From Quillaja saponaria (lineage: Eukaryota > Streptophyta > Magnoliopsida > Fabales > Quillajaceae): a DNA stretch of 64,000 bases. The notes under the pieces are model-generated. The model was not told the origin of the DNA. It was given only the letters and a program-made list of their open reading frames with translations, and searched no databases. Location of the stretch: contig CM055613.1 of the NCBI GenBank assembly GCA_029379385.1, positions 24,029,652 to 24,093,651 on the forward strand, in the 5' to 3' direction. Below, one piece after another: positions 1-64,000 of this stretch (positions are counted from its first letter, which is position 1; every line of letters starts with the position of its first letter). Made by a program: the position numbers and the translations under genes.

Positions 1-312
1 AGTGAATGCCAGAAGAAAAACAGATTACACTCAAAAACTAACACAATCTACCTCCAAGCACCACACACACACGCGCGCGCGGCGCGCACGTATATATATA
101 TATATATATATAACCGAGCATTAAAAGATGATAAACTTGACACAATGAGAAATCTATAAACAATATGATAAAGGGACAGGCGGCGAAATAGAACAACATT
201 CTCGTACGGTGTAGAAAAAATGTATGTGTATACAGATACATCGGTGATGTTAGACAAGTAGACAACAGAAAAAACAAAAACAACTACTTTTAAAGGACAG
301 AGTGATACGAAC
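1..312 (-). other. TOM20: TOM20 intron 1 (partial)
   Basis: This is the sequence downstream of TOM20 exon 1 on the minus strand. It begins with GT directly after the last exon codon and has no credible coding frame, so I read it as the start of intron 1. The other exons lie beyond the left edge. It holds the alternating CA/CG/TA tract. That it is an intron is inferred from the exon match. Confidence 0.65.
62..112. repeat. Compound CA/CG/TA microsatellite
   Basis: About 51 bases of nearly unbroken purine-pyrimidine alternation: CA repeats, then CG repeats with one phase slip near 80, then TA repeats. It sits inside the presumed TOM20 intron 1. Such tracts can adopt Z-DNA and are length-unstable. 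Confidence 0.95.
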
Positions 313-411
313 ATCGGCGTCGAGAGGGTTTCTGGCGTAATTAGCTTCGGCAGTTTTTCGCGCATGCTCCATTAGCAGCAGCCGATCAAAGTCGTCTTGA
401 GAAACATCCAT
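313..411 (-). CDS. TOM20: Mitochondrial import receptor TOM20, exon 1 (partial gene)
   Basis: Plant TOM20 is a receptor on the mitochondrial outer membrane that recognises presequences as part of the TOM complex. The 33-codon frame starts at 411 with MDVSQDDFDRLLLMEHARK and ends with NPLDAD. This matches the conserved N-terminus of plant TOM20 (DFDR, then K-TAE, then NPLDAD). In the family the next residues, NLTRWGGALLELSQ, are expected in exon 2. Here the frame stops matching exactly at a GT dinucleotide (GTTCGT), consistent with a splice donor. There is no stop or frameshift in the exon. The TPR-like body and the C-terminal membrane anchor are outside the window. It is more G+C-rich than its surroundings and is the only host exon here that appears to be in its native place. 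A TOM20 pseudogene cannot be excluded from one exon. Confidence 0.8.
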
Positions 412-600
412 GTCGAACTGAACAGAGTTTCGATTATGGTCGGATATGTCTGCAACTGCGCCGGCACTAGAGCTGAGTTTGTACGAGGGAAGAGAGTGAG
501 GAATCTGTTTTCAAGTGACGGCCACCCAAACAGAAATACAGGATTTAGCTTCGGCAGTTTTGAAAAATATATAAAAAAAATCATTTTAGTTCTAATATTT
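412..600 (-). promoter_or_regulatory. TOM20 5' flank / leader
   Basis: A comparatively G+C-rich stretch just upstream of the TOM20 start. It should contain the 5' leader and core promoter. I see no clear TATA box and cannot place the transcription start. It holds the second copy of a 17-base repeat shared with the exon (341-357 and 545-561). Confidence 0.45.
545..561. repeat. 17-base direct repeat of exon sequence
   Basis: TTAGCTTCGGCAGTTTT at 545-561 is identical to 341-357, which encodes the KTAEAN part of TOM20 exon 1. The spacing is 204 bases. The similarity stops abruptly on both sides. Confidence 0.85.
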
Positions 601-854
601 TTCTAACATAACCTAATTTCTTATATGAAAATATCATTCAAATAACAAGTTAAAAATATATGTCTAATAATATCTTATTATATGCTTACTGACCTTTTAT
701 TAATTACATATCCTATTATAATTTGAATTCGATGCTCATAATTAGAATTAAGCATATGTAAATATATATGTAATAAAAATATTCAATAATTATCATGACA
801 CATCAGATATATTACAATAAATTTATAATTTCAGCAATTACATAAAAATTTAGA
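601..854. other. A+T-rich upstream spacer
   Basis: Very A+T-rich DNA with no coding frame and no recognisable element. It probably belongs to the distal TOM20 upstream region. Confidence 0.5.
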
Positions 855-1205
855 TAATAATAAGCAGTAAAAATGTTATTAAAGTTATCAAAAATAATAA
901 GGATAAATTTTCATTTAAAATATGAAAATAATAAGGGTCAAAGTATTATTTAAGCTGTGGAATAATAAAGTCTAAATTGTCGTTTAATGTATGAGAAATA
1001 ATAAAAGCAAAAGTGTCGGTTAAGCTATGAAAATAATAATGACAAAATTATCATTTAAGTTGTAAGAAATAAGGGTAAAAGTATCATTTAGGATGTGAAA
1101 AATAGTAAAGACAAAATTATCATCTAAGGTTGAAAACAGTAAGAATTAAAGTGTTATTTAAGGTGTAAAAAATTGTAATGGCAAAATTATCATTTAAGTT
1201 GTGAC
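855..1205. repeat. Minisatellite, ~35-bp unit, about 10 copies
   Basis: Degenerate head-to-tail units of 34-36 bases built on the pattern AATAATAAGG, then CAAAATTATC, then ATTTAAGNTGTGAA. Examples begin near 892, 927, 962, 997 and 1032 and continue to about 1205. The copies differ by substitutions and 1-2 base indels, so the array is old. No open frame crosses it. Confidence 0.85.
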
Positions 1206-1553
1206 CACTACTTAATCTCAAATGAATTCCACAAAATAAAATCCAAACTATTTTGCTTCAAATTAAAAGTGAAAAAAAATGTAGGTTTTCATATAGATTT
1301 TATTTAAATTCTACTGTAATTTATTTGTTTCAACTATAAAAATATAGAGTTCATTTCATATGAACTAAATTCTACATTTTCTCTTAAGTTATAATGAGAA
1401 ATATCTCTCCTTGTTCGTAAATTTCATCGGTGATGAAGGTGCAATTAGATTTTAAATTATTTTGACACAATAAAATATATCAATTGAATCAATTCGATTT
1501 TTTATTTTTACATTCTTTTATGCATCACTAGTTATTTATAGTTTATATTTTAG
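1206..1553. other. A+T-rich spacer before the first LTR
   Basis: No gene, RNA or repeat recognised. It marks the boundary between the TOM20 locus and the transposon nest. Confidence 0.5.
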
Positions 1554-1920
1554 TGTTAATATATCATAATCCGTCTAACCAATTCTATTGTGAGGCGGTT
1601 AATGGCTTATATTTGATTAAGAGTGCTAACTTTTGGACTATTATAGTCAGTGACATATGTCACCTTTCTATTGGGCTTCACTATCTATATAAGGAAGCAT
1701 AACTTTCTTAAACATGTGTAGCCATTTAATCCATATTATTCTAATAGATTACATTTTCTCTTTACAGCTCTTTGACTTTAGTATCAGAGTTATCCCGAGG
1801 GATTTTATCCCAAGCCTCTATTTTCTATGTTATGTAAGTACTCTTGAAATTTGACCGGTGAGGGGAACACGTGGACCAATCAACATTTAGTATGAGGGGC
1901 AGACAAATTCTGCTCTAACA
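1554..1920 (+). repeat. LTR of gypsy element G1
   Basis: It starts with TG (1554) and ends with CA (1920), followed directly by a primer-binding-like sequence. A TATA-like TATATAAGG lies near 1686. A second diverged LTR of the same family is at 60006-60318, sharing the TATA region and the CTCTTTACAG block. The length (367) is modest for plant gypsy. It is read as the 5' LTR because the primer site and gag follow. Confidence 0.8.
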
Positions 1921-1944
1921 TTAGCGCCGTCTGTGGAAAAATCC
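1921..1944 (+). other. Primer-binding site of G1
   Basis: TTAGCGCCGTCTGTGG follows the LTR end directly. It matches the GGCGCCGTCTGTGGGAA-type primer site seen in many plant gypsy elements, apart from a G-to-A change. I do not assign the tRNA. Confidence 0.7.
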
Positions 1945-2032
1945 ACCAGATGAATTACCTTAACCAAACTATTTCTCAAACACTTACCCTAAACACTTAC
2001 CACATAAAAGTATCCTCCCTCTATCATCAAGC

Positions 2033-3390
2033 ATGGCTACCAATGATGAGCTCACTGAGCAGGGAGCACTCAAAAAAAAAAAAAAAGCTCTTTGGCGACC
2101 AACAACTCTTATACTTCTAGATACACAAGGTTAAACAACAACGGTTCCAAATTTTAATGTTAGCACTTCAGGCTCTATCTGATCGGGTTGGATTAACACC
2201 ATCTTCCTAGTCTAAGAGGAATTTAGCCCTGAGATCTACCATCATTAGCATAGAGTTGTTATGGGATGACCATCCAGATACCTCTCAGGAACGCTCCGAG
2301 GGGATTGATGATCGACAAAGAAATGAAGAGAGGATTGATTCACCTCACAACATTTTGGATGTAGCTTGGGAAACAGAGAACACCCCAACCCCTACCACAC
2401 TATCCATTCACGCAATAAACTCCCAACGACACCTTTTTACGGATGATATAGTGAAATTCTCTATGATAACGGATTTAAAGATGCCCACTTTGGAGCAATA
2501 TGATGCAACGTTATACCCAGATGATTTTGCACAAGTTTTGAATCTTTAATGTTATTATATGGGATACCATATCAAGTAATGTGCCGAGCATTCGCCTCTA
2601 CTCTATGGGTGATTGCTCGCAAGTGGTTTACCCAACTGTCTAAAAAGTCTATCTCAAGTTTTGATCAATTAGTGGTTCCCTTCAGAGGAATTTCACAACA
2701 AATAATAAACAGAATATGGACCCTACGAACCTCTTATCCATCAGACAAGAGGAAATGAATCTCTAAATTGCTCAATTCAATAAAGCTATACTTGAAGTAG
2801 AGGATGTGAGTTTACAAATCATCATAGCTACACTAAAGGCATGACTTATGTTTGGAAAGTTCCAGTACGATTTGAACAAGAGAACACCAAAGATATTTGA
2901 AGAGTTAATGAATAAGTTAGAAGTGTATATCAATGCAGGGGAGGCCAAAAGAACCTTACGAGAATTGTCACGTTATGTCCCGAAGAAGCCCTGCTCACTT
3001 AAGACCCAAGCCCCTCGCCACTCGCCACCGTCAAGAAGATACCAAGTGGGATAATACATCAAGGGTAGGTCACGGCTATGATACTTATTGTGCTTTGAAT
3101 AAATTATAATCAGTAGTGTTATAGCCATACAAAGACAAGATCTGATCACTCTCTCCCATCGGGGCAAAGGCAAGAAAGTTCCCAGGGACTTGTAAAAGTA
3201 TTGTGTATTTCACAAAAGCCCCAGGCATAACACCAATGATTGTTTTCACTTGAAAAATGAAATTGAGAATTTGATCATGAAGGGAAAACTCAGGGGACAT
3301 TTGCAATGGTGACACCACCTAAACATTAGGATGAAAGGTACAGGCTTGAACGACAATGGCAAGATCGAGCCAAGTAATCAACTTGACAAC
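2033..3390 (+). pseudogene. Ty3/gypsy gag of G1, decayed
   Basis: Gag is the structural protein that packages the element RNA. The frame would begin at the ATG at 2033 (MATNDELTEQG). It then breaks and resumes at 2256-2549 (LFTDDIVKFSMITDLKMPTL), 2549-2758 (MCRAFASTLWVIARKWF, then SISSFDQL) and 2848-3054 (ends RYVPKKP). This is the order of a plant Retrotrans_gag domain. A piece at about 3200-3300 (CYFHKAPGHNTNDCFHLKNE) corresponds to the region between gag and protease. At least four stops or frame changes make it non-functional. No pol follows, because a family X LTR interrupts the element from about 3517. Family assignment is firm; exact ends are not. Confidence 0.8.
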
Positions 3391-4224
3391 TTAATACACA
3401 ATGAACGGTAAACTCAAACAAGAGTTACAGATTTTATACAAGTTATATCACACTTGTTATTTACTTCAATAAAATTGCATATTTATGATTAGCGTTTAAT
3501 ATATGCTTAATTTCATTGATTCATATTTGTTGTTTTGAGTATGATTTTGTGCTAATGAACTTATAAATGTTTATTTTATGACTTTAGGTGTTGAATTGAA
3601 GTGAAGAACAATGTTGGATAAATGGAACATAATTAGAACAAAAATAGCAAGAGAAGAAGCCAGAAGAGCACCAAATGAAGATGGGCCAGATTGGTACACG
3701 GCCCAATGTATCAAATTAATCCTGATGGTGCAAGGACTCCTTCAACCACTCCATGGAATCTAAACACTTAAAGAATTAATGGATAAACTTCCTAATTAGA
3801 TTTGTATAAGAAAAAAAGAGGATCTTGTATTTGGACATATTTTCAAGTCAAATTAGGAATCCTAATCTAAGAAGGATCTCAACTACCATATCTTAATCCA
3901 AAAAGGATTTCAAGTCAAATTAGGATTCTAGAAGCTATTTTTGCTATTCTGATTAGTCTATAAATAAACTTTGCCAGAGTTTACTCTGCCAGTCCCAAGC
4001 TCGGATAAAGGAAGAGGGTTGTAATAGGTTGATGGCTAGTGTAAAACTAGTCAAACCTTATGAAGATGAATCCTACCAAATATTTGTTGAGGTGTAACCC
4101 TCTTAGCGATGCATTGCATCAGACCCCGAGTGTAATGAAAAATAAGCAAGAATTGGGTCGTCACATCCTTAGTGGCCTGCCACGCTTGGGTTTGGTTCAA
4201 AATGAGCAATGGTTCTCGCATTGA

Positions 4225-4930
4225 GGGAGGGTGCCGGTAAAGAAACTAGTCCAAGAAAAGATTTTCATAGCTATTTGGAACACAGGGACTCTTATGGGTA
4301 AATTGAGAGAACTAGTAGATACCATGTGTAGAAGGAGGATTAGTATTGCTTGCTTGCAAGAAACTAAGTGAGTAGGAGAAAATGCTAGAGAGGTAGAAAG
4401 AATGAGATTCAAGATCAAGATGTGGTACACCAGTAAGAATAAAAATAAGAATGCAGTTGTGATTATTGTAGATAGAAATTTAAAGGACGAGGTGGTAGAA
4501 GTCAAGAGGAAAGGTGACAAATAATTTTAGTAAAATTGATGTTAGACGAGGAGGCCTTCAATATCATTAGTGCCTATGCTCCATAAATAGGACTGAAAGA
4601 AGCTACGAGAATGCATTTTGGGATGACTTAGATGAGGTAGTCCAAGGAGTACTTTTATGAGAAAAACTTTTTATTGGAGCAGATTTGAATGGCCATGTAA
4701 AAAGTACTAATGAGGGTTTTGAGAGAGTGCATGGGGGGTTTTAGTTATGGAGATAGGAATGATAAAGGATAGTCCATTCTAGATTTTGCAGTTGCGTACG
4801 ACTTGATTTTAACTAACGTGTTTTTTATGATACGAGAGTCGCACTTAGTCACCTTTAGTAGTGGGCCTAATAAGAGCAAAATAGATTTTGTTATGACAAG
4901 GAAGGTTGATAGAGTATTGTGTAAGGATTG
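4225..4930 (+). pseudogene. RTE apurinic-type endonuclease domain
   Basis: In RTE elements this N-terminal domain nicks target DNA. Visible blocks are WNTGTLMGKLRELVD near 4270, RRRISIACLQETK near 4335-4368 (the conserved Q-E-T-K motif), and VIIVDRNLKDEVVEV near 4460-4500. Downstream blocks are in shifted frames. A stop follows the QETK motif directly and several frameshifts follow, so no active enzyme is encoded. Confidence 0.75.
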
Positions 4931-5050
4931 TAAGGTCATACATGATGAGTGTTTAGTGTCTTAGCACAAACTTTTGGTGGTGGATGTGGTGTTAAGTGCT
5001 AGAAGAAAAAGCATAGAAGAAATAAGTGTAGTAGGAGTAGATAGTGGAAT

Positions 5051-5359
5051 TTGAATGGAGGGAATATGGCTATTTTTAAAGAAAATATATTATACGGTGG
5101 GATTGTAGATGGCGAGCCTAATATGGTTTGGGATAAGATGACGAGTCATATTAGGAATACAACTATAGAGGTGTTCAGAGAAAGTAAAGGATATGGACCA
5201 CCAACTAAGGAGAAATGGTGGTGGAATGAAGAAGTTCAACAAGCTATTAAAGTTAAAAAGGAGTGTTATAAAAGATTATACGAATGTAGAAATGAGGATA
5301 ACTATAAATTTTTTCGACAAGCTAGAAAAGATGCTAAGAAAGTAGTTAGGGAAGCTTGA
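5051..5359 (+). pseudogene. RTE ORF, linker between endonuclease and RT
   Basis: An open stretch containing MVWDKMTSHIR, ESKGYGPPTKEKWWWNEEV and KVKKECYKRLYEC. This is the linker found in plant RTE proteins between the endonuclease and reverse transcriptase, recognisable by the WWWNE motif. It ends in a stop at 5357-5359. It is in line with, but separated by breaks from, the domains on both sides. Confidence 0.75.
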
Positions 5360-5639
5360 GGCAAGGCTTAAGAAAGACTTTATCAAAAATGAGAGACAAA
5401 AGATGGAGAGAAGAATATTTATAGGATTACCAAACAAAGGGAAATAAGAACTAGAGACTTAAATCGTATCAAGTGCAGTAAGGATGAGGAGGACATAGTT
5501 TTAGTTAAGGAAGATGAGATTAATGAGAGATGGCAAACTTACTTCGATAACTTATTTAATGGAGATTCAAGGGTTGATGTTGGGAGAATTAGATGACGCC
5601 TTCGATGATACGAATCGTAGATCTATTCGTTGAATTAGA

Positions 5640-6571
5640 GCTCATGAGATTAAATAAGCTATTCATAAGATGAAGAATGATAAGGCAATGGGTCTGGATG
5701 ATATCCCTATAGAAGTTTAGAGATGTCTAGAAGATATGGGTGTAAATTGGCTTATAAATCTTTTTAACAAGATTTTAGTGACCTAAGAAGATGCCCGATG
5801 AATAGGAGAAATAATACGTTGATCCTTATTTATAAAAATAAAGGAGACATTCAAAGTTGTACAAAGTATTGAGGAATAGAACTTACAAGTCATACAATAA
5901 AGCCATGGGAAAGAATGATTGAGTAAAGGCTTAGGAATAAGACTCTAGTTTCTGAGAATCAATTTGGTTTTATGCCAGGATGATCTACAATGGAGGCTAT
6001 TTTCTTACTTAGGAGACTAATGGAGAAATATAGAGAAAAGAAAAAGGATCTTCACATGACCTTTATTAATCTAGAAAAGGCATATAATAGGGTGTCGAGA
6101 CAAGTTTTGTGGTGGGTTCTCAAGAAGAAGAAGGTTCCAACTAAACATGTAGAAGTTGTTAAAGATATGTATGAAGGAGTAATGATTAGGGTGCAGACTG
6201 TAAATGGTCTGACTCGAGAGTTTCTGATCACGAATGGTGCTCACCAAGGTTCATCTTTAAGCCCCTACCTATTTTCTTTAGTCATGGATGAACTTACATA
6301 TGCTATTCAGGATAGGGCTCCGTGGTGTATGTTGTTTGCCGATGATATCATGTTGGTAGATGAAACTAGAGACAATTTAAACTCCAAACTAGAATTGCAG
6401 AAGAACGCGTTAGAATCTAAAGGTCTTAGGTTAAGTCGGACAAAAACCGAGTATCTAGAATGCGATTTCAGTGACACTAGAGGAGGCCCGACTGAAATAA
6501 CTATGGATGGCCATGCAATCCCTACAAAAGATGTGTTTAAGTATTTAGGTAAATTTATACAAAAAAAATGA
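5640..6571 (+). pseudogene. RTE reverse transcriptase
   Basis: This enzyme copies the element RNA at the target nick. Early blocks are KMKNDKAMGLDDIPIEV near 5670, then LINLFNKIL near 5755, then the ENQFGF region near 5957. From 5990 a 193-codon open segment carries FINLEKAYNRVSR, HQGSSLSPYLFSLVMDEL and the active-site motif LFADDIMLV near 6331. It ends near 6571 with VFKYLGKFI, the RTE thumb start. The catalytic aspartates are intact, but the 5' part has several stops. The open 193-codon segment suggests the insertion is younger than the surrounding LTR remains. Confidence 0.85.
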
Positions 6572-7110
6572 TGCAATTGAGCATGATGCAATTGAGCATG
6601 ATGTGAACTATAGGATCAAGGCAGAGTAGGTGAAGTAACGAAGTGCTTCGGGTGTTTTATGTGATCCTAAAATTCAAAATAGGTTGAATTTTTTTTTTAT
6701 AAGACTGACAGTGAGACTGTCTATGCTATATGGTACTGAATGTTGGGCAATTAAGAAATAAAATTCTCACAAGATGCGAGTAGCCGAAATGAGAATGTTG
6801 AGATGAATGACTGGACATACTAGGAAGGATAGATTACGAAATGCGAAGATTTACAAGAAGGTGGAGGTAGCACCTATTCAAAAAATGTGAAGAAATGTTT
6901 GGACATATCCAACGTCAGCCAATAGAGGCCGTAGTAAAGAAATATGACTTGGTGCAGGTGGTAGGTACTAGACATGGTAGAGGGAGACCGAAACTTACAT
7001 GAGAGAAGTCATTGAGAAGGATATGGCTGTTCTAAGCATTACTAAAAATGATGCCTTAGATCGATGCGAATGGTATAAAAGGATTCATATAGAAGCCCCC
7101 AACTAGTTAG
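6572..7110 (+). pseudogene. RTE ORF C-terminal region
   Basis: Shifted-frame remains downstream of the RT. They include a YGTECWAIK-like segment near 6730, MRVAEMRMLRWMTGH-like sequence near 6775-6815, and DALDRCEWYKRIH near 7050-7090, which is the usual end of plant RTE proteins. A short duplication (GATGCAATTGAGCAT twice at 6571-6600) disrupts the frame. Confidence 0.7.
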
Positions 7111-7954
7111 GGATTTAAGGTTTACTTGAATTGAGTTTAAGTTGTTTATAAATGCTTTTAGCATAAAAGAATTATGGACATGTTTTTCAAGACTCATTAA
7201 ATGTGTTCTAGGTATTTTTTATTCTCTCTTTGTGTTTTCAGTCTTCATTATGAGTTTATGAATCTTCTTTTCTGATAAAAAGGAGGATTACAACCGTACA
7301 ATTGTGTTGTGAGATATGACTAGTTCTTCATCTGAATTTGATGATTTAATTTGAGTATCTTATGTTCTTCTATTATAATTGTTCATGATTGTATGTTTTA
7401 TTGAGTAGGGTGTGAAACTAGTTGATTAAATTATATGATCAATTTCTAGTTTAGGAGAATCAAACTCGTAATTGCCTGATAATTCTAACATAAGTAGCGA
7501 ATACTAGTTTGCAATTGCTATGAGAACATGAACTAAGTTAAATGAACCATGCTTGTGTGTTTGTTGCTTAGGTTTAGCTATCTTTCTAATTCTTAAACAT
7601 ATTATTTAATTAGATCTTAAGAGCTTGTTTAATGGCAAGAGATTAATGGAAGAGCTTGTTTTGATTAACGACAAACCAAGGAAAAACTCGAATATCAAAG
7701 GTTGTTGAGTTTCTAGGGTAAATATTTGAATGGATAATGAATAATTTTATCAATGATCAACGTCAAATTTCCATTTGAATAAATTATTTTTTATCAGAAG
7801 CTTTCTTTATTGATTGTTTGTTTATTTAATTTTACTTTCAACTTACTTTTGATTTAAATTTTGGAAATTCAAAAAATAAAACCTTTTTTTTTTTTTTATT
7901 GTTATTAGAATTAGGGTTTATATTTTGTGCAAATTAATTAAACTCAATTTCTCG

Positions 7955-9277
7955 TGACGTGTCGAAAGCACCAATTAAAATTCTCTATTTTAACCTAATT
8001 TTGTAGTTAGGGAGAATAGAGGTTGATCTTATTTTAACCTAATTTTGTAGTTAGGGAAAATAGAGCTCAATCCTATCAGAAATTGAGTTTAATCAATTTG
8101 CACGAAATTTAAACCCTAATTTGAATAGTACAACTAAAGGGTTTTATTTTTTAAATTTCTATAATTTAAATGAAAAGTAAGCTGAAAGTAAAATGTAATA
8201 AGCAAAAATCAATAGAAAAAGCTTATGATAAAAAGGGATTTATCCACCATGGAGATTTGACATTGATCATTGAAAAATTATTCAATTATCTATTTAAATA
8301 TTCAGTCTAGAATATTAACAAACTCTGATATTCCAAAACTTTTCTTGGTTTGTCATGAATTAAAACAAGTTCTTCAATTAATCTCTTGTCATTAAAGAAC
8401 CTTAAACAAGCTCTTAATATTTAATTAAACAACAACTTTAAGAATTAGAGGATATTTGAAGCTAAACAACAAACACACAAGCTTAATTCATGTAACTTAG
8501 TTCATGTTCTTTATAGCAATTGCAAACTACTATTCACTAATTATATTAGAATTATCAAGCAATTACATACCATATTCTCTTAAACTAATAAATAGATCAT
8601 ATATTCAATCGAATAGTTACACACCTTAATCAATAAAACATACAATCATTAACAATTATAACATAAGAACATAAAATACTCAAATTAATATAAATTAAGA
8701 TGAAGAACTAGTTAGATCTCACAACGCAAATCCATGGTTACAATCCTCATTTTTATTAGAAAAGAAAACTCAGCAGCTTATAATGAAGATGAAAACAACA
8801 AAGAGAAAATTAAAAAAAAAAACCTAGAAAACGTTTAGTGGGTCTTGAAAAACTTGTCCATCATTTTCCTTAGCTAAAAGTATTTACAAACTAATTAGAA
8901 GAGGGAAAATAGCTTTTGGAATCCTCATTGACTTGAACTTCTTGTATTAAGATCTAGTATCTGATATCCTTTTTGGATTAAAATTCCTAATGTGTTATGA
9001 AAATATGTCCAAATACAAGATTCTCTTTTTTTTCCTTATAAAATCTGATTAGTAAGTCTATCCATTAATTCCTAAAATGTTAGGAGAAGTACTTGCACCA
9101 TTAGGTTTAATTTGACACATTTTTGCATGCTAAACAAAATATTACACGGGTTTTCATGACTCACGTGGCCTTGGACCATGTACTAATCTGGCTCATCTCT
9201 ATTTAGTGCTCTTTTGACTTCCTATCTTGCTTGTGTTAGTTGTGTCCCATTTATCCAAAAAAATTTCCTTCACTTAA
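7955..9277 (-). repeat. Family X LTR, minus orientation (3' LTR), first part
   Basis: Matches 56617-57951 in the same orientation. It starts TGACGTGTCGAAAGC. Its first part is an inverted copy of 7154-7954 and meets it head to head. It is interrupted at 9277 by the family Y element and resumes at 16286-16363. On the minus strand a family X pol follows, so this is read as the 3' LTR of that element. Confidence 0.8.
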
Positions 9278-10699
9278 TGACATGGAGTTTACAAACGTAA
9301 ACGCACATATCGTCTTCAAGTAATAAAGTGATAAGTAGAGATCATTCCCAAGAGGAGTTTTTCAAATATTATGCTAAGTACTAAAATTAGCAATTCCAAT
9401 CTTATTCAAACGGTTGAATTTTGGGTAATGAACTAATTATAAACTTAAAGTGAATTAACCCAAGAATAAACTGGAGATAAACCTAGAATTACAGCTTCCT
9501 TCAACATTTCACTTGAATTATATTATCTTGTCTTGGTTAGTTATTGGCAAAAAATTATTAACCTAGGGTTCTTAATCAATTATAAACATATTCCTATGTC
9601 TTATAATAATATCTCAATTAATTAATTCACTATATTCCTATGTGAATTATTAAACAAGTCATTAAGATTGGATTTAATTTGGCTACACAAGGCATATAAG
9701 TATATTCCTATCTTATACACAAATCAAACTTAACAATATGCGTTGAATTCAATCAAGTGCTAATTAATTCAAGGCAAACCTAACTTACTTTTCCAAGTAA
9801 CTTTCCTAATTCAATCTAAAATATGGCCAATCAATTGGAAGCATTAAGCATGATGAACTAAATAAATCATATGTCAAAACTTAAGCAATCAATACATAAC
9901 ATAATATCAAGCTACATGTTGAGTTCTAGTTCCAATTCTAGAAAAGAAATTACTCCATGCTACTTATTGTAAACATGGTTTCAAAAATAATAAACATCAA
10001 AGAATACAATGAAAGTAAAGAATGAGTAAAAATAGAGAACGCTACGAAGATTGTCGGTATTCAAGCTTCAATGATCCCTCCTTTTGCTTTCTTACACTCT
10101 TGACAAGCTCTAAAACTCCAAAAAAATCTTTTCTAACTTGTGTCCTTTTAAGTCCTTAAGCTAGTCCCTATTATATAGGCTTAAAAACCTTTAATTTCAC
10201 TTCAATTTGGACTAGAAATAGCGCCAGCACTGTGGCTTCAAAAATTGACGAAATAGGTCCTTGGTAGTGGGCATGGCTCCAGCTTTATGGTACTATGACT
10301 GCCTACCTGGGCTCATCCTGGCACCATGGTGCGAGCCTCTTGGGCAGCTTTTCTTGTCCTATGCATTTTGAACATTTTAGGCTTCCAGTTTGACCTCTAA
10401 TGGGACTCCCTCTTGCATTAGATCTTTAAATGACAACAACTAAGTTAGAATAAACTAGACCTTATATAAAACACCTAATCATAGCCTAAATCAACTAGGA
10501 TTTATCATCCTAATATGATAAGGAATCAACTAGAATTTGACTGAAAACTAAGCAAAAACTAACTAAAACTCCTTTCTTTTGCCCTGACATAATTCAATGA
10601 GCTCTTGCTCTCTACTGCTAATAGGGTCTCGGTTGATTTCCCATATTAAAATAATATGAGTAAAAAGATGTAAAATAACTCTATTTCTAAGACTTATCA
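9278..10699 (-). repeat. Family Y 3' LTR
   Basis: TG at 9278, CA at 10699, 1422 bases. It aligns along its length with 14939-16285, sharing for example CTAGGGTTCTTAATCAATT and GACTTATCA/GAGTTATCA at the end. It carries some extra sequence near 10570-10650 that is absent from the other copy. Confidence 0.9.
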
Positions 10700-10716
10700 C
10701 ACTCCTAAACTTAAGG
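10700..10716 (-). other. Polypurine tract of family Y
   Basis: CACTCCTAAACTTAAGG abuts the 3' LTR. On the element strand it reads as a purine-rich AGTTTAGGAGTG directly before TGATAAG, the plus-strand primer position. Confidence 0.65.
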
Positions 10717-12640
10717 TTTTATTAGTCCTCGAGCAGAAGAAAACTAAAAACATAAACAAAAACTAATAGCTAAAGATGAATCACACTAACATAATAAAAT
10801 CCCCACATGCTTTCAAAAGCTTCACATGAATTTAACTAAATGTCAACCATGAGTATTACTCAAATTCATGATTCAATTTTAAAGCAAGTATCAAATTCAA
10901 ATTGATTTCTAGTGTTTGTGTGTAATGATCTTTTAATAAAGGAATGCATACAATCCGGATAAGTTTATGTTTAAGTAAAATCCTATTTAGCATTCACACC
11001 TATAAGTGTGCTTTTCAACTCTTTCTATACTAATGTGGACTCCAAAAAGCCAATGATCAATAGGTCTTTATTAAGCTTGTAATGTAGGATTAGGTAACGG
11101 TATGATAAAGTAAATTTTAAGGCTCAAGTTACCCTAAGCACATAAATTACTCTAGACCCTTGCAGAATTTTTTTTTTCACAACTCACCAACTCCTCATAT
11201 TTAGCTTTTGCTTTTCACCACTTTCATTTTTTTCCTTCTATTTTCTCTTGTTCTTTTGCCCAACTCTTGTCACACCCCAAACTTATTTCTTTTGATTATG
11301 AAAATAAGGGTGAGCAAGAGGTACAAACACATGTTTTTTTTCTTTTTCTTTCAATAATTCCAACCTTTCATTATTTTCTTAGCATAGCTCAATATATTCC
11401 TAGAATGATCAGCATGCCTAAGAGTAAGGGTTCAAATACTGGAATTTAATCAAAATGGTTAGACAAAAATTTTGTGGGTACAAAAGAAAAGACAATATAG
11501 GCTCAATGAGGTAACTAAGGATATACAATAAAACAAGGTAAGCTTAAAAAGGCTCAAACGGTCCAAAGATATCCTAAATCATGTCCTTAACTTAGTCTAG
11601 GATTTTGCCTCAAGAGAGAATCAAAAACATTCATAAGGTTTTTAACTAAATATGAACTTCCTAAATGTAAACGGCCTCTAAATAAGCAAAACAATCCCAA
11701 GAAAATGTTTAAAGTGCATAAAAGTGTTGAAAATCACATCCTACAATGCCACAAACTCAAAATTTTAACATGAATGTTAAGGGCATGTGAAAACTAACAT
11801 AACATCTTGGCTAACTTAACAACTTAAGAAAAACTACAAACATTAAGCATCAAGCATTAAACCAAAACAACTAAAAACCAATAGCCCCAAACTTAAAATG
11901 AACATTATCCTCGATGTTAAAGATATTCAAAAGGAATAAGGATAGAAATACTCATTGGAATTTAAGCAAGGTATAAAAGAACATAATTCCTTATCGAATT
12001 TGTATTAGAAGCGTCCAAGCTTGAAAAGGAGTTAAAAGGGGTCCAAAGGACAAAATGGGTTGTTAGGGCATTGTGGGGCATCATGGCGCCCTAGCCACGG
12101 GTTGAAATCACTGGTTGGCGCTAGCCTCTTTGCATGTTTGAAATATCCAATGCTATAGAGTTGATTTCTTGGTGTTAGGATGCCTGACGTACTGTTTTTC
12201 GCCCCCTTTCACCATGTTGATTGTACTTGGATGCTTAACTCTTGTACCTACAACAAAACATGAAAACTTAATTAAAGAAATTCTAAACAAATTGAAAAAT
12301 AAAATAAAATAAATAAACAAATAAAGGATGCAAAGTTAAAGAGCTTAGGTTGCCTCCCAAGTAGAGCTTGATTATAGTCATCGGCTTAACTTTTGTATAC
12401 GTAACCCTTTTTGGTCTTAGGAATAGAGGCTTTAGGAAGATGGATTTCCTTAAAGTTCATAAAATTCTTCATATTCCTTATGTACTTGCGCCTTAAGCTC
12501 TCATAGGCCATGATATGATCTCCATTAGGAATTTCTTTTAAGAGCATTGGCCTCCTTGATATTTTGTCCTACCATTTGACAACTTTCTTCCTTATTGAGC
12601 TTGTAGTCCTCAAGGGTGGTGGCTTAGCAATTGAAGGGTG
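10717..12640 (-). other. Family Y 3' non-coding region
   Basis: A+T-rich sequence with no sustained frame between the polypurine tract and the protease remnant. On the minus strand it starts near 12370 with a segment reading ALLGRQP, the conserved end of the post-integrase region in related elements (compare about 62525 and 41385). A purine-rich tract, AAGTTTGGGGCTATT on the minus strand, is at about 11880-11895. Confidence 0.65.
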
Positions 12641-13347
12641 CTTCAAAGGTAAGAGTGTTTCAAGAGGAGTAATCAACTCTTGAACTCATTTATTTGTTGC
12701 TTCATGCATAACTTCAATTGCATAACATTCATCTGTTTCAGAAAGAAATGTCATAGCCTTGAAGATGTTAAACTTTATTTCTTAGTCTTGAACCATCATA
12801 GTTAGTTCTCATTTTTGCACATCTATGAGAGTTCTACTAGTCGCTAAGAACTGTCTCCACAATTCCTTATCTTCCTCTATGTCAAGAGTGAGAAAGTCAA
12901 TAGAAAATATTAACTTGTCCGCTTTGACTAGACATCTTCAATGATTCCCCTTGGATAAATTTGTGACCAATCTGCAAGTTGCAAGGTCACTTTGGTTAGC
13001 TTGATCTTCATCTTTTTAAGTCCAAGCTTTCGAAATATTAAGAATATCATCAAGTTAATGCTTTCTCCTAAATCACATAAAGCTCTACCACTAAAAGACT
13101 TGCCAATGAAAATTGGTATGTTGAAACTACCCGGATCTTTGAGCTTAGGTGGTAGTTTATTTTGGAGGATAGCACTACACTCGTTTCTCAAGGCAACCAT
13201 TTTGTAGTCCTCTATTTTACACTTCTTGGAAAAGATGTCCTTCATAAACTTGACATATGTAGGCTTTTGTTCAAGAGCTTCCATAAAAGGAATGTTGATG
13301 TGAAGTTTCTTGAATACATACAAAAATTTTGTTAATTTTCTCATCAT
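12641..13347 (-). pseudogene. Family Y gag-protease junction and aspartic protease, decayed
   Basis: The aspartic protease cleaves the Gag-Pol precursor. From 13347 down a 139-codon open stretch contains KDPGSFNIPIFIGK and then ALCDLGESINLM. The latter corresponds to the active-site motif, usually CDLGASINLMP, with A changed to E. LQLADWSQIYPRGIIEDV follows, and past a stop TLIDVQK and FNIFKAM complete the domain near 12700-12830. There is no downstream RT. Next come a VQELITPLETLLPLKHPS stretch and then post-integrase non-coding sequence, which marks the internal deletion. Confidence 0.8.
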
Positions 13348-13454
13348 GTTTTGGCTTTTGAAGGCTTTGAGGGAAATGTAGAGGTGGGTATGTAGGAATG
13401 TTTTCTTTCGGAGTTTTAGCCTCTTCTTTACTACTCACAATTACCTTCCTTAGC

Positions 13455-14824
13455 TTACTTAGGTGGAATTTCAACTTGCTTAGGAAGTTTTTCTACCTTT
13501 TTACCACTTCTTAGAGTGATGGCTTTGTAATGCTCCAAGTTAGTATTCCCCCTTCTTGGATTTGGTTTGGTATCACTAAGTAGAGCACTTTGAGGATAGC
13601 TTGTAATGGCATTGGCTAGCTGGTCTATTTGATTCTTAAGGTTCCTAAGTGACACCACTTGGCTTTGGATTATAGAATCCATCTTGGATATGTATTGTAT
13701 AAATAAATCTTCAATACATGCTTTTTGTCAAGTGCACAAATTTATGCTTGTGATTGAACATCATTTGGATAAGCAGGCTTTGTTTCATTGGATTGCCCTT
13801 GATTACTCCATGAAAAATTTGGGTTATTTTTTCCACCCCGGATTATAGGTGTTGGAGTAAGGGTTATCTTAATGCCTCTTGTAATTACCCAAGTAGTTTG
13901 TTGATTCATGGTTGTTCGAGCATAAATTTCTTGTATGTGCATCCCCAGAAATCCCACAAGTCATGGCTTGACTTCTATTTGGTTGTCCTCTAAGGGTGTC
14001 AATTTTCTTTGACAAGACAACCACTTGTGCAATCAATGCACTAATGGCATCCAACTCATGAATTCTAGCCACTCTTCTAGTTGACAACCTTTCAGAAGGT
14101 CATTGATAATTATTAGCAGCCATCTCCTTTAATAATTCAAATGCTTTATCGATGAATTTTCCCATTATAGCCCCACTGACAGCTGCATCTATTATTGTCC
14201 TTGTTTGGCTTACTAAACCATTATAGAATGTATGGAATTGTAGCCACTTTGGTAGGATATGGTGAGGACATCTTCTAAGTAGCTTCTTAGATCTTTCCCA
14301 TGCTTCATAGAGAGACTCTAACTCAAGTTGCATGAATGAAGTGATTACGTTCTGCAACTTGGCTGTTTTGGTCAGTGGAAAGAATTTGGCTAAAAAATTT
14401 TGGGCCAATTCTTCCCACTTTGTAATAGAGTTGTGGGGAAGTGCAAGCAGCCAGCTTGAAAGTGTTCTTAATGCATTTTCCGAAACTCTGTTGAGCTTGA
14501 AAGTGTCACAAAGCTCAAAGAAGCTTATAAGGTAGGAGTTTGGATCATCATTTGGAAATCCAGCAAATTGTACCATCTGGTGAATTATTTGGATTTGGTT
14601 GGGCTTGATTTATAATCATTGTCTTGGATTACTGGCCTTAGTATACTTGAGTGAAGTCTTTGCACAAGAGGGATTGCACAGTCTTGCAAGAACTTAGGTT
14701 CTTGATCATTAGCCATTGATGGAATTTGGCTTGATGCTTGTTGATTCTCCTTTCGAAGCTTTTGATATGTCCTATTGATCTCTGGATTGAAAGGAACAAG
14801 CTCTAAGCTTTGAGTTCTTTGCAT
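13455..14824 (-). pseudogene. Family Y gag
   Basis: Structural Gag of an Athila/Tat-type element. It starts near 14824 (MQRTQSLELVPFNPEI). The best domain is at 14100-14576: MVQFAGFPNDDPNSYLISFF, LPHNSITKWEELAQNFLAKF, LYEAWERSKKLLRRCPHH and FYNGLVSQTRTIIDAA. Downstream are the linker and nucleocapsid-like parts (MSTRRVARIHELDA, ITLRSGKKVEKLP). It is broken into at least five frames. A missing stretch after NALRTLSSW suggests a small internal deletion. Confidence 0.85.
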
Positions 14825-14911
14825 ACACTATTAAGAGTACCTGAAAATAAAAAAATAAAAATTGAATTAAAACTAGAATGGATTGGTATTAATATTAACA
14901 AATATAAGAAT

Positions 14912-14932
14912 AACTCCCCGTCAATGGCGCCA
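14912..14932 (-). other. Primer-binding site, tRNA-Asp type
   Basis: On the minus strand TGGCGCCATTGACGGGGAG lies six bases inside the 5' LTR end. It resembles the tRNA-Asp-complementary TGGCGCCGTTGCCGGGGA that primes Athila-group elements, with a few changes. Confidence 0.8.
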
Positions 14933-14938
14933 AAAACT

Positions 14939-16285
14939 TGACATGGATTTTACAAACAAAGCGTGTGGATCATTCTCAAGTAATAAAGTGATAAGTAAAG
15001 ATCATTCCCACGAGGAGCTTTTCAAATATTATGCTAGGTATTAAAATTAGCAATTTCAATCTTATTCAAACAGTTGAATTTTGGGTAGATTATGAACTAA
15101 TTATAAACTAAAAGCGAATTAACACAAGAATAAACTAGAGATAAACCTCAAATTACAACTTCCCTCAACACTTCACTTGAATTATATTATCTTGTCTTGC
15201 TTAGTTATGGAAAATAATTATTAACCTAGGGTTCTTAATCAATTATAAGCATATTCCTTTGTCTTATAATAATATCTTAATTAATTCATTCATTATATTC
15301 CTATGTGAATTAAGTTAAACAAGTCATTAAGATTGGACCTAATATAGGCTACACAAGACATATAGGTATATTCCTATCCTATACACAAATTAAACTCAAC
15401 AATATGTGTTGAATTCAATCAAGTGCTAATTCATTCAAGGCTAACAAAACTTACTTTCCAAGTAAGTTTTTCTAATTCAATCTAAAAGATGGTCATTTGA
15501 ATCATTAAGCATAGAATGAACTAAATAAATAGTATGTCAAAACCTAAGCATTCCATACATAACATAATATCAAGCTACATGTTATGTTCTAGTTGCAATT
15601 CTAGAAAGGAAACTACTACATGTTGCTTAGTGTAAACATGGTTTCAACAATAATAAACATCAAAGAATACAATGAAAGTAAAGAAGAAGTAGAAATAGAG
15701 AAAGCTATGAAGATTGTTGGTATTCAAGCTTCAATAATGTTTGCTTCTCTTGCTTCCTTGACAAGCTCTAAAACTTCAGAAAATCTTTGCTAACTTATCT
15801 CCTCTTAAGTCCTTAAGCTAGTCCTTCTTTTATAGGCTTAAAAACCCTTAATTTCACTTCAATTTGACTACAAATCGTGCTAGTAGCACGACTTTAAAAA
15901 TTGACAAAACAGGGCCATATCAGTGGGCATGGCACAACGACATTAGCTTTCTGGTGCCACGGCACCCACCTAGGCTCATCCTGGTGCCTACGCTCCAGCC
16001 TTCTGGGCAACTCTCCTTGTCCTGCGCGTTTTGAACAGTTTGACCTCGGATGTGACTCATTCTTGTATTAGACATTCAAAACACACTAACTAAGTTAGAA
16101 TAAACTAGAGCTTATGTAAAACACCTAATAATATGCTAAATAAACTAGGATTCATTATCCTAATATGATAACGACTCAGCTAGGATTAGACTAAAAACTA
16201 AGCAAAAATCAACTAAAACTCTAGAACATAGCTAAAACAATATGAGTATAAGGATGTAAAATAACTCTATTTCCAAGAGTTATCA
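14939..16285 (-). repeat. Family Y 5' LTR
   Basis: TG at 14939, CA at 16285, 1347 bases. It pairs with 9278-10699 and is next to the primer site, so it is the 5' LTR on the minus strand. Confidence 0.9.
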
Positions 16286-16363
16286 TTCAACACCTAAAAT
16301 CATGAAATAAACATTTATAATTCATTAGCACAAAATCAGACTTAAACAACAAAAAGAATATCA
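16286..16363 (-). repeat. Family X 3' LTR, remainder
   Basis: TTCAACACCTAAAATCATG onward continues the LTR interrupted at 9277. It ends AATATCA, the inverse of TGATATT at the LTR start. TTGACCCATGCTTATC follows, the candidate polypurine-tract position of the minus-strand element. Confidence 0.8.
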
Positions 16364-17629
16364 TTGACCCATGCTTATCTTTTACTCATCCTTTAGTAAA
16401 ACTAAAGCTAACAGTTTATCTCACCCTTCTAACTTTCTAAAGGTGTTAGAGAATGCATAAATCAAAAACAAAGAACATAACTAAGAATTCTAAGAATTGT
16501 AAAATATCATGAACAAATTTCCCTTGAACAAACTCAATAAGATAACACCATTGAAAATCAAACAGGCTATAAAATAATAGATTCTAACATGGCAATCTCT
16601 CCAATTCTCAAGTGTTCCAGGGATAAGAATTTGCACTCTGATGCATTTAGTAATAATGCACTACCATAGACTTGCTTATCCATCTAAACTCCACTACTTA
16701 GATTTTATGCAACATAAATCAGAAGGTCTTTCACCTGGTTGTAATAGAGTCAGGGACATGGTATGAAACAAAATGTAAAGAAAAATGTAAAACACAAAAG
16801 AAATTAATAAAGCAATAAAAACTTAAACTTGAGCACATAAACATGTAAAACCCATAAATAACACTTTGACACTTTCACAAAATATCTAGCACTTCACTTT
16901 CTTATTATTATTATTTTTTTCATCACTTTGAATGCTGCATCTTTCTTTCACTTTTTTAATTTTTTGAATAAAACAAAAACATTCAAAGTAAATAATGAAA
17001 AGAAACATGAAAATCCATGCTCATGTTTCCCTCTACTTTCCTATTTTTCCTTTATAACTCCAAAAGTACCCATCAACCCATTCTTTAATCGCTTCACTAA
17101 TTCTAAGGTAGGGTAAAATATACAATCGTTAAGGTTGAGGTTCATATAATGGGTTAACCAACACAAAGAATAATTAAGCTCAAAAGGGCTCACTTAAAAT
17201 AAAAATTTGTTGGGTTGGTTGTTTAGGTTTAAAGTGTGTACTTCCTATTGCCTTAATCATTTTCATGCATTCATATGAATTAATATAGTCTCAATAAGAT
17301 TTAAAGCAAGTTCTAGAGCTACATAATCATATAATGAATATCTCAACAAGAAAATTATAGATTGACATCTAAGATTCAATCTTAGGCTCAAAAATTCACA
17401 TGGTAAAATGTCTACCAAAACTAGCTTGCTATCCTTCCTATTTCAATCACCTATGTGAATCTTGTCTAGGCTGCAAGTTAATTCAATTCAATCCACCTAT
17501 GCCTCTTTTCAAACTCAGTCTAGTTCTTGCTCATAACATATATATTCTCATAAACCCTTGGAAAGAACCTATAAACACACTTTCTAACCTAAAAATCGAA
17601 AAGAAAAGCCTAAATCCTCCCCTCCGTAC
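16364..17629 (-). other. Family X 3' non-coding region
   Basis: Non-coding sequence between integrase and the 3' LTR of the minus-strand family X element. The only open frames are short and unlike known proteins. A G-rich segment on the minus strand near 17605-17625 occupies the same place as the poly-G tract of element W. Confidence 0.6.
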
Positions 17630-19126
17630 TTAATCCTTACATTGTCCCTTACGTAAGACTAAAATGCAAATAATTGTAACTAAAAATAAAAGCATGCATA
17701 AAATTAAAAAGAAAGGGAAAAGAAATTCAAATATGATTTCATGGCAAGTTTGCCACCATTGGATTACCTTCCAAGCATCGCATTTGTTTAATGTCGTTCT
17801 CCTGACTTTGAAACTTTTCTCAATCAGCATAGGATGGATCATCCAACACCACCTCCACCACATTGTACACTTGAAATCCGTCATAATAAGGCTTAAGTTA
17901 ATGGCCATTCACCTTGAACACTTCGTTCGTAAATAAACTTTAATCTCAACTGCATCACAGGGAAAAACATTAGTAACAACAAAAGGACCAACCTAACGAG
18001 AATGCAACTTACCTGGAAATAACTTAAGCCTTGAATAATATAGAACAACTTTTTGTCTAAAATCAAAGGTTTTTCAATAAATCATCTTATCATGAAAGGC
18101 TTTTTGTTTTCTCCTTGTAAATCATTGAATTCTTGTAGGCATCATTGCAAATTTTCTCAAGCTCTTACAATTGTAACTTCGTTTGAATCACCAGCTTCTT
18201 CCAAGCTTATGTTGCATTGATTAATTGCCTAAAAAACTTTGTGCTCTATTTTCACGATAAGAAGACAAGATTTTCCAAAAACTAATCAATAGGGAAACAT
18301 CCCTATAATGCATCTGTAAGCTATCTTATACGCCAATAATGCATCATCAAGAGTCAAGCTCCAATCCTTCTAGTTTGGATGAACCATCTTCTCTAGAATG
18401 GACTGGACTTCTTGGTTGGAAACCTCAGCTTGGTCATTTGTTTGTGGGTGATAGGCAGATGATAGTTTGTGAGTAACATGATATTTCTTCAACAACACTT
18501 CCACCATTCGGTTGAAAAAATGGGTGCCTCTATCACTAATTAATTACCTCAAATGCCATATATATTGAGAGTATGAGATTTGCCAAGAATAATATAAATA
18601 TTGCCAAAAGAAGAAGGAAATGGTCCTTTGAAATCAATGCCCTAAACATCAAAAATTTCATACACAAGTATAAGAGTTTATGGCATTTGATTTCTATAAG
18701 AGAAATTACATATCCTTTGGCAATGTTTGTATCTCTTACAAAAATGGTAAGCATTATGACAAAGTGAAGGCTAATAAAATCCACTTTCCATTACCTTTTC
18801 GGTTGTTCTTCTTGTCTAAAGTGTCCTCTATATGTATAAGAATGATAGAATGTGAGAATAGAATGAATTTTAAAAATTAGGCACTCATCTTCTTATCACT
18901 TGAACGGAACAGTATTTCCATAAATATGGCTCTTCCCACACATAGTACTTAGCATCGCTCTTGAGTTTATCCTTTTGAGTCCTTGATAAGTTACTCGGCA
19001 CCGTTTTAGTGACCAAGTAGTTAACCATATCAGCATACCAAGGTAAGTTAAACTCAAGCACAAACAATTATTCATCGGGAAAGAAGTCCTTCAATAAAAA
19101 GTTATCCTCCTATTGAACCAATTGAC
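17630..19126 (-). pseudogene. Family X gypsy integrase
   Basis: Integrase inserts the element cDNA. From 19126 down the sequence reads NGQLVQ, DFFPDE, LPWYADMVNYLVTKTVPSNL, KYYVWEEPYLWKYC and VIRRCVP, the region leading into the integrase zinc finger. It continues with SGFYWPSL-like, KRYKHCQRI-like and GIDFKGPFPSSFGN segments. The C-terminal chromatin-side end (EVFKVNGH, LKPYYDGF) is near 17880-17935 and CLEGNP is near 17750-17770. Stops and frameshifts are frequent. The coding region is cut at 19126 by a CACTA element and its upstream neighbour resumes at 37819. Confidence 0.82.
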
Positions 19127-19362
19127 CATTACAAGAAATGACATTATTTATGTATGCCCAGTCCAGACATAGGAAGGTCATAATACACATGTAGATACTC
19201 ATTTACGTCTACTCCCAGATGTAGATAAACAGATGTAATAATCTGCGTCTATTTTTTTTTTTTTTTTTGCATTTGCGAGGTAGATGCAATTTGTAGACGC
19301 CTATAATTGTTTGTCACGTATTCAAGTTTGGCCTTCAGACACTGAAACACAAACACATATAG

Positions 19363-19680
19363 CACAACAAGAAAAACCAGTATCAGTGTCCACAATATGG
19401 ACGCTAATAATACAAAAGTGGATGCAAAGACTCGTCAGCATTGCTGATAATATTATTAGTGCCCATGTGGATGCTAAAAGTATCAGCGACCAGCTTTTAG
19501 CATCCTGCAATGTAGATGCTGATAAGAAATGCTTATAAGCTTGTAGCATTATCAACGTTCACTTGGTGAAAACTAAAAAAGGGATACTGATAGTATCAGT
19601 ATCCACATAATGGAAGCTGATAGGTGGAGATTTTTCTCATCTATCAGTGTCCACATGTAGCGGACACTAATAGTTCTGTA
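19363..19680. repeat. C2 left subterminal repeat array
   Basis: Repeated direct and inverted copies of a motif close to ATCAGCGTCCAC / GTGGATGCTGAT, for example AGTATCAGTGTCCAC near 19380 and GTGGATGCTAAAAGTATCAG near 19467-19490. In En/Spm-like elements such arrays bind the DNA-binding protein that brings the ends together. Confidence 0.7.
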
Positions 19681-20152
19681 TTTTTAAATTTTTTTAGTTT
19701 TTATTTATGATATACCTAATAAATAACAAATCATTTTACAAAATTAATACTACAATAAAAATAATCATTTGCTAATCATTGAAAGTTCAAAACATTAACA
19801 AATCATTCAAGGTACAAAACATCAACAATATATATAAAAGGAGGCAAAAGAACTTATAAAACCAATATATTAGTTATTATAGGTAATTGAATGAGCTAAA
19901 AATTCCTATACGCATTAGGTAATAGAAAGAAAAAAAAAAATGATGAGCATCTAATATCCCACACCACGAGGCTAGAATTTGGATGAATGAACATAGAAAC
20001 CATCACATAGCAAGATATAGATCACAAATTATTCTTTTTCTCTTGGTTGCAGCTCCGAGTGTTAACAATGGTCGAATGCCCCGTTTAGTACTAAAACACA
20101 TCCCATGAAGAATGCTAAACATAATCACCATCTTTGTGAATTTTGAACGAAA

Positions 20153-20413
20153 TCATTGTCCTTTAGCATTTGCCAATCTTGAAGGTAACCATTGACACTG
20201 CTCAGCCCATTGTTTGCCGAGTGTTGTAGGATTGCAAATCTGAGCCACAACATGTAACTGAACATGTGAAGTTTTTTTTGTAGTCATTGCAGAGGATCCA
20301 AACCTATTGATAGTATCAGGGTGGTCAGTCATTGCTCCCCATTCTCTTAATTGAAATGAAAAAGTGGGTGAGATCCCTCTAACAAACATAACTGCTCTTC
20401 TTCCCCTACTCAC
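20153..20413 (-). CDS. Unrecognised 86-codon frame inside the Pack-CACTA
   Basis: An uninterrupted frame starting MSRGRRAVMFVRGISPTF and containing REWGAMTDHPDTINRFG and LHVVAQICNPTTLGKQW. Composition is balanced (R, W, C, P and D present), unlike the A/T-driven frames around it, so it may be part of a captured exon. It lies downstream of the CIPK piece on the same strand, but it does not look like the CIPK C-terminus. I do not recognise the family. There is no evidence that it is translated. Confidence 0.3.
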   Translation of the reverse strand: MSRGRRAVMFVRGISPTFSFQLREWGAMTDHPDTINRFGSSAMTTKKTSHVQLHVVAQICNPTTLGKQWAEQCQWLPSRLANAKGQ

Positions 20414-20675
20414 ATCTTTGTTGCAGAGATAGCATTAAGGTCTAAGTAAGATGGAATGGGGACAGGTTGTGATTTTTTTATCAATAAAACTTACCATATT
20501 CAAGATGCTGGAATAACATGATTTAATTAATATGGAAACAGGAAATCATGTTGAATTGCTAATTAAGCATTCTAAATTACAGCATACTATATATAATCCA
20601 AGAAAGAGAGTGAGAGGCTAACCTTTTTATTCTGATAAGACTCGGGCATTGGTGTGCCTGCTTTTGAAAACTGAC

Positions 20676-21224
20676 CTTAAGGTATTCCCTAGCATCTCCA
20701 GCTGCTTTATGAATGTCTACCATGAAAAATGTGGGTGCAACTTCAAATATATTTTCAACCAAAAAGAAAAAGGCAAAAAATTGTTTATCATGATATTAAA
20801 AATGAAAATCTTTCAAAGATATAAAACTTACTTCCAGGATAACTAAGAAATGAGAAGTTTTGTTTGCTGAGATACCCTTCTCTCTCTTATGGAATTTCAA
20901 AACAATCGCACTATAGATGAATTTTAAGTATGTTATGCAGCCTTCTTCTCCATTGAAAATGATAAACTATAGTATTAGATTAATGGTGTGTTGTGAGTAA
21001 ACTTAAGAAAAGAAAAAGAAAATGCAATTAGAGCAAAAACTCATTATTATCATAATATTGTCATCGGACCAAAAGCTAAAAGATTTGGACACGAAAGTGA
21101 ATTTTGGGTTGTTTACCTTGTAGTTGTGGATATGAGTCTTGACCATCGACTGTGCCACAACTTCCATGCTTGATAAAACCACCTTTGCTGGTTCTTGTGA
21201 GACGAAGCATGTTTGATATTTCAT
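20676..21224 (-). pseudogene. Captured fragment of a CBL-interacting protein kinase (CIPK), C-terminal region
   Basis: CIPKs are Ser/Thr kinases activated by calcium-sensor CBL proteins. Two pieces on the minus strand correspond to the C-terminal phosphatase-interaction region. The first is 21117-21224: MKYQTCFVSQEPAKVVLSSM, VVAQSM, then HIHNYK with a GTAAAC donor directly after. The second is 20676-20762: VENIFEVAPTFFMVDIHKAA, then GDAREYLK with GTCAGT directly after. About 350 bases of intron-like sequence separate them. The order, spacing and the donor after EY-K fit CIPK genes. The kinase domain and the NAF motif are absent. This is a transposon-borne fragment with no complete function. 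Confidence 0.75.
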
Positions 21225-21724
21225 AGTCTTGGAAGGAGATTCAATATTCTATGAGAAACAGAATAATCACAAACATATAAAACCAAAAAACTAAATAAAA
21301 TTTCCCTATATTAAGAGAGGAAAAAAAGAAAAAGAAAAAAAAATCTGTGATATAAATGGGATGTTAAATTATATGAGTTTATGACAATCTTAATGTAACT
21401 TAGTAAAGATTAGTAGCTTCAATCCTACTAAGCTTCCTCAGAGAAATATATAAACAATATGGGATACAACTGACTATTGAAGCTATGATTTTTGAGCAAG
21501 TAAATGCTACATATTTAAAATGAAAGGAATGTCATTATAAATACCTGGTTATGATCAAATATTAATGCAATTTATATCTTGAGACAAAATTATCAAGTCA
21601 AATGCATTAAGAATTAAAGGTCGTGTCTTCATTCCTATATTGCTCATCAGCCCTATGTTCCTACAGCCAAAAAGTTTTTTTTTTTCTTCTTAAAAAAGAG
21701 CAGCATTTTTTTTTCTTCCAGCAG

Positions 21725-22650
21725 TTCTTGTGAATTGTATGTCCACAAGGCATGACAACAACGTCATTTCTTAACTTGAACAAATGCTGCAAAGAACCAG
21801 TTTTAATGTGCTTGAAGTCAGCTACCAGTAATTCAATGAGCTGGTACACGATAAAAAATAAATAGGTCGAAAATACAGGATGCATGTTCAATATTTAGTT
21901 ATGTACCTCAAAACAAATAGGATAATCATGATGCATTGCTTTTTCCAGCTTTTTCCACACAAGGGTGACTATTTTTAGCAAAGTTAAGTAGTAGCAACCT
22001 ACAACAAGATCACATGGGTAATCATAAACAAATTCAACAATGACAACCATCAGAACCATCAGAAAAAGCTCAAAAATTTCTAGCATAGAGTGGGAGATTG
22101 CTGCTTACCACACTTGTAGCAATGGAAGAAATTTTCACGCCCTCCACTTCTGTGATAAGGTACATCACAAAATTAGTCAATTTGAAGTCAGCTACCACAG
22201 TTGATACAATTTTGTCAAACCTGATAGAAGATATGTATTAGGAAACTTGTCAAATTCATTCAGTTTTGATAAAAGTTGTTTGAACAAAGAAGTCAAGAAA
22301 TGAAATTAATTCCTAGTTAATAAAGAATGTTACCAAAGGGAAAGAAAAAGTAAAGAAAAAAAAAATGAAAGTTATCTTCGGCTTGTATATATTTGTTTAA
22401 CCCATAAGAAGATATTAGAAAAATAAATCCCAGCTCACCTCCAGTTCAGTACCATTAAGTGAACATATGACCTACATACATAAAACAACTCATTAGCATA
22501 AAGAAATTCCAAAACCTAGAAATAATTAATTAAGAAAAAAAGGTAATATATTATTGGGTAAATTAGTTCTTAGTGAATGAATCGATCTGTTGGACTTGAT
22601 GGCGAGGAACGACATGTCTATGCCTCTGATCGACATTGATATTATTTTGC
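21725..22650 (-). pseudogene. Captured CHY-type zinc-finger/RING E3 ligase fragment (RCHY1/MIEL1-like)
   Basis: Plant CHY-RING proteins are ubiquitin E3 ligases. At least five pieces occur in gene order on the minus strand. They are NVDQRHRHVVPRHQVQQ (about 22586-22650); VICSLNGTELE (22439-22471, flanked exactly by AG and GT); NCINCG near 22200-22221 followed by SGGRENFFHCYKC (about 22104-22160, then GGTAAG); KAMHHDYPICFE (about 21907-21945, then GTACAT); and RNDVVVMPCGHTIHKNC (about 21725-21795). Intron-exon borders are kept, showing DNA-level capture. Damage includes C-to-N in the VICSLC motif, a stop in place of R before QNCINC, C-to-Y in HHDCPIC, and a frameshift before KAMHH. Zinc-binding sites are lost, so it is non-functional. 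Confidence 0.85.
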
Positions 22651-22803
22651 AGAAAATAATTTACTTATAAGTACCAACATCGTGGAGAGAATGCTGCAAC
22701 ATAAGAATAATGCAAGAAAACACCATGTCTATTTACATTACAAGTTATACATGTAAAAGCTTGCAGTAAGCAAATTTGAACAGATAACTCACTTTGACCT
22801 CAT

Positions 22804-23084
22804 TTTGACAATGGTGCTTTTAAGCTGTGTTCTTGACTAACTCAGCTTCTGTATGTTCCTTATACTGGAAAATTCAGAGTGGTCACTTGACTATGGCTGT
22901 GAATAAGGAAAATTTTCCCATCTCAATGCGTGGCTTTCTTTCTCTTGGTTTTTCAGACTTACCTAGTTTTATTACTAGGCTTGAATATCACTCTGCTTAT
23001 CTGGCTTCAATTTTGGATAAGTTTGAGAATTTGGAATATGATGATTGGGTATTTTGCAACACTTTTGACGAGCTGGAAAGAGAG
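22804..23084 (+). pseudogene. Captured UGT74-type glycosyltransferase exon fragment
   Basis: UGT74 enzymes transfer glucose from UDP-glucose to small acids and alcohols in the cytosol. The frame reads FLTNSASVCSLYWKIQSGHL, then LGFSDLPSFITRLEY and YDDWVFCNTFDELEREV. This is the stretch from the middle of the N-terminal domain to the DWVFCNTFDELE motif. Homology stops at GAG followed by GTAACT, a plausible splice donor. The C-terminal domain with the PSPG donor-binding box is absent. A segment near 23350-23420 (WYYPLKSL, then TVSLYQCW) may be a damaged piece of the next exon. Its strand is opposite to the other captured genes, so it was acquired separately or inverted. Confidence 0.75.
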
Positions 23085-24480
23085 GTAACTGTTATAAACA
23101 CTATCAAGCATCTAAATTTAGCTAGTTAAGCAAGTTTTAGGAATAACTACTTGATCTTTTAGAAGCTAAGCTGCAAATTGGTAAATTTAGTTCTGAATTT
23201 TTTAGCTAAATGAAATAACATATTTGTGAAAAGATAAAAAGGCAACTAGATTGTAGGTTAGAGAGTGAATTCTAATTTCACCTTATTATGCTAGCTTGAC
23301 AAATGCAGCTTGTCAATTTTTTTATCTTCCATGTTCAATCCTGAAGGTGCTTGTTGGGTGGTATTATCCCTTAAAATCCCTCACCAAAGTCCAAAGAACT
23401 GTATCCCTTTATCAATGCTGGAAAAAAAATAAAAAAAAAGCTAAGAAAAAAGGAAAATATTTACCTGAACACAAACTAATCAAAATTTGATAACTAGTGC
23501 CTACAAAGAATTCTTTTGTTTTTTCCATGTAGGCTTATATGTCTTCAATTTTTAAGTGCATTGAAATATTAGTACAACTGAGAATCAACGAAATTGATGG
23601 CATGCAAAGGGTGACAAAAATCTGTAAGTAAGAATTAATGGAGGAATGACCACTAAAATCTTGAATTGAAGCTTTTGGGTGTTTGATAATTTGGGATATA
23701 AAACTTGAATTAGTTTTATATAATAATAAGATTGGGAAATCCTATCTACCAAACAAAAAAATTTTGAGAGAATATTTTGAAATGTAATTACTTTAGAGCA
23801 CACAATCTTGTATATGTGTGCTTTGATAGAGACAGTAAGCTAGTTGGGTCGGTTTAAAGGTCATCAACCCATAAACGGTGGTTGTATGGGTTGGGTACAA
23901 CTTTGTAGGTCAAATGATTATGATAGCAGAATATTCAATAATCAGTACATTCATATTAGCATAATATTTAATAGTGGAGGATAATCACATAATGGAACCT
24001 TCAAACTCACAATTAAATTGGTTTATTTTGAAGTTAATCAAGTAATAAACCGAATATAGTTAAGATTCAGAAACAACATGAACATTTGTAGTAAATAAAG
24101 ATAGAGTACTCGATAACACAAACCACAAACTTGGGCTCTGTGATTCAAAGCAACAATTGATGGGCCAGGAGGAGAGGGGCAAAAATAAGAGAGTTTAAGA
24201 CTTCACCTGTTGAAGCACAGATTAGAAGAATGGGTGAGATGAGAGGGAGGCTTCTGTTTTGACAAGTGCCGACGACCACCGACAAGCAAAGCAACGGTGG
24301 GAGAGAGAGAGAGCACTAAGGAAAGAGCAACGAAGAGAGAACATTAGAGAGATGAGAGCAGAATCTGAAATTTTGAGTGTTTGAAGAGAAAGAAGAAGAC
24401 TTGGGGATTTACTGATGACATGAGTAGGGAATGCTAAAAGTGTTATTTTAGAAAAAAAAATAAAAATTACCTTCGTCCAC
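23085..24480. other. Pack-CACTA right interior
   Basis: No protein recognised beyond the possible UGT second-exon remnant. The part at 24130-24400 is richer in G and A (GAGAGAGAGAGAG at 24301-24313), as in the transcribed-side ends of some CACTA elements. Confidence 0.45.
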
Positions 24481-24707
24481 ATTAATGGACGTTGATAATA
24501 ACAACAACAGGTGATGATACTTTCACAAAAAAGGGCACAAATTCCTTGATTATCAGCATTTGTTTGTAATTATCAATGTACGTTATTTTTTGTTTTTCTA
24601 AAAGCGTCCGTTTAATAACGGGACCAGATAAGTAAATAAAAGAACGCTGCTGTCTATTATCAACGTTCATCGTGTTACGGACATGGATACTATTTTGTCT
24701 TGCAGTG
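24481..24707. repeat. C2 right subterminal repeats and terminal inverted repeat
   Basis: Contains CGTCCACATTAATGGACG near 24474-24491, ATTATCAACGTTCATCG near 24656 and the terminal TTTTGTCTTGCAGTG. These mirror the left-end motif family. Confidence 0.7.
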
Positions 24708-24710
24708 TAA

Positions 24711-25154
24711 GTTTTGTATTTACGGTACAGATGGGAAAAAACAGACATAATTTATTTTTTCGAGTTTGATCTACTGTCTGACGCAAATAGAGAAAATAAT
24801 TTAATTATTTTATTTAAAATTTTAATTTTATTCCTATGAACAGCTGTATAAAAGTATATTTTAAATTTAAATTATAAATTTTATATAAATAAAAAAATAT
24901 TATACAAAAATCATCATAATCATGATAATAATCAAATATACATAAATCTAATAATTATGATAATCTCCTACTTCTAAGTCGTTGTCATCTTAAGCTTGTT
25001 CATAATTCAAACTAAGGTGCGAAAGATTGGATGTAAGTGGTGCAACCTTAAAAAAATCAAAATAAATAAGTTATAAGTTATACTTAACTTAATATGCATT
25101 TATATAAGTTAAAACTCTAACTTGGACATTAAATAAAGCTTTCACAATTTTTTT
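24711..25154. other. Outer CACTA interior
   Basis: A+T-rich sequence between the inner CACTA and the minisatellite. A GTCTGACGCAAATAG segment near 24776 resembles the outer element's subterminal words. No gene seen. Confidence 0.5.
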
Positions 25155-26000
25155 CTTGAAACTAAAAATTTGGCCTAATATCTGAACTGTTAATCCAAAT
25201 GGTTTTCTGTTTCTTTCTATAGCTCTTATTTGTCCCATGATCGTGCCAGTACTCCCATAATCCAAAACAAATTTATTTTTGACTATTTTGTCCTTGAAAC
25301 CCAAACTTACCAAGTTTTTATCTTGAAACTAAAAGTTTGGCCTAATATCCTAACCATTGATCTAAATGGTTTTTCGTTTCTTCCTAAAGGTGTTATTTGT
25401 CCACATAGTGATTCTAGGTACTCTCGAAATTAGAACCAGACTTGTATTTGACCATTTTGCCCCCTTCCCCCGAACCTAAACTTACCAAGATTTTGCCTTG
25501 AAACTAAATGTTTTGCCTAATATCCTAATCCCTGATCCAAATTTCATTTCTTCTTACAGGTATTATTTGTCTCCATGGTCGTGCTGGCACTCCTAGAATC
25601 CGAAACAGACTTATATTTGACTGTTTTACCCCATAAGCCCAAACTTGCTAAGTTTTTGCCTTGAAACTAAACGTTTGGCCTTATATCCTAACCATTGAGG
25701 TTTTCCAGTTCTTTCTACAACTCTCATTTGTCCCTATGGTCATGCCGGTATTCCCAGAATCCAAAATATACTTGTATTTGACCATTTTGCCACTGAACCC
25801 AAACTTGTTAAGTTTTTTCCTTGAAATTAAAAGTTTGACAAAATATCATAACTGTTAATCAAAATAATTTTGCATTTTCTTTCTACAGGTCTTATTCATT
25901 ATATTGGTCCATGCCAGTACTCCTGAAATCTTAGATGAAATTGTTTTTGACAGTTATGCCTTATGAACCCATATTTTCAACGTTTTTACAAGGTTTTTGC
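25155..26000. repeat. Minisatellite, five ~160-175-bp units
   Basis: Five head-to-tail units, each starting CTTGAAACTAAA, at 25155, 25322, 25497, 25660 and 25820. Each contains TTTGGCCTAATATCC, then TTATTTGTCC, then a block like GTGCTGGCACTCCTAGAATC, then GACTATTTTGCC. The units differ by tens of changes. It lies inside the outer CACTA. Confidence 0.9.
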
Positions 26001-26266
26001 ATTTAAACTATAATAAACAAAAACTTTTGCATTATCAAAATAAAATTAAAAGAGTTCATACTTATGATGGTTGAGATGGCAGTGTCAAAGGTGGTGGGAT
26101 ATATCTCACCTCTTTCCAGCTCTCTTCTAACTAACTCATGTATAAACACCATATGCTCTAGAGTGAATCCAAATAAGATGGAGACATGGAAAAAGCTGTC
26201 GTGGAGCTATAAGCAGCGTTAGAAAAAGCTATGAACTCTGCAATTTTGCCCAGTACTTACTAGGAG

Positions 26267-27961
26267 TGTTGGGAAATATTGGTCATGCATCACATGTAAA
26301 CACAGCGAATTAAAAATTTTTCCTAACCAAAAACCTATGTAATCAATTAAAGATATATATATATATATATATATTATGAAAGAAAAAGATTAAAACTAAC
26401 CTCTTGAAGCTATCGTTATGTAACTAGTTTGATTGTTTAGTAGGGAGGCTACGAGTTCCTTCACAAATCATCAAAACGATTCTCCCAATCAAACTCAAAG
26501 TATGACTAATGATTAGTAAGCTATTCAAATGAATAAGTCTTTAATGAAATAGTTCACAGCACTTGATGGTTAAGAACCTTTACCTTTTTCGAAAAAGATT
26601 CCAATAAATCGATTCACCATTAAGATACATGCTAGCTTCCACTTGATTGAATCGATAATGGAGGATTGTTCTTGAAGAAAAACTTCTTTGCTTTAATAAA
26701 GAGGGTCGTGGCTAAGGAAGGAGATTTTCAAAAACTTTTCTTACTCATAATCTCTCACAAGGCCGAATGTCACTTGTACCAATATTGTATCCAAAATTTC
26801 CTTTAGCAACTACATATATAGAGTGACTAGGGCTTAAGGACTTATAATCCTTCCTTGTTTAGGATTTCATTAAATCTAAATCACTTTTAAAGTATGAAAC
26901 CTATTCGGTTCTCCCGTACTTTAGAAATAAATGTAATTCGATACTTCCTAGAAGTATGGTTAAATTAAAACACTTAATTTAACTTTAGTTTTGGTAAACT
27001 AACCAACTTACATTCATAGATTAAGATTGACATCTAGCAATATATCATGACCACCCAAGTAGAAGCAAAGTTAAGATCATTTATCAAACCTTTTAGTGCT
27101 TGGTTATCTTGTAATTCAATCATTTCATCAAACATATCCTGAGATAGACATAAGGCATGGATTCTAGTGTTAACCCTATTTTTGTCCAAATCCATTTGTA
27201 CTGGAAACTAAGTTTACGTTTTATTCCTCAAAGAGATTTAACAAAAAACTTTTTTTAATCTCTTTCACTTTGCAAAGATTCCTTGGAACAAGACAAATTT
27301 GTCCCAAGAGGACATGAGATATTCGTCATTTTTACAAAGGCTGATGAATTCTTTGTTTATCATTCATCTACCTTCATATGCTGCACTACATGTCAAATGA
27401 TCACCCATGCATTATCCTTATTACAATATAAGGAAAATGATATCAAAATATATAGATTCACATATAAGGTAATAAAATGATCTCAAGTCAAATGATCGCT
27501 TACACCACTAATACTTTGAGAACTTCTATTGACACGTGAGTAAAGACTCCATATGATTTCTTGTGTTTTGTTAATTTAGTATCTTTTTCAACTAATAAGC
27601 ACCCATATGTTTGTCTCAATATCTCCATGCTTGTGGTTTATGAGATCACTACTCCCTCTTTCTAAGAGAATAACACAATATATGTTAGTCTTGAAGAATC
27701 ATCAATATCCCTATTCTTGATGATTTATTGACCAGGACTACTTTTAGAATAATACTTTATCTATGTCATATCTCACAATTATGATCGACATCATAATTAT
27801 GCATACACTAATATTATTCTAGGACTTCATATAATGTTGTAATAAATCTCATTTAAACAATATAATAAAGAATGTCTAATTAATATTATTACATACATTA
27901 AATACAAATAAAGTGTCATTATAACCAACCATTGATTGACTCTTGAACACCAATACTTACA
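26267..27961 (-). repeat. Copia 3' LTR
   Basis: Starts TGTTGGGAAATATTGG and ends CAATACTTACA, 1695 bases. AGGAG precedes it as a possible target duplication half. It contains a TA-repeat tract at about 26351-26375. It matches 32446-33888 over most of its length. Confidence 0.85.
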
Positions 27962-27985
27962 ATCTCCTACTTGGCCTAGAGTCAA
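27962..27985 (-). other. Copia polypurine tract
   Basis: ATCTCCTACTTGGCCTAGAG abuts the LTR. On the minus strand it gives AAGTAGGAGAT just before TGTAAG, the usual copia arrangement. Confidence 0.75.
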
Positions 27986-28460
27986 TCACTATGATATCTG
28001 AGTCCAACCATATCAAAGTGACAATTATGCTTCCACTATGGCAAGAACTCCATAAGCGGAATTGCCACATTCTCATCAGTAGGAATATGCTCTATTTTTA
28101 TATCACTTATCACTTCTATCAATGATTTCCCTAATTAAGTGATACAGCATTACTACATGTTTGGATTTCCAGTGAGAAATTGGTTCTTTTGCTTGTGCAA
28201 CAGTCCCATTGTTATCATACCATTGTTATCATAATATAACAATATTGGATTAACAATGTCAGGAACCACCACAAGTTCAGTTATGAACCTTTTTATCCAA
28301 ATTGCTTCCTTAGTTGTTTCGGAGGCAACTATATACCCAACTTCGGTTGTAAAATCTATCGTTGATTCTTGCTTGGAACTCTTCTAACTAATGGATCCTC
28401 CATTAAGAGTAAATAAGAATCTAGACTGCGATTTACAATCATCCCTATTGGTTTGAAAGA

Positions 28461-29420
28461 TCACCATGTGTTCTTCAAGTAGAAAAGCCTGTATCTTCTT
28501 GTAACACATAAAGGATACAATACATCAGGTTGAGTAGATAACATGACATACATCATTGAACCAAATGTGGAAGCATATGGTATTTTATTCATGTGTTCTC
28601 TTTCCAATTTTGTATGAGGAGACATACTTTTAGAAAGATGCACACCATGTGACATAGGTAAGGACCCTTTCTTAACCCATCCATGTAAAACCTTTGACAT
28701 CTTGTCAATGTATGTGGGTCGTGATAATCCAAGCAACCTTTTAGATCTATCTCTATAGATCCTTATACCCAGAACATAGGTTGCTTCACCCATATCATTC
28801 ATGGAGAAATTTTCGAATAACCAAAGTTACATGGAATTGTAACATAGGTACATTGTTACCTATTAGAAGTATGTCATCTACATACAGTACCAAGAATGTT
28901 ACTAGGGCTCCCACTAACCTTCTTGTATACACATGTTCATCTTCATTTTTAATGAAATCATAAGCCGTTATGGTTTCATCAAAATGAATATTTCAACTTC
29001 TTGAAGCTTGCTTAAGTCCATAAATGGACTTTTGTAGCTTGCACACTTTATCATGACGGGACTTTGGATTCAAGACCCTTAGGTTGTGTCATATACACAT
29101 CTTTCCTTAAATAACCATTAAGGAAAGCAGTTTTGACATCCATTTTCCATATCCCATAATTGTGATATGTAGCTATTACAAGGTAAATCTGAATTGACTT
29201 GATCATGGCAACTGGTGAAAATGTTTCATCAAAACCATTTCCTTGTTTTTTCCTGTAACCTATTGCACTAACCTTGCTTTGAAGGTTTGTACATTTCCAT
29301 CCATATCATTCTTTTTCTTAAAGACCTATTTACACACAATAGGATTAATGCTTTTAGGTGGATCAACCTAAAGTCCATACTTTGTTGTCGAACATGGGGT
29401 CCATTTTAGATTTTATGGCA
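28461..29420 (-). pseudogene. Copia reverse transcriptase
   Basis: The polymerase that copies element RNA. The catalytic box LYVDDILLIGN is readable near 28840-28890. Downstream is a 113-codon open stretch, MNDMGEATYVLGIRIYRDRS, LPMSHGVHLSKSMSPHTK and IPYASTFGSMMYVMLSTQPD, the standard copia connection region. Upstream parts of the RT (29000-29420) are present but broken. RNase H appears cut short at about 28461. Confidence 0.85.
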
Positions 29421-29695
29421 TCTTGCCATTTCAAGTAATCAATATCTTTGATTGCTTCCTCATAACTAGTAGACTCATCATCCTTTATAAGTAGAATGTT
29501 TTTCTGATCAGTTATAAAAAATCTATACCTTATTGGAGGTCGACTTATCCTACTAGTCCTTCAAAGCTATTATGTGTGTCGACCCTTTTCTTATACCTTC
29601 AACTTTTGTAGTACAAGTTCGGATTTGATTTAGTGATCGGTCTCATTTTGAGTTCTTGAATTTCTTCAAGTTCTACTTTACTCCAACTACTCCTA

Positions 29696-30513
29696 TCAAA
29701 AATAAACTTTTTTTAAGAAAGATAGTGTTTCTCGAAACAAACACCTTTTGTTCCAGCGGGTGATAAAAAGTAGTATCCTCTTGTTTTGTTTAGGATAACT
29801 CACAAACAAGCACTTATCACTCTTGGCTTCAAGTTTATCAGTCAAAACTCTTTTGACATAAGCATGACAATCCCAAATTCTCAAGTGTGAGATATTTGGT
29901 TTTCTGTTTTCCATATCTCATATGGAGTTCTTTCAATAGATTTTGATAGAACCCTATTTAGAAAGTAAGTTGTAGTAATCAAAGCATATCCTCAAAAAGA
30001 AATTGGTAGGTCAACGTAACTCATCATGGAACGCATCATGTCTAATAAAGTGTGATTCCTTTTTTCGGATACACTATTGAATTATGGTGTACCAGGAAGA
30101 GTCTATTGAGATAGAATCTTATTGTCCTTTAAATAGTCTAAGAACTCCTGGCTAAGGTATTCTCCACCTCGATTAGATCTAAGTGTCTTAATACTTTTAC
30201 CAGTTTATTTCTCTACTTCATTTCTTAATTATTTGAACTTTACAAAAGATTCAGACATTTATTTCATAAAATACACATACCTATACCTTGACTTGTCGTC
30301 AATAAAGGTTATGAACTAGAAATATCCACCTCTAGCATGTATAGACATTGGACCATGAACATCGAAGTGTATGAGTTTTGGTAACTTAGTAGAATGTGAC
30401 CCTTTACCTATAAAAGGTTTATTGGTCACCTTTCCGAATAAACATGACTCACATGTTCCATATGATTCATAATCAAATAGATCTAAATATCCACCTTGGT
30501 GTAATATAGTCAT
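29696..30513 (-). pseudogene. Copia pre-integrase and integrase
   Basis: Pre-integrase at 30316-30513: HQGGYLDLFDYESYGTCESC, then LFGKVTNKPF, IHFDVHGPMS and ARGGYF. The integrase core follows (DDKSRY, RSNRGGEY), then HLRIWDCHAYVKRVLTDKL at about 29830-29890. The core contains several stops. Confidence 0.85.
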
Positions 30514-31201
30514 TCTAGTCTTATTTATGTGTGCTTTCCAATTCCTTTTCCAGTGGCCTTCTTTGCCACAATGGAAACATGTGACTTTGGCCTTGCCCTT
30601 CGTGATGTCGCTAGTGGCCTTAGTCTATCTATTAGACTTTTTCTTCTTTCCTTTTGACTTGGGTTTAGAAGAACCACTTATCAGCATCATTTGAGTTTTA
30701 TCTTTCTTAGTATTGTACTCCATAGTTTTTAACATGTTAAGTAACTCGGGTAGAGTTATTTTCAACTTATTCATGTTATAGTTCACAACAAACTGTGAAA
30801 ACAACTCAGGCAAAGACTATAAGACCAAATCCACTGAAAGTTCATGGTACATGGAAAATCCCAAAAGGTTCGAGGTACCCAATCATCTTTAGTACATGAA
30901 CATTTATTAAAGAATTTTTGCCATCTTATAGCAAAACAATTCCTTGGATACCTCAAGCTTTTTGGCTTTGCCTTACTTATCATACTTGCAAGTGCATGGT
31001 AATTATGTGGGCATCCATGTTCTCATGCTGCCTTTGAAGCTCTGGTGATATAGAACTCAGCATTATATATACTGATTGTTCATTGTCATCCAGGTGCTTC
31101 TGATGAATATCAAAATTAAATTCCTCATAATCAGGCACATCTTCAACTAGAGCATGAAGGATGTCTCCCTCTAGGACATAGGAAATCTTTTCTTGTCTCA
31201 A
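30514..31201 (-). pseudogene. Copia gag
   Basis: Gag segments include MRQEKISYVLEGDILHALVE, SQFVVNYNMNKLKITLPEL and a lysine-rich tail. A zinc knuckle CFHCGKEGHWKRNW is readable near 30550, where the final cysteine is replaced by W. It leads within a few codons into the pre-integrase sequence, so the protease domain that should lie between is deleted. Two frameshifts occur in the middle. Confidence 0.8.
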
Positions 31202-32445
31202 AACAATTTTGAGATTAGAGTACTAGTCCAAGTAGTTGAAGCCAAACAACTTTTTAGATTCTATTATTGATCTAAGTGACAAATTGTTTATCATTCTAAC
31301 AACCTAGATATAAAGATAGAGTGTGCTTTTTAATATTTATTTAATGCACATACCAAATTAAAACGTTTTTATCTAATTTGATTACTTTAACTATTTTATC
31401 AAATCTAATGACATTCTTGATTAGATTTGTAATATCATATCATGATATTCATAGTTTGGTTATGATATTATTTAATCTTGTTTTGATTTTTGAGGGGCCT
31501 CGACAAACCAAAACAATCTTAAATAACTGAATCACTATCTTTTACTTCTCATGTAAATTCTTAAGTCCTTAGGTTGACATTGTCTTGTCATTTAATCAAT
31601 TTTAATTGATACCTAAGGATAGCCTTAAAAACATTATAGCCTCGATGGGTCAACAACTAATATTTTTAATTAACTCCTAACCATTATTCTAATATATCAC
31701 ATATATTCTATAGCATAACTGAATTCAATGTATGACAACCTTGATGGGACCAAACAAATATAAGTAAATAAAACTTCCATTATGCCGTAATAATAGGAGG
31801 CAACACATTCTTAACATAAGACTTAATAATTTATAGGAAACTTTAATTTTGGGTATGTTTGAATCCTAAGGTTTCACAATGACATACATACATACATACA
31901 TTCACATGTCAATTATAAAATATTTGTATGCAAGCCATAAAAATAAAATGAGAGGATGATTATGGACCATATGGTTTCCTCGGCACTTAGGAAAACCATA
32001 TCCTAAGACTTGATGCAATCCCACCACATCCTTGTCTTGATGTCTTCATTTCCACATGCTCGATTTACACTAACTAAATCATAAATTTTAACCTATGCAA
32101 CTATTACATAATTTGTAAGAATCTCGAGTTACATTCAATGGAATTAGACGAGAAGAGAATTTACATAGAGAATAGGAAATAAGGTAGGGTACACATGCCC
32201 TATTTTTTCAAAAATACCAAAACAAAGCATACATTCAAATGCGATGTGGTCCATAATCACCCAATTCTAATTATACCATATGTCATCCGTTTATAATGCG
32301 AAACTTGGAATATTTTAATTGTTGATTTACTTATGGATCAACATATTATTTTAATTAAATTTCACTAACAACTTAGGAAATGTAATTTAACCAATTCATT
32401 TAAAATTTATTTTGTTTTACAAATTTTCCCAAAATACCTTTATAT
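31202..32445 (-). other. Copia 5' untranslated leader
   Basis: Non-coding sequence between the 5' LTR and gag. It includes CATACATACATACATTCAC near 31886 and dispersed short repeats. No gene seen. Confidence 0.6.
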
Positions 32446-33888
32446 TGAGTCACGCGTCACATGTATATGCAACGGAGTTAAAATTTTCCCTAACCAAGAA
32501 CCTAGGTATTCAGTTAAATATATATATATTACGAAAACAAAATATTAAAACTAACCTTTTGAAGCTTTCCTTACGCAACTAGTTTGATTGTTTAGCAGGG
32601 ATGCTTGGAGTTCTTCCAAAAAAATTCTCAAAAAAATTCTCTTAATTAAACACAAAGTATGACCAATGAGTAATAAGCTATTAATATATATAAGCCTCTA
32701 ATGAAATAGTTCACACAATTGATGGTTAAAAATCTTTGTCGAAGCAATCAATTCACCCCCAGGATATGTGATAACTTCCACTTGGTTAAATCATTAATAG
32801 AGGATTGTTCTTGAAGCAAAAGCTTCTTTGCTTCAACAAAGGGGGTCACGGCTAAAGGAGGAGATTTTCAAGAACACTTCTTGCTCACAATCTTTCACAA
32901 CGCCAAATGTCACTTGTAACCACACGTTGGCCAAAATTTTCATTAGCTACTACATATATAGAGGCAGCTAGGGCTTAAGGACTTATAGTCCTTCCTTGTT
33001 TAGGATTTCATTAAATCTAAAGCCTAAGGCCTAAGGCCCAAAACTCCTTTAGTAATCCATAATCCTATTATGATTACTAATGGGATTTTAGACTCCTAGT
33101 GGCTTAAATCTAATTTGGATTCCAAATTCAATTAGGATTCCAACTAGACTTTTTCTTGACTTTCAAGAAAACAAGTCTTACCATATATGTAAGGTTACAA
33201 TTACTTTTTTACCTTTACGTGCTTGAAAGTTAACTATTAATTCCAAAACTCCATTAATTCTTTTAAGTTCTTAACTTAAGTCAATTAAAGTGTGTAACCC
33301 ATTAGGTTCTCCCATACGTTGGCAATAAATGTAATTCGATATTTCCTAAGAAGTACGGTTAAATTAAAACACTCTTACTTTAACTTTGGCTTAGCTAAAC
33401 TAACCAACTTACATTCATAGGTCAAATTGACATCTAGTAATGTATTGTGACCACCAAAATACAAGAGAAGTTAAAATTATTGATCAAACCTTTCAGTGCT
33501 TGGTTATCGTGTAATTCATTCATTTCGTCAAACATATCTAGAGATAGATGTAGGGCATAGATTCTAGTGTTAACTTTATTTTTGTCAAAATCCATTTGTA
33601 CTTGAAACCAAGTTTATGTTTTGTTTCTCAAAGAGATTCAAGAAAAATCTTTTCTTAATCTCTTTCATTTTGCAAGATTCTTGGAACAAGACATACTTAT
33701 CTTAAAAGGCTTTTTACTGAAGATGAATGAATTTTTTGTCTATCATTCATCTACCTTTAAATACTTCACTATATGTCAAATAATCACTCATGTATTATCC
33801 TTATTACAGGATAAAGAGAATGACATCAAAACATATAGATTCACATGTAAGGTATTAAGAAGATCTTAAGTCAAATGATCACTTATAT
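32446..33888 (-). repeat. Copia 5' LTR, truncated
   Basis: Aligns with 26267-27480 (for example AACTAGTTTGATTGTTTAG and GGAGATTTTCAAGAAC). Similarity is lost after about 33888, so about 450 bases of the outer LTR end are missing or replaced. Confidence 0.8.
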
Positions 33889-36800
33889 GTCCAATAATCC
33901 ACCTTCGTGTCCTTGGGGTTGATCCCAATGAATTCTCTGTGATACAAACAAAAAGATATGCACGTAAGTAAAATACAAGATATAAATACAATTGAATAGA
34001 AAAATATGAAGATCTATTTACCTGTCTCTAGTTTTGGGGATGAGTGGGCGATCCTTCTTATTACCATGGAGAGGGGCAATTTTATTCTGGCACCGCTTCC
34101 TTCCTTATACGCTCGTGACACACTCATCAGTGATGTAGCCTACCTTATAGGAGATGTAATCCTCCTCACAGGAGTTAAGATTTGTCCCATGCTCAACATC
34201 AAATTAAGTACGTGTAAGAACAATGAAATTCATAAAAAATAAATAAACAAGAAAAATCATTATTAAACTTGAAATTGTAACTTAGATGTCATTACACATC
34301 TTGAACTCAATGAGATCTAATCTGAGCCCTTGTCAAGGTATAGTGTTTTGAACCTACTTCGAGGATGAAGCAAGTAAAAAAATACTAGAAGGTAGAGCTG
34401 TAGCCGTGAAAGGAGCTAGTTGAGCTACAATTGTAGAAAGAGACAAAGCCGATCAATGGACCGAGATGATGAAGCTCTAGGATTGTAAACAGTCAAGAAC
34501 ACTAAATATTCAAAGTATGCAAACCAGTTTCTATTTTTATGCCTTCAATGGGATTATTCATGAACTGATCACATCCTATTCATCTCCTACTTAACAAATC
34601 TTAATAGATTATTCTCATATAAGAGAACATTTCTAATTCTGTTATAACACAGCCATACCTATATTAGCTTTTAAATGATTCAAAGTATGAATTCCAAATA
34701 AAGCCTTTGAGTGCACTATTTTTACAAGACAGATAGCATTATTTTCATGAAATAAAAATAAAATAAAAATTAAAAATTAAAATAAAATAAAAACCAACCA
34801 AAGGAGTCGATGTTGTCTTGTTATATGCTTTTAAATGAACTCATTTCTAAGAAAGAATGTTGTAATTATCATTATTTTTATCTTTCCATCTTTTTAACTA
34901 ATTCCCTAATATAAAAAGATCCCGACTTATACTTACTAAAATTATTTATACATGCCTTTAATACATGGCCATATCTTTGTAATTTAGGCTGTTAATGTTA
35001 CTAGTTTGATTGATCCCTATTATGTAATTATGAAGGATATGTGCCAAATGGGACCCTAAGATTGCTGGCTCTATCCATATTTCATGTGAGAAATGCATTT
35101 TAGATAGCTCATTATTTTCCCAAGTTGTCACAGGTCTAGTATGGCTCAAAACAAAGGAATGGTTTAGAAATATTTGTTAAATTAAGAGAGATAAAGGTTT
35201 GTGTGGATGAATTGTGCGAATACGGTCATGGGAAGTTGGCTAGCCTCACTTCTTGAGAAGTTAAGAAGAAGTTCCAATATAAAGATTAAGGTTTATAGGA
35301 TCATGACCATTAAACAAATAAAATAATACCCACAGAGAGGTAGCATTTAAAGCTTTCTAGTTCTTTATATCAAATATTCAATCTAAACCACAATCTCAAT
35401 TAATTTTCTTTAAGAAGTAAGAGATCAAATAAAAATGAAAATTGCACTTGCAAACAAAGAGAAACAATTGAAAAATATAAGTTCTTTACTTCATGTAGTA
35501 ATACAACTAAAAATGGTCCCTAACTCTCTTTATCAACACCCATAACTTCCAATAAAGAGGCATAACTATGTCTTGGATGAAAATGAGAATATGAAATAAT
35601 AGAAAAAAAAAACTAAAATATTCTAAACCCCAAGACAGTTAAGAAATTCGGCACAATAATCATTCTTCACAAGTATGTGAAGCTTGTCCCTGCATACTCT
35701 ATAAATAGTATAATTTTACAGCTATTCCACCTAATTTCAAAGGCTTCAGATATATGATCAGGACTTCAAAAGTATGATCTTGGCCCTGAATTCAACCTTC
35801 AAACAAATCATACCAGGAAGTTTACAAACTAGATAATAAGAGAATCTCGTCTGCCTATCTATTAGGCTTGCAATCAAGAACTTGTGTTGCAGGTAGCTCC
35901 ATTGCTGCTACATTAGAAATGCACTAGGCACATTCAAACTTAAGCAACAAATTTCATGTCAGTGGCATTTACATCCTCAGGCCTCTAGTCATTAGAAGAA
36001 TGTTCAAGCCAACAGAAAGGCTACCACAGAATATCTTCATATGCTATTTATTTCAATAGTAATTTTTTTCCTTTCTAGTCACTTGGACATGTCATATTCC
36101 ATGTGACAATCCATCATGGAAAGCAATTGGCTGGAAAGGACCTAATCCAGAGTTCAACTCCCAAATAGCAAAACAAATTATATACGAAGAATCAAAAGAT
36201 GAAGAATTAGAACAAATAGATGGTGATAGGGAGGATCTCTTTGGACCCCTTTACAAAGGAATTATTAATCTAAATTATCCAAGGTACATAGCTACAAATA
36301 CATTAAGAAGATTTGGGTTTTACGTCTCTGTTCATTGTCAAAATACTAATTTAGCTTACTTGTCCTCTCCTTCATTCATATATATAGGCATATTTATTAA
36401 GAATGAATATAAACATAAGTAAATAAGGAGATAGGACCCAGTTTCATGAGAAAATTCTGCAAATAGAGAAAATTCTATAAGGCATAAACACACTAACTGA
36501 TGCTACTTGCAAAAAGTTCTGCAATACTTGTATAGTGGTATAGCTAGGGAAAAAAAAAAGACAAAGAAGAAAACAAAATAGAAATTGTAAAATACTATTA
36601 TAATCAACTAAAGACTTTGTTAAACATCAAATAATTCACATAACAAAATCTACTTATGAAGTATAACATACTCAAATAATTCCAACCATTCTCAATGAAC
36701 ATTGAATCAGCACAAGAGGGAGAAAAAAAAATAACGAAATCAAAGCCAGACATTAATGAAATGAAGCCATTGTAAGATGTAGAAATTAAAAAAACACTTA

Positions 36801-36893
36801 TTTGGGAGTTAATTAACCTAACTTTTCAATAAATCTTATGAAAAAAGAATAAAATGTTGGAAGAAATTAGAAGACGGTCTGTAGAGAGAGTTT
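33889..36893. other. Outer CACTA interior, no recognised gene
   Basis: Three kilobases with only short frames. Two stretches have less A/T-driven composition: 34006-34242 (either strand) and 34958-35149 on the minus strand (WENNELSKMHFSHEIWIEPA). They could be captured exon scraps, but I do not recognise them. A simple A-rich tract is near 34740-34795. No transposase was found. Confidence 0.4.
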
Positions 36894-37335
36894 CACTATA
36901 AGAAAAAGCAATATCAACGTCAGCTAAAAGTGGAGGCTAATAATGCTATTGTGGATGCTAATACTTATCAGCGTCCACAAGTGGATGCTGATATTGTGGC
37001 CTATGATAATATTATTAGCGTCCACTTATTAGAAGCAGAAAAGTGGATGCTAATAGTATAAACGTCCACCTGATAGAAGCTAATAAGTGAAACCTAATAT
37101 GTAGAGATTTTTCTCATATATCAGCATCCTCTTATTGCGGACACTAATAATTTTATATTTTTAATCTTTTATGGTATACTTGATAAATAATAAATTTTTC
37201 ATAAAATTGATACAACAATAGAGAAAAAAAAAGATCATTTTCTAAGCATTGAAAGTTTAAAATATTAACAAATCATTTAAAATATAAAACATCAACGATA
37301 TATAAAAATATTTAAGTTTTTAATCATCGGAAGAA
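36894..37335 (+). mobile_element. Second copy of the C2 CACTA left end
   Basis: CACTATAAGAAAAAGC followed by subterminal repeats, then sequence matching 19560-19850 (GGAGATTTTTCTCAT, then CGGACACTAATA, then TTGAAAGTTCAAAACATTAAC-type words). At 36966-36993 TATCAGCGTCCAC and its inverse form a near-perfect hairpin. No matching right end is apparent; the copy fades at about 37335. It is therefore a truncated relative of the Pack-CACTA. Confidence 0.7.
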
Positions 37336-37818
37336 ATTGGGAAATGGTTTGGATGGAGAAAGTTAATTTGTAAAGGGAGGGAACGGTCTGTTGTAGAGAA
37401 AAGATAGAGAATGAGAAAGAAAATTAATGAGCTAGATTTCAATTTGGGAAAAAATATATGCTTTCTGCTAGTCCAGAAGCAGATACATTAAGTGACAAAT
37501 GTAAATATACACAATACTAAACAGAATTAAGTTTTATATCAAAATCTCCAACTACAGATGCAAATATTTTAAATGGTAGATGCTGATAAATAAACACAGA
37601 AACAAATATAGTCACAAAATATGGAAAAAAAAATTAATCAGTTTTTACATCTTTTTTAATAGTATTAGCATCTTAGGTATAATTTTTTTTTAAATTATCT
37701 GCGTTTACAAATATACAGATTCAAAAAATAAGATTACAAATGCATATAGTACTTATTTGCGTTTTTTTGTTCTACGTTTGTAGTATAGTAGATGAAAATA
37801 TGATAATTTCTTGTAGTG
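37336..37818. other. Outer CACTA right subterminal region and terminal repeat
   Basis: Contains repeated words such as GATGCAAATATTTTAAATGG, CTGCGTTTACAAATATACAG and TTTGCGTTTTTTTG, and ends ATTTCTTGTAGTG at 37818. It mirrors the style of the left end at 19127-19360 (GTAGATGC, CTGCGTCTA). Confidence 0.65.
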
Positions 37819-38092
37819 GTCTTAGATGATTCGCAACTAGATCTTCAACGTCCTTTCTATCTTTGATCTCCTAGTTGAATTGTTGAATTAAGAGGATCAA
37901 TCTAATCAGCAATGTCTTTGAATCCTTCTTTGTTAGCAAGTACTGAAGAGCAACTGTCAAGGCATAATTACTGACATCACACATGATTTCAAAGGGCAAT
38001 CCAAATTGTGTGGTTAGATCACTTGTGCCTACTTTAAGAGTTCTTTCAGCTTGTTAAAGGCTTCCTTGTATTCATCATTGATGAGTCTTCAA
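37819..38092 (-). pseudogene. Family X RNase H remnant
   Basis: Reads on the minus strand DEYKEAFNKLKELL, LPFEIMCDVSNYAL, then QYLLTKKDSK and EIKDRKDVEDLVANHL. The last segment is the hinge that leads in family members to the integrase region preserved at 19126. The core of RNase H between SNYAL and QYLL is missing, an internal deletion. The fragment is bounded on the left by the CACTA end and on the right by the family W LTR. Confidence 0.8.
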
Positions 38093-39796
38093 TGTTCACT
38101 AAATTAAAACCTAATTAACGATATTTGTAGTATAATAAGTAGGGTATTGATCTCACAGAGAAACAATTAAGTTAATCAATTTTAAGTAGTTCTTATTTAA
38201 TTAAATTGAACCAAAACAAAAGAACACAACAAGTTCAAGTATAAATCCTAAGCTGAATATTATAATGAGCAATAAAAGTAAATCAAACTAATGCAAGAAA
38301 ATATAAAACAAAACAGATGCATAAAAATGAATAGAGTTCTAAAATAGGATGTGATGATAATATGCTATAAATACGCAAACTAACTAATATGCACTCAAAA
38401 TAGCAAAGTAAATAAATGGGATGTTGATCTTTGATCTAAATTAAATTAAAATAGCTAAGCAAGCAAGAAAAACAAGAGAATTAAATTCTAGATGTAAAAA
38501 AACAATTTTTGGTAGAAACTTACTAAACTAAGCAAACAATCGAAGATTTGTAAAACTCAACTACAAAGAAGTTTTAGCCAAGATTCATGAGCTATTAATC
38601 ATTGAAAACAAAACAAATATCGATTTGAAAATACACATATGCATGCAAATCAACCATGGAAAAAAGTCTTTCCTACCTATTCTTACCTCTTTGTTAATTA
38701 GGTCAAGCAGAATAACTAACACTAATCACATAATAACCCTCATCAAGCGTTATAAATTTAATTACATGAAAGCATTACGAACTGGATAGGTGCAATTGAT
38801 TCTAAACAATTAACACACAAGCAGCATTAACTTAGTTTAGATCAAAATTTTCAAGCAACACTCAAATAAACTCAGATTTAATTGAAGTGCTACTTTTACT
38901 ACTCATGTTAATTAACCATGCAAATACATTAATCAATTAACTAGTATTAGATTATATGTATCAATTTATCATGTGTACATCACGGGTTCGAGGCGTGGAA
39001 ACAGCCTCTTTGCAAAAATGTAAGGGAAAGGCTGCGTACATGTGCGCCCACCCTCCCCCTACCCCCGCAATAGCCGGGGAGCACTTTGTGCACCGGGTGA
39101 GCCCTTTTTTACATCATAACAAACTAAAACACATAATTATTAAGCAATTAAACAAGAAAAACATTAATACTTGTATTTATGTATAACATTAGATTTCCTC
39201 TTATAAACAGATTCTTATAGTAGTTTTATAAGTCAAGGTTACTTATCTCTTGTAATTGAACAAAAACTTAAGTTAGCATCATCATTAATTGAAAAGAAAA
39301 TACTATGTTTATTGTTGAAATTTTGAGAGAAGAAGAAGAAAAGTGCATGTAAAGGTACTTCTCAATCAGATCTATACTCCCCTATTTATAGAATATAGGG
39401 GGTGGCAAGGACTTCTAATCAAGAATGAGTCTTTTCCTACTTAATCAAATTTGCACTTCCTATTCTATCCAAAATTTGAATATTCTAATTTGATCTTGTG
39501 ATCTTCTTTCAATTCTAATCTCAATAAAATTCCTGCTCAAAGTTGGATTCCTTATGTAGAAATCCTTCATTGCCACTAGGATTCCTAGTCCAATTAGGAT
39601 TTGCACATCATCAACTTATAGATTTGTCTCAATGTGCGCATTCTAGTCTTTAACTCCATTTAGCTCAATTTTACTCTTTATGTCTACAAAGCATAGTTTT
39701 ACACAAAACAAGATAAGTAAACTAAAGTAAGACATAAAATATGCACAAAAGACTAAGAATAAGATACTAAAAGGATAGAATAATATGAGTGTATCA
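38093..39796 (-). repeat. Family W gypsy 3' LTR
   Basis: Starts TGTTCACTAAATTAAAACC and ends GAGTGTATCA, 1704 bases including a SINE insertion. It is followed directly by a polypurine tract and, further on, integrase, so it is the 3' LTR of a minus-strand element. The matching 5' LTR is not in the window. Confidence 0.8.
38983..39109 (+). mobile_element. Au-type SINE, 5' truncated
   Basis: A short interspersed element derived from a tRNA-like RNA. CGGGTTCGAGG (the B box of the internal pol III promoter), GGAAACAGCCTCTTTGC, AAGGCTGCGTACA, CCCCGCAATAGCC and GTGCACCGGGTG occur in the order of plant Au SINEs, ending CCCTTTTTT. The A box is missing. Flanking TACATCA at 38976-38982 and 39110-39116 is a perfect 7-base target duplication, so the 5' truncation happened at insertion. 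It lies within the family W LTR. Confidence 0.85.
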
Positions 39797-39815
39797 AATT
39801 CCCCCACACTTAGTA
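39797..39815 (-). other. Family W polypurine tract
   Basis: AATTCCCCCACACTTAGTA. On the minus strand it reads AAGTGTGGGGGAATT directly before TGATACAC, a textbook plant gypsy polypurine tract and LTR start. Confidence 0.9.
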
Positions 39816-41380
39816 CCTGCACGTCCTTAAGCAAGGAAAAGAAAAGACAAAGTTGAAACTAACAATGTTCAAAATCAAAAACTGAAAAATTGGAAAAGAA
39901 ATGAAACCTAAGAATTAGAAACTAAAAAGCAAATGCTAAATAAAGACCTTATAAGCACTCAATTCCACTTTTAATCTCCCAACACTCTCAAAGATTATAA
40001 GCATTATAAGCAAGAATATTTTCATGAATTTGAATACTTAACAATCTTAGAACCCTTCTTAGTTTAAAAACTTAAATGAAATGCATGTCATACCAAAATA
40101 ACAGGTCCTCTCATTGATATACATTCTAACACTCAATTGTTTATGGCTTAAAGTATTTAAACTCAAATTCAATCAATGTTATGATCTACCATAAGCTTGA
40201 TCTTCAATCTCATCTCCACTGCCAAAGTATCACATGCATAACATGAATCAAAAGGTCTTTATTTATGGTTGTAATGGGTCTATGCTAAAAGGGTAGGTAA
40301 GAAAAAGGTAAAGAAGAAGTTAAAAACCAAAGAAACTAGTAGACCATATAAACTTAATGTTCACAAATTCATCATAGGAAATTAAGCTCAAATACCGAGC
40401 TTCCTTTGATTTTCAAGTTCCCATAACATTATATTATTTAAAAATAAAGGAAACACTTTCTTTCTTCCTTTTCCACCTTATACACATTTGGTCATCACTT
40501 TTTCTTTTCTTTTCTTTTTTCATAAACAACTTGGAATTGTTCTTCTTTTTTCTTCATAACCGAATGGTACAATTCACAATCAATTAGCATTATTTAACAA
40601 CTTTTCTCATGAATTCCAATCATAACCCAATGTTCATAATAATGAGCACATGCTCTACTATTGCTTGGCTAGGTAAAAAGGGAACATATGAAAGGTTTAG
40701 GTTCACAAACATAGGTTAAAAAAGAAGAAGCATAAATAAGCTCAAAATTGGCTCACTAGCGAATCATCATGAATAAGGCTGGCTTGTTTTTGGCTCAATT
40801 GATTAAAAATCCTAAGTGCCTTTGTCACTTTCATGTATACATGTAATTTAAATGTAGTCTTAACAAGATATGAAGCAAGTTCTAAAGATGCACCACACAT
40901 TGAATGAATAACACACAACAAAGAAGGCATGTTGAATGCTCAAGAGCTCACAAAGGTAAAACAACTACTAAGTCAGCATGGCAAGCTTTCAAAGTTAATC
41001 CTTAGACCAAGTAAGCTCAAAATTGCAAGTTAACTTATTCATTCAGTTTATCTCACTATAATACACATGTTCTCATTAACTCTTAGGAGATCAAAAGACA
41101 AAGCTAAAACACTTAAGGTATTGCATGCAAAAGAAAAAGAAATACACATAAACACTTGAAGTAAAAACAAAACATACCAAAAGCAAAAAGAAACACTAAA
41201 TCCTCCCCCCCCCCCCCTCTCACACACTTAAACACTACCTTGTCTTCAATGTAGACATCAAAGTAAGAAAGAGAAGAAGAAAAATTATGTATGTACTAAA
41301 ATAAAGGACGAAAAGATAAGAGAAAGAGAAAGCGAAAGAGGAAAGCAAATTTGGTTTGCATTTTTCTTTTTTGTTGGGTT
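39816..41380 (-). other. Family W 3' non-coding region
   Basis: No coding frame. Contains a run of 13 C at 41205-41217 (poly-G on the element strand) just after the integrase end, and A/T-rich repeats. Confidence 0.6.
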
Positions 41381-42560
41381 ACCTCCCAATCAGCTCCTTT
41401 GTTTAATGTCTTTGGCTCGACTCCATGTTCATCAATCTAATGTAGGTTTGGCCAAGTCAACCTTCTCCATAACCACTTCCTTAAAACCTTCATAGATAGG
41501 TTTCAACCGTTGTCCATTTAGCTTGAACACATGGTTTGTTTCTAAGCTTTGAATTTCAACTGCACCATGAGGAAAGATATTAGTAACAATAAAGGGTCCA
41601 ATCCATCAAGAACGTAACTTACCTAGAAAGAACTTTAATCATGAATGAAACAAGAGAACTTTTAGCCCAATTTGAAATTCTTTTCTCGAAATCATTTTGT
41701 CATGGAATGCCTTAGTCTTTTCCTTGTAAATCCTTGCATTATCATAGGCATCATTCCTTATCTCCTCCAACCTTGTAGTTGCAACTTCTTACGATGTCTA
41801 GCAGCATCTAAGTTTATATTGCATTGCTTAATGGCCCAAAAAGAACGACGCTCAAGTTCTATTGGTAGATAACATAGTTTCCCATAAACTAACCTATATG
41901 GAGACATTCCAATAGGTGATTATATATGCAGTCCTATAAGCCCATAGAGCATCATTCAACCTTAAGCTCCAATCTTTTCTATTAGGTTGCACCGTTCTTT
42001 CAATGATGGATTTGATCTTTCGGTTAGAAATTTCATCTTGGGCACTTGTTTGAGGATGGTAAGTTGTGGAGGTGCATTTAATAACGTTTCAAAGCAAAGC
42101 TTCTATAGATCGATTAAAGGCATTTTATCACGATGAGTTATACTGCCTATCCTCTGGCATCGTTCACATGATTTGCAAAATGTATATGCATCTTTAAACA
42201 ATGTAAGCCAATAAAAATCACAAGTACCTTGTGAGCTATTCTTTTCGCACCAAAATATCCTCTACAAGCATAAGAATGGAAAAAGGTAAGGATAGTACCA
42301 CATTGGGGTACACACCTTCTTATGATTTGGTCAGCACAAAAATTTTATAAATATGGGTCATCCCAAACATAATATTTAGTATCATCTTTAAACTTATTTT
42401 TTTAAGATAACAAACCTGGAGGAAATTCTTTAGTAACTAAAAAGTTAACCAAATCAACATATCATAGCTGAATGTTATACATAGCATACAACTTCTCATT
42501 GGGAAAAGACTCTCTTACAGATTCTATCTCTAACTTGCGTGTTTGACAATCTACTTAAGT
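41381..42560 (-). pseudogene. Family W integrase, heavily decayed
   Basis: Segments on the minus strand are YVDLVNFLVTKEFPPGL, DDTKYYVWDDPYL, CADQIIRRCVP and FHSYACRGYFGAKRIAH near 42200-42480 (zinc-finger region). Later come poorly conserved core segments. Near 41420-41560 is FKLNGQRLKP-like sequence that ends the protein, with GR-PN near 41385. Many frame changes. Confidence 0.75.
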
Positions 42561-44079
42561 GATTAGCTAAACAATTTTCAACTTCTTTCTTGTCCTTAAT
42601 TTCATGATCAAATTCTTTCAAAAGCAAGATTCATCTTATCAATCTAGGCTTTGATTCCTTCTTGTGCAAAAGATGCCTAAGAGCTGCATGATTAGAAAAC
42701 ACAATCACTTTAGTTCTAAGCAAGTAAGATCTAAACTTTTCAAGAGCAAATACTACAGTAAAGAGTTCTTTTTCTGTTGTATGATAGTTGCATTGAGCTT
42801 CATCAAGTGTGCGTGATGCATAAGAGATAACATGCAAATCTCATAAAACTCTGTAGATAAGTACAGCTCTAACAGCATAATTATGTCACGCATGATCTCG
42901 AAATATAAATCCCAATTTGAAGGTTGAAAAATAGGGGCCAAAGTTAATCTCCTCTTAAGCTCATCGAACGCTTGTTTATAAGCATCATTAAACATGAAAT
43001 CCACATCTTTAGCCAGCAACTTACATAGGGGCAATACAATTTTAAAGAAATCTTTGATAAATCTTCGATAGAAACTTGAATGTCCAACAAAAGAATGAAC
43101 TTCCTTCACACATGTGGGATACGGTAAGGACAAAACAATATCTATCTTAGATTTATCAACTTCTAAACCATGAGCAGAAACTACATGCCTTAAAACAATC
43201 TCTTGTTTAACTATAAAGTGACACTTCTCATAATTCAAAACAAGGTTAGTTTCCATACATCTTTTAAAATAAGAGAAATTTTTTCCAAACATGCATCAAA
43301 AGAATCACCATAAACAATAAAATCATCCATGAAAACTTCAATGATTCTTTTTACATAATCTGAAAATATACTCATCATGCATATTTGAAAAGTGGCTAGT
43401 GCATTACATAAACCAAAAGGTATTCTTCTATATGCATAAGTACCAAAAGGGCAAGTAAAAGTAGTATTTTCTTGATCTTTGGGTGTAATAACAATCTAAT
43501 TATATCCACTATACCCATCAAGAGAGCAATAGAAAGACTTAATTTCCATCCTCTCTAGCATTTGGTCCATGAAAGGTAAAGGAAAGTGATCCTTACGTGA
43601 TGCTTGATTCAGCTTGCGATAATCAACATACGTTCTCCAACCACTTTGAACACACATAAGCACAAGTTTGTCATCTTTATTTTGCACAACTGTAATTCCC
43701 ATTTTCTTAGGAACCATATGTATAGGACTTACCTACTTGCTATCCAAAAGAGGGTAGATAACTCCGGCATTGAGCAACTTCAATATTTCGGCCTTGACTA
43801 CCTCCATCATAGGTGGGTTGAGACGCTTTTGAATCTCCCTTGTTAGCTTCGAATTTTCTTCAAAAGTATGCGATGTATACACTTGGAAGGACTAATTCCC
43901 TTAATGTCAGCCAATGTCCCAATAGCAGTTTTATGGTCACGAAGCATGTGCACAAGCCTTTCCTCTTGCACATTTGTTAAGTTCTTTGCAATGATCACAG
44001 GTAATGCATTATTTTCACTCAAAAACACAAACTGTAAATAATTAGGCAAAGGTTTTAATTCAAGCTCGGGTGCATGCAA
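42561..44079 (-). pseudogene. Family W reverse transcriptase and RNase H
   Basis: RT and RNase H make and process the element cDNA. 43843-44079 carries the pol N-terminal segment (PELELKPLPNYLQFVFLSEN). 43496-43717 has WRTYVDYRKLNQASRKDHFP and FYCSLDGYSGYN. The catalytic box FMDDFIVYGDSF is near 43305-43340. 42753-43292 continues the thumb and connection (RFIKDFFKIVLPLCKLL). RNase H at 42631-42837 reads [16 protein letters not shown] and [20 protein letters not shown]. Several stops separate these parts. Confidence 0.85.
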
Positions 44080-46678
44080 AGCAGAGGGTAAAAGTTTCTT
44101 GTAAAAAATAAGTGAATCATAAAAAACCTAACCATACTTGTATGATACAACTTGCAAAGCTTGAAAGGCTATGATCGCATCAACCAAAGCATCATCTATG
44201 GCAACCTCTCCTTTTGTGTAAGTGGAATCAAAACTTTGGTTTATAGCCACATTCAATTTATCACTACCACTTAAGTCAAAAACTTGTTGCATATTAATGT
44301 CAATAACATCCAACATAGTAGATTGTTTATCGTCTTGAAACTTCATAGCATCAAGAATATTAAATTAAATAACATTACCATCAAATTCCATAGATAATGT
44401 ACCATAAAAAATATTAATCTTAGTTATAGCAGTTTTAAGGAATGGTCTTCCTAACAATAGTGGAGTCGACGTGTGTAAGTAATCATCCTCAAGCTATGCA
44501 AAATCAAACTATGAATTGAAACTAGGACATCTTCAAGCACACCCAAAGGATAAACAAATGTATGATTAGCAAGTTGGATAATAACACCCATTTCTTTTAA
44601 AAGGCCAAGACAAAGAGAGTCATTTAAAGATTTTGGCATTACACTAATTAAAGCTCCTAAGTCACACATGGCCTTTTCAAATCAAGTATTACCAATCTTA
44701 CAAGGAATAGAAAATGAACCAGGATCTTTTTCCTTAAGATGGAGTTTCTTTTGAATGATAGTAGCTAAATCCTCTCCCATACTTACTATTTCATTATTAT
44801 TGATTTTTCTTTTGCTAGTTGACAACTCTTTGAGAAACTTTGCACATCGAGGGACTTGCTTGATTGCATCTAAGAGAGGAATATTGATTTCAACCTTTCT
44901 AAACATCTCTAAGAGCTCCTTCTCCTTATCTTCTTTCTTAGACCTATAAGAACTCAAAGGAACACCCAAATTAGGCTCAGCATTCATTTGATTAGAGGCA
45001 GAAGCTTCACCCAACTTTGAAGAAGTTTCAGCTTCAACTTCAATCTCTTCCTCCAATGTAATATTTCTTAGTTTATTCTCTCCAAGATCTTTTCCATTCC
45101 TTAACTTGATTGCACAAGCACTTTCTTGACTAGCCATAGCTTCAAAAGGAAACTTACTAGACCCTTGTGTTTCTAATTTACCCACACTAGTAGCAAGTTA
45201 TCCTACTTGCTTCTCCAAGTTTTAGATATTTGACCTTGTTTCTTGTTGGAATTGCATCATAGTTTGTTGGAAGGCCAATGTATTAGATGCCATTGTTTTC
45301 ATCATATCTTCTATCATATCTTTTAAAGGGCCAAGACAAAGAGAATCATATAAAGATTTTGGCATTACACTAATTGAAGCTCCTAAGTCACACATGGCCT
45401 TTTCAAAGAAAGTATTACCAATCTTACAAGGAATAGAAAATGAACCAGGATCTTTTTCCTTAAGCGGGAATTTCTTTTGAATGATAGCAGATACATTCTC
45501 CTCCATACTTACTGTCATTACCGTTGATTTTTCTTTTGTTAATGCACAACTTTTTAAGAAACATTTCATATCGAGGGACTTGCTTGATTGCATCCAATAG
45601 AGGAATATTGATTTCAACCTTTTTAAGCATCTCTAAGATCTATTTCTCCTTATCTTCTTTCTTAGACCTATAAGAACTCAAAGGAAAAGGTGGAGTACGC
45701 TTAAAATTAGAATTCATAGGTTAAGAATTTACCTTAGGAATACCCAAATTAGGCTCGGCATTCATTTGATTAAGGGCAGAAGCTTCGCCTAACTTTGAAG
45801 AAGTTTCAGCTTCAACTTCAATCTCTTCCTCTAATGCAATATTTATTGGTTTATTCTCTCTAACCTCTTTTCCATTCCTTAACTTAATTGCACAAGAACT
45901 TTCTTGACTAGTTATAGCTTAAGAAGGCAACTTACTAAACCTTTGTGTTTCTAATTTACCCACACTAGTAGCAAGTTGTCCTACTTGCTACTCCAAGTTT
46001 TGGATACTTGACCTTGTTTCTTGTTAGAATTGCATCATGCTTTATTGGAAGGCCAATGTATTGGATGCCATTGTTTTCATCATATCTTCCATAGACGAAC
46101 TAGAATTGGATGAATTCATTGGTTATAGGGGTTGTCTAGATTGATATTATGGTTGTGCTTGAAATCTGGGAGGATTGATGTTCCGGCCTCCATTTAGTAG
46201 TGGTTGTGGTTAATTCCTATAACTCAAATTAAAGTGATCTTTCCAGCCAAAATTGTACATGGTAGAATATGGATCATACTTATGTTGTGGTTATCTAGGA
46301 AAAACGCCACCAATGGCATTAGCTTGTTCCACGGGATCATTTTGCATTGTAGGACACATTAGTTGGATGCCCATGGTTAGAGAAAATGCCACATACTTTC
46401 ACTTACTGCACATTTCCAATAGCCAAAGAATGCACAAGAGAAGTAAGATTGCTAACTTGTTGTTCAAGGTTAGAGATACTCACTTCATTTGCTTTTTTGG
46501 AGGGTGCATCCATGTGAGTTCCAAATTGTTGCAAATTGGCAGCCATGTTGGATATTAATTGCTTTGTAGCCTCAAGTGTTTTGTCAACTAATGCCCCTCC
46601 ACTTGCGGCATCAATTATGTTCCTTTCTTATGCCATCAAACCCTCGTAGAAGTATTGGATAAGGAATTGATTAAAGAT
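44080..46678 (-). pseudogene. Family W gag-protease with internal tandem duplication
   Basis: From 46678 down: NQFLIQYFYEGLMA, ASGGALVDKT, then LISNMAANLQQFGTHMDA (end of the gag domain), a Q/N-rich linker, CAIKLRNGK, and protease segments CDLGASISVMPKSLYDSL (first copy) and CDLGALISVMPKSLNDSL (second copy). The duplication at 44593-46090 repeats the linker and protease start. The first copy (right) keeps the usual DLGAS motif; the second has DLGAL. The gag N-terminus is absent: the coding sequence stops at about 46678 against the Harbinger region. Confidence 0.8.
44593..46090. repeat. Tandem duplication in gag-protease (44593-45311 and 45319-46090)
   Basis: Two direct copies about 726 bases apart at the left edge. 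The right copy has about 50 extra bases near 45685-45735. The junction at 45303-45320 contains CATATCTT twice, pointing to a microhomology-mediated event. Confidence 0.9.
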
Positions 46679-46679
46679 A

Positions 46680-49667
46680 ATACTAGCCACTCAATTTCTC
46701 TCAGTCCATCTTAAATAACTCTTCTTTCCTCGAGAGCTTAATACTTCATCATACCATCTTTCTCCATTGCTTAACCTGAAAGTAAAGAAGAAAAAGAAGT
46801 CATGAAGATATACACTTCTTCTATAGATTATAATAAAGAAATTGAGTTCACACTCAGATAAATATGCAATCCTAAATGCTTCTGATGGTCTAAAAAATAA
46901 AGAAACAACCTACAATAGAATATTCAAAGTTTAGCATAAAAATTAATAGTGCAAGTCTTATTCTTACAATAACTTACTTCCTATCACAAAATATTTTGAG
47001 GAACAAAACTAATTATTCAAACCATAATATTCGAAAGCACATCAATATCATTCCAAGCAGAAGATGATAAGAAAGTATAAAAAACCTTCATTCAAGTTTT
47101 CTAATATATATCTTTTTACAAATTTGGATTACAAAATTGTCAAAACAGTCTACAAACTAAAACTAATGATGACAAATATAATCATTCCACATTCCTGAAG
47201 CCATGCGATCTCGTATTATCTCTCATTGGTTATAATCATCATCTTTATGAAGATCTTCATTATCAATCTCTGCTTCCAAAATTTCCTTATCAACTTCCAC
47301 TAGAATCCTTTCATCTGGATAACACCTATAAGAAAATTGTGTAATATACAAAATGATCTTTCTATAGCATTGCGTAATGATACATGCCTTAAGTTGAATG
47401 ACTCATTTGGATTTTGTGGTTGCATGCGAGAATATTCTTTAAGGTAATATCTCGTACTCCTATAAGACGTAATGAACCCTAACCTGAGCATGTATTCAGC
47501 AGCAACCAAATAGAATTTACCTATAAAAAAAAATTCATTTAGATTCAAATGGAAAGTACTAAAAAGAGTAAGTAATAACTAAAATAAAGTTGACCTTGAG
47601 GAACCTTAAGCTTATGTTCTCTACGTAAGGCATTTTCTAATATTCTTAAATCAAAAGCATATTCTTCCCAACCAACTAACACATATGTAAATTTGAGATC
47701 AAAAGTACAAGTAGTAAATACATTCATTGTAGGATAGCCATTCCTTCCTCTATATATAGACACGTCATCTTTTGGAAGTATGACATGAATATGTGTCCCA
47801 TTTAGCACCAACATAATTCTATGAATTTTGAATACGATTAAAATTAGTGATGAACACATAATGCTCTAGTTAGGGTAAACTAAGAATTAAAATACACATG
47901 TACCTTAAAGTAAGGATAATATCTTTTATTGTGCAAAATTCTAGCATGTATTAAACGTTCATTAGGTTGTACAACCAAGCGATCCTCAAGGATTATGAGT
48001 GCTCTCAAAATGTGGTGAAAATGACGTCTAATAATCTCACTTGAACGAAGGAAAAAGAATTTCACAGTTTTATTCTTCACATTATATGATAACATAGGGA
48101 GAAATTTTGCTTCATGCTCTTCAACCAAACTATACTGAGTGTCTCTAAGAAAACCAGTTTCTCTTAAGATATTAACTAGATGGCAAAAATGCATTAGGTC
48201 CCATTTATAAAATGTCATGAGATCTTTCACTTGTTTTTATTCTCCATATTAACTATCGTCTCACTTGTTCCCTTTCAGATTTATATGGACAAATTGGCCT
48301 CTCAATCCAAGTCAAATATTGATAAATAAATATGAAGTAAGGTCACCAACCAACCCACATATGCTACTACAGCAACAATGATATTTTGTTCAAAATCTCT
48401 TATTATCTAGACAATAAATGAAATAAATGTAAACAATGATTCTAATTGTTGATACTAATATATTCTAAAGAATAAAAGAATATAGAAGATTGAATTTGAT
48501 ATTATATACTCTCTTTCTTTCTTTTATTAGAAATGCCAATCAGTCAAATTTATAAATTTCTAAAAGAATACAAAGAAAATACCATAATAAAATACTCAAA
48601 CAAAATTTGTCACATGACTTAACCAACAGAAGCATACTTGATTTCATGGAGTTTAACAAGCAATGAAGTTATCTTCTTTGCTATATCTAGCCAGTTACAT
48701 TTATTACTCTACTGACTTCTTACTTCTCTTAACCTTTATTTAGCATAACCAGTTTTTAAATGCATAAAACTACAGCCTGGCCTTGAAGATTAAAATCTTT
48801 CAGTGTAACATCAATTCCAGCTTATGTATACATACACTATTAGACACACCCAATGCCTTTTCTTTCAACTTCTAATGGCATACAAAGAAAGAATTAGAAT
48901 TAAAAATAGAAAGAAATTAACAAATTAACAAATTAATTCATGCATTTGTGCCAATCATATACATTTAATATCAATTTAAATCCAACGATTATAGTGAAAA
49001 TATTATAAATCATAAACTCAAAAATGATAAGGAATTCTAGTGAATGCCCTTTTAACAATTATACTATAACAACACCTTATTTGAAATTTTGTGGAAACCC
49101 TTTTAACAATTATACCATAACAAGGCCTAATCATCTCAATCTTCGATTATTGCCTCATTGAAAATACAAAAACATGGTTGTAAAAGATTGACTTATCATT
49201 CTAGAAGAAAAATGACAACCCCAAAAAAACCCATAACCAAATATTTGAATCTACAATCAAAATCAAAGTCTTACCTCAAGAAGTCAAGAGGATAAGATAA
49301 TGGAGAGTAGAGCAGAATAAGAGAGGATGGTGGAGCACACGATTGAAGAGCATACAGCAGTGGAACATACCGATAGCGACTAAGAGAAAGTAGAGATATG
49401 TGTTTTCTCTTTTTCACTAGGATTTAAAAGAAAGATGGTGCAAAAATTATTAAAAGTTATATTGGTCAAATCAAGTTTTTGGTGAGATAATGAATTAAAT
49501 TCTCACCAAATCAAACCAATTTTGGCAAGAATTCAAAATGAAAGCTTTTTAATGAAATGTGATTTAAACTAAATTGAATTCTAAATTACAATTGATTCTA
49601 AACATAAAAATTTAATAGAATTCATTGAGAATGAATTTATTTCATTCAATATTTTGTTCCAAACACA
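46680..49667 (-). mobile_element. PIF/Harbinger transposon, decayed
   Basis: Contains a PIF-type transposase (47160-48235) and, near 46690-46770, a segment reading KKSYLRWTERN that resembles the start of the Myb/SANT-like second protein of these elements. The right end at about 49667, reversed, is GAGTGTGTTTGGAAC, similar to Harbinger ends, and is followed by TTA, the usual target. The left end was not identified; the boundary at 46680 is where gypsy gag similarity begins. Confidence 0.65.
47160..48235 (-). pseudogene. PIF/Harbinger DDE transposase
   Basis: The enzyme cuts and rejoins the transposon ends. The N-terminal part at 47880-48230 has NVKNKTVKFFFLRSSEIIRR and HFHHILRAL. The catalytic part at 47545-47859 has NGTHIHV (the first acidic residue, usually DGTH, is N), GYPTMNV and LVGWEEYAFDLRILENAL, which keeps the second D. 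47300-47548 has YMLRLGFITSYRSTRYYLKE and RHVSLRNAIERSF, which keeps the E. After IERSF it jumps to LHNFL, so part of the C-terminal domain is deleted. The tail RDRMASGMWNDY is near 47165-47210. The frames are split. Confidence 0.85.
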
Positions 49668-49689
49668 CTCTTAGGATAAACAATAGAGT

Positions 49690-51478
49690 GGCAACAAGTT
49701 GAATAATCACCTCAGTTTTGTTCAACAGACCAAGAATAAAAAAGTATAAATAGATCGTGGCATGAAATTAATTGATGCTCCTAAATCTAACATAGTTTTT
49801 TCAAATCTATCGTATCCTATTGTGCAAGGATAGTAAACATACCTGGATCCTTACATTTTGGGGTATGTTTTTGTTAGATAACAACTTAAACGTCTCCCCC
49901 ACACTTACTTTTTCATCACCTGTCAACTTGCGCTTGACAGTACACAATTCTTTGAGAAATTTGGCATAACGAGTTACTTGCTTGATTGCATCCAATAACA
50001 GTGTATTAACCTCTACTTTGTGAAACATCTCTAAGATCTTCTTATCTTGGTCCACCTTCTTTGATTTAGCAAACCTACTAGGCAAAATAAGGTAAGGGCT
50101 TATAAACTGGAATAGTAGATTGAGTGGTTACTGTAAAAGGTGGCACCACTTCCTTATTTGGTATAGGTTCTTTCTCAATTTCCTCTTTCATCACTATCAT
50201 AGGTTTTACCTTTTGTGGTTCCTCTAGTTCTTTATGACTCTAGAGAGTTATTGCACTTGCATTCTCCCTTGGGTTCACTACTATTTGGGAAGGAAGTTAC
50301 TTGATACTTATGCCTCTAATTTTCCCAAGGTGGTAGCTAGCTGGCTAATTTAATTATCTAAATTGTGATGCTTGCCCTTGTCTCCTGTTAAAATTGCTTA
50401 GTGTTAGTGGCAAAGGACATGAAAATATCTCAAGAGATATACCTTGGTTTGGAGCAGCTAGTTGTCTAGCTTGAAAAGGTAGTTGAACTTGATGAAATCC
50501 CAATTGTTGATTATAAGGGGTATTGTGAATTGCTGGATTTCCATAGCTGAGGTTTGAATGATCTCACCATCTTGGATTGTAGGTATTAGAGAATATCTCA
50601 TATTTGCATTATGGCTATCTTGGAAATCCACCCATGGCATTGTCTTCCTCCATATGCTCCTCTTAAAGTGTTGGGCACATGTCGGTTAAGTGTCCTTTGG
50701 TCGAACAAATTCCACAAGTCTTGACTTGTTGCAAGTTCTCTATAGTCATTTGGACCACAAGAGGGTTAGACTAACAATTTGTTGTTCCTAAAGAAGATGT
50801 GCTTACCTCATGAACTTTTGTGGTCAAGAATCATGCCAGATGCCAAATTATCGAGAAATGACAGCCATGTTTAAAATCAAGTTCTTGGCAGCTTCTGGTA
50901 TTTTGTCCTCCAATGCTCCTCCACTCGCAACTTCAATCATGCTCATATTTATTGAAAGGAGCCCTTCTTAAAAATATTGGATCAGTAGTCGATCACTAAT
51001 TTGATTATGCGAGCAGCTTGCACATAGCTTCTTAAAATGCTTTCAATACTCATACAATGATTCTCCATTATATTACCTAATTCCATAAATTTCCTATTTA
51101 ATGATGGCAACTCGTGAAACCCAAAAATACTTCTCCAAAAGTAGTTTTCTCATCTCATTCTATATGGTTATGGATCCCGATGGTAAGTAGTAAAGCCAAT
51201 CCTTAGTAGTATCCGTCAAAGAAAATGGAAAAAGCCCTAAGCTTGATATGCTCTTTGGAAATCCCGGTAGGTTTCAGGCTTCAACAAACCACATGAAATT
51301 CCATTAGGTGTTTGTGAGTATCTTCACCTACAAGACCACAAAAAGTTGGCAAAAGATGAGTTAGACCAGATTTCAATTCAAAAGTTATATCTAAAATAGG
51401 ATATTTAATGTAAAGCACTTGTTAGTTTAGATTTGGAGGCGCCAACTCCTTGAGGGTTCGGTTTGCATTGTTAGCCAT
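49690..51478 (-). pseudogene. Second gypsy gag-protease (element Y2), truncated
   Basis: Starts at 51478 with MANNANRTLKELAPP and continues in broken frames: LLPTFCGLVGEDTHKHLMEF (about 51300-51365), then SIEDAASGG-type sequence (ASGGALEDKIPEAAKNLI near 50890). Linker parts follow, then KKVDQDKKILEMFHKVEVNT at 49995-50060. Traces of the protease DLGAS motif end near 49770. Everything downstream (RT, RNase H, integrase, 3' LTR) is absent; the Harbinger element abuts. Confidence 0.78.
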
Positions 51479-52114
51479 GATTTTAGATTCTGATGAATTG
51501 GATGGGCTGGTTGGTGATGGTAGGGATGAGGAGATCTATTGTTGATTTTAACCACGCGAGTGTACGTGTTGTTAACAAATAATAAAGTGATAAAGTATAG
51601 TGTCGAATCCACGAAAAATTACAACTAATATCTAGCTAAGTACTAAAATAACATAATCTTAATTTTATCCAAACAAATGAATTATGGTGGAAAAACCTAA
51701 TTTAAATTAAATTGAACTAATGATAAATTGAACTTAAGAATTCAATGGATAAAAGCCTAGAATTACAATTTCAACATTTCATTTGAATTTTTCTCATATT
51801 ATCATGCTTGGTTATGGCACCATATTGTTAACCTAGGGTTCTAATTCAATTATAAGTATCTTTCGAGTTCTTATAATTATATCTCGCTTAACAAATTCAC
51901 TATATTTCTATGAGAATTGAGTTAAGCAAGATTCATTAAGATTAGACCTAATTTAGCTACACAAGTTATAGAGGTATATAACTATCCTACATAAGAATTA
52001 AATTCATCCAATCTAGGTAAATGAATTCAAACAAATGCCATTTTAATCAAAGGCTAAACCTAAATTCTCTTCGTCAAGTTTTCTTTACGTTACCACATCA
52101 ATCTAATTAGTACT

Positions 52115-52509
52115 TGATAATATAGAATTGTACCAATCCAATAATACTACACATGGCATAGTTAAAATATAACAAACTAATCTGAATCATAACTGCCACC
52201 ATTAATTCCTATTAATAGTATAACTGACGTCATTATCGTCCATTATTTTATAACGAACTTTATTATTACTGGAACATATGTCATTACTACTGTGATTAAT
52301 ACTCCGCCATAACTCCTATATGAAGATACTTAAAACTTCAAAACAAAATAGGTTATTCTCTACAACTTATACTCTTTATAGCTTTTCAACTTATTTACAT
52401 ACTAATCAAATACTGACTTTGACATCCAAGTTTTCACAGGTCTAAAGGACCTTCCTTTGCAAGTCAGCCATATAGAAGACACCTCAGTTGGCCAAATCCA
52501 ATTTTAACA
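52115..52509 (+). repeat. Element Z 5' LTR
   Basis: 395 bases, TGATAATATAG to TTTTAACA. It has about 32 bases more than the right LTR near 52235-52290. Confidence 0.85.
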
Positions 52510-52530
52510 TTGACGCCATCTGTAGGAACT
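52510..52530 (+). other. Element Z primer-binding site
   Basis: TTGACGCCATCTGTAGGAAC follows the LTR directly. It is a decayed form of the GGCGCCGTCTGTGGGAA type. Confidence 0.7.
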
Positions 52531-54580
52531 TATACGATTTGAGTTTTCTGATTCTTATATAATTCTTCATATTAGAAAAACTCCATCTAGACACCGCTAG
52601 TTCAAGCCTCCCAAACAGACTTAGCATGCTCTCCCACGCACTGCCGTGAGGTCCGGATTTCAGTTCATAGGCAATGGCCTTTAAGGCCTATCTTTTACAT
52701 TTTCCAACAAACCAAAACTACCCTGTAGCATTCTCTATGATTCTCCTTTTGATATACTTCAATCTCACATGAGTTGAAGGTAAAAAGCGCGGGCACAAGT
52801 GCACAGGTACATTTTTTTACATTCAAAACCCATGTATAGTTTCGTTCGACAACCAAGATAGCAAAAATTTAATAAAAAATTATTAAAGTTGCTATTAACT
52901 TTTTGGCATTGATTTATCAAGCCTGGCCGATTCAGAAGAATTGGGACCATAATTAACCTTGTAACTGCTAGTTTGCATATGAATTTCACGTGTAGACTTT
53001 TGCCATAAGCTTTAATGTCCACAACTGACTATCAACTTAATTCTACTTTTTATGGTTATTTTACATACCTTATATACAAGTGTGGTTGCACCATTAACTT
53101 GCACGTTAGACTTTTCTCAATCCAAGTCGTCATTATAGGAAAAAGGAAGTGTCGGCCAGTTCAATTGCACTGACCTCATATATTATTCAAACTGTTTGAT
53201 TAGTAATTGCACATTATTAAGCTCTTTTTGGTTGAATTATTGAGTATGAATCATTCATAATTTGTAATCTTATTTTCTCAAGAATTTGATTATTGAGGTG
53301 AACTTTGTATTTGCCATTTTCAAGCTTACTTAAGCACTTACATGCCTGTATATATTCTTCACCAAATAAATTAACGAAGCAACAAACAAAACAATGCTAT
53401 AAAAATCAAATTCAAATGCATGAGGATATTCAGCGTACAAACACATTTGGTCCCCTAACTTATACAATTTATAATAATTACTTAGCATTCTGGATAGTTT
53501 TACATATTGTTAAATGCTATGGTATTTTCACACAAATTGTCTATTATGATAGTATGTTTATCATCTTGGGATGAAATTAAGCTTAAAGCATGTTATATAT
53601 GATGGCAAAAATAAGGCAAACTATAGTGGCAGCATCTTAATCAGACCAAAATTTATGCAAATATCCTTATTAAGAAATAAAGTAGAAATTAAAAATAATT
53701 AAGTGGCCTTACAACAGGTCTTCAAAATTATTTATTATTTTACAAATAATGTTTACATATATGTGATAAATGATGTTTGAAGGATGGTGTGATGGTTTGG
53801 TGTTTGTATAAATGCTGTGAATTTAATTTTCATATTTGACTGCTACCAATGAGAATGACATATTTACTATTTCAAACTCGAGTCCACTAATAACCGAGTC
53901 ATATATATTATTTTGTACTTGATAAAATATTTCCTAGTGATTTACTATACAGTTTAGAATAGAAAAGCAAAAAATAAAAATATGGAGGTCAAATAAACGA
54001 CCGCAAAAAGAAAATATTCCTTCCCTAAATCACAAGCTACCTACAGCTCCAGATCAAATTTCAAACTCAAACGGTCAAAACCCCATAAATAGTAAACTAT
54101 GAATTTGTTCATTTTATATTAAAAAATATTATGAATTAGTTTCAGCAAGATATTCTCACATATGCGGGTTTAATGAGTTTCTTGTTGAGTTTGGCTTTTC
54201 AGCCACAATTATAAAATTATTTCAAGAAAATCTTCGTGCATGAAGTCACCAAATCAAGATAAGTTCATCATTTTTAAACATGGAAGAGGCTATCATCCAT
54301 CGTCATAACAGCTCAAAAGATCCCTTACACAGTTTTTCAGCTAGTGACAGTTCTCGGGAAGAATGGCATCTAATATGTCCCCCCTCACGACTATAAAGGT
54401 CCTAGGCATAATAGCCTGATTCCGAGGAGAGGCATAAGTAACTTTTTAGCGAGGCCCCTCTCATACTAAATCGCCAAAGGTGCTGGCTTTTCTCCTGACC
54501 TAGAGAGAGGCCCGAGGAGATGACACACTGCTAAAATGCCTATAGTCACACTCGGGATGGGCAACACAGGCTAAAAAGTC
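52531..54580. other. Element Z interior, non-coding
   Basis: No coding frame with family similarity. 52745-54240 is A+T-rich and may itself contain another unrecognised insertion. 54300-54580 is distinctly more G+C-rich (CGAGGCCCCTCTCATAC, AGAGGCCCGAGGAGATG). Confidence 0.5.
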
Positions 54581-54584
54581 GACG

Positions 54585-54960
54585 CCCGGGCAAAGTACCT
54601 AGATAAATCAAAGTGGCTACAAAGCCAAAATATCAGCAAAACAAGCTCGGGTTTTCACCCATATTGCTCAAAGCAAGGTATGTTGTTTATTTTAATACAC
54701 ACAGTTTAATATAACTGCATACTATTGGTAGCACATGATAAAAAGCTAGGGCCCGAGTAAAGAACCCAGATAAATCATGTGGTTACAAAGCCAAAACATC
54801 ATCAATAAGCTTGGATTTTCACTTAAATGCTACATCATCTAAACGCTCAGGTTTTCACCCAGAATGCTACAACATCAGCAAATAGTCTCGAGTTTTCACC
54901 CACACTTTTCAAAGCAAGGTATGCTATTTATTTCGGTATAGTTTAATACAACTGCATGTT
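54585..54960 (+). repeat. Direct repeats in element Z
   Basis: Blocks CCTAGATAAATCAAAG / CCCAGATAAATCATG, GGCTACAAAGCCAAAA / GGTTACAAAGCCAAAA, several copies of CTCGGGTTTTCACCCA, and AAGCAAGGTATG at both block ends. The unit is about 165-200 bases with smaller repeats inside. It lies ahead of the 3' LTR. Confidence 0.75.
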
Positions 54961-55292
54961 AGTCCCCATCAACGGGCAAAAATTAATTATAAATTGCTAT
55001 CATAACAAGTCCCAACTTCTTAGTTCGTCCTGAAAATGTAGGAGTAATAAGGTGAAGTAGTTATAAAGTGGAATGAAGTGGGGTAAGTTATAAGGTGGAA
55101 TATAGCATATCATTAAGATCAATGAATAAAAATATCACACCAGTAATAAAAATATCATACCATCAAGTGCATCACACTAGCAATAACACCAAAATTTAAT
55201 AAAATTAGCACAAAAAGTGCACCCTGCAAACAAACACGACCCAGGTATATGGTCCACAATATCTAGTTCAAGTCCTTACGCTTCTTAAACTC

Positions 55293-55309
55293 TTTTTTGG
55301 GAGGACTAG
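55293..55309 (+). other. Element Z polypurine tract
   Basis: TTTTTTGGGAGGACTAG directly precedes the TG of the right LTR. Confidence 0.75.
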
Positions 55310-55672
55310 TGATCATACAGGATTGTGCCAATCCAATAATATTACACATGATATGGTTAAAATATAACAAACTGATCTTAATCTTAACTACTACCATTAA
55401 TTCCTATCAATATTATAACGGACGTCATTATCATCTATTATTATATAACGGATGTCATTACTGTGATTAATACCCTGCCACAACTCCTATATGGAGAGGC
55501 TCAAAACCTCAAAACAAAACAAGTTGTTCTCTACAACTCATACTCTTTACAGCTTATTTATACTCTGATTAAATACTGACTTTAGAATCAGAGTTTTCAC
55601 AGGTCCAAAGGACTCCCCTTTACAAATCAGCCATGTTGAGGACATCTCAACTGGTCAAATCTAGTTTTAACA
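55310..55672 (+). repeat. Element Z 3' LTR
   Basis: 363 bases, TGATCATACAGG to TTTTAACA; aligns with 52115-52509. Confidence 0.85.
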
Positions 55673-56456
55673 TTACCTAATCAATTAGAAGAATTAAGAA
55701 AAGAATGAAATAAACAAGTTAATTACCAAACCCTAAACAATTAATAAATATAATTCAAACTACATGTTGAGCTCCATTATAATCCTAGAGAATAAATTAA
55801 TTCCTGCTACCTAGTGTAGACATGAACTCAAATAAGTTCACCATCAAAGTAAATACAAGAAAAATAAAAGAGAGGGAAGAATAAAAGAAAACTAGAAGGT
55901 TGTCAATCTTCAATCAATACTCATCCAAGTTCCTCTTGCCTTCTTGCACTTGATGACTTCCTTTTTCTAGAAAAACTTAAGTTCAATTGTGTGTTCTAAA
56001 CCCCTAAGCTATTCCCTCTTTTATAGGCTTTAAAACCCTCAATTTGAATTCAATTCGAACTAGGAATCAGGCTAGCGTCGTCGTCTTGAAAATTGAATTA
56101 AGCATAATGTTGGGAGACGCGGCACTAGTTGCTACTATCCCTAGCACTGCAATGCCTAACCTTTTGGCAGCACACATTGTTTTACAATTTTTGAGTGCTT
56201 TTAAGCCTAATTTGACTTCCAATGGGACTCCTTTAAGCATTAAACCTTCAAAACACATAAACACAGTTAATGTAAGTTAGAACTCATATTAAAAACCTAA
56301 ATCCTAGTCAAAATTAATTAGAATTCAACATCTTAATACGATAATGACTAAACTAGATTTAACTAAAAATTAAGAAAACTTTAACTAAAACTCAAGAGCA
56401 TAGTTAAAATAAATGGGTAAAAAAATATATAATAAGTTTATTTCATAGACTTATCA

Positions 56457-56529
56457 AGATCGCTTGTTGATGAGCTTCAAAGAACCTTCTTATTTGTTGG
56501 AGTTTAGAATCAAAATCTTCACTAGTCAT
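56457..56529 (-). pseudogene. Family X gag, N-terminal stub
   Basis: ATG at 56529, reading MTSEDFDSKLQQIRRFFEA and then HQQAI before it is cut by the Y2 LTR at 56456. It lies about 65 bases inside the primer site, as expected for gag of the minus-strand family X element. The other side of the cut gene is not recognised elsewhere in the window. Confidence 0.65.
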
Positions 56530-56591
56530 ACAAACTTGAAAAACAAAATAAAAATGACTTATATTAAGCTGACAAATTAATCAAATAATCA

Positions 56592-56612
56592 ATTTCCTAG
56601 CAACGACGCTAA
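56592..56612 (-). other. Family X primer-binding site, tRNA-Asp type, decayed
   Basis: On the minus strand TAGCGTCGTTGCTAGGAA, close to TGGCGCCGTTGCCGGGGA. The three main differences, two G-to-A and one C-to-T, are of the kind produced by deamination of methylated cytosine. Confidence 0.75.
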
Positions 56613-56616
56613 AGTT

Positions 56617-57951
56617 TGATGCATATTGAAAGCATCAACTAAAATTCTTTACTTTAACCTAATTTTGTACTTAGGGTGAATAGAGGTTAATCCCACAAAA
56701 AATTGAGTTTAATCAATTTACATAAAATATAAACCCTAACTCGATCAACAATAATAATAATAAATAAATAAGGATTTTATCTTTTGAATTTTTAGAATTA
56801 AAATTAAAATTAAGATGAAAGTAAAATTAAATAAATACACAATCAATGCAGAAAAGCTTTCGATAAAATGAAATTTATCCACTGTGGAGATATGATATTG
56901 ATTATTGATAAAATTATTCAATTATCAATTCAAATATTCAGCCTAGAACATCACAAGCTCTAATATTCTGAATCTTTTCTTAGTTTATTGTTAATCAAAA
57001 CAAGCTTTTCAATTAATATCTTGCCATTAAAAAACCTTAAACAAGCTCTTAAGATTTAATTAAACTAACAAATTTAAGAATTAAAAAGATAGTTGAAGTT
57101 AAACAACAAACTCACAAGCTCATTTCATGTAACTTAGTCTATGTTCTTCATAGCAATTGCAAACTACCATTCGTTACTTATGTTAGAATTATTAAGCAAG
57201 TACATATTTGATTCTCCTAAACTATTAATAGATCATACAATTCAATTGACTATTTGCTCACGCCAATCAATAAAACATATAATCATGAATAACATAAGAT
57301 ACTTGAATTAAATAAACAAATTAAGATGATGAACTAGTCAGATCTCACAACGTAATTTCACAGTTGCAATCCTCCTTTCTATAAGAAAAGAAAATTTAGT
57401 AGCTTATAATGAAGATGAAAATGAGAAAGGAAAAAAAAAAAAAAACCTAGAACACGCTTAATGAGTCTTGAAAATTTTGTCTATAATTCTCCTAAGCTAA
57501 GAGTATTTATAAACTAATTAGAAGAGAAAAAATAGCTTATGCAATCCTAATTTGACTTGAAATCTTTCTTGGATTAAGATCTGGTACCTGAGTTCCTTCT
57601 TGGATTAGGATTCCTAATTTAACTTGAAAATATGTCCAAATACAATATCCTTTTATGTAGTGGTTGGAGAAGTCCGTGCAGCATTAGGATTAATTTGACA
57701 CATATTTGCATGATAAATAGAATTTTACACGAGCTTTCATGACTCACACAACCATGGGCCGTGTACCAATCTGGCCCATCTTCTTCTGGTGCTCTTTTGA
57801 ATTCCTCTCTTGTTCTTTTTATGCTAATTATGTCCTATTTATCCAAAAAAAAAATTCCTTCACTTCAACTCCACACCAAAAATCATAAAATAAACATTTA
57901 TAAGTTCAGTAGCACAAAATCAATGAAATAGCACATTTTAAAAACATATCA
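56617..57951 (-). repeat. Family X 5' LTR
   Basis: TG at 56617 and CA at 57951, 1335 bases. It is next to the primer site. It aligns with 7955-9277 plus 16286-16363 (same orientation) and with 3517-7954 (opposite). Confidence 0.85.
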
Positions 57952-58522
57952 AATTACAATACAAGTACATACCTAATAAGTCTTTTTGTAGAAACTGGCT
58001 ATTCAGCTATAATCATTGTTGCATGATAATCTTCTTAAAAAGGTTACAGCACACCGCCATGCGAAGGTAACATCCCCACGCCAGATACACCCGTAGTACA
58101 ATCAAAGTTGTGCTAGGTAACACTCCCATGTTGGGATACACCCGCAGTCTAAAACATGTTGTGCAAGTTAACATTCTCACATTATGATACACCCGTTGTA
58201 TAATTAAACTCGTGCTAGATAACATCCCCACACCGAGATACAACAAAAAAAATTTATACTCGTATACAAATAAGAATCAATCACCAATATGTATAAAAAT
58301 AAAGAGCCAAATTAAATGCCTGGGTAGCATACATAGCCATTGACATAAATAAAAGAGTCGGATCAAGTGCCTAGACAACATACATAGTCATTGAAATAAG
58401 AGCTGAATCAAGAACCTAGACTTCATAAGCAGCTAACTGAAGACCCTCGTGACAAGGGAAAATGTCTCGGCAAAATTTGCAACAATCACATACTATTACA
58501 TCATAAAATAAAATGTAACAGA
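57952..58522 (-). repeat. Tandem-repeat region, units of ~50 bp
   Basis: 58068-58245 holds three and a half ~50-base units starting TAACATCCCCAC at 58068, 58118, 58169 and 58220, each with GATACACCCGTNGT in the middle. A second, looser repeat at 58315-58440 repeats GTGCCTAGACAACATACATAG-type words. It probably lies between an ORF end and a lost LTR of a minus-strand element. Confidence 0.75.
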
Positions 58523-58528
58523 CCTTAT

Positions 58529-59000
58529 TTACCAATATCCACTGAAGTCTAAGTCCTTGTGGTTAGATTTGATTATGTTCCATATATGAATTGACCTCCT
58601 CACAAACTCCTTGGCATATTCCTACTCGACAGTGGATTTGAACTCATTAGATCCTTTGAAGTCCTCTACAATAATGTCCTTATCCCTTAAGGCTCTACTT
58701 AGGACCTCATCGGACTTAAACATCTTCCTTTTCTCTATGGTAAATTTCCTTTTAGAATCCTCAGCTAAGGCCAGACACTTCTCTCAGCTTCTTTAACCTC
58801 TTCACACTTCACTTCCAAATGAATCCTCTGCTCCTGCTCTGGCCCCCAACCTTAGAGCTATCACATTCTTTTTCACCTTTAAACTCAAGCGTCAACCTCA
58901 GCATAAATGATCTTCAGATTGGCCTCTGACTCGTTATACCATGCCACCACACCCACATAATTAGTATACAGAGAGATGGTGTATTGAGAAGCTTCTAAAA
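58529..59000 (-). pseudogene. Transposon-associated coiled-coil ORF, C-terminal part
   Basis: On the minus strand the sequence reads ESEANLKIIYAEVDA near 58895-58945, then DEVLSRALRDKDIIVEDFKG, SNEFKSTVE, a stop, and EYAKEFVRRSIHIWNIIKSN, HKDLDFSGYW, ending with a stop at 58529. The tail pattern (S-EF, then Y-FV-R, then DLDFS) is the one I associate with a coiled-coil protein carried by some plant LTR elements. The role is unknown. One in-frame stop and upstream frameshifts make it a pseudogene. Confidence 0.55.
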
Positions 59001-60005
59001 ATAATCAACAAAAATGAGAGGCTGCAAAACACAATAAAATGAAGGGGCACTTTCCTACCTACAATTAGAGTCTCAAGCTAGTGATAAGCCTAGATTCTAA
59101 AGGAAATTAATCATAAAGGGCTAGATCCATAGGCATGGATACATCTGACCCAGAAAATATTTTTCTTTCAAGGACTTGAGTCATACAAGTGACAAAATGC
59201 TTATTGTCTCTGTAATCCCTATAGACCCCTCACGTACGCTTACTAAGGCTTTCTCAGAGTTTAACCCCCCGACTTTGGTATATATGCTCTTCTACCAAAT
59301 GTCGCAACTAAATCTTATGCTCTTGGTCCCTAGCCCTCTCTTGATCTAAGTCAATTTTGACTTATCCCAACCTACTTTTAACGAGGCACTCAATTTTCAC
59401 AAGCTTCTAGATGATGGAAACACAAATACAACACCTACAATCATTAATGGGGTGAACTTGCATCTAAAAATATCACTAGGTGTACGCATTATGGAAAAAC
59501 ATAAAGCTTGTTATAGGATAGAAATGCACCTTTTTTGGCTATTGTTTGAAAAGCAGTGAAGTGAAGGCATGATTTTAGACCACTAACTTGGTTATCTCTT
59601 TTCAAAACATTAAATATTAAAGACAAAAGTTCTGGAATATTAGAATCAGTAAAGTTTGGAATGATTTTCCAAATAGATTCATGGCAATTTATAAGCTCAA
59701 AAACATCTGCTTTTGCACCTCAAGTATCAAACCTTCAAAATCATCTGTTTCTCTCCCGTAATGCAAATCTAGATTTTTTTCGAAACATGTACTGACATGT
59801 ACTTACACTTTTTCTAATTGTAAATCAAAATAAACTCGTGCCATGTGCCTCCAGTAGTACCTAGGCTATATGCCACATACGTCTGGAAAAAAAAAAGGGC
59901 AAAAAATATTCTCCCCCATTCACGTTTGAATATTTTTTCTGCACAAGATAATGATTAGTCTGTTTCATTTTTTATTCTCACTGACTTGTTTTTTTAGGGC
60001 ATTAA
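59001..60005. other. Decayed transposon sequence, no recognised gene
   Basis: Contains fragments that may continue the coiled-coil ORF upstream on the minus strand (about 59050-59420), but stops are too frequent to be sure. 59420-60005 is A+T-rich without features. Confidence 0.4.
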
Positions 60006-60318
60006 TGATATAATATAATTCGTCTAACCAATCTAGTTATGACAGTTGGTAGTTAATGACACACTATGATTGAGAGTACTGAATTTTGGATTACTAAAGT
60101 CAACGACATGTGTCACCCTCCTATTGGGCTTCACTATCTATATAAGGAAGCAAAACTTTCCTAAATAGGTACAATCATTAAACGTATATTATTTTAATAG
60201 ATCATATTTTCTCTTTACAGCCCTCTGACTTTAGTAGTATCCTTGAAGTTTGAACCGTGAAGGGGACACTTGGACCAATCCACACTCAGTATGTGGGGCG
60301 AACAAATTCATTCTAACA
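60006..60318 (+). repeat. LTR of the G1 family, probably solo
   Basis: TGATATAATATAATTCG to TTCTAACA, with the shared block CTATCTATATAAGGAAGC near 60135 and CTCTTTACAG near 60210. It lacks about 50 bases relative to 1554-1920. No primer site follows and no polypurine tract precedes it. The flanks (ATTAA, AGTGC) do not match each other. Confidence 0.7.
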
Positions 60319-61729
60319 AGTGCAAATAACAACTTTAGAGGTACAATCAAATCGTAGAAGAATCAACAATGTTACATGCACATAAATTCTCATATTTATA
60401 TTTATACTTTTATATTATATATAAAAGAATGAATGTATTGAAAAATTTTAAATATTTTAAAATATCCTTTGACATTTTAACATTAAAAATTATTCTTTTT
60501 TTTTTTTCTTTTTTTGATTATTGTTTATATATACTCAATTATTTTCTAACAATATTACAACTGCTTTGTTTCTTGTTTTATGTCAATAAGTTTCTTTTCA
60601 TCTATTTTTTTCCTTCTTTTTTTTTATTTTTTTAAAGAAAAGATCAATAAATTATGATAATAATGGATTTATTTATTTTTGGTTCAATAAGCTCTTAATA
60701 ATTTTAAGATTGATTCTCTATTTATTATACTATGCTATTTATTTGTTTTAGTATATATTTCATCATAGATAGTCATTATTATACCATGCTATTTATATGT
60801 TTTAGTACATATTTATGTGTTAGTACACAATTCAATGTAGGTCGTCAAATCATTTGATTTTATATGTTTTAATCACCTTTAAAATGTCACTTCATTGTTT
60901 ATTTGTGTGTTACTATGCATTTTAGTGTTAGTGATTATCTATCTACTTATCTTAATGACATAATTTTTTGATTTCTCAAGATACCTATAATAAAATTTTA
61001 ATTTTTATTCTTATTCATTTTTAATTAAACTTTCAATTCTTTAATTTTACATAAATAATTTTTCAATAGCAAGATGATTATTTCCCTAGTTATTTTTTGT
61101 CTTAAGGATTGTAATTTTTTCTATTTATATTAATAAATTTGTAATAGTAATGAACTATAACAATAATTAAAATGTTTATATTTATATCTATAATTTAATT
61201 TCATATTAAACTCCACATCTCATTTTATTTTTTATTTTATGATAAGTTTGTGATTTTTTTTTCTATATAATATTTTAATAATAACAAATTCTAACAATAA
61301 TTAAATTATTTATATTTAACAAGTTATATAATTTTACACGATACTAAAATCTTCATCTCACCTTATTTTATCATATAAAAAAATTTAGCATTTGTTGTTG
61401 ATTCCTATAGTATATGATTAAACTTTCTTAATATATTAATTATTTGTTCAATGATAATTACAAACTATGCCAATTCGTTATTCATTTATACACAGCACCT
61501 GACATAAAAATGTTAAATTATTGTAAAGTAGTTGATAAATACGTGACAAGAAAGATCAATGTGTTATAAACTTATAGCTTAATTACACTTATAGTCCTTA
61601 TAGTTTTTCTCATAATTCACTTTAGTCCATCTAGTTTAAAAAGTTAAAATATCATCATTATACTTGCGAAATCATACAATTTGATCCCCGCCTTCATGTA
61701 CCGTCTATTTCATTTAGATGAAAACTTAC
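60319..61729. other. Very A+T-rich spacer
   Basis: No gene. The 88-codon frame at 60369-60635 is almost entirely F, Y, L, I and K and reflects base composition. Two near-copies of CACTTTAGTCC-type words occur near 61590-61635. Confidence 0.55.
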
Positions 61730-61936
61730 TGATAACTCTATAAAATAGAGTTATTTCACTATGCTTTTAATTCATATTTTATGCTAAATCCTAGTATTTT
61801 GAAGTTAGAATATTAGTCAAATATAATGTTTTAGTTTTAGATTGTTTATGAGTTTTGTAGAGTTTTTACCTTAATTAAGAGTAGTTTTACGAATTTTGGT
61901 ATTTAATTTGTTTTAGGTGTCTTTGCAATGTCCTAG
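61730..61936 (+). repeat. Fragment of a family Y-like LTR
   Basis: TGATAACTCTATAAAATAGA followed by GTTATTTCACTATGC resembles the start of family Y LTRs read on their coding strand (TGATAAG, then ATAGAGTTATTT). Only about 200 bases remain before integrase sequence begins, indicating a deletion. Confidence 0.6.
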
Positions 61937-62417
61937 TTGAGGTGAAAGAAGGACTGGTCCAAGAGATTGGATGATGTATTACGGGCATACCGTACAGCAT
62001 ACAAGATCCCTTCTAGGCATGTCTCCCTTTTGGTTGGTTTTTGGCAAGCCTTGCCACTTACCGGTTAAGTTGGAACATAGTGCCTATTAGACAATAAAAA
62101 AGCTAAACTTTGATTACCCAACCCCTGGCAAAAAGAGACTCATTCAATTGAACGAGATGGATGAGTTTAGGCTCAATGCTTATAAGAATGCTAAACTCTA
62201 CAAGGAGAAGACAAAGAGGCTGCACGATCAAAAGATTGTTGAGCACCACTTTGAGCTAGGTCAACAAGTCCTTCTCTGCAATTCCCTATTGAAGCTTTTC
62301 CCTGGAAAGCTCAAGTCAAGATGGTCTAGTCCATTCACCGTCACCAAATTATTTCCATACGGTGCTGTGAAGTTGATAGCCACTAATCCACATAGAACAT
62401 TTAAAGTGAATGGCTAA
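61937..62417 (+). pseudogene. Gypsy integrase, C-terminal part (element E3)
   Basis: Reads KKDWSKRLDDVLRAYRTAYK from about 61946, a broken stretch covering the end of the catalytic core, then from 62148 an open 89-codon segment: MDEFRLNAYKNAKLYKEKTK, LFPGKLKSRWSSPFTVTKLF, PYGAVKL and TFKVNG. The last blocks are the GPY/F-type chromatin-interaction end of integrase. A stop follows VNG. It is the least damaged gypsy coding piece in the window, though truncated at the 5' side. Confidence 0.85.
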
Positions 62418-63253
62418 CGATTGAAACGCTACTCGGGAATAAAGATTGATAATGATCATACCTCCATCATGCTAGGCGAAGCCACATGAGCAACACTAAG
62501 TCAAGTCCAGCACTTAAAACCAAATGCTTCTTGGGAGGCAACCCAAGTTTCTAAACTCTTTTCTTTATTTTACTTTTTAGTTTATTAATTTTTACTTTAC
62601 ATTCAGCCTTCATGTCATCTCTCTTAGGAAAACAAGGACTAAGAAACCACAGAAATAGGCACAAACGCCACGGCACCTAATTCCATCACACTGTCGCTCC
62701 CAATGTCCATGAATTTTCAAAAATAACACTAGAGCACACCGCCGCGACTCTAATCCATGTATGCCATGGCGCCTAAATTTCAATGAAAAATAGCCATTTT
62801 AAATAGAAAGCACCATGCCACGACCCCCACTCCTTTACGCCACGGCGTCACCCAACCTAGAAATAAAAAGTTCAGACAGATTACCTTGAGCCATGGCATC
62901 TTGTTTTCAGAAAAAAATGGGTTTCAAACAGAGATCATTAAGTTGCGGTGCCTTATCACCCACGTCACAATGTCAACTCCCGTGCTTTTAAAATTTCAAA
63001 TTCTAGGGCATAGCATCGTGGCACCTAATTCGTCAAGTCATAGCGCTGTCGGATATTCAGTTTTTGAAAAGAAATTTCAAAAGCCATAACTACCTAAACT
63101 CACACCCTAACACCTACTCTCGAGAAATTAGAGGTTTTAGGCTCAATATCTCTAACCCAAACCCCATTCTAGCAAATTCTACCACTTTGAAACAAAACCC
63201 TTTACACACATCACAGTTTACACATAAATTCTACATAGCTTCAACACAAGATA
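62418..63253 (+). other. E3 post-integrase non-coding region
   Basis: Carries GGGAGGCAACCCAAG near 62535 (the same conserved end seen in the other gypsy elements) and then a stretch with repeated CGCCACGGC / CCATGGCGCC / CCACGGCGTCAC words at 62665-62850. No coding frame is convincing; the two ORF-like frames at 62886-63270 look fortuitous. Confidence 0.55.
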
Positions 63254-63790
63254 ATGGGACCAAAAACTAAGGCCACCAAGAATGCTTGATCTGCTAGACC
63301 AAGCTTTAACAGGAATCAGTTTATTTTCGCTGCAGTAGAGAAAAGGTTCCATGACAGTTTGGTAACTAAGAAAATTGTGGCTCAACGAGGTCTACATCTC
63401 AACCTTAACTATTTCTGGAACATAGCCCGTCAAATAGATGAACGAAATTAGGTTAAATTATCTGCACCGCCCTTAGTTAGAATAATTACATTGGCTAGAG
63501 AGTTCTACGCCATCCTTGTGGAGCACAATAATATTAAAGTTATGGTTCGGGGCAAGATGGTGTCATTCACTAGTGTGGCTATTAATGCCTACTACGGCAT
63601 TCCGAATATTCCTGAGACTGACTGAATATGTGGTTTATGCTAGTAGCATAGTGGATTATGATGCTATCATCAATCCTTTGTACTACTAAGGCTCAACTTG
63701 GAAGCTGACTAATGGTGAGCACTTCAAGGCCAGTCAGTTAATGCCCATTGCAAGGGTTTGGTATTATTTAATGCTCAATTTTGTTGCATA
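63254..63790 (+). pseudogene. Plant-transposon accessory ORF downstream of integrase
   Basis: ATG at 63254 (MGPKTKATKNA, then a TGA). The frame resumes at once: SFNRNQFIFAAVEKRFHDSL, VTKKIVAQRGLHLNLNYFWN, IARQIDERN, stop, VKLSAPPLVRIITLAREFYA, VRGKMVSFTSVAINAYYGIP. After a one-base shift near 63621 comes EYVVYASSIVDYDAIINPLY, then WKLTNGEHFKASQLMPIARV. This is the protein annotated in plants as 'putative plant transposon protein', often found after pol in Athila/Tat-type elements. Its function is not established. Three stops and one frameshift disable it. Confidence 0.75.
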
Positions 63791-63842
63791 TTTAATGTAC
63801 TCAAAATTGAGCCTTAGTAGTACAAAGGATTGATGACAGCAT
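63661..63842. repeat. 36-base inverted repeat with 110-base loop
   Basis: The arms at 63661-63696 and 63807-63842 are reverse complements with 35 of 36 matches (AATCCTTTGTACTACTAAGG within). The left arm codes for the DAIINPLYY part of the accessory ORF; the right arm is an inverted copy that ends the protein similarity. Confidence 0.9.
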
Positions 63843-64000
63843 GAGGTACCACATTAGGCTTAAGACACACACACATGAGGTTGGCCGAACATCATAAATT
63901 TAAAGTTATACTTGTGTTTTGTATTAAGTCAAGTCTTTGTCATAAAATTTAATAATTTTTAAAGTAATAATCAGTTCATCATTGATAGGTTAATTGTGAT
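63843..64000. other. Right edge, no feature
   Basis: A+T-rich sequence with a short ACACACACACA run near 63871. Nothing further recognised. Confidence 0.5.

Follow-up and report, generated by a model that had tools for sequence, protein, structure and literature searches.

A decayed Pack-CACTA-like transposon carrying pieces of three unrelated plant genes

The segment from 19363 to 24707 is, with a probability that we put at about 0.85, a Pack-CACTA, a non-autonomous CACTA transposon that carries scraps of host genes, here three unrelated ones: a CHY-RING E3 ligase, the kinase CIPK8 and a UDP-glycosyltransferase (UGT). A preliminary description had already read it as a Pack-CACTA holding fragments of at least three unrelated genes of the host, and that reading is supported by the ends of the element, by a subterminal motif and by tblastn matches. 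The ends, the subterminal repeats, the gene identities, their order and strands, the retained splice-site dinucleotides and the broken reading frames were all observed directly. Positions are those of the window, the whole stretch of 64,000 nucleotides of Quillaja saponaria DNA that was analysed. The element and its ends are as follows.

19363..24707, no strand assigned: whole Pack-CACTA-like element, 5,345 bp, with inverted ends identical at 22/29 positions and a subterminal motif common to both ends
19363..19391, plus strand: left terminal inverted repeat, CACAACAAG..., CACTA with the fourth base changed
19363..19838, plus strand: left end with its subterminal region, which aligns with 36894-37308
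24421..24707, minus strand: right subterminal region, 5 subterminal motif matches
24679..24707, minus strand: right terminal inverted repeat, reading CACTGCAAG...

The left end at 19363 reads CACAACAAGAAAAACCAGTATCAGTGTCC and the right end, reverse-complemented from 24707, reads CACTGCAAGACAAAATAGTATCCATGTCC; when 200,000 pairs of sites that start with CAC were drawn at random from opposite strands of the window, only 4 equalled their ungapped match of 22 in 29 positions. The right tip is an exact CACTG and the left tip, CACAA, is one base off CACTA. Taken alone, the CACTA-end 12-mer occurs in the window at the level of chance (11 matches with up to 2 mismatches, 11.4 expected). The subterminal motif is TATCAGYGTCCAC-like and was scored as TATCA(G/A)(T/C)(G/A)T(C/T)CA(C/T) with two mismatches allowed, against a background taken from the window outside both this element and a second one described below (44 of 77 matches). 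It was defined on the left end, so the 12 matches there in 338 bp are circular. In the last 287 bp of the right end there are 5 matches where 0.22 are expected (P about 3e-6), and the left part of the second element has 10 where 0.23 are expected. The CACTA-type ends with matching subterminal repeats that had been reported earlier are thus borne out by the terminal match and by the enrichment of the motif on the right. The interior (19701-24420) holds 4 motifs, which is the background level (3.6 expected), and so gives no sign of internal element ends.

The left 476 bp align to 36894-37308 in two stretches (one of 407 columns at 67.6%, the other of 79 at 73%), and by this alignment the left end recurs as the end of another, putative element, which lies in the same orientation about 12 kb away. 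The right end of that element may lie at 37818, where the minus strand reads CACTACAAGAAA, giving it a length of 925 bp; its 3-bp flanks are unequal (TTT/GTC), and its right half has no match to the right end of the 19363-24707 element. The two left ends agree at 22/29 positions in a by-eye count on the alignment, which is the same as the agreement between left and right. The right 608 bp matched only themselves within the 64-kb window at E 0.01. Recurrence of the ends, to which the preliminary description had looked, is seen for the left end (36894-37308); the right end was not seen again in the 64-kb window.

The 3-bp flanks, TAG on the left and TAA on the right, do not form a target site duplication; unequal 3-bp flanks are usual for an aged insertion. 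Together with broken frames in several exons and the altered left tip CACAA, they indicate that the element is an old, probably immobile relic. Host gene fragments inside terminal inverted repeats, one defining trait of Pack-TYPE elements, are present here from three genes (tblastn with a shuffled control). Another trait, the lack of an own transposase, agrees with a Pfam scan of the 8 gene pieces and 9 further ORFs that lie within the element or at its margin, which found none; a badly decayed copy could escape such a scan. The same 9 further ORFs gave no fourth captured gene above a Pfam cut-off. Sub-threshold matches to Zn_ribbon_recom (E 0.057, 23269-23487) and Rost (E 0.003, 19325-19558) were taken as chance.

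The left flank (about 17,600-19,100) matches 41,300-42,500 in pieces, a stretch that by eye appears to be a Ty3/Gypsy-like retroelement; Pfam named nothing in the ORFs 42756-43295 and 44685-45197 beside it. A gag ORF in the window shows 55-60% identity in its three best matches. A continuation of the left flank was sought in 24,708-27,000 and nothing convincing appeared, the best match (E 0.006) being short and one among many short queries against 37,819-46,000. Because nothing convincing resumes to the right of the element, no empty site is demonstrable. Immediately to the left of the element, 236 bp (19,127-19,362) that start with CATTACAAGAAA may be the terminus of another CACTA family; they have no relative in the window, and their 12-mer alone is at the level of chance. 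Three side matches were set aside: the left region with AT-rich DNA at 24859-24934, shortly beyond the right end (69% over 77 columns, E 8e-5), the interior with 47093-47149 (57 bp, 74%, E 8e-4), and the right end with 22357-22380 (24 bp, A-rich, E 0.047).

The queries that named the gene families had been stitched, so gene identity was tested independently by searching the unaltered window with full-length relatives in tblastn. The best E values were 1.2e-15 for the CHY-RING protein P0001, 3.8e-12 for the CIPK8 protein P0214 and 5e-33, at 66% identity, for the glycosyltransferase P0119; 20 versions of the window with shuffled triplets gave nothing better than 0.095, 0.004 and 0.26, respectively. 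On single ORFs, 0 of the 8 gene pieces reached a Pfam cut-off. Named relatives of the pieces are spread over many land plants and none is near-identical among the matches listed. The captured pieces are listed from the right end of the element to the left.

22824..23087, plus strand: UDP-glycosyltransferase (UGT74-like) exon piece, residues 127-214 of P0119, ending at a GT donor
22584..22649, minus strand: CHY-RING (RZFP34-like) exon piece, residues 96-117 of P0001, tblastn
22436..22471, minus strand: CHY-RING exon piece, residues 117-128, tblastn, GT donor by eye
22107..22151, minus strand: CHY-RING exon piece, residues 168-182 (GGRENFFHCYKC), tblastn, GT donor
21903..22001, minus strand: CHY-RING exon piece, residues about 183-209, two frames needed, GT donor, limits by eye
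21712..21785, minus strand: CHY-RING exon piece, residues about 210-234, RING half, MPCGHTIHKNC, limits by eye
21546..21658, minus strand: first CIPK8 exon, with the NAF motif (LNAFDLI), tblastn residues 305-321 of P0214 at 21620-21570, GT donor
21114..21245, minus strand: second CIPK8 exon, residues about 332-371, AG acceptor and GT donor
20827..20888, minus strand: third CIPK8 exon, residues about 372-390, GT donor
20676..20755, minus strand: fourth CIPK8 exon, residues about 391-414 (FEVAPTFFMVD..KAAGD)
20621..20663, minus strand: CHY-RING piece after the CIPK8 block, residues 265-278 (GTPMPESYQNKK), E 0.010, GT donor
20199..20304, minus strand: last CHY-RING exon, residues 278-313, zinc ribbon, two frames needed, E 0.008

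The CHY-RING piece derives from an E3 ligase of the RZFP34 type, as the earlier reading of a CHY-RING fragment had it, and the tblastn of P0001 confirms this with matches at 22649-22584, 22471-22436, 22151-22107, 22032-21712, 20661-20620 and 20303-20205. Residues 129-167 are mostly lost, with a remnant at 22223-22195 (E 0.059) that contains a stop. The matches 3' of the CIPK8 block are individually weak (0.010 and 0.008), and their assignment to this gene is tentative, resting on collinearity. With the stitched 270-residue query, 679 of 779 candidate proteins matched at E up to 1; among the 120 matches listed, 118 carry RING, CHY or zinc-ribbon Pfam domains, the named relatives including RZFP34 and MIEL1 of many plants, and the other two are the Acacia glycosyltransferase P0119 and the unannotated P0100, which aligns to the UGT piece. 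Solved structures of RCHY1 match the stitched query by sequence (2.1e-10 and 9.5e-9). The stitched pieces pass the Pfam cut-offs for RING (27 vs 25.2 bits) and zinc ribbon (49.3 vs 27), whereas RING families stay below theirs with the piece as a single ORF. A zinc ligand has been lost, CNDC now reading CNDY. The ORF 20,153-20,434 was considered as a fourth gene and rejected, as a three-frame reading showed that it covers the CHY-RING zinc-ribbon exon.

For CIPK8, the tblastn of P0214 matched 21620-21570, 21227-21114 and 20903-20676. The first of these, in the NAF exon, is weak on its own (E 0.001) and rests on same-strand collinearity; the exon was extended by eye to about residues 295-331, across a frame break. 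The fourth exon is 88% identical to Citrus CIPK8 over 25 residues. When the CIPK part was scored alone, 378 of 387 candidates matched at E up to 1, and CIPK8 was the usual specific name among the 120 listed. A solved structure of CIPK24 matches the stitched query by sequence (2.1e-9), and the NAF family stays below its Pfam cut-off even when the pieces are stitched (18.2 vs 25 bits). What had been described as a CIPK kinase fragment is thus, by tblastn, the C-terminal regulatory part of CIPK8; the kinase domain has no convincing match in the element.

The remaining piece is from a plant UGT by its match to P0119, although neither the plain ORF nor the stitched version matches the UGT family in Pfam. 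Its assignment to the UGT74 subfamily, made in the preliminary description, is plausible from the sequence but not settled, since other plant UGT structures match better than UGT74F2: the best for the plain ORF are 8ino, 8ind and 8in7 (1.2-1.3e-6), and UGT79 (3.5e-4) and UGT74F2 (4.1e-4) follow.

Read on the minus strand, CHY-RING residues 96-234 are followed by CIPK8 residues about 295-414, by CHY-RING residues 265-313 and then by the left end of the element, while the UGT piece, on the plus strand, comes after the CHY-RING piece on the way to the right end. No convincing match to CHY-RING residues 235-264 turned up in the element, and the CIPK8 block occupies their place: the CIPK8 exons lie within the CHY-RING piece, on the same strand, where about 30 codons are absent, which points to a nested capture. 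Nor did the element yield convincing matches to the first 95 residues of CHY-RING, the last 32 of CIPK8 or the rest of the UGT; searches for the missing parts of CHY-RING, the CIPK8 kinase domain and tail and the UGT remainder gave best E values between 0.42 and 3.0.

By eye, GT donors follow nine pieces (CHY-RING 117-128, 168-182, 183-209 and 265-278, the four CIPK8 exons, the fourth with GTCAGT, and the UGT piece) and AG acceptors precede five. With splice-site dinucleotides kept at the expected places, the captured copies were most likely made from genomic DNA, introns included. Two frames are needed in CHY-RING 183-209, in the first CIPK8 exon and in the last CHY-RING exon.

These observations suggest a history in which genomic DNA with its introns would have been copied from three host genes over the lifetime of the element. 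A CHY-RING piece may have been taken up, CIPK8 exons that lie downstream of the kinase domain in their gene may have come to replace about 30 codons inside it, and the glycosyltransferase piece may have been added on the other strand. Capture most likely proceeded by faulty gap repair or template switching after excision, with decay following; repair-based filling after excision is reportedly a capture route described by Rubin and Levy. Within the Pack-CACTA identity, capture by repair takes the larger share of our confidence, because no internal transposon ends were detected and because the nesting of CIPK8 in CHY-RING is easier to obtain by template switching or a second repair event than by fusion. 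Mobilisation would have been in trans, with the transposase of an autonomous relative binding the inverted ends and subterminal repeats, and we infer that the segment transposed as one unit. Any present action would be as RNA, in the form of chimeric spliced transcripts or small RNAs, rather than as protein. It is a speculative further step, and one in which we place little confidence, that the element served as an exon-swapping cassette which once made (or whose sister copy still makes) spliced RNAs in which RING-ligase exons are joined to regulatory exons of CIPK8, the UGT piece on the opposite strand being a source of small RNAs directed at its parent gene.

A different route to the same kind of element is the fusion of neighbouring CACTA elements that arose by local hopping and then moved as one with the DNA between them. 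Fusion of neighbouring insertions is in print as a capture route, and the model has been published for Pack-CACTA and other Pack-TYPE elements (PMC8903248; PMC13317346); the related element at 36894, about 12 kb off in the same orientation, also fits local insertion. However, fusion predicts element ends or terminal sequence in the interior, where the motifs are at background, and CACTA-end 12-mers are no commoner than chance in the window. A single fusion joins adjacent DNA, and a nested position of CIPK8 exons within a CHY-RING gene does not readily follow from it. Any internal ends may since have been lost by deletion, and we regard fusion as unlikely but as the strongest competitor; what weight we give it is contained within that for the Pack-CACTA identity.

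It is more doubtful still that the segment is a patchwork that never moved as one unit, made up of the left end of a CACTA element, fragments of host genes and a right end unrelated to that left one. The unequal flanks, the uniqueness of the right end in the window and the failure of the left flank to resume on the right would all fit such a patchwork, but the two ends share both their terminal sequence and an enriched subterminal motif, and the left end is as similar to the right end as it is to the left end of the second element. That a genuine chimeric gene of the host, or a pair of overlapping pseudogenes, has transposon ends by chance is very improbable: CHY-RING and CIPK8 exons do share a strand and keep splice sites, yet there are one stop, several frame breaks and a lost zinc ligand, the start region of none of the three genes is in the element, and the UGT piece is on the opposite strand.

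As a Pack-CACTA, then, the element shows clearly how plant cut-and-paste transposons collect exons from unrelated genes, and its nesting without detected internal ends bears on the choice between capture by repair and fusion of neighbouring insertions. Apart from the nesting it is ordinary, as Pack-TYPE elements are numerous in rice and maize, where one study annotated more than 10,000 of them (PMC8903248). Like the Pack-TYPE elements, Pack-CACTA among them, that the same text treats in Arabidopsis, rice and maize, it is a non-autonomous TIR transposon with host coding DNA; unlike those explained there by fusion, it shows no sign of internal element ends. It resembles the CACTA elements of Chenopodium in combining subterminal repeats with captured host gene fragments, but there, according to the available portion of the account, the fragments lie in a 5' region outside the element's own coding sequence, and no such coding sequence was detected here (PMC8978399). 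Among the listed titles and abstract openings on Pack-CACTA, CACTA gene capture and CIPK/RZFP34/UGT74, none dealt with this combination. The closest known system is Tgm-Express1 of soybean, a CACTA element of 5,725 bp with five gene fragments, introns included, and chimeric transcripts (PMC1947982). As far as the available text of that account goes, the two are of near-equal size (5,345 vs 5,725 bp) and both carry intronic and exonic pieces of unrelated host genes with splice sites kept, three genes here against five. Tgm-Express1 sits in intron 2 of F3H and has sequenced chimeric transcripts, whereas the 19363-24707 element is decayed and known from DNA alone; the genes captured in soybean differ from CHY-RING, CIPK8 and UGT, and the same text mentions no captured gene inside another, as is seen here. 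What is new is a further Pack-CACTA, comparable to Tgm-Express1, of a kind already known.

The 236 bp that lie directly to the left of the Pack-CACTA (19127-19362) start with CATTACAAGAAA and contain repeats resembling TCTGCGTCTA. Perhaps this stretch is the end of another CACTA family, split by insertion of the Pack-CACTA; no relatives were found in the window. Near the right end of the Pack-CACTA is a tandem repeat of a 161-bp unit, present in about four copies with 73% matches (25148-25852), and when the window was compared with itself the self-matches of this repeat reached 25987, for a total span of 25148-25987. A second CACTA-like element, possibly 925 bp long, is found at 36894-37818. 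In the self-comparison its left 415 bp proved to be akin to the left end of the Pack-CACTA, in the same orientation; its right half gave no match to the Pack-CACTA right end.

The window contains other repeated and retroelement-like DNA. Two direct repeats of 1.3 kb (9278-10571 and 14939-16221), about 84% identical, are probably the LTRs of one retrotransposon; Pfam identified a Retrotrans_gag open reading frame on the minus strand between them (14103-14609). Self-comparison also revealed a large inverted repeat at 7138-8897, matching its own reverse complement at 78%, with relatives at 56649-57865, and a 0.75-kb tandem duplication at 44589-46092 whose copies are 84% identical. Judged by eye, this duplication lies in a gag/protease region of retrotransposon type; a Pfam scan of the open reading frame at 44685-45197 gave no family. 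The open reading frame at 5984-6568 encodes a reverse transcriptase (RVT_1, E = 2.9e-23, Pfam) that appears LINE-like on inspection.

One protein matching the CIPK8 part of the Pack-CACTA, P0123, is an annotated, partial Punica granatum protein of 197 aa in which the C-terminal exons of CIPK8 are joined to PF17919 and PF17917, which we take to be retrotransposon RNase H-like domains. It may represent a gene model that extends into a transposon, or perhaps a further captured piece of CIPK8.
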